Assembly: GCA_001443445.1 (NCBI GenBank)
Contig: LDXN01000026.1
Coordinates: forward strand, 1 to 37,988
Reading direction: 5' to 3'
DNA length: 37,988 bases
Source: Candidatus Dadabacteria bacterium CSP1-2
GTDB taxonomy: Bacteria > Desulfobacterota_D > UBA1144 > Nemesobacterales > CSP1-2
Positions within the stretch are counted from its first letter, which is position 1. Each line of letters begins with the position of its first letter. Below the pieces are notes generated by a model. The model was not told the DNA's origin and did no database searches. It worked only from the letters and a program-made list of their open reading frames with translations. Made by a program: the position numbers and the translations under genes. Positions 1 to 37,988 of this stretch are shown here, one piece after another.

Positions 1-67
1 AAATTTTATATGTCTTTATAGATTCATCTAAAACTGGCGATATAAACTCTTTAATATTGCGCTCCAT
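1..67 (-). CDS. Partial gene downstream of the XRE/ImmA regulator, function unknown
   Basis: The reverse strand has an ATG at 67 preceded by a GGAGG-type ribosome binding site at about 75-80, and stays open to the window edge (22 codons, beginning MERNIKEFISPVLDES). The same frame is also open upstream to an ATG at 184. A second short ORF (117-209) begins with an ATG overlapping the stop codon of the XRE/ImmA gene (TAATG). It would join this frame if one T were removed from the six-T run near 119-124. The true gene could therefore start at 209 and carry a frameshift, or start at 184 or 67. The product is not recognised. Its position suggests co-transcription and translational coupling with the regulator. 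The fragment is too short for a function. Confidence 0.5.
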   Translation of the reverse strand, partial: MERNIKEFISPVLDESIKTYKI

Positions 68-208
68 AATTAAAACCTCCCTTTCTTCAATGAAATTAGG
101 TGGATACATTGTAGGTTCAAAAAACGTGCCAAAAGGTGTGAAATCGGTAGAACTTTTCACGATCAGCTCCCCTAAGAGGCACATAGTTTTCTCTCTCAGT
201 TCCCTCCA

Positions 209-1324
209 TTACTGAATGAAACCGCCTTTTGATAACCTTTCTATAAGTTCAAATGAATCTACTTTTAAAAGTTCGGCTAACTTTTCAAAAGAAATCTTTC
301 CTTGTGTATAAGCTTGGACTGCCAGCTTGCAGTATATCTCGGGAAGACGATCGGGCTGTTTTACTCTCTCTTCTGTGAATCCAAAAAGGGCTTCTTCTAC
401 TGTAGCAGGGTCTATTTGCAAAAGTTTCTCTAGCTTGGGTCTTCTTATGTATCCCAAATCTTTTAACCTGTATATCATTGCCTGATAACTCACGCCAAAG
501 TATCTTTTGAGCTGCACAACCTCTTTAGCCTCTAGCCTGTTTTTTGCATAAAGACTTACAAGTTTTGAGACACTAGCCTCTGGCATAAGGAAATTTGCTG
601 CGAATAAATTGGCAATGCGCTCTATTGGTTTTTTAGGCTCTCCACTGCCGTTTGTTATAACCTGACAAATCGGATAACCTTTTTCTCTGTCCTTTAGGTA
701 ATGACAGTACTCGTGGGCTGCTGTAAAAAACTGTCTGCCTTTACTTTGAGATGAGTTTATGAGCATAAAAGCCCCTTTATCTCTGCTGTAGATAAAAGCA
801 CCGTCAACCGGGGATTCTTCCATGTTCATCCTTACAACACGAACCCCTTGAGTTTCCATCAGGAGAAAAATGTCTCTTATAGGCTCTTCCCCTAAGCTCA
901 ATCTTCTTCTCTCATCTAGGGCCAATTTTTCGGAATACTGGTATGTCTGACTGAAGTTACTTAAGATACTGGAGGGCGGGTCGGGATAAATAGGAGCAAT
1001 AGGGTGGAGGATTTCTCCTGTAGCTTCTTCTAAGAAGTAATAATCCTCACAGAATTCCTTGAACTTTCTGATTTCTTCTTTGTCTTTCTCGTTTATTTGC
1101 GCCGTTCTTAGAGCTAGAGCGAAGTCTTCTCTTTTAGTGTCCATGAAATAACTTGCTTCTTTACTGAAAACTGAAGCAATTTTCGACAGTACTTCGAGGC
1201 TGGGATTTCTTTTGCCGGACTCAACCATTGAAATAAACTCCTTCGATACTCCCACTTTTACAGCAATCTCTTCCTGTGTTAATGCCTCAGATTCTCTCAG
1301 ACTTTTAATTTTTTCCCCAATCAT
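209..1324 (-). CDS. XRE-family HTH regulator fused to ImmA/IrrE-type metallopeptidase
   Basis: The 371-aa protein has an N-terminal XRE helix-turn-helix (about residues 4-58, with the LTQEEIAVKVGVSKEFIS helices). A DUF955/ImmA-IrrE zinc peptidase domain follows, with the metal-binding HEYCH motif at H204-E205-H208. The family includes phage and ICE anti-repressor proteases and stress-response regulators. Many are autoregulated and sit beside a small partner gene, so it may sense damage or a signal and cleave a repressor; that is inference. The start ATG at 1324 follows an AGAGG-like site. The promoter contains a 13-bp palindrome that could be its own operator. The stop codon overlaps an ATG of the next ORF on the same strand (TAATG). 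Length is normal for XRE-ImmA fusions. Confidence 0.88.
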   Translation of the reverse strand: MIGEKIKSLRESEALTQEEIAVKVGVSKEFISMVESGKRNPSLEVLSKIASVFSKEASYFMDTKREDFALALRTAQINEKDKEEIRKFKEFCEDYYFLEEATGEILHPIAPIYPDPPSSILSNFSQTYQYSEKLALDERRRLSLGEEPIRDIFLLMETQGVRVVRMNMEESPVDGAFIYSRDKGAFMLINSSQSKGRQFFTAAHEYCHYLKDREKGYPICQVITNGSGEPKKPIERIANLFAANFLMPEASVSKLVSLYAKNRLEAKEVVQLKRYFGVSYQAMIYRLKDLGYIRRPKLEKLLQIDPATVEEALFGFTEERVKQPDRLPEIYCKLAVQAYTQGKISFEKLAELLKVDSFELIERLSKGGFIQ

Positions 1325-1356
1325 TTCAGTTAACCTCTTTTGTTAAATGCCGTAAT

Positions 1357-1384
1357 AATATAACTAATAGTTAACTTTTGTCAA
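1357..1384 (-). promoter_or_regulatory. Promoter of XRE/ImmA gene with palindromic operator
   Basis: On the reverse strand there is a perfect -35 TTGACA (1384-1379) and a -10 TATATT (1362-1357) with a 16-bp spacer. TAACTAATAGTTA at 1361-1373 is an odd-length palindrome, symmetric around its central base, covering the spacer and touching the -10. XRE regulators usually bind such sites to repress themselves, so this is a likely autoregulatory operator. The binding is inferred. Confidence 0.6.
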
Positions 1385-1497
1385 GTGCACTACAAAAATT
1401 TGATAATAAGTTTGCTTAAATATCCGTTTATGAAGAGCTGGAAGTAGCTCTGTGAAACTATACTAAGCTTATAACCGTCTAATAGTAGGCAAAGACT

Positions 1498-1541
1498 AGT
1501 ATATTACTTTGTATTGACAGTATATTACTTTTATTTAATAA
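1498..1541 (+). promoter_or_regulatory. Promoter with 21-bp-spaced direct repeats before flavoprotein gene
   Basis: AGTATATTACTTT occurs twice, at 1498-1510 and 1519-1531, with a 21-bp period (two helical turns, same face). A consensus -35 TTGACA (1514-1519) lies between and overlaps the second repeat. A TAATAA -10 candidate follows at 1536-1541 with a 16-bp spacer. The repeats look like tandem activator or repressor sites. No regulator is identified for them. Confidence 0.5.
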
Positions 1542-1569
1542 AAATCGTGCTTACGTGAGGTAATTCATA

Positions 1570-2979
1570 ATGAAGGAATACGATATTATCATAATCGGGG
1601 CAGGAAGTGGTGGACTTAACATCGCAGGTTTTATGAATCGTGCGGGTTTTAAGGTGCTTCTTATTGACAAAAGTGACGAACGTATCGGTGGTGACTGTCT
1701 AAACTCCGGTTGCGTACCGAGTAAGGCATTGATACATGTTGCTCGTCTTCTGAAGGATGCAAATGAAGCAAGTAGGTTCGGTCTTACTGTCAATGGGAAA
1801 GCCGACATCAAAAAGGTATTAGGCTATGTAAAGGAAAAACAAGAAGTTATTAGGGTTCATGAAAATGCAGAGCACTTCCGCAAGATCGGAATGGACGTTG
1901 TGCTTGGAGAAGCCCGGTTTGCAGGCCCTGATTCTGTAACAGTTGGAAATGAGACATATCGTGGCAAGAAAATAATCCTAGCGACTGGCTCTCGTCCACG
2001 AAAGCTGGATGTACCAGGGATAGAAAAGGTGAAATATGAGACTAATGAAACAATATTTGATCTAGATAAGCTTCCCGATCATCTGGTTGTTATTGGCGGC
2101 GGGCCAATTGGGATTGAGCTAGGTCAGGCTTTCCGGCATCTCGGTTCAAAAGTTACAGTAGTAGAGATGGATACAAAATTTCTACCAAAGGAGAGCCCAG
2201 AGATTGCAGATGTGCTGCGACGACGATTGGAATCCGAGGGAATAAGTTTCATTTTCAATGCAACTGTTAAGGAGTTTACCTCACCTAATCAGGCAGTCAT
2301 TGTCAACAAGGATAAGAAGGAGATACGAATCGATTTCGATACTATGCTCGTGAGTATCGGGAGGGACTATAATATAAATGGTTTATCTCTCGAGAAGGCT
2401 GATATAGAACTTGATGAGACTGGAAAAAGGCTCAAGGTAGATGAGCACCTTCGCACAACAAATAAACGCGTCTATGTTTCTGGGGATGTCGCTGGCTCCT
2501 ACCAGTTCACTCATGCCGCTGAGGTTCACGCAGGTGTCATCATCAACAATTTCTTCTCTCCATTTAAGAAAAAGCTTAACAATGACCATATGGCCTGGGT
2601 GACCTATACAACTCCGGAGATTGCTACTTTTGGCTTGAATGAGGAAGAGCTTAAGAAGCGCGGAATATCATATGAAAAAATTGTTTTTGATTTTAATGAG
2701 GATGACAGGGCAATTGTTGATGAGGCTCAGGATGGAAAGCTTCTGCTATTCATTGCAAAAGATAAAATCCTCGGTGGCTCTATGGTGGCGGAGAACGCTG
2801 GGGAGTTAAGTCAGGAACTCATCCTTGCTAACTCAAGCGGGCTTAAGCTCAAGCATATCTTTGGCAAGGTATACCCGTATCCTACAGCAAGCCGAGTGAA
2901 TAAAAGGATTATCAGCTTATACTACGCAAATAAGTTGACCCCTTTTGCAAAAAGGGTATTGCACCTTTTCTATGGATGA
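1570..2979 (+). CDS. FAD-dependent pyridine nucleotide-disulfide oxidoreductase (Lpd/MerA-like)
   Basis: The 469-aa protein belongs to the class I disulfide reductase family (dihydrolipoamide dehydrogenase, mercuric reductase). It shows the N-terminal FAD Rossmann motif GAGSGG, the redox disulfide in GGDCLNSGCVPSK (about residues 42-54), a second NAD(P)H Rossmann motif GGGPIGIELG, the VSGDVAG FAD-binding motif, and a dimerisation domain from about residue 345. The usual C-terminal His-Glu base (HPTxxE) is replaced by a YPYPTASRVNK-type sequence, as in several uncharacterised MerA-like relatives, so the substrate need not be lipoamide. There is no N-terminal HMA domain or C-terminal Cys pair, which argues against a classical MerA. 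A GAGG site lies 9 nt before the ATG. Its 3' end overlaps the convergent methyltransferase by 10 bp. Confidence 0.85.
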   Translation: MKEYDIIIIGAGSGGLNIAGFMNRAGFKVLLIDKSDERIGGDCLNSGCVPSKALIHVARLLKDANEASRFGLTVNGKADIKKVLGYVKEKQEVIRVHENAEHFRKIGMDVVLGEARFAGPDSVTVGNETYRGKKIILATGSRPRKLDVPGIEKVKYETNETIFDLDKLPDHLVVIGGGPIGIELGQAFRHLGSKVTVVEMDTKFLPKESPEIADVLRRRLESEGISFIFNATVKEFTSPNQAVIVNKDKKEIRIDFDTMLVSIGRDYNINGLSLEKADIELDETGKRLKVDEHLRTTNKRVYVSGDVAGSYQFTHAAEVHAGVIINNFFSPFKKKLNNDHMAWVTYTTPEIATFGLNEEELKKRGISYEKIVFDFNEDDRAIVDEAQDGKLLLFIAKDKILGGSMVAENAGELSQELILANSSGLKLKHIFGKVYPYPTASRVNKRIISLYYANKLTPFAKRVLHLFYG

Positions 2980-3809
2980 GTTTCCTTAGAATTTTTGAAG
3001 TTGCCAGGTTTTCTGGAAATAAAGAGGTGATTTCCGGCACGGCCTTCGTCAATAAGGCGAAGATAGGTATCAAAGTAGATAATATGGTAATCGGTGTTTT
3101 CTTTTCCTTGCTCCTTTACAATAGCGTCGTAATGTTTTTTATAGGCATCGCCCCATAACTTATTTTGAATTCTAAAATCCTCTACGTATTCAGTGACCTC
3201 GAGTATACGAAATCCGGCTTCCTTGAGTTTAGATTTATAACCATCTACCGTGTCGTAGTATTGTGGAATAAGATAGCCGCGAGCCATGTTCTCGATAATC
3301 TCAGGATCATCTGGCATATCTATGGTACCACTTAATAAGGCAAATATACCGTTAGGTTTTAGAACACTAATGACCTGTTGGAAAAGTCCTATCTTGTCCT
3401 TGAACACATTCATTACATTGATGCTAATTGCTAAATCAAAAGTGCTATCTGGGAATGGCATTTCCATAGCGTCACCAAGATGGAAGGTTACACGGTCACT
3501 CAGGCTAGACTCCTTTGCAAATTTTCTTGCCCGTTCTACTCCAACATCTGAAATATCTATCCCCATTATACGGCATCCGGTTTTTTCAGCTATGTAAATA
3601 GCTGGACCTCCTACGCCACTTCCGATATCCAATACATAGGTGTCTCTCTTTATACCGGTTTTTCGAATTAGCTCATCAAGATACCACGGTGTGATAAAAG
3701 ACTGTTGTCCAATATCCTGGTCTCCCCAGATGCTTTTTCGGATTAGCTGATTGGCAGGACTATCTAGTTTATGTAACGTTGAGTAATCAAGTCCCTTATT
3801 TGTTTCCAT
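2970..3809 (-). CDS. Class I SAM-dependent methyltransferase
   Basis: The 279-aa protein has the Rossmann methyltransferase core: motif I VLDIGSGVGG (about residues 59-68), the acidic end of beta-2 in GIDIS, a GDAMEMPFPDSTFD motif II/III region, and a LKPNGIFAL post-core strand. It resembles UbiE/Methyltransf_11 enzymes and the small-molecule C- or N-methyltransferases (tocopherol or sarcosine type). The substrate cannot be read from sequence. The start at 3809 has an AGGAGAGGAG ribosome binding site. It converges on the flavoprotein gene with a 10-bp overlap of the ends, so the two may be linked functionally, but they are not an operon. Confidence 0.82.
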   Translation of the reverse strand: METNKGLDYSTLHKLDSPANQLIRKSIWGDQDIGQQSFITPWYLDELIRKTGIKRDTYVLDIGSGVGGPAIYIAEKTGCRIMGIDISDVGVERARKFAKESSLSDRVTFHLGDAMEMPFPDSTFDLAISINVMNVFKDKIGLFQQVISVLKPNGIFALLSGTIDMPDDPEIIENMARGYLIPQYYDTVDGYKSKLKEAGFRILEVTEYVEDFRIQNKLWGDAYKKHYDAIVKEQGKENTDYHIIYFDTYLRLIDEGRAGNHLFISRKPGNFKNSKETHP

Positions 3810-3904
3810 TTTCTCCTCTCCTTTAACTTACTCATTTTATTAGATAATTCAACAAATCCAAGAAATCTGATAAAATCTCGTTATGGAAAATTTTTATAAT
3901 TTAT

Positions 3905-3932
3905 TTGCTTTTCAGATTAATGAAGCTATATT
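3905..3932 (+). promoter_or_regulatory. Promoter of first metal-efflux locus (near-leaderless)
   Basis: TTGCTT (3905-3910) and TATATT (3927-3932) are separated by 16 bp. The -10 ends only 10 bp before the ATG at 3942, so the start point would fall at or within a few bases of the start codon. There is no ribosome binding site before this ATG. The same layout (16-bp spacer, ATG 12 bp after the -10) precedes the paralogue at 20649. Confidence 0.5.
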
Positions 3933-3941
3933 TAAATAAGC

Positions 3942-4325
3942 ATGAAATATCTAAGCTTTTTCTTAGCCCTAACCACATTTCTCTGCTACACAGGTATTTG
4001 TGCAGATGTCAGTTACTCAAATAATACTAGCGAGATAACAACAAATACGAGTTGTCACGGAACTAAAAAGCAAGACACTTCCAGCTCAGCAATTTCCTAC
4101 AAGAACTCAAATCATATAAACCATAAAATAGATATGTGCCAAGTTGCACTTCCTAATGCTCCACAAGGTTATGATTTAAATCAAAGTCATATTATTTTAT
4201 CTTCACTGGCTGTTTATGTGCCTATGTTAGAAATTAATAAAGCTACTGTACTTGTCTTTAGTTTTAACATTAAGGAACACCATCCACCTGAGTTATTTCT
4301 ATCTAATTCTTCCTTCTTACTTTAA
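3942..4325 (+). CDS. Small exported Cys/His protein, first gene of efflux locus 1
   Basis: This 127-aa protein has an N-terminal signal peptide (hydrophobic residues 4-20, cleavage near GICADV). A Ser/Thr/Asn-rich linker follows, then a conserved block: C66-xx-AL-PNAP-x-G-x-D-x-N, and an extreme C-terminus HPPELFLSNSSFLL. A paralogue at 20649-21032 shares the length, the signal peptide, the MCxxALPNAP block and the C-terminal LFLxNSSFLL. Both open an RND metal-efflux locus. The family is not recognised; it recalls the short Cys/His-rich exported ORFs seen ahead of copper operons. A periplasmic metal-binding or sensing role is inference. The start lacks a Shine-Dalgarno site, consistent with a leaderless transcript. 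Confidence 0.7.
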   Translation: MKYLSFFLALTTFLCYTGICADVSYSNNTSEITTNTSCHGTKKQDTSSSAISYKNSNHINHKIDMCQVALPNAPQGYDLNQSHIILSSLAVYVPMLEINKATVLVFSFNIKEHHPPELFLSNSSFLL

Positions 4326-4341
4326 TATCCACCCTGGTCTA

Positions 4342-4413
4342 ACCTCTGCTTAGTGTATAGCTCTAAAAGTCTATCACTATCTTTATATCGTTATCTGACT
4401 TCCCGGCAGAGGT
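4342..4413 (+). promoter_or_regulatory. Intercistronic inverted repeat, conserved between the two efflux loci
   Basis: ACCTCTGC (4342-4349) pairs with GCAGAGGT (4406-4413) across about 56 nt. The region 21050-21124 in the second locus is related in sequence (the CCTCTGCTTA start is shared) and keeps 7 of the 8 pairs. It lies between the small Cys/His gene and the next cistron, so it could be an attenuator, a processing site or a metal-responsive RNA element. The function is unproven. Confidence 0.4.
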
Positions 4414-4471
4414 AAGGTACCAAATAAATCCTTTTATAAAACTGTAAAAATAAGGTAGGAGGTGTAGAGCC

Positions 4472-4912
4472 ACGGGGAAAAGAGTTAAGGGCAAAAAAAT
4501 AATTAAGGGAATCAGTATTATGCTAGGTTTGCTGATTTCATTAGTCTTTACAGGGTGTGCACGCACGAAAGGGGAGTTTATCAAGCTCAGCACTGACATT
4601 TATCCACCAAAATCGGAGGCCCAAGAGATTCTACTTATTCAGAACGGTATTGATAGATCCTACAAAGAGATTGGTCTTGTGAAGGCAAAGGGAAATCGGT
4701 ATACCAAGGATGAGGAATGCCTTGAGAAGATACTTCAGATTGCCAAAGAAGCTGGGGCAGATGCGGTTATAAAAGCCCATGTGGAAAAAACGGAGAGGTT
4801 AGTTTCCCGGCAAATCACTGCGGGTAAGTTCCCCATGTCCAGGAAATATAAGGTAAAAGAGCCAGTTTGTGAGGGAACTGCCGTTGTATTTACGGGAAAT
4901 GGAGCAAGGTAG
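4472..4912 (+). CDS. Putative lipoprotein of efflux locus 1, probable ACG start
   Basis: The first ATG in frame is at 4520, but it has no ribosome binding site and gives a signal peptide without positive charges. The frame is open upstream to ACG at 4472, eight bases after an AGGAGGT site. That start adds 16 residues (xGKRVKGKKIIKGISI) and yields a complete lipoprotein signal: basic n-region, hydrophobic MLGLLISLVF, and TGC with the lipidated Cys. The equivalent position in the second locus is a normal ATG after the same kind of site, so ACG looks like a mutated or rare start. The mature part (about 115 aa) contains an EIGLVKAKG strand and an AKEAGADAVI helix like those of YbjQ/DUF4156-type proteins. 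A role in metal binding or envelope function is inference. Confidence 0.65.
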   Translation, partial: TGKRVKGKKIIKGISIMLGLLISLVFTGCARTKGEFIKLSTDIYPPKSEAQEILLIQNGIDRSYKEIGLVKAKGNRYTKDEECLEKILQIAKEAGADAVIKAHVEKTERLVSRQITAGKFPMSRKYKVKEPVCEGTAVVFTGNGAR

Positions 4913-4951
4913 TAGTTATATAAAAATTCTTCAAAAAGGAGGCTACAAACC

Positions 4952-5329
4952 ATGATTAGACCTAGTAAGTCGCTTATAGCTTTGGGAATAGGTGTGTTCT
5001 TGCTATCTATCTCCGTTACTTTTGGAGAGACTAAGGATAGGAAAGAAGTTACGATCAAAGGTCGGGTTATAGACCCGGTTTGTTTGATAACCATGAACAT
5101 GAAAGGAGAGGGACACAGAGAATGTGCTCTTAATTGTGCTAAGGCTGGAGAGGACTTGGCACTCATGGATGAAAAAGGAAAAATCTATCCTATCCTTCCG
5201 GAGAAAGCTGTTACAAATCCTAATCAACCTGTTCTCGATTATGTTGAGAAAACAGTCACGGTTAAAGGAACACTTATCGAAAGTGGTGGGGTTAGTTATA
5301 TCATGATTAAAGAGGTTAAAGGTAGTTAA
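4952..5329 (+). CDS. Exported protein with conserved Cys cluster, efflux locus 1
   Basis: This 125-aa protein has a signal peptide (hydrophobic stretch 8-22, cleavage near TFGET) and a mature domain carrying DPVC44, H55, C58 and C62 (HRECALNCAKAGEDLALMD). The rest reads as a beta-rich fold, ending in VTVKGTLIESGGVSYIMIKEV, which resembles an OB-like strand pattern. Proteins of this sort occur in bacterial heavy-metal loci. The Cys/His set could bind a soft metal ion in the periplasm, but the family is not characterised as far as I can tell. The start has an AGGAGG site. It sits 39 nt after the lipoprotein and 32 nt before the helical protein, so all three are probably co-transcribed. Confidence 0.68.
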   Translation: MIRPSKSLIALGIGVFLLSISVTFGETKDRKEVTIKGRVIDPVCLITMNMKGEGHRECALNCAKAGEDLALMDEKGKIYPILPEKAVTNPNQPVLDYVEKTVTVKGTLIESGGVSYIMIKEVKGS

Positions 5330-5361
5330 TCAAAATTTGATCAGATAAGGAGGTGATAAAT

Positions 5362-5724
5362 ATGAAAAGGATATTACCGCTAGCAATAGCTTTCGTAGTA
5401 CCCATTTTGCTTTTCTCTTTCTTAGGAGTGTTTCCTGGAAGTGCTTCTGAGGAAGAAGATGTTGACAAAATGATAGAGACTGCCACAACCCCTGAGGATC
5501 ATATAAAGATTGCAGAGTATTATGAAAAACAAGCCAAGAAAATGGAGGAAAAGGCAAGGTTGCATGGCACCTTGGCTGATTCGTACAAGAATAGAGGTAA
5601 GCCTTTTTCTGGACTTGCTAAACACTGCTCTGATCTTTCAAAGAAGTATATGGAAGCTGCTAAAGACTATAAGACTATGGCGATGGAACATATGAAGATG
5701 GCTCAGGATATGCAAAAGCAGTAG
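5362..5724 (+). CDS. Exported helical ~120-aa protein, paralogue 1 of 4
   Basis: This 120-aa protein starts at ATG 5362, after GGAGGTG with good spacing (an upstream in-frame GTG at 5353 lies inside the ribosome binding site). It has a signal peptide ending near GSAS. The mature part is all-helical and charged: TATTPEDHIKIAEYYEKQA, then LADSYKNRGKP, then AKHCSDLSKKYMEAAKDYK, and a C-terminal AQDMQKQ. Paralogues lie at 13424, 16172 and 28726. The single Cys and the His-Lys/Met-rich tail (MAMEHMKMAQDM) recall small periplasmic metal or stress helical bundles, but no known family is claimed. It is encoded inside the efflux operon, 125 nt before tolC, with a hairpin between. Confidence 0.75.
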   Translation: MKRILPLAIAFVVPILLFSFLGVFPGSASEEEDVDKMIETATTPEDHIKIAEYYEKQAKKMEEKARLHGTLADSYKNRGKPFSGLAKHCSDLSKKYMEAAKDYKTMAMEHMKMAQDMQKQ

Positions 5725-5731
5725 CAATGGC

Positions 5732-5769
5732 TTCCCCAGGTGTGGAAGAAACCTCTCCTGCCTGGGGAA
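5732..5769 (+). terminator. Hairpin after helical paralogue 1
   Basis: TTCCCCAGG (5732-5740) pairs perfectly with CCTGGGGAA (5761-5769) around an inner GGA/TCC stem. There is no clear T-run after it. It lies between the helical gene and tolC, so it may attenuate the operon or stabilise the upstream mRNA rather than end transcription. The same structure follows the other three paralogues. Confidence 0.5.
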
Positions 5770-5849
5770 AAGCCTATAACATTTATTCTGCATAAGATTT
5801 ACGCGTGTTGTGAAAAGCTTTGAGTGGATTTCTATAAGGAGGTGTAAAG

Positions 5850-7100
5850 ATGAGACTCGTTCTAGCATTAATAATAGTCTCAATTGGGCTTAGTGCTTTT
5901 GCCGATGAGACTACGCCCCTTAAATCCCTTGTCGAAGAAGCCTTGGAGAAAAACCCTGAGATACTGAGAGCAAAAGCCGAGTGGGAAGCAGCTACTAAGC
6001 GTCCCTCTCAAGCAGGTTCCCTTCCCGACCCAATAGTTGGAGTTGGTTGGAGAAATGTAAGATTTGATCGTATAACCCTTACCGAAGACCCAAATAGTAT
6101 GGTTACGTTCTCACTCTCACAGGAATTTCCCTTTCCAGGAAAGCTTTCCCTTAGAGAAAAAGTAGCTCAAGAGGAAGCGCAGGCTCAGGAAAAATTGTAT
6201 GAAGCTACTTTAAGAAGGGTGATAGCAGATCTTAAAGAAGCCTATTACAACTGGTTCTTAGTTGATAAGTCCATAGAAATTACTCTTAAAAATAAAGACC
6301 TTCTTGAAAAATTTCTAAAAGTTGCTGAGGCGAAATACGCTGTAGGGAAAGGAATACAGCAGGATGTGTTAAAAGCTCAGGTGGAGGTATCAAGATTTAT
6401 TGAACAGCTTCAGCTTCTTGAAGAAAGAAGGGGAATTGTAGAAGCCAGAATAAGAAGCATATTAAATCGTCCACCTGATTCTCCACTTGTAAAGCCGGAG
6501 GTTGTAGAGAAGTCTCCCTTCATTCTAACAGCGGAGGAGCTTTATAAGCTTACTAAAGAAAAAGCTCCCCTTCTTAAGGTGAAGGAGAATCTTATTGATA
6601 GACAAGAAGAGGCCTTAAAGCTTGCCAAGAGGGAGTACTATCCTGACTTTGCTTTAGGGGTTGCCCCTGCCGTAATGGGGATGGAAAGTGGTGGGGTGGA
6701 AGGTGCCTGGGAGGTAACACTTGGGGTAAAAGTGCCGCTCTATTTTTACCGCAAACAAAGGTTTGGAGTTCAGGAGGCGGTTTCACAGCTTCAGGCGGCG
6801 CGGGAAGATTACACAAGCACAAACCAATCCTTATTTTTTAACGTTAAAGATCAATACCTGGTTGCTAAGACGTCGGAGAATCTTCTCAAGCTTTTTCAAG
6901 AAGGTATAATTCCACAGGCTGCTTCATCACTTGAGTCCGCAATCACAGGGTATCAAGTTGGGAATATAGACTTTCTTACGCTCCTGAACAATCTTGTAAC
7001 TCTTTTTAATTTTGAAATCACATATTATACGTATCTTACGAACTATCAGACAGCACTCGCAAGAATTGAAGAAGTTGTTGACATGCCTTTAATTAAGTGA
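5850..7100 (+). CDS. TolC-family outer-membrane efflux protein, locus 1
   Basis: This 416-aa protein has a signal peptide (MRLVLALIIVSIGLSAFAD) and two OEP repeats. The first holds the LKSLVEEALEKNPEILRAKAEWEAA helix region and RPSQAGSLPDP, followed by a coiled-coil hairpin. The second begins near LTAEELYKLTKEKAPLLKVKE. It is the CusC/CzcC-type outer-membrane channel of an RND metal pump. The ribosome binding site AAGGAGGTG is close to the ATG. No N-terminal lipobox is seen, unlike E. coli CusC. It is followed 35 nt later by the adaptor gene. Channel assembly with the adaptor and pump encoded next is expected from the family. Confidence 0.88.
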   Translation: MRLVLALIIVSIGLSAFADETTPLKSLVEEALEKNPEILRAKAEWEAATKRPSQAGSLPDPIVGVGWRNVRFDRITLTEDPNSMVTFSLSQEFPFPGKLSLREKVAQEEAQAQEKLYEATLRRVIADLKEAYYNWFLVDKSIEITLKNKDLLEKFLKVAEAKYAVGKGIQQDVLKAQVEVSRFIEQLQLLEERRGIVEARIRSILNRPPDSPLVKPEVVEKSPFILTAEELYKLTKEKAPLLKVKENLIDRQEEALKLAKREYYPDFALGVAPAVMGMESGGVEGAWEVTLGVKVPLYFYRKQRFGVQEAVSQLQAAREDYTSTNQSLFFNVKDQYLVAKTSENLLKLFQEGIIPQAASSLESAITGYQVGNIDFLTLLNNLVTLFNFEITYYTYLTNYQTALARIEEVVDMPLIK

Positions 7101-7135
7101 ACTTTGTAAGTAATAAGGCTCAGGAGGTTTAAGAA

Positions 7136-8761
7136 ATGAAAAAAACAGGTTTGAGTAAAGTATTAAAGCTCGGTGCGCTAGGGGTTTTAGTTCTTATTGT
7201 ATTGGTATTTACCTTTTTATATATGTCGAAGACCGAGCTAAATGGGGAAACCAATCAAGGAAAAGGCATGGAGAGTGCTGCTCCAAAGGAGATGCTTATG
7301 GGTAATCAGGGAGTGGAAGAAGAAACAGAGCACGAAGGGATGAAGATGGAAGAGGAGAAAGGAATAGAAACTCCGCAGAGCCCTGAGGGATTTACAGGAG
7401 TTCAGATAACCCCTGAAAAACAGCAGCTTATAGGGGTTAAGACTGATGAAGCGGCTACAAGGAAACTTATAAGGGATATTAGAACAGTTGGGATAATTGA
7501 GGCTGATGAGACAAAGATTGCACGGGTTAGTATAAAATTCAGTGGGTGGATAAAGGATATGTTTGTGGATTATGTGGGGAAATACGTAAAGCGCGGGGAA
7601 CCGCTCTTTACAGTTTATAGCCCCGAGCTTGTCTCTACTGAAGAAGAATACCTTCTTGCCCTAAAGGCACAGGACTCATTTGGAAAAAGCTCATTTCCGG
7701 AAATATCTTCAAGCGCAAAATCCCTACTTGAGGCTACGCGTAGAAGGCTACTTCTCTGGGACATTCCGGAAAGCGAGATACAAAGAATTGAGAAAACAGG
7801 AAAGCCTCTTAAATATCTTACTCTTTACTCACCTATAAGTGGCTATGTCACAAAGCGTGAAGCCTTTCCAGAAAAGATGATTGTGCCCAATGACGTTGTG
7901 TTTGAGATTGTGGATCTATCAACCGTGTGGCTTCTTGCAGACATCTATGAATATGAGCTTCCACTAGTTAAAGAGGGACAGGAAGCGACCATCACTCTTT
8001 CTTACTACCCGGAAGAGGTTTTCCATGGAAAGGTTACCTACGTTTACCCCACCCTAGAGACAAAAACCAGAACAGTAAAAGCGAGGTTTGAATTTGGGAA
8101 TGAGGATATAAAACTAAAGCCGGGTATGTATGCCAATGTGGAATTAAAGGTTCCTCTTGGAGAGAGCCTCTCTGTATCAGAGGATTCCGTCATTGATACA
8201 GGAGAGAAACAAATCGTATTTGTTGCAATGGGAGACGGCTACTTCGAACCCAGAGAAGTTAAAGTCGGACGTAAAGCCGAGGGGTACTATGAAGTTTTAG
8301 ATGGGGTAAGAGAAGGTGAAAAGGTTGTAAGAAGTGCTACCTTCCTTGTAGATTCCGAAAGCCGTCTTAAGGCAGCGCTAGAAAGTTTTGGTATGCCTGG
8401 ACACGAAGGAACGGAGCCTGTTTCCGAAGCTCCAAAAGCAGATCCAAAGGAAGTCAACATCTCCTTCTCAACAGATGGTGAATTCCCCAATGTAGGTGAC
8501 AACACCTTTAAAATCACTGTGACTGATATGAATGGGGATCCTATAAAAGACGCTAAAGTAGATATTCTGCTCCATATGCCTGGTATGCCCTCTATGGGAA
8601 TGCCTGCTATGAATATCCCGGCTATAGGAAAGCCTGTTAAGGATGGTTTATATGTGGCAGAAGTCAATATTCCCATGGGTGGGCAATGGCATGTAAGGGT
8701 TACTGTAACAAGACCCGGAAAACCTTCTGTCTCAAGCGTCTTTGAGATTAATGCAAGTTAA
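7136..8761 (+). CDS. cusB: CusB-type RND periplasmic adaptor with C-terminal YtkA/FixH-like domain
   Basis: This 541-aa membrane-fusion protein has an N-terminal anchor (about residues 12-32). A Met/His/Glu-rich stretch follows (MESAAPKEMLMGNQ, EHEGMKMEEE) that could bind Cu(I) or Ag(I), then a CusB-like core: a beta-barrel and lipoyl half around IKDMFVDYVGKYVKRGEPLF, a short helical hairpin, and YSPISGYVTKREA. After residue ~430 there is an extra domain (FPNVGDNTFKITVTDMNGDP, then a Met-Pro-Gly-rich LLHMPGMPSMGMPAM) resembling YtkA/FixH-like immunoglobulin folds. This makes it longer than classical CusB (~400 aa). In the Cus system the adaptor hands metal to the pump. An AGGAGG site precedes it, and cusA begins 14 nt after its stop. 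Confidence 0.88.
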   Translation: MKKTGLSKVLKLGALGVLVLIVLVFTFLYMSKTELNGETNQGKGMESAAPKEMLMGNQGVEEETEHEGMKMEEEKGIETPQSPEGFTGVQITPEKQQLIGVKTDEAATRKLIRDIRTVGIIEADETKIARVSIKFSGWIKDMFVDYVGKYVKRGEPLFTVYSPELVSTEEEYLLALKAQDSFGKSSFPEISSSAKSLLEATRRRLLLWDIPESEIQRIEKTGKPLKYLTLYSPISGYVTKREAFPEKMIVPNDVVFEIVDLSTVWLLADIYEYELPLVKEGQEATITLSYYPEEVFHGKVTYVYPTLETKTRTVKARFEFGNEDIKLKPGMYANVELKVPLGESLSVSEDSVIDTGEKQIVFVAMGDGYFEPREVKVGRKAEGYYEVLDGVREGEKVVRSATFLVDSESRLKAALESFGMPGHEGTEPVSEAPKADPKEVNISFSTDGEFPNVGDNTFKITVTDMNGDPIKDAKVDILLHMPGMPSMGMPAMNIPAIGKPVKDGLYVAEVNIPMGGQWHVRVTVTRPGKPSVSSVFEINAS

Positions 8762-8775
8762 AGGAGTAAGAGCTT

Positions 8776-11700
8776 ATGATTAATAGGATTATCGAATTTT
8801 GCGCCCATAATAGATTCATCGTGTTCCTCTTTATCAGTATGGCCATATTCGCCGGACTCTACTCGATGAAAAATATCACGCTCGACGCCATTCCTGATCT
8901 CTCGGACACGCAGGTAATAATCTACTCACGCTGGGATCGTAGCCCCGACATCATGGAAGATCAGGTCACCTACCCGATTATCACCGCCCTACTCGGTGTG
9001 CCCAGAGTAAAGGATATTCGCGGCTTTTCCGACTTTGGCTTTTCTTACGTCTATGTCATCTTCGAGGATGGAACAGATATCTATTGGGCGCGGTCGCGCA
9101 CATTGGAATATCTGAGCAATATCCTGCCGAGGCTCCCTGAAGGAGTGAAGGTGGAACTCGCACGCGACGAGACAGCCGTGGGCTGGGTGTTCCAGTACGC
9201 ACTGGTGGATACCACCGGGAAATACGACCTAGCGCAACTGCGGACGCTACAGGATTGGTATCTCCGGTATTACATCCAGGCTGTTCCGGGCGTTGCGGAG
9301 GTAGCACCCGTTGGCGGCTTTGTCCGTCAGTACCAGGTGAACCTCGATCCGAACGCGTTGCTGGCTTACAAGATTCCGCTGGATAAGGTGATTCAGGCTA
9401 TCAGAGAGGGAAATAACGATGTGGGGGGACGGCTAGTGGAGTTTACTGGCCGAGAATACATGGTCAGGGGTCGCGGGTATATCCGCTCGGTAGCTGACGT
9501 TGAGAACATTGTAATCAGCACAAATATGGAAACCGGTACGCCGATTCTAGTAAAGCATCTTGGCACGGCGGCGTTGGGTCCGGACATTCGGCGAGGGATT
9601 GCTGAGCTAGATGGAAAAGGTGATGTAGTGGGTGCTATTGTGATCATGCGCTATGGCGAAAATGCGTTAAAGGTCATCAATCGAGTTAAGGCTAAATTGG
9701 CCGAGATCGAACCCTCACTGCCTCCGGGTGTAAAGATTGTTACGGCTTACGATCGTGCAGATCTAATTGAGCGTTCGATTGAAACACTGAAAGGCACGCT
9801 CATCGAGGAAATGGCTATTGTGAGTCTAGTGATCCTCATCTTCCTTTGGCACATTCCAAGTGCCATAATTCCGATAATCACTATTCCTATCGTAATAATC
9901 ATCTCCTTCCTTCCCATGTACTGGATGAAGCTCACGGCCAATATTATGTCGCTTGGCGGCATCGCCATAGCCATTGGAGCAATGGTGGACGCATCCATTG
10001 TCCTGGTTGAGCAACTGCATAAGAAGCTCGAACGCTGGGAGGCAGAGGGACGGCCGGGCGATTTCAAAGATGTCGTCATCAGCGCGGTCAAGGAAGTTGG
10101 TGGGCCGAGCTTCTTCGCGCTGCTTGTGATCGCCATCGCGTTCATGCCGGTCTTCACACTGGAAGCCCAGGAGGGGCGGCTCTTCAAGCCACTGGCGTTT
10201 ACAAAGAATTTCTCTATGGCGATCGCCGCCGTGCTGGCAATCACGCTTGTTCCCGCAATTATAATGCTTGTCATTCGCAGGAAGGAATTTAACTTTCGTC
10301 CCCGTTTGCTCCGTAAGCTTGCTAATGCCATCCTCGTTGGAAAGATCCACAGCGAGGAGAAACATCCGATCAGCCGTCCGCTGATGAGGATGTATCATCC
10401 GGTGGTGGAATTTGTCCTGCGACATCAATGGGCAACGATCACCGGAGCGGTTCTCGTTGTGTTGCTTACAATTCCGATCTTTTTCCGGTTAGGGTCGGAA
10501 TTCATGCCGCCGCTTGATGAAGGTGTGCTGCTCTATATGCCGACAACGTTGCCAGGCATCTCCGTGACCGAAGCGCAAAAACTCCTTCAGGTGCAGGATA
10601 AGATTCTGAAATCCTTTCCCGAAGTGGAGCGGGTATTCGGCAAAGCAGGGAGGGCGGAAACCGCCACCGATCCGGCCCCCTTTTCGATGATGGAGACGGT
10701 GGTTGCCCTTAAACCACCGTCTGAATGGCCGAAGGTACCGCGCTGGTATTCCTCTTGGGCACCAGAGTGGTTACAAAATATATTGCGTCGCTTCTGGCCC
10801 GATCATAAGAGCACACAGGAACTGATCTACGGGCCTGGTGGATTAAATGAAGCTCTGCAACTTCCCGGCGTAGTCAACGCCTGGACGATGCCTATCAAGG
10901 CCCGCGTGGACATGCTTACAACGGGTGTGCGAACCCCCGTGGGCATCAAGATCCTTGGCTCAGATTTGAATAAAATTCAAGAAATTGGTCAGCATATTGA
11001 AATGGTGCTCAAAGATGTGCCTGGCACAACAAGTATCTTTGCCGAACGCACGGCAGGCGGCTATTTCCTGGATTTCGCTCTCAAGCGCGAAGAACTGGCT
11101 CGCTACGGCTTCACGATTGGACAGGCAGAAATGGCTATCATGTCAGCCATAGGCGGTGAAAATATCACCACAACAGTCGAGGGTCGGGAGCGTTATCCAG
11201 TCAACGTTCGTTACCTGCGCGATTACCGCAGCACTGTGGATCGGCTCAGGCGGGTCTTGGTTCCAACCATGGACGGGGCGCAGATTCCGATGACTCAAAT
11301 CGCTGACATTAAGCTGCTTTACGGCCCCAGCATGATCCGTGATGAAAATGGTCGCTTGAGTGGCTATGTCTATGTGGATGTCTCCGGACGCGATATCGGC
11401 AGTTATGTGACAGAGGCAAAAAAAGCCGTGAGAGAGAAGGTGAAACTGCCGCCAGGCTATACGCTCGTCTGGAGTGGGCAGTATGAGTATATGCAGCGGG
11501 TTGCAAAAAGACTGCTAACCGTGGTGCCGATTACGATCTTTATCATCTTCGTGTTGCTCTACTTCAACACCGGTTCGGTAGCCAAGACGCTGATCATTTT
11601 CCTGGCTGTGCCGTTCTCGGCTGTCGGCGCGATTTGGTTTCTCTATCTCCTGGGCTATAACACAAGCATTGCCGTATGGGTTGGATTGATTGCGCTCATG

Positions 11701-12051
11701 GGCGTGGATGCAGAGACAGGTGTGTTCATGTTGCTTTATCTGGATCTCGCCTATTACGAAATGCGCGCTAAAGGCTTGATGAAAACGAAGGAGCAATTAC
11801 GTGAGGCGATTGTCCACGGAGCAGTTAAGCGACTGCGACCGAAAGTCATGACGGTAGCCGTGATGTTCATGGGTCTAGTTCCCATCATGTGGTCAACCGG
11901 CGCTGGCGCGGATGTAATGAAGCGTATCGCCGCACCGATGATCGGCGGCATCTTCACGTCGTTTATCCTGGAACTGGTGGTCTATCCGGCTATTTACTGG
12001 ATCTGGCGCTGGTATTTTCATGTGAGGAAGGAGGTAAGGTTGAGCACATAG
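8776..12051 (+). CDS. cusA: CusA-type heavy-metal RND efflux pump, GC-richer than its surroundings
   Basis: This 1091-aa inner-membrane RND transporter is full length. It shows TM1 after a short N-tail, LDAIPDLSDTQVI, the TM4 proton-relay segment AIGAMVDASIVLVEQ, and the C-terminal TM block GYNTSIAVWVG with GVDAETGV. Methionines at M588 (LLYMPTTLPG), M638/639 (FSMMET) and M713 (VDMLTTG) fall in the motifs that hold the three-Met Cu(I)/Ag(I) site of E. coli CusA, so monovalent copper or silver export is likely. From about 8820 the base and codon use turns clearly GC-richer than in the adjacent cusB and tolC, while the first ~40 bp look native. Together with the cusA remnant at 15008 this suggests allele replacement. 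An AGGAG site precedes the ATG. Confidence 0.9.
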   Translation: MINRIIEFCAHNRFIVFLFISMAIFAGLYSMKNITLDAIPDLSDTQVIIYSRWDRSPDIMEDQVTYPIITALLGVPRVKDIRGFSDFGFSYVYVIFEDGTDIYWARSRTLEYLSNILPRLPEGVKVELARDETAVGWVFQYALVDTTGKYDLAQLRTLQDWYLRYYIQAVPGVAEVAPVGGFVRQYQVNLDPNALLAYKIPLDKVIQAIREGNNDVGGRLVEFTGREYMVRGRGYIRSVADVENIVISTNMETGTPILVKHLGTAALGPDIRRGIAELDGKGDVVGAIVIMRYGENALKVINRVKAKLAEIEPSLPPGVKIVTAYDRADLIERSIETLKGTLIEEMAIVSLVILIFLWHIPSAIIPIITIPIVIIISFLPMYWMKLTANIMSLGGIAIAIGAMVDASIVLVEQLHKKLERWEAEGRPGDFKDVVISAVKEVGGPSFFALLVIAIAFMPVFTLEAQEGRLFKPLAFTKNFSMAIAAVLAITLVPAIIMLVIRRKEFNFRPRLLRKLANAILVGKIHSEEKHPISRPLMRMYHPVVEFVLRHQWATITGAVLVVLLTIPIFFRLGSEFMPPLDEGVLLYMPTTLPGISVTEAQKLLQVQDKILKSFPEVERVFGKAGRAETATDPAPFSMMETVVALKPPSEWPKVPRWYSSWAPEWLQNILRRFWPDHKSTQELIYGPGGLNEALQLPGVVNAWTMPIKARVDMLTTGVRTPVGIKILGSDLNKIQEIGQHIEMVLKDVPGTTSIFAERTAGGYFLDFALKREELARYGFTIGQAEMAIMSAIGGENITTTVEGRERYPVNVRYLRDYRSTVDRLRRVLVPTMDGAQIPMTQIADIKLLYGPSMIRDENGRLSGYVYVDVSGRDIGSYVTEAKKAVREKVKLPPGYTLVWSGQYEYMQRVAKRLLTVVPITIFIIFVLLYFNTGSVAKTLIIFLAVPFSAVGAIWFLYLLGYNTSIAVWVGLIALMGVDAETGVFMLLYLDLAYYEMRAKGLMKTKEQLREAIVHGAVKRLRPKVMTVAVMFMGLVPIMWSTGAGADVMKRIAAPMIGGIFTSFILELVVYPAIYWIWRWYFHVRKEVRLST

Positions 12052-12191
12052 CCTTAGCAGAGGACCTGACCGGATGTTATTCACAGGAAAAGGAGACGAC
12101 GGGCTTTGAAGCCAGTCGAGCTTCATATGGAGCACACACAAAACATAAAGAGGAGGCTGTTGGAGAGTTATTATAAGTTTAGGGGGAAATC

Positions 12192-13202
12192 ATGCCAGAG
12201 CTAAGACAAGATTCTACAACAAAAGAATGGGTCATTATTGCGACAGAAAGGGCAAAGCGCCCCCACGATTTTATAACTAATAAGAAGAAAGAAGCCTTAC
12301 CTTCTTTTGTGGCTTCCTGTCCATTCTGCCCGGGAAATGAATCCGAGACGCCTCCCGAAGTTCTAGCCTATCATGATTCACGAAAAGCTAATACTTCAGG
12401 TTGGCGTGTGAGAGTAACCCCTAATAAATATCCTGCTCTTATAAATCGTGGCACAATTGTGAGAAAGGAGAACGGCAAATTCTTTAGAAAAATGGATGGA
12501 GTCGGTGTCCATGAGGTAATAATAGAGAGCCCATACCATAATGGATTGATTCCACTTATGAAGGATAAAGAGGTAGAAGAAATCCTACTAGCTTATAGGG
12601 AAAGATATAACGCTTTAAAGAAGGATCCTATGGTCAAATTGATTATAATCTTTAAAAATCACGGTAAGTCAGCTGGGACCTCGCTGGATCATCCCCATTC
12701 CCAGTTGGTGGCAACTCCTATAGTTCCTATGCATATAAGAAGAAAATACGAAGTTGCAACAAGCTATTATGATGATACAAGCAGATGCATCTATTGCGAT
12801 ATGGTTAGGGAAGAGCTAAAGTCAGATGAGAGAATAGTGATAGAGACGGATAAATTCGTAGTATTTCATCCCTTTGCTTCTCGCTCACCTTTTGAGACAT
12901 GGATCGCTCCAAAGAGGCATCTATCCTCCTTTGGAAATGTTCCTACTGAAGATATTGTAGACCTTGCTAGGGTTCTAAAAACTACACTATTTAAAATTTA
13001 TAATACACTTGGTGATCCTGATTTTAACTATGTAATCCACACGGCGCCTGTAGATGACGAAAATAAAAGTTACTACCTTTGGCATATTCAGATTATTCCT
13101 AGGCTATCCACTTTAGCTGGATTTGAGCTTGGCTCTGGAATCTATATAAACACAACTCTTCCCGAAGAAACAGCGGAGTTTATAAGAAATATAAAGACAT
13201 GA
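12192..13202 (+). CDS. galT: Galactose-1-phosphate uridylyltransferase
   Basis: This 336-aa HIT-superfamily enzyme of the Leloir pathway transfers UMP between UDP-glucose and galactose-1-phosphate. It has the first metal-binding pair C43-C46 (CPFCPGNE), the active-site H167-P168-H169 followed by SQ (nucleophile H169), and a second C199-xx-C202 pair (CIYCDM). The PNKYPAL motif is also present. Length is typical of bacterial GalT. No other Leloir gene lies nearby, so its place between a copper-type pump gene and a helical exported protein is unusual; such GalT-like proteins can also act on other sugar-1-phosphates. It starts after AGGGGGAAATC, 140 nt downstream of cusA; that gap holds no convincing gene. 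Confidence 0.9.
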   Translation: MPELRQDSTTKEWVIIATERAKRPHDFITNKKKEALPSFVASCPFCPGNESETPPEVLAYHDSRKANTSGWRVRVTPNKYPALINRGTIVRKENGKFFRKMDGVGVHEVIIESPYHNGLIPLMKDKEVEEILLAYRERYNALKKDPMVKLIIIFKNHGKSAGTSLDHPHSQLVATPIVPMHIRRKYEVATSYYDDTSRCIYCDMVREELKSDERIVIETDKFVVFHPFASRSPFETWIAPKRHLSSFGNVPTEDIVDLARVLKTTLFKIYNTLGDPDFNYVIHTAPVDDENKSYYLWHIQIIPRLSTLAGFELGSGIYINTTLPEETAEFIRNIKT

Positions 13203-13423
13203 TTTATTTCGTCTTTAGATAGGTATTTAATAAGGAGGCAAATTTTAGTCGATGAAAATAATGAACATCAAAAAATGAAAAAGAAATGAGCTTAGTCCTT
13301 CAAGGCAAGCCCTATCTACTTCTGCTCCAATGCTTGTAGGGGGAAGTTTGATAAGAATCCTAAAAATATTTTGAAAAAGATGGACACAAGGATTGAACAT
13401 TTATAAAAAAGGAGGTGATAGAG

Positions 13424-13786
13424 ATGAAAAAATTATTACCGCTTGTAACAGCTTTGATAGCACCCCTTCTGTTTTTATCTTTAGTAGGGGTGGTTCCCTG
13501 TAGTGCTTCTGAGGAGGAAGAGAGTAGGAAACTTATGGAGACTGCCACAACCCCCGAGGATCACATCAAGGTTGCAGACTATTATGAACAGCAAGCTTTA
13601 AGAATGGAGGAAGAGGCGAAGTTCCACTCCTCCCTGGCTGATTCGTACAAGAGTAGGGGTAAGCCTCTACTTGGGCTTGCTAAACACTGCGCGGATCTTT
13701 CCAAAAGGTATAAGGAAGCTGCAGAGGATTATAAGGCTATGGCATTCTTACACAAAAAGATAGCTCAGGATATGCAAAAGCAGTAA
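13424..13786 (+). CDS. Exported helical ~120-aa protein, paralogue 2 of 4
   Basis: This 120-aa protein has the same architecture as the copy at 5362: signal peptide (KKLLPLVTALIAPLLFLSLV), then TATTPEDHIKVADYYEQQA, LADSYKSRGKPLLGLAKHC and AQDMQKQ. The ATG at 13424 follows AAGGAGGTG; an in-frame GTG at 13415 overlaps that site and is not the start. Codons from 13613 through the stop and five bases beyond are identical to the copy at 28915-29093 (179 bp without a mismatch), whereas the 5' halves differ. That points to recent gene conversion or recombination. It lies between galT and a PhaC-like gene, 222 nt after galT. The function is unknown. Confidence 0.75.
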   Translation: MKKLLPLVTALIAPLLFLSLVGVVPCSASEEEESRKLMETATTPEDHIKVADYYEQQALRMEEEAKFHSSLADSYKSRGKPLLGLAKHCADLSKRYKEAAEDYKAMAFLHKKIAQDMQKQ

Positions 13787-13793
13787 CAAATAA

Positions 13794-13831
13794 TTCCCAG
13801 GCATGGAGGAGTGGTCCTCCTTGTCTGGGAA
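13794..13831 (+). terminator. Hairpin after helical paralogue 2
   Basis: TTCCCAG (13794-13800) pairs with CTGGGAA (13825-13831). GGAGGA (13805-13810) pairs with TCCTCC (13815-13820) around a GTGG loop. The bases in between (GCAT against TTGT) also pair except for one U-U, giving an almost continuous 17-bp stem. No strong T-run follows. It is the clearest member of the four-copy hairpin set. Confidence 0.6.
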
Positions 13832-13869
13832 ACTCTATGACAAGCATATAAAATGGGATAAAAGTTATC

Positions 13870-15009
13870 ATGAAAACCCAATCTCATTCTCATTGTAGAA
13901 TATGTAATCTACAGAATGATTGTAATGCGCTGCCGTTTTTCTGGCCTGTTTTCTGTTTTATAGGATGCGAAACGTTAGAGGCTTTAAGGAAAAATCTTGA
14001 GTTCTTAAAAGTAGTAGATAAAACTCTAATAGAAAGGCCTGAACCTGAGTGGGCAACAGAAAATAAGTTGAGAATCGAACTCGATACTTTAAGGCTCAGA
14101 GACTTTTCTAGAAAACGAGCCAAACGGGGTATATACACTCTGATCCTCGCTCCATATGCGGGACATACATCTCAAATCGCTGATTACGACACGGGACAGA
14201 GCCTAGTAGAAACCTTTCAAAAAAACGGGATAAACAAAGTTGCTGTTACAGATTGGAAGAGTGCTACTCAAGAAACGAAGGATTACAATATAGATAACTA
14301 TCTCTATGGTGTTGATGTATGTGTTGATGAATTAGGAGGAGTTGTTAACCTAGTAGGACTTTGCCAGGGTGGATGGCTTGGGGCAATGTATACTGCTAGA
14401 TTCTCCAAAAAGGTAAATACCCTTACCCTTGCTGGCTCCCCTATTGATACGGATGCAGGTAATGGGCAGATAAAAGAATACGCTCATACCTCCCCTATGA
14501 GTTTTTATGAGGAACTGGTAACCATGGGCAATGGAGTATTAAAAGGCGAGTTTATGCTCCGGGGGTTTAAGAATATGCATTCTGGAAAACAGTACATAGA
14601 AAAATACGTAGAGCTGTATAAAAACGTTGATGATCCAGAGTACGTGAAGAAGTTTGAAAAGTTTGAGAGTTGGTATGAACACACGGTAGACTTGCCGGGT
14701 AAGTTCTATCTCCAGGTTGTTAAGGAACTCTTTAAAGAAAACAAGTTGGTAAAGGATGAGTTTATTGGTCTTGGGAAAAAGCTTAACCTCAAAGACATAA
14801 AATGTCCTCTTTATTTACTGGCAGGGGAAAGGGATGATATTACGCCAGTTGAACAGGTTTTCAATGCAGAAAAATATGTGGGGACAGATAAAGAGGATAT
14901 CCAAAAAGACATAGCTGATGGAGGACACATAGGACTCTTCATGGGACATAAACCTCTTGAGGGGAATTGGCCAAGGATAGTGGAGTGGATGAAGAAGCAT
15001 TCAAAGTGA
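13870..15009 (+). CDS. PHA-synthase-like alpha/beta hydrolase (Cys nucleophile)
   Basis: This 379-aa protein has the PhaC-type lipase-like box GLCQGG with nucleophile C165, a likely acid Asp at 322/323 (AGERDDITP) and H353 (ADGGHIG). This matches the Cys-Asp-His triad of polyhydroxyalkanoate synthases and their relatives. Length is close to class III PhaC (~355 aa). No PhaE or PhaR subunit gene, thiolase or reductase is nearby, so it may instead act on another thioester or polyester. The N-terminal ~33 residues carry five to six Cys (CRICNLQNDC, FCFIGC) and look like an added metal-binding segment. Its stop codon coincides with the first bases of a cusA fragment, so its 3' end marks a recombination junction. 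No clear ribosome binding site precedes the ATG. Confidence 0.72.
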   Translation: MKTQSHSHCRICNLQNDCNALPFFWPVFCFIGCETLEALRKNLEFLKVVDKTLIERPEPEWATENKLRIELDTLRLRDFSRKRAKRGIYTLILAPYAGHTSQIADYDTGQSLVETFQKNGINKVAVTDWKSATQETKDYNIDNYLYGVDVCVDELGGVVNLVGLCQGGWLGAMYTARFSKKVNTLTLAGSPIDTDAGNGQIKEYAHTSPMSFYEELVTMGNGVLKGEFMLRGFKNMHSGKQYIEKYVELYKNVDDPEYVKKFEKFESWYEHTVDLPGKFYLQVVKELFKENKLVKDEFIGLGKKLNLKDIKCPLYLLAGERDDITPVEQVFNAEKYVGTDKEDIQKDIADGGHIGLFMGHKPLEGNWPRIVEWMKKHSK

Positions 15010-15457
15010 ATTTCCAACTATACTTGTTGGCAGTATCTGGCTTATGTATCTTCTCGGTTACAACATGAGTATAGCAGTCTGGGTAGGAATTATCGCAGTC
15101 GCAGGGCTTGCAGCTCAAACAGGAGTAGTTATGATAATTTATCTTGACAATGCTTATGAAAAGCGGATAAAAGAAGGAAGGATGAACACCTGGAACGATT
15201 TGGCTGAGGCAATAGATGAGGGTGCTGTGCAGAGGGTAAGACCCAAGATGATGACTGTGATGACAATGATTCTGGGACTCCTTCCACTTCTTTGGAGTCA
15301 AGGCGCTGGAGCCGATGTAATTAAGCGAATCGCAGCCCCAATGGTTGGAGGGCTTATCACATCAACCATTCTTACGCTTCTTATAATCCCTGCAATATAC
15401 GCGATATGGAAGGGCAGGGGTTTGCAACAACATAGGGAGGGAAAAGAGAATGGATAA
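15008..15457 (+). pseudogene. C-terminal remnant of a second cusA-type RND pump gene
   Basis: Reading from 15008, directly at the stop codon of the PhaC-like gene, the frame gives FPTILVGSIWLMYLLGYN and continues through the last transmembrane block of a CusA-type pump to a stop at 15457. That is about 149 residues of the usual ~1030-1090. The first ATG in frame is at 15044, but nothing suggests a functional start. Matching segments in the intact pump (IWFLYLLGYNTSIAVWVG; GAGADVMKRIAAPM) show the homology. Its AT-rich codon use is like that of the neighbouring tolC and cusB. The proton-relay Glu seen as DAETGV in the intact pump reads AAQTGV here. The simplest reading is the tail of the original cusA, separated from its operon. 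Confidence 0.85.
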
Positions 15458-15491
15458 GAGCAAATCCGGGAAATGAGGGAGGTAATATACA

Positions 15492-15956
15492 ATGAAGCAA
15501 ACCTTTGAGGAATTTGACAGAATCAAGGAACTTGTCGGGCAGCATAAAGTTTGTTGGGAGGTATTGCCAGAATATCATATAAACCAAAAAGGCGAGAGAG
15601 TACAGATCGGTTTTGAATTAGACCTTGTAGGGACACATTATCATCCGGTACAATCACCTACACCGGGTTGCAAGGAATGTGTGAAAGTATATGAAGACCT
15701 AAAACAAATTGCGCAGTGGATTATGCCTAAGGAGGAACGCGATAGCGTATACGAAATCAGAGCTTTTGATGTATCTATCCACCAAGCTCCGTTGCGAAAA
15801 TTTAGAAAAGACATAACACTTGCTATGAAAATTCTTCATCGTGAAGGGTTTGACCGACCCAAAGATGTCTGTGAAGTCGAATGTCTCAAAGATATGGAGA
15901 AGAAACTTAAAGATCTAGGAGCACACCAGGGGTATTGGCAGGATATTGTTAGATAG
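15492..15956 (+). CDS. Conserved hypothetical protein, 154 aa
   Basis: This soluble 154-aa protein has no signal peptide and no recognised domain. Visible features are CWEVLPEYHINQKGERVQIGFELDL near the N-terminus, HYHPVQSPTPGCKECVKVYEDL (a CxxC with nearby His), and a helical C-terminal half including CEVECLKDMEKKLKDLGAH. The spaced Cys and His could hold a metal, which is inference. The start ATG at 15492 follows GGGAGG. It lies 34 nt after the cusA remnant and may have been the gene downstream of the original efflux operon. The function is unknown. Confidence 0.6.
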   Translation: MKQTFEEFDRIKELVGQHKVCWEVLPEYHINQKGERVQIGFELDLVGTHYHPVQSPTPGCKECVKVYEDLKQIAQWIMPKEERDSVYEIRAFDVSIHQAPLRKFRKDITLAMKILHREGFDRPKDVCEVECLKDMEKKLKDLGAHQGYWQDIVR

Positions 15957-16013
15957 TAGATTCTTAAATCATCGTTTTAGTCAACTTCATATAAAGAGCA
16001 AAAATGCAAAACG

Positions 16014-16041
16014 TTGATTTACCATTTCCTTACTGTATGAT
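16014..16041 (+). promoter_or_regulatory. Putative promoter upstream of helical paralogue 3
   Basis: TTGATT (16014-16019) and TATGAT (16036-16041) lie 16 bp apart in the 215-bp gap after the 154-aa gene. It would give a leader of about 120 nt to the helical gene at 16172. The support is by consensus only. Confidence 0.35.
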
Positions 16042-16171
16042 ACCAATACGGATGGAGTAAAACTTTATAGTCCTAAGGATAGGAAGGAATGCTATCATTG
16101 ATAGATCAAATATTGATGAAGAATCACGAAGTAAGCTAAATGGAATTATTAACTTAAAGGAGTGTATAGTG

Positions 16172-16531
16172 ATGAAAAAAATATTACAGTTAAGCATAAC
16201 TTTGATAGCTTCTATTATTCTTTTCTCTGAAATAAAAGAAGTCTTCGGCATGGCTTCTGAGGAGGAGATTATTATACTTATACAGACAGCTACTTCCCCA
16301 GAGGATCACCTAAAGATTGCAGATTACTTTGACAAGCAGGCTAAAAAGGACGAGGAAAAGGCACGTTTTTATGCCTCTATGTCTGACTCATACGCAAATA
16401 GGGATAAGCCATTACTTGGACTTGCAAAGTATTACTCAGATCAATCAAAGAAGTACATGGAAATGGCTCAAGGATATAAAAACTTGGCAACCGAGCATAG
16501 GAAAATGGCTGATCAAGAGATGCAAAGATAA
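16172..16531 (+). CDS. Exported helical ~120-aa protein, paralogue 3 of 4
   Basis: This is the most divergent of the four paralogues (119 aa from ATG 16172, after AAAGGAG; an adjacent GTG at 16169 is possible). Signal peptide KKILQLSITLIASIILFS, cleavage near GMAS. The mature helices keep TATSPEDHLKIADYFDKQA, MSDSYANRDKPLLGLAKYY and the C-terminal KMADQEMQR. The Cys found in the other three copies (AKHC) is Tyr here (AKYY), so that Cys is not essential to the family. It probably forms its own short transcript, ending at the hairpin 16539-16578. Confidence 0.72.
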   Translation: MKKILQLSITLIASIILFSEIKEVFGMASEEEIIILIQTATSPEDHLKIADYFDKQAKKDEEKARFYASMSDSYANRDKPLLGLAKYYSDQSKKYMEMAQGYKNLATEHRKMADQEMQR

Positions 16532-16538
16532 TTAACTT

Positions 16539-16578
16539 CCTATTCTGGCACGGAGGGGTTCCTCCATGATAGGGTAGG
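16539..16578 (+). terminator. Hairpin after helical paralogue 3
   Basis: CCTATTCT (16539-16546) pairs with AGGGTAGG (16571-16578) through Watson-Crick and G-T pairs, with inner GGAGG (16552-16556) against CCTCC (16561-16565). The sequence differs from the other three copies, but the fold and the GGAGG/CCTCC core are kept, including compensatory changes in the outer stem. Confidence 0.5.
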
Positions 16579-16585
16579 GTCAACT

Positions 16586-16729
16586 ATGAATGTGTTAGGG
16601 AACTGGAAAGTTCGTTTATTTAACTCGGGGTATGTAAATCATAAATATTTCGTGTATGCTGTTAATTCAGAGTTTATCTTGATACCTTATGATAAGAAAG
16701 AGATTGATGAGGCTTTCAAAATAAATTAG
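16586..16729 (+). CDS. Possible 47-aa small ORF
   Basis: ATG 16586 to TAG 16729 encodes 47 residues (MNVLGNWKVRLFNSGYVNHK..., ending EIDEAFKIN). A weak AGGGT precedes the ATG and overlaps the hairpin of the previous gene. Composition looks protein-like (aromatic and charged, with IPYDKKEIDEAF), and it ends 25 nt before the RRM gene. It may be a real small protein or a remnant of a longer one. No family is recognised. Confidence 0.3.
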   Translation: MNVLGNWKVRLFNSGYVNHKYFVYAVNSEFILIPYDKKEIDEAFKIN

Positions 16730-16754
16730 GTAAGTATGAATAAAGGAGGGAAGT

Positions 16755-17090
16755 ATGAATATATACGTTGGTAATTTGACGCGAGATGTTACTGATGAGG
16801 ACTTACGAAAACTTTTTGAAGGATTCGGACAGGTTTCATCAGTAAACATTATTAAGGATAAGTTTAGCGGCGAGTCCCGTGGATTTGGTTTTGTTGAGAT
16901 GCCTGGAAGAAAGGAAGCCGAGGCTGCTATAAGCGGTCTAAACGGCAAGGATTTAAAGGGACGAAGCCTGAATGTTAGTGAAGCCCGCCCTAGAACCGAA
17001 GGTCGTGAAGGTGGACGTGGAGGTGGTAGAGAAGGTAGAGGTGGTGGCGGTGGCGGAGGGAAGAGAGGCGGTGGTCGTCGTGGTTGGTAA
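16755..17090 (+). CDS. Small RRM-domain RNA-binding protein with Gly/Arg-rich tail
   Basis: The 111-aa protein carries one RNA recognition motif: RNP2 IYVGNL at residues 3-8 and RNP1 RGFGFVEM at 42-49, in a complete beta-alpha-beta-beta-alpha-beta fold of about 80 residues. The last ~30 residues are almost only Gly, Arg and Lys (RGGGREGRGGGGGGG type), like RGG tails in cyanobacterial Rbp and other bacterial glycine-rich RNA-binding proteins, which often respond to cold. It should bind single-stranded RNA in the cytoplasm. A strong AAAGGAGGG site precedes the start. No terminator is obvious after it; the cytochrome gene starts 90 nt later. Confidence 0.93.
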   Translation: MNIYVGNLTRDVTDEDLRKLFEGFGQVSSVNIIKDKFSGESRGFGFVEMPGRKEAEAAISGLNGKDLKGRSLNVSEARPRTEGREGGRGGGREGRGGGGGGGKRGGGRRGW

Positions 17091-17180
17091 TTTATGCTTT
17101 GACTGTACACCAAGGGTTGGTTGCCCTATACATTGCGTTGGAATTTCTGAGTAACAATATCTTTGATAGGAGAGTAAGTA

Positions 17181-17711
17181 ATGAAAAATATCTTAACTCT
17201 TATCATTCTAATACTCATAGGGCTTCTCATCTTTATATATTCAGGAATCTACAATATAGCTGCTACGAAACCACATACCAAACTCGTTCTGTGGATAATG
17301 CATACCACGATGGAGAGGTCTGTTAAGACCCACGCAAAAGGAATCAACACGCCTACTTTGGATGAGTCTCTCGTCAAGACGGGATTCGATCATTATAGTG
17401 AGATGTGCGAGGGGTGCCATGGCAAGCCTGGTCTTTCTCCGAGTGAAATGAAAACCGGCTTCTACCATGAACCCCCTGACCTATCAAAGGGTATAGATGA
17501 ATGGAGTCCGGCAGAGCTATTCTGGATTATCAAGAACGGTATCAAAATGAGCGCCATGCCTGCTTTTGGTCCTACTCATAAAGATGAGGAACTATGGGCT
17601 ATCGTAGCCTTCTTGAGACGTCTTCCTGACCTATCCCCAGATGAGTACAAAGAAATGGAAAAAGCCGCTCAAGGAAAACCCGGTGAACACGGTCAGAGTC
17701 ATGAACATTAA
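17181..17711 (+). CDS. Membrane-anchored monohaem cytochrome c
   Basis: The 176-aa protein has an N-terminal hydrophobic segment (residues 4-25) that serves as uncleaved anchor or signal, and one haem c site C76-E-G-C79-H80. The likely axial Met is M126 in MSAMPAFG, typical of class I cytochrome c domains (cytochrome c6/cbb3-CcoP-like). The C-terminus is His-rich (GEHGQSHEH). It is probably an electron carrier on the periplasmic face. The start follows GATAGGAGAG at good spacing. No oxidase genes are adjacent, so its partner is unknown. Confidence 0.88.
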   Translation: MKNILTLIILILIGLLIFIYSGIYNIAATKPHTKLVLWIMHTTMERSVKTHAKGINTPTLDESLVKTGFDHYSEMCEGCHGKPGLSPSEMKTGFYHEPPDLSKGIDEWSPAELFWIIKNGIKMSAMPAFGPTHKDEELWAIVAFLRRLPDLSPDEYKEMEKAAQGKPGEHGQSHEH

Positions 17712-17887
17712 AACTCCTTTGTGTTATCTAGTAGATGTTGATCAGCTAGGGTTAGTGGTGAACATCTGTAATCTCCCTGTCATTTTCCTGTCAGCCCCAT
17801 TTGGTATCACCGGATTCATTATAAAAAGGTTTATGCTATAATGTCTCATCTTATAGTTATGTGTAATGAACACTAAGGGGGTTCGCA

Positions 17888-19306
17888 ATGAAAAAAAGGA
17901 TCATTCTTATTCAACCATACCCTGAAAACTCTACAGGCGTAGGCAGAAGTACTGGATCGTTTCCTCCCTTGGGTCTTCTCATCATAGATGCACTTACGCC
18001 CAGGGATACTTGGGATGTTGAGATTATAGATGAATCTAGAAGTAGATTTGATAGTGATATGGATATGTCTAATATTTTCTTGGTTGGAATAAGCCTTTGG
18101 ACTAACCAAGCTCCTAGAGCCTATAATATTGCCAGTGTTTTTAGAAGAAAAGGCATTCCTGTGATACTTGGTGGTCCACATCCCAGTGTTATGCCTGAAG
18201 AAGCTATGCGGTATGGAGACAGCGTATGCGTAGGCGAAGTAGAACCAGTCTGGGCAACAATCCTAGAAGACTTGAAGAGAGATTCCCTTAAACGGATCTA
18301 CGAGGGTGGGTCCCCACCTCTAGATATTGTTCCAGTAATAAAACATCCAATTATGGACAGTTACCGTTGGGGTATTATACAGACAGCCAGGGGCTGCCCC
18401 TATAACTGTAGTTTTTGCTCAGTCACAATAATAAATGGAAGGTCTATGAGGTATCGTCCTATAAAGGATGTGGTAGAAGAGTTTAAAAATATAAAACAAA
18501 GGATTGTGATGGTAGCAGATGATAATTTTATAGGTTCTGGCAGGGGAGGAAAGGAACGAACGATTGAGTTATGTAAGGCGCTCTATGAAGTCCGCAAACA
18601 GGGGATAAGGAAATATTGGGGAACACAGTGTACTCAAAACCTGGGGCAGGAGGATGAGGTTTTAGAGTGGATGTACAAGGCTGGTTGCAGACTAGTTTTG
18701 TTTGGTCTTGAATCTATAAATAGGAAAGTTATTAAGGATATTAATAAGGGAATTAACACTCTTGGGGACTATGCCAAGAATATACAGAATACGCAGAGAC
18801 ACGGAATAACAGTGGTTGGATCATTTATTTTCGGTAACGACAATGATGAAGAAAATGTCTTTGAAGATACTGTAGGTTTTATAAATGAGGTTGGTATAGG
18901 CACACAAAACATAAATATCTCATGCCCCTTGCCTGGGACAAAGCTATTTACAGATATGAAGGCTGCAGGCAGGCTGAGGTACACTAATTTTCCCGAGGAT
19001 TGGGAGAAATATAATATGCGTTATGTGACCCTAAAGCCGAAGAATCTAACTGCGCTTGAACTGTATGAAAAGAGAAGGGAAGTTGCTTATAAATTGACAG
19101 GAAGCAATTTATTCCTACTAAAGAGATTTATCAGAACTCTCTGGATTACCAGATCTCCTATTACAGCTTTCTTTGCCTACCTGTGGAGCTACACAAGCAG
19201 GGACAGCAAGGCCGAGTATGAGTATCATATAAATCTTTTGAAACGAGAGATGGAGACATCCAGAACTGAGGATATAAATGCTGGTAAGGTGGCCATAGCC
19301 ATTTAG
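17888..19306 (+). CDS. B12-binding-domain radical SAM protein
   Basis: The 472-aa protein has an N-terminal cobalamin-binding-like Rossmann domain (PPLGLLIIDAL, VILGGPHPSVMPEE; no DxHxxG motif) and a radical SAM core with the iron-sulfur motif C170-xxx-C174-xx-C177 (GCPYNCSFC). FGLESINRKV and VGSFIFGND are typical of the class B methylase-like group with a DUF4070-type tail, which includes the hopanoid methylase HpnP and many uncharacterised enzymes. The substrate cannot be assigned from sequence. The start follows AAGGGGG. It is monocistronic by spacing: the next gene lies 125 nt away, past a palindromic repeat. Confidence 0.85.
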   Translation: MKKRIILIQPYPENSTGVGRSTGSFPPLGLLIIDALTPRDTWDVEIIDESRSRFDSDMDMSNIFLVGISLWTNQAPRAYNIASVFRRKGIPVILGGPHPSVMPEEAMRYGDSVCVGEVEPVWATILEDLKRDSLKRIYEGGSPPLDIVPVIKHPIMDSYRWGIIQTARGCPYNCSFCSVTIINGRSMRYRPIKDVVEEFKNIKQRIVMVADDNFIGSGRGGKERTIELCKALYEVRKQGIRKYWGTQCTQNLGQEDEVLEWMYKAGCRLVLFGLESINRKVIKDINKGINTLGDYAKNIQNTQRHGITVVGSFIFGNDNDEENVFEDTVGFINEVGIGTQNINISCPLPGTKLFTDMKAAGRLRYTNFPEDWEKYNMRYVTLKPKNLTALELYEKRREVAYKLTGSNLFLLKRFIRTLWITRSPITAFFAYLWSYTSRDSKAEYEYHINLLKREMETSRTEDINAGKVAIAI

Positions 19307-19389
19307 TAAGACAATCATGGGTTTGATTTCTATCCGACTATAAAGGTTAAATTCAGGAAGCACGAAATAAAGTGGGTTCGTAATTGTAG

Positions 19390-19410
19390 GGGCAGGTTTC
19401 AAACCTGCCC
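19390..19410. repeat. Palindromic dispersed-type repeat
   Basis: GGGCAGGTTT (19390-19399) is followed after one base by its exact complement AAACCTGCCC (19401-19410). This GGCAGGTTTGAAACCTGCC-like palindrome is of a kind I recall as a dispersed repeat in several bacterial genomes. It could also act as a terminator for the radical SAM gene. Confidence 0.5.
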
Positions 19411-19431
19411 TTATAAAGAGTTATACGGCAT

Positions 19432-19713
19432 TTGCCCTGGAGATTTAGAGATGTTTCAGAAGTTGAAATCAATCGGACTCTCAAAGTTTACCAACTTGTC
19501 CTGAGGGATGAGCGAACGCCGAAGCTTGCCAAATGGCTTCTTGGTATCGCTATAGCATATACCTTGAAACCTTTCGACATCATTCCTGATTTTATCCCTG
19601 TCATCGGTCATCTCGATGATGTTATAATTGTACCGACTCTTGTATTTCTTGCTTTGAGGTTAATTCCAAAAGAAGTTCTCCTAGAGTGTAGGACACGGGC
19701 AAACACCACATAA
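19432..19713 (+). CDS. DUF1232 (YkvA-type) small membrane protein
   Basis: The ~93-aa protein carries the DUF1232 signature: [30 protein letters not shown], then [19 protein letters not shown]. The PxDxIPDfiP motif is diagnostic. The domain forms a short membrane-associated helical hairpin of unknown function. The only start in frame is TTG at 19432, since a stop lies at 19414-19416, just after the palindromic repeat. The native start may have been lost to the repeat, or TTG is used. No good ribosome binding site is seen. Confidence 0.78.
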
Positions 19714-19824
19714 CATAGGGAGTCTGTCGAAAAACCCCTGAGAGCATAAATCTGGACTATCTTTTTCTTCCTCTAAGTATTACCATGACCATATTTTTTG
19801 GCACACTTAGAAAGGGATAAGAAA

Positions 19825-20595
19825 GTGAAACTAAGAGATCTTATGCTCATCCTTTTCACTTTTATATTTTTTCTACATACAGCTTCAGGAGAAGAGACGA
19901 AAGCTGAAAGCACTCAAGAAGAGGGTTTTCCAAGATATATATTTAGGGAACTTCCAAGGAATTTGCTTCAGGATTCAAAAGAGATTTTGCAACCATTGAA
20001 TCTCGCTATTTTGGGATTTGCAATTCAAACTACAGTAGTACTTGACCAAAGCGGTGCAGATCATGAGATACAGAAGGAAGTAAAGAATAGCCTTAAGGGA
20101 TACGGAAAGATTGGAACCTATGGTGGTGTTTGGTACACAATTGCTGGTATAACGCTCTCAACCTATATTGTTGGCAGATTAAGAGACGACGAAAAAATGA
20201 TTGATACTGGAAAGGCACTAATCGAGTCTCAAATAATAACTCAAGTTGCAACAAGTGCTCTTAAGTTTGCTGTTAGAAGAAGACGACCGGATGGTAGTGA
20301 GCGAACGTCCTTTCCTTCGGGACATGCCTCAGCTTCATTTGCCCTAGCTTCAACTATTGATTCCCTATACGGTCATAAAATCGGGATACCACTCCATGCG
20401 TTTGCTGGATTTGTAGCATTTACACGTCTCTCAGATAATAAGCACTTTGCATCAGATGTTCTCTTCGGTGCGGCTCTTGGAACATCAATTGGAATGGCAA
20501 CTGCTAAAGTTCACAAGAAACAAAATAGAAAGTTTTCTCTCATGCCATACTCAGACGGAGAAAGTGGTGGACTTGTGCTTGCGTTTATATGGTAA
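19825..20595 (+). CDS. Exported PAP2-superfamily phosphatase
   Basis: GTG 19825 is taken as the start, since AAAGGG lies before it and it gives a normal signal peptide (KLRDLMLILFTFIFFLHTASG). An in-frame TTG at 19798 would add nine residues ahead of it. The 256-aa product has the PAP2 motifs KFAVRRRRPDG (C1), PSGHAS (C2) and TRLSDNKHFASD (C3, with the catalytic His), after a membrane region. Such enzymes dephosphorylate lipid phosphates (phosphatidate or undecaprenyl-pyrophosphate type) at the envelope. It lies 53 nt before the small Cys/His gene of efflux locus 2, which has its own promoter. Confidence 0.87.
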   Translation: MKLRDLMLILFTFIFFLHTASGEETKAESTQEEGFPRYIFRELPRNLLQDSKEILQPLNLAILGFAIQTTVVLDQSGADHEIQKEVKNSLKGYGKIGTYGGVWYTIAGITLSTYIVGRLRDDEKMIDTGKALIESQIITQVATSALKFAVRRRRPDGSERTSFPSGHASASFALASTIDSLYGHKIGIPLHAFAGFVAFTRLSDNKHFASDVLFGAALGTSIGMATAKVHKKQNRKFSLMPYSDGESGGLVLAFIW

Positions 20596-20609
20596 CTACC
20601 TTCGAACTA

Positions 20610-20637
20610 TTGACTTTGAAATACAGGTAGTTATACT
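20610..20637 (+). promoter_or_regulatory. Promoter of second metal-efflux locus (near-leaderless)
   Basis: TTGACT (20610-20615) and TATACT (20632-20637) are close to consensus, with a 16-bp spacer. The ATG at 20649 is 12 bp after the -10, so the mRNA should have only a few leader bases. There is no ribosome binding site. The layout copies that at 3905-3932. Confidence 0.6.
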
Positions 20638-20648
20638 TTGTAAAAATT

Positions 20649-21032
20649 ATGAAATACGCGAGCCTTTTCTTGATTCTTATTGTAATTCTCTGCCGTATAG
20701 GGTTTGGTGAAGATGACCATCATTCATATAATCTTCCGAACATAACGAATTCCGATACAAACCATCAAGATGAAATTTACGGTACCGACACTATAGCAAA
20801 TTCCTACAAAAATACCGAATCAACAGAGCATAAAATGTGTATGTGCGAGCACGCACTTCCTAATGCTCCTCTTGGTCATGACATAAATTTAAGAGATATT
20901 ATTGCATATTCAGTAGCTGTTAATATACCAACTTTAGAAATTAATAGTGTTCCTAGTTTTGCCTTAAATCTTAAAATAAAAGAACGCCACCCACCCGATT
21001 TATTCCTAGCAAATTCCTCCTTTTTACTATAA
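20649..21032 (+). CDS. Small exported Cys/His protein, first gene of efflux locus 2
   Basis: This 127-aa paralogue of the protein at 3942 has a signal peptide MKYASLFLILIVILCRIGFG, then an Asp/His/Asn-rich stretch (EDDHHSYNLPNITNSD). The conserved block follows: HKMCMCEHALPNAPLGHDIN, then NIPTLEIN, with the C-terminus HPPDLFLANSSFLL. It has two Cys (CMC) before the HALPNAP motif, where the other copy has one. Cys, Met and His clustering suggests binding of a soft metal such as Cu(I), which is inference. It is followed by the intercistronic inverted repeat and the 49-aa ORF. Confidence 0.7.
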   Translation: MKYASLFLILIVILCRIGFGEDDHHSYNLPNITNSDTNHQDEIYGTDTIANSYKNTESTEHKMCMCEHALPNAPLGHDINLRDIIAYSVAVNIPTLEINSVPSFALNLKIKERHPPDLFLANSSFLL

Positions 21033-21049
21033 TTCCGACCTATAGTTCT

Positions 21050-21124
21050 ACCTCTGCTTAAGTGGTATAGCATCTAAAGCGTATAACTACCTTTAATTTC
21101 ATTACGACATCTTCTAGCCGAGGT
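21050..21124 (+). promoter_or_regulatory. Intercistronic inverted repeat, efflux locus 2
   Basis: ACCTCTGC (21050-21057) pairs at seven of eight positions with GCCGAGGT (21117-21124). It is the counterpart of 4342-4413. The flanking sequence is related as well, from the CCTCTGCTTA start to the GGAGGT ribosome binding site of the next cistron. The function is unproven. Confidence 0.4.
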
Positions 21125-21181
21125 TGGGGTAACGATTAAATCCTTTTTAAAGAATTAAAAATAAACAGGAGGTATAAAGCC

Positions 21182-21331
21182 ATGGGGACAATAGATAAGT
21201 GTAAAAAAATACTTTGGGAAATCGGTATTATACATAGTCTGTTGATTTATCTTTTGCCATTTCTATTAAAAGCTGCACAGAATAACGTAAAGGGGTTTTA
21301 CCTTATGCTAAAGAGGTTAGAGGTTAAATGA
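21182..21331 (+). CDS. 49-aa membrane ORF translationally coupled to tolC of locus 2
   Basis: ATG 21182 follows CAGGAGGT with good spacing and encodes 49 residues: a basic N-terminus (MGTIDKCKKILWEIG), one hydrophobic segment (IIHSLLIYLLPFLLKAA) and a basic tail. Its TGA overlaps the ATG of tolC (ATGA, 4 bp), so the two are probably translationally coupled. The 5' part of this ORF and its ribosome binding site match the start of the lipoprotein gene at 4472 (GGIxI/GIxI and KKI segments), but it diverges afterwards. It may be a decayed or alternative version of that gene that now serves as a coupling leader. Confidence 0.6.
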   Translation: MGTIDKCKKILWEIGIIHSLLIYLLPFLLKAAQNNVKGFYLMLKRLEVK

Positions 21332-22650
21332 GAACATTATTTGCTACACTCGTCATAGTTTTTATAGGATTTTCAACCGATTTTTTTGCCTCTGTCTCAG
21401 ATGCACAAGAACCGATTCAAAGTTTAACGATTGATCAGGCAGTGGATATAGCCCTGAGGGAGAATCGTGATTTAAGGGCAGCACGAATACAGGTGGAAGA
21501 AGCCAGAGGGAGGTTGACGCAGGCTGGAGTTTTTCCTAATCCAGCTCTGGAATCTGATTTTATTTTTGACTCTATTTTTGCCAATGAAGGTGAGCGAGCA
21601 TTTTCAGCGGGTATTTCTCAACCGCTTCCCTTAAGCGGTCGTATTGGTGCTCAAAAAAGGGTAGCCCGTGTAGACATTAAAAGAACGTTTGCCGACCTTG
21701 CTGATCTGGAGCGTGGATTAGTAAGAGACGTCCGTCGTGTTTTTACTGAGCTTTTAGCAATTAATGAACAAATTAAACTACAAGATACTTTGATTAGTCT
21801 AAATAACGAGCTAGTTGGAGCAATCAAGGCTGGTATTAAAGAGGGACTCGCTTCAGAAAAAGACCTTAATGCTGTGGCCATAGCTCTACAACAAGCAAGA
21901 CAGGAAAAGGAAGTTCTCATAGCTCAGAGAAAAAGTAAGATTCTTGAATTAAATAAGCTTTTGGGCAAGCCATCAACCTTTTCCTTTTCACCAGGGGGAA
22001 AACTTGAATACGAAGCCGCAAGGGATTTAAACGAGTACAATATTGAAAAAGCACTCTCACAAAGACCTGATTTAAGATTTGCTGAGCTTAATATAGAACT
22101 TGCAAGGGCGGATTCAGGTTTGGCTAAAGCTTTGCGCTTTGAGGATATAACAGCAGGGGTTTTCTACGAAAATGATCGTGGGGTTTTTGATATCGCACAA
22201 GATGAAATTATTGATGCAGATAATCTTATTGGTTTTAAGTTGACTATTCCTCTACCTTTCTTCGACCGTAAGCAGGGCCTTATTGCTGAGACTCGTGCCC
22301 GTGAAGGAAGAGCAAAAGAAAGCGTCGAGGCCTTAAAGCTAGAGATCGGTCAGGAGGTAAATGACGCACTAAACCGAGTTACTACACTATCGGCTCTTTT
22401 AGAGACTTACCAGTCGGGAATTTTGAAAACGGCGGAGGACAATGTAAAGCTGGTTGAAGGTGGCTACAAACAGGGGTTGGTTGGAATTGCTGAGGTTATA
22501 CAGTCCCGCCAGCAGTTTGCCACTCTGAAATCATCTTATATTAATACGGTTCGTGATTATCAGCTTGCGCTAAATGATCTTCAAATAGCTACTGGAACTT
22601 ACCCAAGTACGATTTCTTTTAATAAAACGGAAGAGGATGAAAACAAATGA
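21328..22650 (+). CDS. TolC-family outer-membrane efflux protein, locus 2
   Basis: This 440-aa protein has a signal peptide (RTLFATLVIVFIGFSTDFFAS), two OEP repeats starting at SLTIDQAVDIALRENRDLRAA and near EYNIEKALSQRPDLRFAELN, and the conserved QAGVFPNPALE. It is CzcC/CusC type, the outer-membrane exit of the RND pump encoded downstream. Its ATG overlaps the stop of the 49-aa ORF. Its own stop overlaps the next ATG by 4 bp (ATGA), showing tight operon packing. Confidence 0.88.
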   Translation: MRTLFATLVIVFIGFSTDFFASVSDAQEPIQSLTIDQAVDIALRENRDLRAARIQVEEARGRLTQAGVFPNPALESDFIFDSIFANEGERAFSAGISQPLPLSGRIGAQKRVARVDIKRTFADLADLERGLVRDVRRVFTELLAINEQIKLQDTLISLNNELVGAIKAGIKEGLASEKDLNAVAIALQQARQEKEVLIAQRKSKILELNKLLGKPSTFSFSPGGKLEYEAARDLNEYNIEKALSQRPDLRFAELNIELARADSGLAKALRFEDITAGVFYENDRGVFDIAQDEIIDADNLIGFKLTIPLPFFDRKQGLIAETRAREGRAKESVEALKLEIGQEVNDALNRVTTLSALLETYQSGILKTAEDNVKLVEGGYKQGLVGIAEVIQSRQQFATLKSSYINTVRDYQLALNDLQIATGTYPSTISFNKTEEDENK

Positions 22651-23642
22651 AAATTGAAAGAAAGAAGGTTCTTCTCTCACTCTTTGCTATTATCTTCGTT
22701 TTGATTCTCACCATAACAGTTTCTCAATTTCTTTACGGCTGCAGTGAAGAACATCGTAGTGAAAAAGATGAGGAAAAGAAGTTGCCCATTTCTTCCTCTA
22801 TTAATAGTCAAGCTAGTGTAGAGCTTTCAGAGATTGCTCAAAAAAGCATAGGTCTTAAAGTAGTTGAAGCTGATATAAGACAGGTTGAGGAAGTGCTACT
22901 AATTAACGGCATAGTAAAGCCTGAGCCTAATAGGGTTGCCGAGGTAAGTACAAGAGCAGAAGGACGTATTGAGGAACTTTATGTAAACCTCGGAGACCGA
23001 GTTAAAAAAGGGCAAAGGCTTGCTTCTATTCTACCTCGTCAAATTGGTAACCCACCGCCTCTTGTATCAATTACGGCCCCACTCTCAGGCATTGTTGTAG
23101 AAAGAAATGTTGTACTTCATAGCACGGTAGAGCCTAATAAGACTCTTTTTCGGATTGCGGATTTATCGAAGGTAATTGTAGAGGGTGATGTATTTGAAAG
23201 CGACGTTTCTAAAGTAAAACTCGGTCAGGATACACGTATAAAGCTGGACGCTTATCCCGACAAGGTTTTTACTGGAAAAGTAACATTTGTTGCAAGCCAG
23301 CTTGATCCCATGAAGCGTACTCTGCACCTCTGGGTTTCGATAGATAACAAGGAAGGGTTACTTAAGCCTGAGCTTTTTGCCAGGGTTGCTCTTGTAGTTA
23401 AGCACAGTAAAGAGGTCTTAACTGTACCTGTGGAGGCAATCATTGATGATGGCGCAGAGAAATTCGTATTCGTAAAAAACGGAAACAAGTTCGTCCGTCA
23501 GGATGTTGCTACCGGAGTGAGTGATGACCGCTACGTTGAAATTACCGACGGTCTTTACCCCGGAGACCAGGTAGTTACAGATGGCAATCGGCAAATTTAT
23601 ACAAAGTGGTTATTCAGTGGTGGATTAGAGGAGAGAGAATAA
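22647..23642 (+). CDS. RND periplasmic adaptor (CzcB/CusB family), locus 2
   Basis: This 331-aa membrane-fusion protein has an N-terminal hydrophobic segment with a likely lipobox (FLYGC), so it is probably a lipoprotein. The core shows a barrel/lipoyl entry (RAEGRIEELYVNLGDRVKKGQRL), ITAPLSGIVVERNV, FRIADLSKVIVEGDVFESD and the C-terminal DGLYPGDQVV. It is much shorter than the locus 1 adaptor: it lacks the Met/His-rich N-terminal stretch and the YtkA-like domain, which suggests a different cargo or delivery path. It overlaps tolC by 4 bp and is followed 3 nt later by the pump gene. Confidence 0.88.
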   Translation: MKIERKKVLLSLFAIIFVLILTITVSQFLYGCSEEHRSEKDEEKKLPISSSINSQASVELSEIAQKSIGLKVVEADIRQVEEVLLINGIVKPEPNRVAEVSTRAEGRIEELYVNLGDRVKKGQRLASILPRQIGNPPPLVSITAPLSGIVVERNVVLHSTVEPNKTLFRIADLSKVIVEGDVFESDVSKVKLGQDTRIKLDAYPDKVFTGKVTFVASQLDPMKRTLHLWVSIDNKEGLLKPELFARVALVVKHSKEVLTVPVEAIIDDGAEKFVFVKNGNKFVRQDVATGVSDDRYVEITDGLYPGDQVVTDGNRQIYTKWLFSGGLEERE

Positions 23643-23645
23643 TAG

Positions 23646-26600
23646 ATGTTTAACGCCATAATCAGGTGGTCACTAAATAACAAACTTTTGATCGTAGTAG
23701 CTACTATTATTTTCTTTGGCGCTTCTATATATCTTGTAACACAGATGCCTGTGGACGTTTTTCCTGAGTTTGCGCCGCCGCAGGTCGTAGTTCAAACTGA
23801 GGCGCCAGGACTCTCACCCGAGGACGTAGAGGCACTAATCACTTTTCCAATCGAGAGTGCGGTAAACGGTACACCCGGCATTGATACGGTTCGCTCATCA
23901 TCTTCTGTGGGTCTCTCAACTATAATTATTGTCTTTAAATGGGGCACCAATATCTATACCGCCCGTCAGCTTGTAAATGAGCGTATACAGTCGGTGCAGG
24001 ATCGGTTTCCTCCCGGAACAAAACCGCCTGCAATGCTTCCCGTTACCTCTGCTGTAGGCTGGCTGGTCAAATACAGCTTAACAAGCGACACGCTTTCACC
24101 GATGGAGCTCCGTACAATCTCAGACTGGCAAATCCGCCCTAGGATTCTTGCAATTGGAGGAGTAGCTTCCGTGGTCTCTATTGGAGGGGAAGTTAAGCAG
24201 TATCAAGTCCTTATTGACCCATTAAAGCTACGTGCATTTGATGTGAGTCTGGCTCAGGTAAAAGAGGCCGTAGAAAAATCAAACATAAATGTCCCGGGGG
24301 GTTTTCTATATCGAGGTGGTGCAGAGTTTGCCATCACAGGGGTTGGACGAATTACCACTCTGGATGACTTAAGAAGAACTGTGGTATCCGTTCATGACGG
24401 AACCCCTATTACCCTCAGCCAGTTGGTTGAAGTTAAGCTTGGTCCTGAGATAAAGCGTGGAGACGGTGCTTTTATGAATGAATCCGCCGTTATTGGCACG
24501 ATTTCAAAGGCTTATGGTGCCGATACCCTAACTACAACGTATAAGGTTGAAAAAGCCCTTGAGGAAATTAAGTCGAAGCTTCCCACGGGCGTCCAGATGG
24601 ACTATCACGTTTTCAGGCAAGCAGAGTTCATTGAATCCGCCATCAAAAATCTGAAAGATGCTCTCTGGCAGGGTGGGGTCATAGTAATGGTGATTCTCTT
24701 TCTATTCCTTTATAACTTCCGTGCCTCTTTTATCAGCCTTCTTGCTATGCCATTATCGCTTCTTGGGGGATTAATGGTTTTAAAAGCCTTTGGTATCGGG
24801 ATTAACGCGCTAACGCTGGGAGGACTTGCTATTGCCATAGGTATTGTGGTTGATGATGCGATCATAGATGTGGAAAACGTCTTTAGGAGACTGCGCCTTA
24901 ACCGTGCCTTACGCCATCCTGAACCTGTGCTTAGCGTTGTCTTTAAAGGTTCAACTGAGATCCGAAACTCTATAGTCTACGCTACATTTATTATCATCAT
25001 TGCTTTTTTCCCTGTGTTTTTGCTCTCTGGTCTTGAAGGAAGAATTTTTACCCCGCTTGGGATTGCATTCATAGCAAGTGTTCTTTGCTCATTACTTGTG
25101 GCTGTAACGACAACCCCTGTGCTTTGTTATTTGCTTCTTACACGTAAATATGAGAGGGAACATGAAAGGGAATTGGCTAAAGCAGGCGTGCCCTTACTAA
25201 AGCCGGCATCTGACTTTGGTAATCCGGGTAATTCCGGTTCAGATAATAGTGAAGACTCTAGTCACAAGGTAGAGAAAGAAAGTGCATTGGTGCGCTTTCT
25301 AAAAAGAATTTATGAACGCATCCTCCATCAGTCACTAAAGCGCTTTTATACAGTGATGGGTATTTCTCTCGTTCTGCTTATCGGTGCAATTGCTATGCTG
25401 CCATTCTTTGGTCGCTCATTCCTGCCGGAATTTCGTGAGGGCAACTTCATTATAGCTCTTAACACTCTGCCCGGAACGTCACTACAGGAATCAATGCGGC
25501 TTGGGTCAATAATCAGAGAAAATCTCAGTGATAAATCGAAATATCCAGAAATTGTCTCAGTAGCGCAGAGGGCGGGACGCTCTGAACTAGATGAAGATGC
25601 TCAGCCGCCCAATTTCAGCGAGTTTGACCTGACAATCGAGTATGGCAAGAGACCGGCTGATGATCTACTAGGTTCGATCCGCTCCGAACTAAAAGAAATC
25701 CCTGGGGTTGCAGTAAACATCGGCCAATTTATCTCACACAGGATGGATGAAATGCTTTCAGGCATCCGTGCACAGGTGGCTATTAAGATTTACGGTCCAG
25801 AGTTGGTGAAATTACGAACTCTTGGCAAACAGGTTAGAGACATTGTGGAGACAGTAAAAGGAGTTGAGGATTTACAATTAGAGCAGCAGATTGATGTTCC
25901 ACAGGTTGTCGTTAAATATGACCGTGAGAAAGCCGCCCGATACGGACTTAATGTTGGGGATTTAGCAGAGATCACTGAAACCTCATTAAACGGCACGGCT
26001 GTTTCCCAGGTATTAGAGGGACAAAAAACGTTCGACCTATTTATTCGACTTAATGAAGAATCAAGAAATAACATTGAGGCTACCAAGAACATCCTCATTG
26101 ATACTCCAATAGGGGCAAAGATTCCTCTTCGTGAGGTTGCCGATATACATATCGAAAATCGTCCCTATACGATAAACCGTGAACAAGTTCAACGTCGTAT
26201 AGTGGTTCAATTTAACGTTGCCAGTCGTGACCTGAATAGCGTCATTACCGAGGCTAAACAAAAAATTGAATCTCAGGTAAAACTACCTTCTTCGGATTAC
26301 TTTATTGAATACGGCGGTCAGTTTGAAAGCCAGCAGCGGGCGACAAAGGTTCTTACAATCTTCGGGATTGTTGCGATACTCGGAATTTTTATGATGCTCT
26401 ATCAAGCTTTCGGAAACGCACGTGAAGCCGCAATGGTAATGGTTAATCTTCCTCTTGCCCTTATCGGTAGTGTTTATGCTGTTTTTCTTACAGGAGGGGA
26501 ACTAAGTGTGCCTTCACTAATTGGTTTTATAGCTCTATTCGGAATTGCAACACGAAACGGAGTTATTCTCATAACGCATTACAGCCAATTGCGGGAGGGA

Positions 26601-26867
26601 AAAGGGCTGTCTCTACGTGATACTGTTATCCAGGGCTCATTAGACCGACTGAATCCAATTCTAATGACAGCCTCTGTTGCCGCGCTCGGTCTTATCCCGC
26701 TGCTTATTGGAGAGCCGACCGGTAAAGAAATTGAGAGACCACTGGCAATCGTGCTTCTTGGAGGTCTCTTTACCTCAACCTTTTTGAATCTGGTTGTTAT
26801 CCCAATATTATACAACAGGATTGAAGCTAGGCGTGAAAAAAAACAAATGGCGGAGGCAGAGACATAA
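23646..26867 (+). CDS. CusA/CzcA-family heavy-metal RND pump, locus 2
   Basis: This 1073-aa complete RND transporter has TM1 NKLLIVVATIIFFGASIYL, PVDVFPEFAPPQV, the TM4 proton relay AIGIVVDDAIIDVENVFRR, and a C-terminal block SLIGFIALFGIATRNGV. The positions that carry the three-Met Cu(I)/Ag(I) site in CusA are not Met here (FIIALNTLPG; NFSEFDLTI), so monovalent copper export by that route is doubtful. It belongs to a CzcA-like branch whose ion cannot be named from sequence. Residues ~517-550 form a hydrophilic loop (GNPGNSGSDNSEDSS) between the halves. A GAGAGAG site precedes it. Base composition is native-like, unlike the locus 1 pump. Confidence 0.9.
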   Translation: MFNAIIRWSLNNKLLIVVATIIFFGASIYLVTQMPVDVFPEFAPPQVVVQTEAPGLSPEDVEALITFPIESAVNGTPGIDTVRSSSSVGLSTIIIVFKWGTNIYTARQLVNERIQSVQDRFPPGTKPPAMLPVTSAVGWLVKYSLTSDTLSPMELRTISDWQIRPRILAIGGVASVVSIGGEVKQYQVLIDPLKLRAFDVSLAQVKEAVEKSNINVPGGFLYRGGAEFAITGVGRITTLDDLRRTVVSVHDGTPITLSQLVEVKLGPEIKRGDGAFMNESAVIGTISKAYGADTLTTTYKVEKALEEIKSKLPTGVQMDYHVFRQAEFIESAIKNLKDALWQGGVIVMVILFLFLYNFRASFISLLAMPLSLLGGLMVLKAFGIGINALTLGGLAIAIGIVVDDAIIDVENVFRRLRLNRALRHPEPVLSVVFKGSTEIRNSIVYATFIIIIAFFPVFLLSGLEGRIFTPLGIAFIASVLCSLLVAVTTTPVLCYLLLTRKYEREHERELAKAGVPLLKPASDFGNPGNSGSDNSEDSSHKVEKESALVRFLKRIYERILHQSLKRFYTVMGISLVLLIGAIAMLPFFGRSFLPEFREGNFIIALNTLPGTSLQESMRLGSIIRENLSDKSKYPEIVSVAQRAGRSELDEDAQPPNFSEFDLTIEYGKRPADDLLGSIRSELKEIPGVAVNIGQFISHRMDEMLSGIRAQVAIKIYGPELVKLRTLGKQVRDIVETVKGVEDLQLEQQIDVPQVVVKYDREKAARYGLNVGDLAEITETSLNGTAVSQVLEGQKTFDLFIRLNEESRNNIEATKNILIDTPIGAKIPLREVADIHIENRPYTINREQVQRRIVVQFNVASRDLNSVITEAKQKIESQVKLPSSDYFIEYGGQFESQQRATKVLTIFGIVAILGIFMMLYQAFGNAREAAMVMVNLPLALIGSVYAVFLTGGELSVPSLIGFIALFGIATRNGVILITHYSQLREGKGLSLRDTVIQGSLDRLNPILMTASVAALGLIPLLIGEPTGKEIERPLAIVLLGGLFTSTFLNLVVIPILYNRIEARREKKQMAEAET

Positions 26868-26921
26868 GCAAAGAGAAAAGCGAATAATAAAAAATATTAA
26901 AAAGATTTAAGGAGGTGTAAA

Positions 26922-27425
26922 ATGAGATTAAACAGTAAATCTATTTCAAGATGGGTAATTATACTAAGTCTTATGCTAGTGATTGGGATATTACCTAAAT
27001 TTACAGAAACCATTTGGGCACATGGTCCCGAACTGGGTAAAGGTGATAGTAGCGGCGGTCAAAAAAAAGAGGAAAAAGGTCCACACGGAGGACAAGTAAT
27101 TGTATTTGAAGACAATCATCTAGAGTTTACAGCCAACCATGATAGTGGAGAAATCGTTCTTTTCTTGCTGGATAAAGACCTAAAAGCGGTTCCAGTGCCA
27201 GAGAGCTATTCGGGCGTTGTCTATCTAAATATGGCTGACGGTTCTAAGAAAACCATCACATTAAAGCGCGGAATTGAGGGTCCGGTTTCACATCTTGAGG
27301 CTGAGACAGGAATTAAAGAAATTGGTTCCTTTAACGCAGTTGTCAGCTTAAAAATCGGAGAAAAGCGTGAAAACTTTCGGTTTAATTGGGCACCTGCTGC
27401 GCATGCACATGGTGAGAAAAAATAG
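26922..27425 (+). CDS. Exported His-containing protein of efflux locus 2
   Basis: The 167-aa protein has a signal peptide (residues ~11-33, WVIILSLMLVIGILP, cleavage before the mature HGPELGKGD). The mature form begins and ends with His motifs: AHGPELGKGD, KGPHGGQVIVF, and AAHAHGEKK at the C-terminus. The middle is a beta-rich domain (HLEFTANHDSGEIVLFLLDKDLKAVPV). Similar small proteins accompany metal RND operons and are thought to be periplasmic metal carriers, but the family has no firm role. A strong AAGGAGGTG site lies before the ATG, 54 nt after the pump gene. Confidence 0.72.
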   Translation: MRLNSKSISRWVIILSLMLVIGILPKFTETIWAHGPELGKGDSSGGQKKEEKGPHGGQVIVFEDNHLEFTANHDSGEIVLFLLDKDLKAVPVPESYSGVVYLNMADGSKKTITLKRGIEGPVSHLEAETGIKEIGSFNAVVSLKIGEKRENFRFNWAPAAHAHGEKK

Positions 27426-27511
27426 ACTAGCTATAAAATAGAGAAAGGTTTAGGAGAAACTAAAAGCGTAAAGCAGGATTTTGAATTTAAGTAAATGGAG
27501 GTGAGGTAATA

Positions 27512-28084
27512 ATGAAGAAAGCTTTCTTTTTAATGACTTTATTGGGTGTATCTGCTCTACTTGTACAGATCTCCAATTCAAGTCAAACTGACTCAAACAC
27601 CATCCAGATTATAATTGGTGATTTTTACTTTAAACCAAAAACCATTCAACTCCGTGCAGGTCAGCAGGTAAAGATTGAACTTATTAATGAAGGAAAACTT
27701 GAACATGAATTCATGGTAGGCCGTGGATTAAAGACAGAGGAAGGCAAAGATGAAACACATAAAGGAATGCACGAAGCTAATGAAGAAAAGCAGGAAACAT
27801 CAAAAGGAGAACACGAACACCAAGGGGAAACGCACGCCCACAGTGGGATGTCCAAGGGTTTTGAGAAAGATTTTTTTGAAGGGGTTGAGGTAGCAGTCCA
27901 AACTGAGAAGGGAAGTGATTTCATGAAAGTCCCCAGCCACGGCAATATGGTAACATTGAAGCCTGAAGGAGAAGCTGCGCTCACCTTCAAAATACCGACT
28001 GATCGGAAGGGTGAGTGGCAGATGGCCTGTTTTGTACCCGGTCACTACGAGGCTAAGATGAAGGGAAAGATTATTATTAAGTAA
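27512..28084 (+). CDS. Exported cupredoxin with His-rich insert
   Basis: The 190-aa protein has a signal peptide (MKKAFFLMTLLGVSALLVQ) and a plastocyanin/azurin-like fold: IQIIIGDFYFKPKTIQLRAGQ, NEGKLEHEF, and MACFVPGHYEAKM. The type 1 copper ligands can be placed as H65, C173, H178 and M183. A ~50-residue insert (about 78-115) is rich in Glu, His and Lys (ETHKGMHEANEEK, GEHEHQGETHAHSGM) and should bind further metal ions. This makes it a likely periplasmic copper chaperone or electron carrier for the locus. An ATGGAGGTGAGG site precedes the start. It is co-directional, 86 nt after the previous gene. Confidence 0.85.
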   Translation: MKKAFFLMTLLGVSALLVQISNSSQTDSNTIQIIIGDFYFKPKTIQLRAGQQVKIELINEGKLEHEFMVGRGLKTEEGKDETHKGMHEANEEKQETSKGEHEHQGETHAHSGMSKGFEKDFFEGVEVAVQTEKGSDFMKVPSHGNMVTLKPEGEAALTFKIPTDRKGEWQMACFVPGHYEAKMKGKIIIK

Positions 28085-28150
28085 AGATAAGTAGCTAGAA
28101 GAAGAGTTCAACACGATGAGAGAAAAAATTACAGAGAGGAGGTAACAGAG

Positions 28151-28699
28151 ATGAGAATATTAGCAAGTTCACTGGTTATTTTGATATGTATTGCTAACCT
28201 TTCTTTTGCTCAAGGCATGATGCAGCAAAGCGGAGGGCAGATGGGAATGAAGGGTGAAGGCATGATGGGCATGCAGGGTGGAATGATGGCGCATATGATG
28301 GGTGGAATGCATCCCATGATGTATAGCATGATGGTTCATCATGTTCTTATGAAAGCCAATACTCTTGATCTTACGGATACCCAGAAGAAAGAGTTAGCAA
28401 GTATTCAGGAGAAGTACCTTTACCCGATGATTCGTAAAGAAGCAGACTTTAAAATCTCTCACATGAAGATTATGGATATGTTACAAAACCCAAACTTTGA
28501 TGCTGCTAAGGTAAAGGCAGGAATTAAGGCATCGAATGAAATTAATCTTGAGATGGCAAACATGTTAATTGATGCACTTACAGCAATAAGAAAGGCTATC
28601 GGTGTAGAGAACTTTAAGAAGGCGGCGGAGATGATGTCTATGATGGGCGGCGGGATGAGGAAGGAGGGAACTATAGTAGAAGAAGAACACAAACATTAA
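28151..28699 (+). CDS. Met/His-rich Spy/CpxP/ZraP-like periplasmic protein
   Basis: The 182-aa protein has a signal peptide (RILASSLVILICIANLSFA). A very Met-rich N-terminal part follows (GMMQQSGGQMGMKGEGMMGM, AHMMGGMHPMMYSMM), then helices with the LTxxQ-type motif LDLTDTQKKELASIQEKY, and a C-terminus with MMSMMGGGM and EEEHKH. This matches the LTXXQ heavy-metal sensor/chaperone group (Spy, CpxP, ZraP). Met clusters favour Cu(I)/Ag(I) binding, His favours Cu(II)/Zn. A GAGAGGAGGT site precedes it. It is directly followed, 26 nt later, by helical paralogue 4. Confidence 0.82.
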   Translation: MRILASSLVILICIANLSFAQGMMQQSGGQMGMKGEGMMGMQGGMMAHMMGGMHPMMYSMMVHHVLMKANTLDLTDTQKKELASIQEKYLYPMIRKEADFKISHMKIMDMLQNPNFDAAKVKAGIKASNEINLEMANMLIDALTAIRKAIGVENFKKAAEMMSMMGGGMRKEGTIVEEEHKH

Positions 28700-28725
28700 G
28701 CTTTTATAATAAGGAGGTGATAAGT

Positions 28726-29088
28726 ATGAAAAGGATATTACCGCTTGTAACAGCTTTGATAGCACCCCTTCTGTTTCTATCTTTAGTAGGGGTGGTCGCC
28801 GGTAGTGCTTCTGAGGAGGAAGAGAGTAGGATACTTATAGAGACTGCCACAACCCCCGAGGATCACATCAAGATTGCAGAGTACTATGAAAAGCAAGCTG
28901 CGAATATGGAGGATGAGGCGAAGTTCCACTCCTCCCTGGCTGATTCGTACAAGAGTAGGGGTAAGCCTCTACTTGGGCTTGCTAAACACTGCGCGGATCT
29001 TTCCAAAAGGTATAAGGAAGCTGCAGAGGATTATAAGGCTATGGCATTCTTACACAAAAAGATAGCTCAGGATATGCAAAAGCAGTAA
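28726..29088 (+). CDS. Exported helical ~120-aa protein, paralogue 4 of 4
   Basis: The 120-aa protein starts at ATG 28726 after AAGGAGGTG. It has signal peptide RILPLVTALIAPLLFLSLV, cleavage near GSAS, then TATTPEDHIKIAEYYEKQA, LADSYKSRGKPLLGLAKHC and AQDMQKQ. Positions 28915-29093 are identical to 13613-13791 of paralogue 2, while the 5' half resembles both paralogue 1 and 2, giving a mosaic. It is the last gene of efflux locus 2, so two of the four copies belong to metal loci. A role in metal-stress protection of the periplasm is inference from that context. Confidence 0.75.
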   Translation: MKRILPLVTALIAPLLFLSLVGVVAGSASEEEESRILIETATTPEDHIKIAEYYEKQAANMEDEAKFHSSLADSYKSRGKPLLGLAKHCADLSKRYKEAAEDYKAMAFLHKKIAQDMQKQ

Positions 29089-29097
29089 CAAATGAGT

Positions 29098-29134
29098 TTT
29101 CCCAGGTACGGAGGAAACCCTCCTGCCTGGGAAA
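29098..29134 (+). terminator. Hairpin after helical paralogue 4
   Basis: TTTCCCAGG (29098-29106) pairs perfectly with CCTGGGAAA (29126-29134). Inside it GGAGG (29110-29114) pairs with CCTCC (29119-29123) around AAAC. No T-run follows. It probably marks the 3' end of the locus 2 transcript. Confidence 0.6.
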
Positions 29135-29158
29135 CTCTACGACACTTATTAAAGGGGT

Positions 29159-29941
29159 ATGATGAAAATTGATGGTTATTTGTTGGTTGTAGTATTTTTG
29201 TGTTTAGCTACTCATGGATGTACTCATCTGCAAAAGAATGAAGATATTGTATTTCAAGCATCAACAATTAGCGCTTTGCTTGAAGGGGTTTATGATGGGA
29301 ACGTAACATATAAAGATTTAAAGAAGCGTGGTGACTTTGGAATAGGCACTTTCAACAGTCTTGACGGTGAAATGATCGGATTAGAGGGTAAGTTCTATCA
29401 AATAAAAGATGATGGAATGGCCTATTCTGTTCCTGACACGATGAAAACACCATTTGCGGTGGTGACTTTCTTCAAGCCCAATGAGGCACTATTTTTAGAT
29501 AATACTATGGATTGTAATCAGTTGGAAAAGCATTTAGATACTATTTTGCCAACGAAAAACATTATCTATGCCTTTAAGATAGAAGGAGATTTCAAGTACA
29601 TAAAAACTAGGAGCGTTCCGAAGCAAAGCAAGCCATATCCGCCTCTAATCGAAGTCGTAAAAGACCAACCAACATTCGAGTTTAGTAATGTGAAAGGCAC
29701 AATTGCAGGATTTTGGTTTCCTGACTATATGGAAGGAATAAACGTTCCAGGCTATCATTTCCATTTGATTACCAAAGATAAAAAAGCAGGGGGACACCTA
29801 CTCGAATGCGAACTTCAGAACGTGAGGATTGAGATTGATTATATATCTGAATTGTTTATGGCGTTGCCAGAGAATAGTGAGTTTTATAACGCGGATTTAA
29901 CAAAAAAGAAAACAGGAGAACTCGAGAAGGTAGAAAAATAA
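29159..29941 (+). CDS. Acetolactate decarboxylase homologue with N-terminal export signal
   Basis: The 260-aa protein matches alpha-acetolactate decarboxylase (BudA/AldC): STISALLEGVYDGNVTYKDL, GDFGIGTFNSLDGEM and the metal-binding His set H200-F-H202 with H213 (VPGYHFH, KAGGHLLEC). The enzyme turns acetolactate into acetoin and CO2. The N-terminus is a hydrophobic signal with Cys at 21 (LCLATHGCTHL), so it is probably exported, perhaps as a lipoprotein, although Thr at -3 is an unusual lipobox. Secreted AldC is known from Brevibacillus. No budB or budC gene is adjacent. ATG 29159 is followed at once by a second ATG at 29162. The ribosome binding site AAAGGGG is close. Confidence 0.85.
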   Translation: MMKIDGYLLVVVFLCLATHGCTHLQKNEDIVFQASTISALLEGVYDGNVTYKDLKKRGDFGIGTFNSLDGEMIGLEGKFYQIKDDGMAYSVPDTMKTPFAVVTFFKPNEALFLDNTMDCNQLEKHLDTILPTKNIIYAFKIEGDFKYIKTRSVPKQSKPYPPLIEVVKDQPTFEFSNVKGTIAGFWFPDYMEGINVPGYHFHLITKDKKAGGHLLECELQNVRIEIDYISELFMALPENSEFYNADLTKKKTGELEKVEK

Positions 29942-30005
29942 TTTGGATTTAAAACTCCTTTATAATTTCAGTGGAGATTTTATTATAAAAGTCCTAGAGG
30001 CAGTA

Positions 30006-31697
30006 TTAATCTCTAAACACCTTAATTCCAGTTGTTAAATTTATATTTCTAAAAAGATGCCTTTTAATCTTACGCGTCGTGGTTTTAGGAAACTCTTCGA
30101 ATTTTACCGCGAAATGCCTAATCCTTTTATAAGGCTCTAGGGTTTCATTAACATGTTTGACCTCTAACCTTATAAGCTCCCATACATTCTCATCGTCAAC
30201 ATCTTTACCCAGTCTATTTAATCTACCTCTAACCTCATCAATGGTGGGATAGATTATAGCCTGAATATTCTGGTCATCCGGGCTAAATACAAGGACTTCT
30301 TCTATATATGTGGATTTGGTTAATTTTTCCTCTATCTCTTCAGGGAATATATTCTTGCCACCTTTGTTAACAATTACGAATTTCTTTCTTCCGGTTATGT
30401 ATAAATAACCCTCTTCATCAAAGAATCCTACGTCCCCTGTCATTAGCCATCCATCAGGTGTTAGAGCTTCTTCTGTAGCATTTTCATTCTTATAATATCC
30501 CTTCATGATATTAGGACCCTTGACGACTATTTCGCCATTTCCTTCGCTGTCTATGTCCCTTATTTCAACTTCATCACTCGGTATTACCATACCTATGCTT
30601 TCGTTCTTAGGTTTTGATAGAGGATTTACAGTAATTAGTGGAGATGCCTCAGTGAGACCATACCCCTGTATTATTGGGAATCCTAGTCCTTCTAATCCAC
30701 TCGAAACCCACTCGGGCAGAGCCGCTCCACCCGATACTATAAACCTTATTCTATCAAGTCCCAATCGTTCTTTGATCCGATTACCTATCAGTTTCCTTGG
30801 TAGAACCTTAATTAGAAGCCCTTTAAGCCCCTTCTGATTCGACAACTCTCTAGTTATTCTTAAAAAGAGCTTTTCCAAAATGAGTGGAACATTGAGCCAT
30901 ACCGTCGGACGAGCGTTTTTCAAATCCTCTATCATCTCATTTGGCTTTAGGCTTCTAGCATAGAATACGCTCATACCGTTGTAGAATAGGGTTAACATTC
31001 CTGCAGTACATTCGTATGCGTGATGAATCGGAAGAATTGAGAATGCTCTATCGTCAGGCTTGCAGTCTATGACCTTATAAATATCATCTACATTGGACAT
31101 AACGTTCCCATGGGTTAGCATTACACCCTTTGGGGTGCCAGTGGTCCCAGAGGTAAATAGAATTTCCAAAAGGTCGTGGAAAGAAACATTTTCCCTTTCA
31201 ACTCCAGTGTAGTATTTACTATAAATTTCATCAAAATTATCCATCACTATTATATGTTTTAGTTCATGCAATTCATCCTTTAAAGACCGAATATCGGTAA
31301 GATATGAAGTAGATACAATTGCAGCTTTAGATGATGAAAATCCAAGAATAAATTTGTGTGCATCAAGTGATGCTCTGGCGTCAAGTGGTATAGCTGTTGC
31401 ACCAATCCAAGCGATCGAGAAGTAGGATATAGCCCACTCTGGTCTATTCTCACCAAGGATTGCTATATGATCTCCCCTTTCAAGCCCGAGTTCTTTTAGA
31501 TATCTACCTACGCGTTTCACATACTGAAGAACCTGACCGTAGTCGAGTTTGTAGATATTGTTGTTTCTTGGCATAAGATAGGCGAGGTTATCACTGTGCC
31601 TCTCTGCACACATCTCTATCATCTCTGGAAGGGTTCTAACACCGAATCCTGGTCTTACTTGTGGAGCTTTTTGTACAGGTTTATTTAACTTTTTCAT
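30006..31697 (-). CDS. AMP-binding long-chain acyl-CoA synthetase
   Basis: The 563-aa ANL-superfamily adenylating enzyme has the P-loop-like motif LFTSGTTGTPKGVMLTHGN, GYGLTEASP, TGDVGFFDEEGYLYITGR and the C-terminal domain lysine region ETLEPYKRIRHF with TTTRKIKR. It resembles FadD/long-chain fatty acid CoA ligases and activates a carboxylic acid as acyl-AMP, then the CoA thioester. Whether the substrate is a fatty or aromatic acid is not certain. It is on the minus strand, alone, and converges on the acetolactate decarboxylase gene with a 64-bp gap that holds a weak AT-only inverted repeat (TTTATAAT/ATTATAAA). A good ribosome binding site is not evident. Confidence 0.88.
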   Translation of the reverse strand: MKKLNKPVQKAPQVRPGFGVRTLPEMIEMCAERHSDNLAYLMPRNNNIYKLDYGQVLQYVKRVGRYLKELGLERGDHIAILGENRPEWAISYFSIAWIGATAIPLDARASLDAHKFILGFSSSKAAIVSTSYLTDIRSLKDELHELKHIIVMDNFDEIYSKYYTGVERENVSFHDLLEILFTSGTTGTPKGVMLTHGNVMSNVDDIYKVIDCKPDDRAFSILPIHHAYECTAGMLTLFYNGMSVFYARSLKPNEMIEDLKNARPTVWLNVPLILEKLFLRITRELSNQKGLKGLLIKVLPRKLIGNRIKERLGLDRIRFIVSGGAALPEWVSSGLEGLGFPIIQGYGLTEASPLITVNPLSKPKNESIGMVIPSDEVEIRDIDSEGNGEIVVKGPNIMKGYYKNENATEEALTPDGWLMTGDVGFFDEEGYLYITGRKKFVIVNKGGKNIFPEEIEEKLTKSTYIEEVLVFSPDDQNIQAIIYPTIDEVRGRLNRLGKDVDDENVWELIRLEVKHVNETLEPYKRIRHFAVKFEEFPKTTTRKIKRHLFRNINLTTGIKVFRD

Positions 31698-31794
31698 AAC
31701 TTGATGTGATATAATAACATTTTTAAAAAGGATTTAGTTAAAGAAAATTATTGGGTCAAAATTGATTTAGTCTTATTGGTAGAAGAGGTTTTTA

Positions 31795-32169
31795 ATGCAT
31801 AAAATGACAATCTACCCGTTTCTATTTCTACTTTTATTTTTCCAGTCTTCTTTAGTGTGCGGCATTGAAAAACAGGGCTGTGGAAGTTGGACTTCTAAAT
31901 CACCCATGCCTACACCGCGCACAGAAGTGGCCGCCGCTTTACTTGATGGAAAAATCTACGTCATCGGAGGATTTGATTCCCAGGGTGAAACAAATTTAGT
32001 GGAAGCATACGATATCTCTAAAGACTTCTGGGGGAAAATAGCTCCATTACCTATGCCTCTTCATCATACGGGAGCTGCTTCAGTAGGTGGAAAGGTTTAC
32101 GTTATAGGTGGAGGTCCGAGACCAGGGCTGTCATTTAGTAATGTAAATGAGGTTTTTACACCACAATAA
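31795..32169 (+). CDS. Shortened Kelch-repeat exported protein
   Basis: The 124-aa protein has a signal peptide (TIYPFLFLLLFFQSSLVCG) and about two Kelch motifs: WTSKSPMPTPRTEVAAALLD with KIYVIGGFDSQG, and KIAPLPMPLHHTGAASVGG with KVYVIGGGPRPG. A beta-propeller needs four to seven or more blades, so this is far too short to fold alone. It starts and ends like full-length exported Kelch proteins (final NEVFTPQ), which suggests loss of the middle blades by in-frame deletion between repeats. It may be nonfunctional or assemble as an oligomer. There is no strong ribosome binding site. Confidence 0.65.
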   Translation: MHKMTIYPFLFLLLFFQSSLVCGIEKQGCGSWTSKSPMPTPRTEVAAALLDGKIYVIGGFDSQGETNLVEAYDISKDFWGKIAPLPMPLHHTGAASVGGKVYVIGGGPRPGLSFSNVNEVFTPQ

Positions 32170-32307
32170 ACTGTGGTTTTGAATTTTACATAGAGAGAAA
32201 TGTTTTTTAAGCTTGCTTTTTGTTTATAATTTCTATTCAATACCTCATCTTAATATGTTAGGATTTGTTCTAGGATTAATAAAAAACATTAATGGAGGGT
32301 TTAGAAA

Positions 32308-32607
32308 ATGGCAGATGAAAAACGTTGGTTTGAGAAAAGGGCTCCTGAGATGTCAAAGGGTTGGTGGGATTTTTACAACGCAGTTGAGGGAGAAACTGCT
32401 TTAGATAAAAAGACAAAAGCCTTAATTGCAGTTTCCGTTGCTGTTCATGGTCGCTGTCCGCACTGCTCGGAATCACGCATAAAGAAGGCACTTGCTTTAG
32501 GGATAAGTAAAGAAGAGGTTGCAGAGGCTGTAATGATGACTGCTCTACTTTCTGCTGGCACCGACATTTTCTGGATAAGGGATACTTATGAAAAGTATCT
32601 GGGATAA
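32308..32607 (+). CDS. AhpD-like carboxymuconolactone decarboxylase-family protein
   Basis: The 99-aa protein has the all-helical CMD/AhpD fold, with C50-P-H-C53 in AVSVAVHGRCPHCSESRIKKAL and the following GISKEEVAEAVMMTALLSAG helix. AhpD-type proteins use the CxxC as a peroxidase or disulfide relay and normally have a His four residues after the second Cys; here that position is Arg57. Substrates for this short group are generally unknown. A good GGAGGG site precedes the ATG. It stands between the Kelch remnant and a convergent dehalogenase-like gene. Confidence 0.85.
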   Translation: MADEKRWFEKRAPEMSKGWWDFYNAVEGETALDKKTKALIAVSVAVHGRCPHCSESRIKKALALGISKEEVAEAVMMTALLSAGTDIFWIRDTYEKYLG

Positions 32608-32781
32608 TTGAAGTCATCATAATTTCCTTACTATTCATCCGACTTTATTTGGCTATAAATATCATTTTATTTTATCTGTAGATAGATTGTGCTGAGAACT
32701 TAATGTAATTCGTTTAGCCTAGAAGGATGAACGAGGCTGATGATTTATGCTCAAATGGAGAATGCTTCATAGGTATTTTCC

Positions 32782-33699
32782 TTAGGTCATCTGAATGAAC
32801 TGCTGGATAAGCGCAACTAAGGTTTCTGGTGCATCTTCCTGGCAGAAGTGACCTACGTTCTCTAATTCGACTATTGGCCCGTTAGGGAAAAGAGTTTTGA
32901 AGTCGGTGATAGCCCTTTCTGGAGGGATCGCTCGATCGCGCATGCCTTCGGCAAGCATGGCTGGTTTCCTCCGTAATTCTTCGACACCACTTGCTCCCTC
33001 CTTGACATAATTGGCTACCCGTTGTAAGGCCACGTCGAGTGGGAATTCGATGGCGCCCTTACATTCCTCTTTATTTTCGAAAGGCGCAGAGTAGGCGCGG
33101 AGCCATGTTTCATTGACAACTGCTGAATTTTCAAAACCTAAGATTTTCATTACGCTGAGGACTGTACTTCCCAGATTACCCATCACCTCGTAATAAGAAC
33201 CGTCCTTGAGACTTTCAATAACCCATGTAAACCAGGGTGAGGTGTGTCCGGGTGGTAACTTAGGCGCATTCTTCACAAAGGGACTATAACCAAGAAGCGT
33301 ATTCATTAAGCAAAAGCGTTTGACGCGTTCAGGGTGGCGAACTGTGTATGCGCTACTTATTGGTCCACCCCAGTCTTGGACTACAAACGTAATATCCCAC
33401 AGATCCAACTCTTCTATAAGCGCCGCCAAGTTTTCTACGTGGGTACGAAGGGTATATTCTTTATTTTGTGGTGTTTCGCTTTTTCCAAAACCCATGTGAT
33501 CCGGCACGATCACTCGATGTGTCTTTGAGAGCAGGGGGATAAATTTGCGATATAAATATCCCCATGTTGGCTCACCGTGAAGACAAATAATAGGTTCTCC
33601 TTTTCCTTCATCAACGTAGTGCATACGAAAGCCTGTAGTCTCACTAAAATGGGGCTCAAAAGGAAACGTTCCGTTAAAAGTTTCATCGGCGGGTATCAT
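32782..33699 (-). CDS. Haloalkane dehalogenase-like alpha/beta hydrolase
   Basis: The 305-aa hydrolase has HGEPTW (oxyanion and halide region, residues 41-46), nucleophile D109 with the adjacent halide-binding W110 in VVQDWGG, and a C-terminal catalytic H284 (ENVGHFCQED). An Asp nucleophile rather than Ser, with Trp next to it, is the hallmark of haloalkane dehalogenases, which hydrolyse carbon-halogen bonds; epoxide hydrolases are the closest alternative. Length is typical. There is no signal peptide. It is monocistronic on the minus strand, divergent from the thioesterase gene across 218 bp. Confidence 0.82.
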   Translation of the reverse strand: MIPADETFNGTFPFEPHFSETTGFRMHYVDEGKGEPIICLHGEPTWGYLYRKFIPLLSKTHRVIVPDHMGFGKSETPQNKEYTLRTHVENLAALIEELDLWDITFVVQDWGGPISSAYTVRHPERVKRFCLMNTLLGYSPFVKNAPKLPPGHTSPWFTWVIESLKDGSYYEVMGNLGSTVLSVMKILGFENSAVVNETWLRAYSAPFENKEECKGAIEFPLDVALQRVANYVKEGASGVEELRRKPAMLAEGMRDRAIPPERAITDFKTLFPNGPIVELENVGHFCQEDAPETLVALIQQFIQMT

Positions 33700-33917
33700 A
33701 TTGGTAATCCTTAGTTGATTTTAATAAGTACTTAAGCAATAACCTTATATTCACAAAATTTTGCTGTTAACCATTATCTCACTAAGGATAATCTCTTGTC
33801 AAGAAAAAATTTCTATCTGCTTTCCATATTCGTAAGAATCAGGAATTATTAGAGGTAATTTGTAGGTAGATTTAAATAGTTTACTAAGATTAAAAAAACA
33901 GCACTGGAGTTCCATTT

Positions 33918-34385
33918 ATGAATCAACTTGCATTTCAGGATTATATGGAGAGAAACAAATGCTGGGGTTGTGGGAGTAGTAATGAATTGGGTTTGCACAT
34001 AAAGAGTTATTGGTCAGGTGATGAATCGGTCTGCACTTGGATGCCGCATAAACATCATATGGCTGGTCCAACACACATTCTAAATGGTGGAATTATTGCT
34101 ACCCTTATAGATTGCCATTCGGTTTGCACCGCTATTGCCGCCGCATATAAGGAAGAGGGTAGGGAGCTAAATACAGAGCCATTTATCTGGTATGTTACAG
34201 CATCTCTAAAGATAGACTATGTCAAACCTACGCCGATAAGCGAGCCTGTTACCCTTAGGGCACGCGTTAAGGAAATGAAGGGAAGAAAATTGGTTGTGAT
34301 ATGTTCACTCTATTCTAAAGGTGAAGAGTGTGCTCGCGGCGAGGTTCTTGCAGTACGTGTGTCTCCCGATTGGTATGAAGGATGA
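33918..34385 (+). CDS. PaaI-type hotdog-fold thioesterase
   Basis: The 155-aa protein has a hotdog fold: ILNGGIIATLIDCHSVCTA (central helix with the catalytic Asp or its neighbours), TASLKIDYVKPTPI and LRARVKEMKGRKLVVICSLY. This is the PaaI/4HBT acyl-CoA thioesterase pattern. The N-terminal CWGCG (a CxxC) is common in this subfamily. It probably hydrolyses an acyl-CoA in the cytoplasm; the precise acyl group is unknown. The start at 33918 follows CACTGGAGTT. It could pair functionally with the acyl-CoA ligase, but the genes are not adjacent. Confidence 0.85.
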   Translation: MNQLAFQDYMERNKCWGCGSSNELGLHIKSYWSGDESVCTWMPHKHHMAGPTHILNGGIIATLIDCHSVCTAIAAAYKEEGRELNTEPFIWYVTASLKIDYVKPTPISEPVTLRARVKEMKGRKLVVICSLYSKGEECARGEVLAVRVSPDWYEG

Positions 34386-34491
34386 TGATTGTAGTAATTG
34401 ATGAAATGGGGAAGGTTTATATATATAATTTTTCGTAATCCAAATAAAAAACAGTACAAGCAGACACATCAAAATTTTCATTGGAGTTAAC

Positions 34492-35355
34492 ATGAAGTGG
34501 ATTATGATGTTCTTTTTTCTGTGTACAGCTTCAACTCTGAAAGCCGAGATTCCACAGCCGAGTCCGGTAAAGGTGGAGTTACTAACCGATGTAGCTAATG
34601 TGAAGCCAGGTGGTGCTTTTATCTTAGGTGTGCTGTTTAGAATAAAACCAGGTTGGCATATTTACTGGAAAAATCCCGGTGATTCGGGTCTACCAACCTC
34701 GGTTAAGTTCGGTCTGACTGACGAGTTCAGCGTTGGCCAACTTCGATGGCCAGTCCCAGCTAGATTCTATCGGTCAGGAGACATCATAGACTACGGCTAC
34801 GCCGAATCCGTATTGCTTTCGGCTAAAGTCAAAGCGCCAGCGGAACTATCATCCGGCTCAACAGTTCCGATTCGCGCCAATATCTCATGGCTTAGCTGTG
34901 AGAAAATCTGCATACCTGGACATGCGAATCTTGAACTCAAACTACCTGTTTCTGAGATGGCTGCTCCGGTAAACAGTGAACTGTTTGCGCAATGGGAAGA
35001 ACACCTACCGAGCGATTCGGAACTAGCTAGGAATCCGTTTGCTGCAAAAATCACAGGGAGGGTCAACGCGCAAGGAACTCCATCAACCTTTACGGTTTTG
35101 CTTGATTGGAAGTTTCCTCCTGTGAATGTCGAATGGTTTCCGGAGGTCGACGGAGCCTTCGATATAGTTAACTTGTTATATAAAACAGAGGGCAAACAAA
35201 CCCACATAACTTTTACGGCCATGATCTTTCCAGGTCAAGGTTTATCGTCCAATTTTCTCGAAACATTAGTTGCCTACACCGATGCTAAAGGAGAACGTAA
35301 GGGAGTTAAGCTCCCTATACAATTACGAGGAGCGATCAATCCGAAAAATAAATAG
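34492..35355 (+). CDS. Stand-alone DsbD N-terminal-domain protein
   Basis: The 287-aa protein has a signal peptide (KWIMMFFFLCTASTLKA) and the periplasmic DsbD-alpha-like fold. GWHIYWKNPGDSGLPT, RWPVPARF and SWLSCEKICIPG, with the C136/C140 pair, match the thiol exchange domain of DsbD/ScsB. The transmembrane CcdA-like domain and the C-terminal thioredoxin domain are missing from this protein. It therefore must receive electrons from another membrane protein or do another job. The next gene encodes an exported thioredoxin-fold protein, which may be its partner. ScsB-type systems are tied to copper tolerance, which fits the window. Confidence 0.82.
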   Translation: MKWIMMFFFLCTASTLKAEIPQPSPVKVELLTDVANVKPGGAFILGVLFRIKPGWHIYWKNPGDSGLPTSVKFGLTDEFSVGQLRWPVPARFYRSGDIIDYGYAESVLLSAKVKAPAELSSGSTVPIRANISWLSCEKICIPGHANLELKLPVSEMAAPVNSELFAQWEEHLPSDSELARNPFAAKITGRVNAQGTPSTFTVLLDWKFPPVNVEWFPEVDGAFDIVNLLYKTEGKQTHITFTAMIFPGQGLSSNFLETLVAYTDAKGERKGVKLPIQLRGAINPKNK

Positions 35356-35457
35356 GCTATCAGTTTGGAAAGTAAAATATGACGTTAAGCGTTGTTTAGC
35401 AAGTTATCTTATGAAGAAAAAATCCTTTAAATAAATTACCTACGTAAGGAGGTTATT

Positions 35458-36069
35458 ATGAAATCTATTATTTTGGGTACGGTAATCATGTTTTTAATGT
35501 TAGGAGTCTTAGTACAGCTAAGTGCACTAGCCGAGAAAAAAAAGGTCACCGCGATGGTTAGCTCGCCGGCCCCGGCTTTTACGCTAGAAGACCAAAACGG
35601 CAAGAATGTTAGTCTTTCTGGTTTAAATGTGAAAATAGTTGTGCTTGAATGGTTGAATCCCGACTGCCCTTTTGTAAAGCGCCACTACAAAGCTGGAACT
35701 ATGACTACCCTCGCAGAAAAATATAAAGATAAAGATGTCGTCTGGATTGCGATTAACAGCACACATTACATGAATAAAGAAGATGACAAGAAATGGATCG
35801 AGGGATACAAGCTTTTTTACTCCATTCTTGATGATAGCTCTGGCAAAGTAGGGAAGCTATATGGTGCCAAAACTACACCACATATGTTTATTATAGACAA
35901 ATCCGGTACGTTGGTTTACCAGGGTGCAATTGATGACGATCCAAAGGGTGTTAAAAATGGAAATGCATTGAATTATGTTGATAAGGCGCTGGGTGAGATC
36001 ATCGCTGGTAAACCAGTAAGCATGTCACAAACAAAACCATACGGGTGTTCGGTGAAATACGCGGATTAA
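35458..36069 (+). CDS. Exported thioredoxin-fold (redoxin/AhpC-TSA-like) protein
   Basis: The 203-aa protein has a signal peptide (SIILGTVIMFLMLGVLVQLSA) and a redoxin domain: APAFTLEDQNGKNVSLS, VVLEWLNPDCPFVKRHY with C70, KTTPHMFIIDKSGTLVYQG with the cis-Pro. It has a single Cys at the active-site loop (DCPFV), so it lacks the usual CxxC and resembles peroxiredoxin-like exported proteins. It is likely to act in periplasmic thiol or peroxide chemistry. An AAGGAGG site precedes it. It lies 102 nt after the DsbD-N gene and may be co-transcribed. Confidence 0.83.
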   Translation: MKSIILGTVIMFLMLGVLVQLSALAEKKKVTAMVSSPAPAFTLEDQNGKNVSLSGLNVKIVVLEWLNPDCPFVKRHYKAGTMTTLAEKYKDKDVVWIAINSTHYMNKEDDKKWIEGYKLFYSILDDSSGKVGKLYGAKTTPHMFIIDKSGTLVYQGAIDDDPKGVKNGNALNYVDKALGEIIAGKPVSMSQTKPYGCSVKYAD

Positions 36070-36140
36070 TTGCCAATTCGATGATGAAACTAACTCTATA
36101 TAATACCAATTCGATTTTTTAATTGTGCATAATAAAAACT

Positions 36141-36327
36141 GTCATTGCGAGGAATCCTTCGACGGAGTTTACCCTGAGCAAAGCCGAAGGGCTCAGGACT
36201 TCGTCGTGAGCTCAGTCGAACGATAAACTCCGTGACGAAGCAATCTGACACAGAGTGTCATTCCGAATCGTGTCCTGAGCCTAGTCGAAGGAGCGGTGAG
36301 GAATCTCAAACAGATTGCTTCGCTTGG
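36141..36327. repeat. Composite REP-like repeat element in a gene-free stretch
   Basis: The 362-bp stretch between the redoxin and DoxX genes holds no ORF but two related repeat units. Unit 1 starts GTCATTGCGAGGA (36141) and ends GACGAAGCAATCTGAC. Inside it CGGAGTTTA (36163-36171) pairs with TAAACTCCG (36224-36232), enclosing CCTGAGC/GCTCAGG (36173-36179, 36191-36197). Unit 2 starts GTCATTCCGAA (36258) with CCTGAGCCTAGTCGAAGGA, and ends in the AGATTGCTTCGCTTGG inverted end. Such motifs are typical of dispersed bacterial REP/MITE-like repeats. The source transposase is not in this window. Confidence 0.7.
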
Positions 36328-36431
36328 ATCTGGGGTAGCGATCAAGAGGGAGGGTAGTTAGGGAACCGAAACGCTCGCTATGACTGCTCCTTTTTGAATG
36401 CACTAATAATTGATGGAAGAGGAGAAGCTAA

Positions 36432-36830
36432 ATGGATAATTATATTCAGAGAATAGGACTTTTGTTTTTAAGGATATTTGTAGGTGGGACTATGCTCTTG
36501 GCGCATGGGGTGCCAAAGCTATTAGATCCAAAGCCATTTATAGAAGCTTTAAGTTCTAATGGGTTTCCACTGCCCAACATTATGGCTTACTTGTCAATTT
36601 CAGCAGAGGCGATTTTTCCTGTATTTATTATCTTAGGTGTATTCATAAGGGTTTCCGCGCTCATAGCCGCTATAAATATGTTCGTAGCTTTGTTTGTTTT
36701 TCACTTAAACATAAAAGGTGATCCGTTTGCAAATTTTGAAAAGGCTTTTCTGTACATGATAGTATTCATTTTTATCGCGATTGCAGGAGGCGGGGGTTGG
36801 ACATTGAAACGATTGTTTGATAAAAAGTAA
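36432..36830 (+). CDS. DoxX-family membrane protein
   Basis: The 132-aa protein has four predicted membrane segments (LLFLRIFVGGTMLLAHG; a segment starting SISAEAIFPVFIILGVF; RVSALIAAINMFVALFVF; FLYMIVFIFIAIAGGGGW). It follows the DoxX pattern, including HGVPKLLDPKPF and the ending AGGGGWTLKRLF. DoxX proteins are small inner-membrane proteins of unclear function, some linked to thiosulfate oxidation or redox stress complexes. The start has a GGAAGAGGAG site. It is monocistronic; a weak hairpin (GGGAT/ATCCC at about 36888-36900) may end it. Confidence 0.88.
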   Translation: MDNYIQRIGLLFLRIFVGGTMLLAHGVPKLLDPKPFIEALSSNGFPLPNIMAYLSISAEAIFPVFIILGVFIRVSALIAAINMFVALFVFHLNIKGDPFANFEKAFLYMIVFIFIAIAGGGGWTLKRLFDKK

Positions 36831-36961
36831 GAGTTATAGCAAGGTTTTGATTCAGTTTTCTTAATCAATGCTCAGAAACCTTAGCCGGGATGAAATCCCA
36901 TCATTAGGTTATTTTTACCTTAACAACTATCCTCGGAGATGATCTTTTTCCGGTTGTTGTT

Positions 36962-36990
36962 TTGAAAAGAGATAAGAAGATGTTTATATT
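36962..36990 (+). promoter_or_regulatory. Promoter of the AbrB-type gene
   Basis: TTGAAA (36962-36967) and TATATT (36985-36990) are separated by 17 bp. The ATG at 37009 follows after a GAGAGGT ribosome binding site. This is a good sigma-70 match. Confidence 0.6.
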
Positions 36991-37008
36991 CTTGCTAGAG
37001 AGGTAATC

Positions 37009-37284
37009 ATGGCACGGATTGTTAAGCGGGAAGGTGCTTTGGTTGTAGCCCTACGGACGGAGGGGGCTGTGATTATTCCTAAGGTCCTTCGGGAAAAGCT
37101 CGGTCTTCGGGCTGGCGATCTTTTGGAAGTAGAGGTACGCGGAGGGGATTTAGTTCTTCATCCTATTCCGATCAGGCGACTGACGCTCCAGGGGGTTAAG
37201 GCGGCTTCTTTAGATAAGCTCACCGGATTAGTCCGTCTGGGCGGTGATGCGGTAAAGGATAAAAAACGGCTCTATCGACCTTAG
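37009..37284 (+). CDS. AbrB/MazE-type swapped-hairpin DNA-binding protein
   Basis: The 91-aa protein has a SpoVT-AbrB domain: EGAVIIPKVLREKLGLRAGDLLEVEVRGGDLVLHP (the IPK.LREKLGL..GD motif). Such proteins are antitoxins or transition-state regulators that bind DNA as dimers. A toxin partner (usually a PIN protein) would be expected directly after it; none is seen in the 110 bp before the next ORF, so it is an orphan, or the toxin was lost. It starts after AGAGAGGT. Codon use is somewhat GC-richer than in its neighbours. Confidence 0.85.
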   Translation: MARIVKREGALVVALRTEGAVIIPKVLREKLGLRAGDLLEVEVRGGDLVLHPIPIRRLTLQGVKAASLDKLTGLVRLGGDAVKDKKRLYRP

Positions 37285-37345
37285 GTTCCTTGTAGGTGTG
37301 AGCTCCTTAATCACAAACTGCGTGGTGGGATGTTCATCACACTGC

Positions 37346-37375
37346 TTGCAAGCTGAACGCATTGCTGTGTATAGT
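37346..37375 (+). promoter_or_regulatory. Putative promoter of the tandem hicB genes
   Basis: TTGCAA (37346-37351) and TATAGT (37370-37375) with an 18-bp spacer lie 20 bp before the ATG at 37395. The support is by consensus only. Confidence 0.35.
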
Positions 37376-37394
37376 AATTGCGGGAGGTGTAAAT

Positions 37395-37555
37395 ATGGCT
37401 GTACGAACATTTACTGCAGTTATCCATAAAGAAGAAGACTTATACGTTGCAGAGTGCCCCAAGTGGGTACGGTTAGTCAGGGATGCACAATTGAAGAAGC
37501 TATCACGAATTTAAAGGAAGCCACTGAACTTTATCTCGAAGAATTTCCGAGATGA
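37395..37555 (+). pseudogene. Frameshifted HicB-family protein
   Basis: ATG 37395, after GGGAGGTG, opens a HicB-like domain: VRTFTAVIHKEEDLYVAECP. A single missing base near 37461-37464 then moves the reading to another frame, where the domain continues as VGTVSQGCTIEEAITNLKEA and TELYLEEFPR to a stop at 37553-37555. Restoring one base gives a normal ~53-residue HicB fold. It is probably an inactivated gene, though a sequencing error cannot be excluded. It lies 4 nt before an intact HicB gene. Confidence 0.75.
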
Positions 37556-37559
37556 TCAT

Positions 37560-37793
37560 ATGAAACTACTCAGCTATAGAATCTTACTAAGAAAAGAACC
37601 TGAGGGAGGTTATACAGTAATAGTGCCTTCTCTTCCTGGGTGTATTACATACGGAGATACTATAGAACAAGCTATAAAGATGGCAAAAGAGGCTATTGAG
37701 TTATACATAGAGAGCTTAAAAGAGCATGGAGAAGAGATACCAAAAGAGGAAGGAACTTTTGAATACACCTTAACGATGGAAGCTCATTCCTAA
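37560..37793 (+). CDS. HicB-family antitoxin-like protein
   Basis: The 77-aa protein has the partial RNase H-like HicB fold: YRILLRKEPEGGYTVIVPSLPGCITYGDTIEQAIKMAKEAIELYIESL. HicB proteins neutralise the HicA mRNA interferase. No hicA lies before or after it in the visible sequence, so it may be an orphan or have a regulatory role. The start at 37560 comes four bases after the stop of the frameshifted relative, with a CGAGATGATC context and no clear ribosome binding site, which suggests coupled translation. Confidence 0.88.
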   Translation: MKLLSYRILLRKEPEGGYTVIVPSLPGCITYGDTIEQAIKMAKEAIELYIESLKEHGEEIPKEEGTFEYTLTMEAHS

Positions 37794-37874
37794 ACTACCT
37801 TTTATTTTTCTCCATTGAGCTTGTGACAATTGGAAATTGCTGAGATTAATTCCTAATTAGGGTAAAATTATGAT

Positions 37875-37988
37875 ATGAATAAAAAAGAATTGATTTTAAA
37901 TGAAATTGAAAAGGTTCCAGAGCCCTTGCTTGAAGAAATATTAGACTTCGTCCGCTTTTTGAAAACAAAGGCTGCAGTGGAAAGAATG
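37875..37988 (+). CDS. DUF2281-type protein, 5' part only
   Basis: ATG 37875 opens a frame that continues beyond the window (38 codons seen): MNKKELILNEIEKVPEPLLE followed by EILDFVRFLKTK. This matches the N-terminus of DUF2281-family proteins, small antitoxin-like partners often beside PIN-domain toxins. It fits the run of antitoxin-like genes at this end. The partner gene, if any, lies outside the window. Confidence 0.7.
   Translation, partial: MNKKELILNEIEKVPEPLLEEILDFVRFLKTKAAVERM

Follow-up and report, generated by a model that had tools for sequence, protein, structure and literature searches.

Small exported helical proteins encoded in four copies near metal-efflux loci of Candidatus Dadabacteria bacterium CSP1-2: candidate periplasmic metal-binding accessory proteins

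What do the products of four similar genes, distributed among the metal-efflux loci of a single contig, contribute to their host? The window analysed here is the entire contig, i.e. 37,988 bases of a 2.48-Mb draft genome. A sequence-only reading had proposed four open reading frames of one family, starting at 5362, 13424, 16172 and 28726 and sharing motifs and a signal peptide, and this was borne out. The four frames are intact, start with ATG, contain no internal stop and are all encoded on the + strand (copy 1, 5362..5724, 120 aa; copy 2, 13424..13786, 120 aa; copy 3, 16172..16531, 119 aa; copy 4, 28726..29088, 120 aa). With copy 1 as the reference, identity was 66% for copy 2, 58% for copy 3 and 69% for copy 4. 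The copies carry the motif TAT[TS]PEDHxK[IV]A[ED]Y[YF] and a segment [LM][AS]DSYxxRxKP, and all four have a signal peptide, predicted as a hydrophobic signal-like segment at the N-terminus. The homologue search proposed for copy number and gene neighbourhood revealed exactly four copies in the whole genome, every one in the window, and contexts that are mostly metal-related. The four copies represent a real, conserved, metal-linked and uncharacterised family of exported proteins.

Two metal-efflux loci, both on the + strand, determine the surroundings of the copies. The Cus-type locus comprises CusC-, CusB- and CusA-like genes (5850..12051); the Czc-type locus comprises CzcC-, CzcB- and CzcA-like genes (21328..26867), followed by genes for a cupredoxin-domain protein weakly like CopI (27512..28084) and an LTXXQ (Spy/CpxP-like) periplasmic protein (28151..28699). 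It had been stated that two copies lie inside or at the end of these loci. This describes copy 4, which closes the Czc-type locus immediately 3' of the LTXXQ gene and two genes downstream of the CopI-like gene, and has to be amended for copy 1, which precedes the Cus-type locus, and for copies 2 and 3, which lie between the loci, 1.4 and 4.1 kb beyond CusA. An end-to-end alignment of the window CusA with its E. coli counterpart places methionines opposite each other in an LLYM stretch, a stretch ending in M-ET and a DML stretch, the three of which hold the Cu(I)/Ag(I) ligands of the E. coli protein. The second pump (23646) belongs to the CusA/CzcA family. Because of the methionine alignment and the pump and cupredoxin neighbours, copper or silver appears most likely to be the metal for copy 1; for copy 4 this assignment is less certain.

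Other genes near these loci were noted in passing. The Cus and the Czc locus are each preceded by the gene of a small exported protein (3942-4325 and 20649-21032); the two proteins are related and have the C-terminal sequence HPP[ED]LFL[SA]NSSFLL. They matched no family, and their relatives stand ahead of pump genes in other genomes. Directly before copy 1 lies the gene for a small exported protein with conserved Cys and Met residues (4952-5329; VCLITMNMKGEGHRECALNC), a type that also adjoins the family gene in two other regions (L033 and L036). The product of 4520-4912 weakly matched the Leptospira 'salt-regulated' family NF047442 (E 2e-5), which makes it the second Leptospira-named family with a weak match in this locus.

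The association with metal pumps was evaluated across the phylum. Matches were obtained in 11 of 58 genomes, one of them marginal (G041), leaving 10 carriers with 21 full-length copies; a partial second match in genome G031 is outside this count. For 17 of the 21 copies, a CusA/CzcA-family gene scoring over the TIGR00914 curated cut-off is found no more than 5 kb away (binomial p below 1e-22, for a background roughly estimated at 3 to 5 such loci per genome). A pump over this cut-off was present in all 10 carrier genomes versus 17 of 48 non-carriers (Fisher p = 1.6e-4, which is optimistic because the genomes are related). Among the four more distant copies, one is at a contig break in a region syntenic with the Czc locus, two are near a P-type metal ATPase and the last is separated from a pump by 9.7 kb. 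Fifteen wider regions were read, and almost all copies were surrounded by genes for CusCBA/CzcCBA, LTXXQ proteins, cupredoxins, cytochromes c and P-type ATPases. As side observations, the cupredoxin gene of genome G005 appears as two adjacent open reading frames (L032:8771-9343; possible frameshift), and a CDF-like cation transporter gene absent from the window Czc locus stands between CzcC and CzcB in a sister species (L029:4710-5729).

Few genomes outside the Dadabacteria carry the family (3 of 395 in the phylum that includes G058), and a search across the order of that genome yielded no further genomes. Using copy 4 as tblastn query against 72,556 plasmids, we obtained four records, every one annotated 'hypothetical protein'. 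Remote relatives (28-35% identity) were found on three plasmids of Gamma- and Betaproteobacteria (Methylophaga, Methylobacter and Variovorax), where they sit in islands of Mer, Cus, P-type ATPase, DUF411 and Pco genes, and a remote relative in genome G207 lies between CusA and a YHS-bearing P-type ATPase. A weak relative in genome G311 has no metal genes nearby and also lacks H47, one of the conserved residues described below. The contexts are thus mostly related ones, and no solved structure matched the family; homologues confined to unrelated contexts, or a structural family of defined role, would have spoken against the sequence-only reading.

Three of the copies have orthologues at corresponding positions in the sister species (75% identical for copy 1, 82% for copy 3 and 91% for copy 4), whose assembly lacks copy 2. 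As these positions are shared, the duplications that gave rise to copies 1, 3 and 4 are old and predate the split of the two species, and the proposal that the family was amplified with the loci holds only in part. Copy 2 is of the copy-4 type: in the 3' half the two genes agree over 173 bases without a difference, and in the 5' half they are 90% identical, a pattern that fits recent duplication or gene conversion. Copy 3 is probably a diverged paralogue that has lost the second of the two candidate metal sites and the strong Shine-Dalgarno sequence considered below. A remnant of 137 aa from the C-terminus of a second CusA (15044..15457, +) has its closest match in the CusA of the sister species, to which it is 92% identical, versus 60% for the full-length window CusA (8776), and the ancestral CusA was for this reason probably replaced in the window genome. 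GalT, copy 2 and a PHB-depolymerase-like gene now lie in between. A separate conservation signal considered for copy 4 in its 3' half was set aside, as the contig as a whole ranges between 75 and 100% in its identity to the sister species. A stretch of approximately 1 kb inside an AMP-ligase gene (30400-31400, compared with L006) is 97-100% identical to the sister species versus approximately 90% elsewhere, possibly a recombination tract.

The structure prediction proposed by the sequence-only reading, which expected a helix bundle, was carried out with AlphaFold2 on 11 sequences. The model contains helices at residues 5-40, 44-78 and 83-119 (mean pLDDT 85.6), the latter two forming a confident antiparallel helical hairpin with a turn at 79-82 (pLDDT 93-98 across most of residues 41-120). 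A 3-4 pattern defines a heptad core at positions 47, 51, 54, 58, 61, 65, 68, 72, 75, 86, 89, 93, 96, 100, 103, 107, 110 and 114, in which Ala alternates with His, Tyr and Cys. These a/d positions are the most conserved ones (mean entropy 0.64 versus 1.65 bits elsewhere, p = 4e-6; 0.92-2.07 bits for alternative heptad registers). In an alignment of 25 sequences, H47, A51, A100 and H110 are invariant, as is A114 wherever present (24 of 25), and H68 and C89 are retained in 23, both being lost in copy 3 and its orthologue. The copy 3 type, which lacks H68, H88 and C89, persists in two species. H47 and H68 are separated by 21 residues, i.e. three heptads, as are C89 and H110, and by heptad counting, from which the distances are taken, H47 should lie opposite H110 and H68 opposite C89 one turn off. 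Polar core residues of this type point to metal sites more than to a bundle held together for purely structural reasons.

We compared the family with known proteins at the level of sequence, fold and context. Pfam and PDB sequence searches returned no natural relative, the best PDB sequence matches being designed coiled coils, and Foldseek returned no match at E up to 0.001 against the PDB and viral models; matches to Esx/WXG100 proteins were rejected as generic helical hairpins. The fungal protein Dld1 (PIIN_05872, PDB 5LOS) superimposed with an rmsd of 0.9 over 80 columns (TM 0.82 on target), which at E 0.46 is not significant, and this eukaryotic helical hairpin is a structural analogue only. 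Dld1 is described as a histidine- and alanine-rich metal protein in work cited in PMC8657640. Weak matches were found to two NCBIfam families of Leptospira without an assigned function, NF047526 (LIC_10421) and NF047569 (E 4e-7 to 2e-5). LIC_10421 is the nearest named family and itself uncharacterised, its gene product being listed as a hypothetical protein (PMC8638967). It resembles the present family in size, in its signal-like N-terminus and in a weak match over nearly the full length (from profile positions 6-13 to 109-110 of 111); however, the scores of 24.8-29.9 bits are far below the curated cut-off of 90.

Among proteins of metal resistance, SilE and PcoE, periplasmic Ag/Cu 'sponges', resemble the family as small exported proteins linked to a Cus/Sil-type efflux operon, a link also seen in the genomic context of the family. 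SilE is disordered when apo and folds upon Ag+ binding, with His and Met residues proposed as ligands (PMC5008109). In contrast, the model predicts a folded hairpin for the present family, with confident helices at 44-78 and 83-119 and with His and Cys in its core, and the single-sequence plasmid search with copy 4 recovered no SilE or PcoE record. CusF-type chaperones are small beta-barrels, whereas the family model is all-helical. Proteins of the Spy/CpxP/LTXXQ type share with the family a small all-helical periplasmic build, a link to metal or envelope stress and, in the case of copy 4, the neighbouring gene, but differ in sequence and in their conserved residues, and the Pfam search gave no match to PF07813 (LTXXQ/Spy) at E up to 1. 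By analogy the family may work like SilE/PcoE; membership in SilE/PcoE, Spy/CpxP or CusF is unsupported.

Among 36 window genes, ranked by pairing with a 16S 3' end assumed to be the usual bacterial sequence, the strongest Shine-Dalgarno was that of copy 1 (5347..5357, +), followed by those of copies 2 (13409..13419, +) and 4 (28711..28721, +), each reading AAGGAGGTGAT; copy 3 ranked 20th. A hairpin within about 10 nt of each gene had been noted, and predicted hairpins indeed start 4-7 nt past the stop codon in all four copies (5729..5774, between copy 1 and CusC; 13794..13831; 16538..16579; 29094..29137; all +). The median best-window folding energy was -23.0 kcal/mol for family genes versus -8.6 kcal/mol for 241 other open reading frames of the same loci (Mann-Whitney p = 3e-10), and -18 was reached by 15 of the 21 family genes versus 8% of the others, part of this excess being due to GC content (46% versus 38%). 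Across 13 stems, pairing holds in 95.8% of cells, and at five of the pairs both sides have changed; the 13 double-changed cells compare with a shuffled mean of 4.2, and 0 of 500 shuffles reached 13 (a control that ignores kinship). The arms, which come from 13 of the 21 members, were picked by eye and connected through a fixed linker, so this covariation supports, and does not prove, selection on the stem. Several members (the G002 copies, G004, G005b, G005d and G030a) lack a comparable stem. An Rfam search of the window gave no match, and a mobile or REP-like repeat was rejected, as the stem pattern tested occurs at only one other genome site.

For the hairpin alone, a plausible though less favoured explanation is a transcription terminator of a type lacking the U-run, the gene being a conventional last or single gene. 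The strong GC stem straight after the stop codon in most members would be expected of a terminator; against it, no U-run follows the family stems, the terminator scan listed none of them, and the stem of copy 1 lies between two same-strand genes 125 nt apart. The data rather suggest that the 3' stem is a stabilising or processing stem that raises expression of the family gene above that of its neighbours.

Which function accounts best for these properties? The suggestion of a periplasmic stress or metal protein is, apart from its amplification part, well supported by the context in several lineages and by the conserved core His and Cys. We hold it to be somewhat more likely than not that the family comprises abundant periplasmic accessory proteins of heavy-metal efflux loci, acting as buffers or chaperones that would bind soft metals, most likely Cu(I)/Ag(I). 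H47 with H110, and H68 with C89 (plus H88), approximately one turn apart across the helices, would make up two sites for soft metals, to which a second subunit might contribute if the protein dimerises as a four-helix bundle, and periplasmic metal would be held there for transfer to the CusCBA/CzcCBA pump or to a partner. The very strong Shine-Dalgarno sequences and the 3' stem without a U-run suggest that this part of the transcript is translated at a high rate and is more stable than the part with the downstream genes. Several points weigh against the buffer or chaperone function: the core His and Tyr could be structural, the copy 3 type has been kept in two species despite its lack of H68, H88 and C89, and the G311 relative, which also lacks H47, is outside a metal context. 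More tentatively, the family could constitute a new class of soft-metal chaperone, widespread and periplasmic, in the form of an Ala/His 'Alacoil' hairpin whose two cross-helix sites (His-His and His-Cys) lie three heptads apart, made in excess over the pump by means of an exceptional Shine-Dalgarno and a conserved 3' stabilising stem.

A Spy/CpxP-like, ATP-independent periplasmic chaperone of metal or envelope stress, which would hold unfolded proteins on its helical surface and in which the core His would be structural, seems rather unlikely. Such a protein would be all-helical with a charged surface and probably abundant, as the family is, and an LTXXQ/Spy-like gene adjoins a family copy in the window (copy 4) and in G001 (a genome of the same genus), G005, G034 and G030b; yet Pfam gave no LTXXQ match for the family, conservation is highest at polar His and Cys of the core and not at the surface, and H68 and C89 were lost together. 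It is still less probable that the proteins are dedicated partners of the pump, or CnrX-like sensors that serve a metal-sensing kinase, instead of a bulk buffer: the linkage to pump genes and a copy beside a kinase/regulator pair (region L009) would agree with this, but several copies per genome and very strong Shine-Dalgarno sequences fit an abundant protein, the window loci have no adjacent two-component system, and copy 2 adjoins metabolic genes. Neutral hitch-hiking on mobile metal islands, to which plasmid carriage and varied positions might point, is largely excluded by the invariance of core residues over large divergence and by the places kept in the sister species, and is very improbable.

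Few proteins (CusF, SilE and CopK) are known to handle copper, silver and other metals in the periplasm before these reach the CusCBA and CzcCBA pumps. If the proteins described here, which we favour as metal-binding accessory proteins, do handle metal, they would add a further family, shared by Dadabacteria and by proteobacterial plasmids that also carry Mer, Cus and Pco genes, and would fill a missing part of annotated metal islands. The family genes in such islands are currently annotated merely as hypothetical, and their products are small enough for direct testing.
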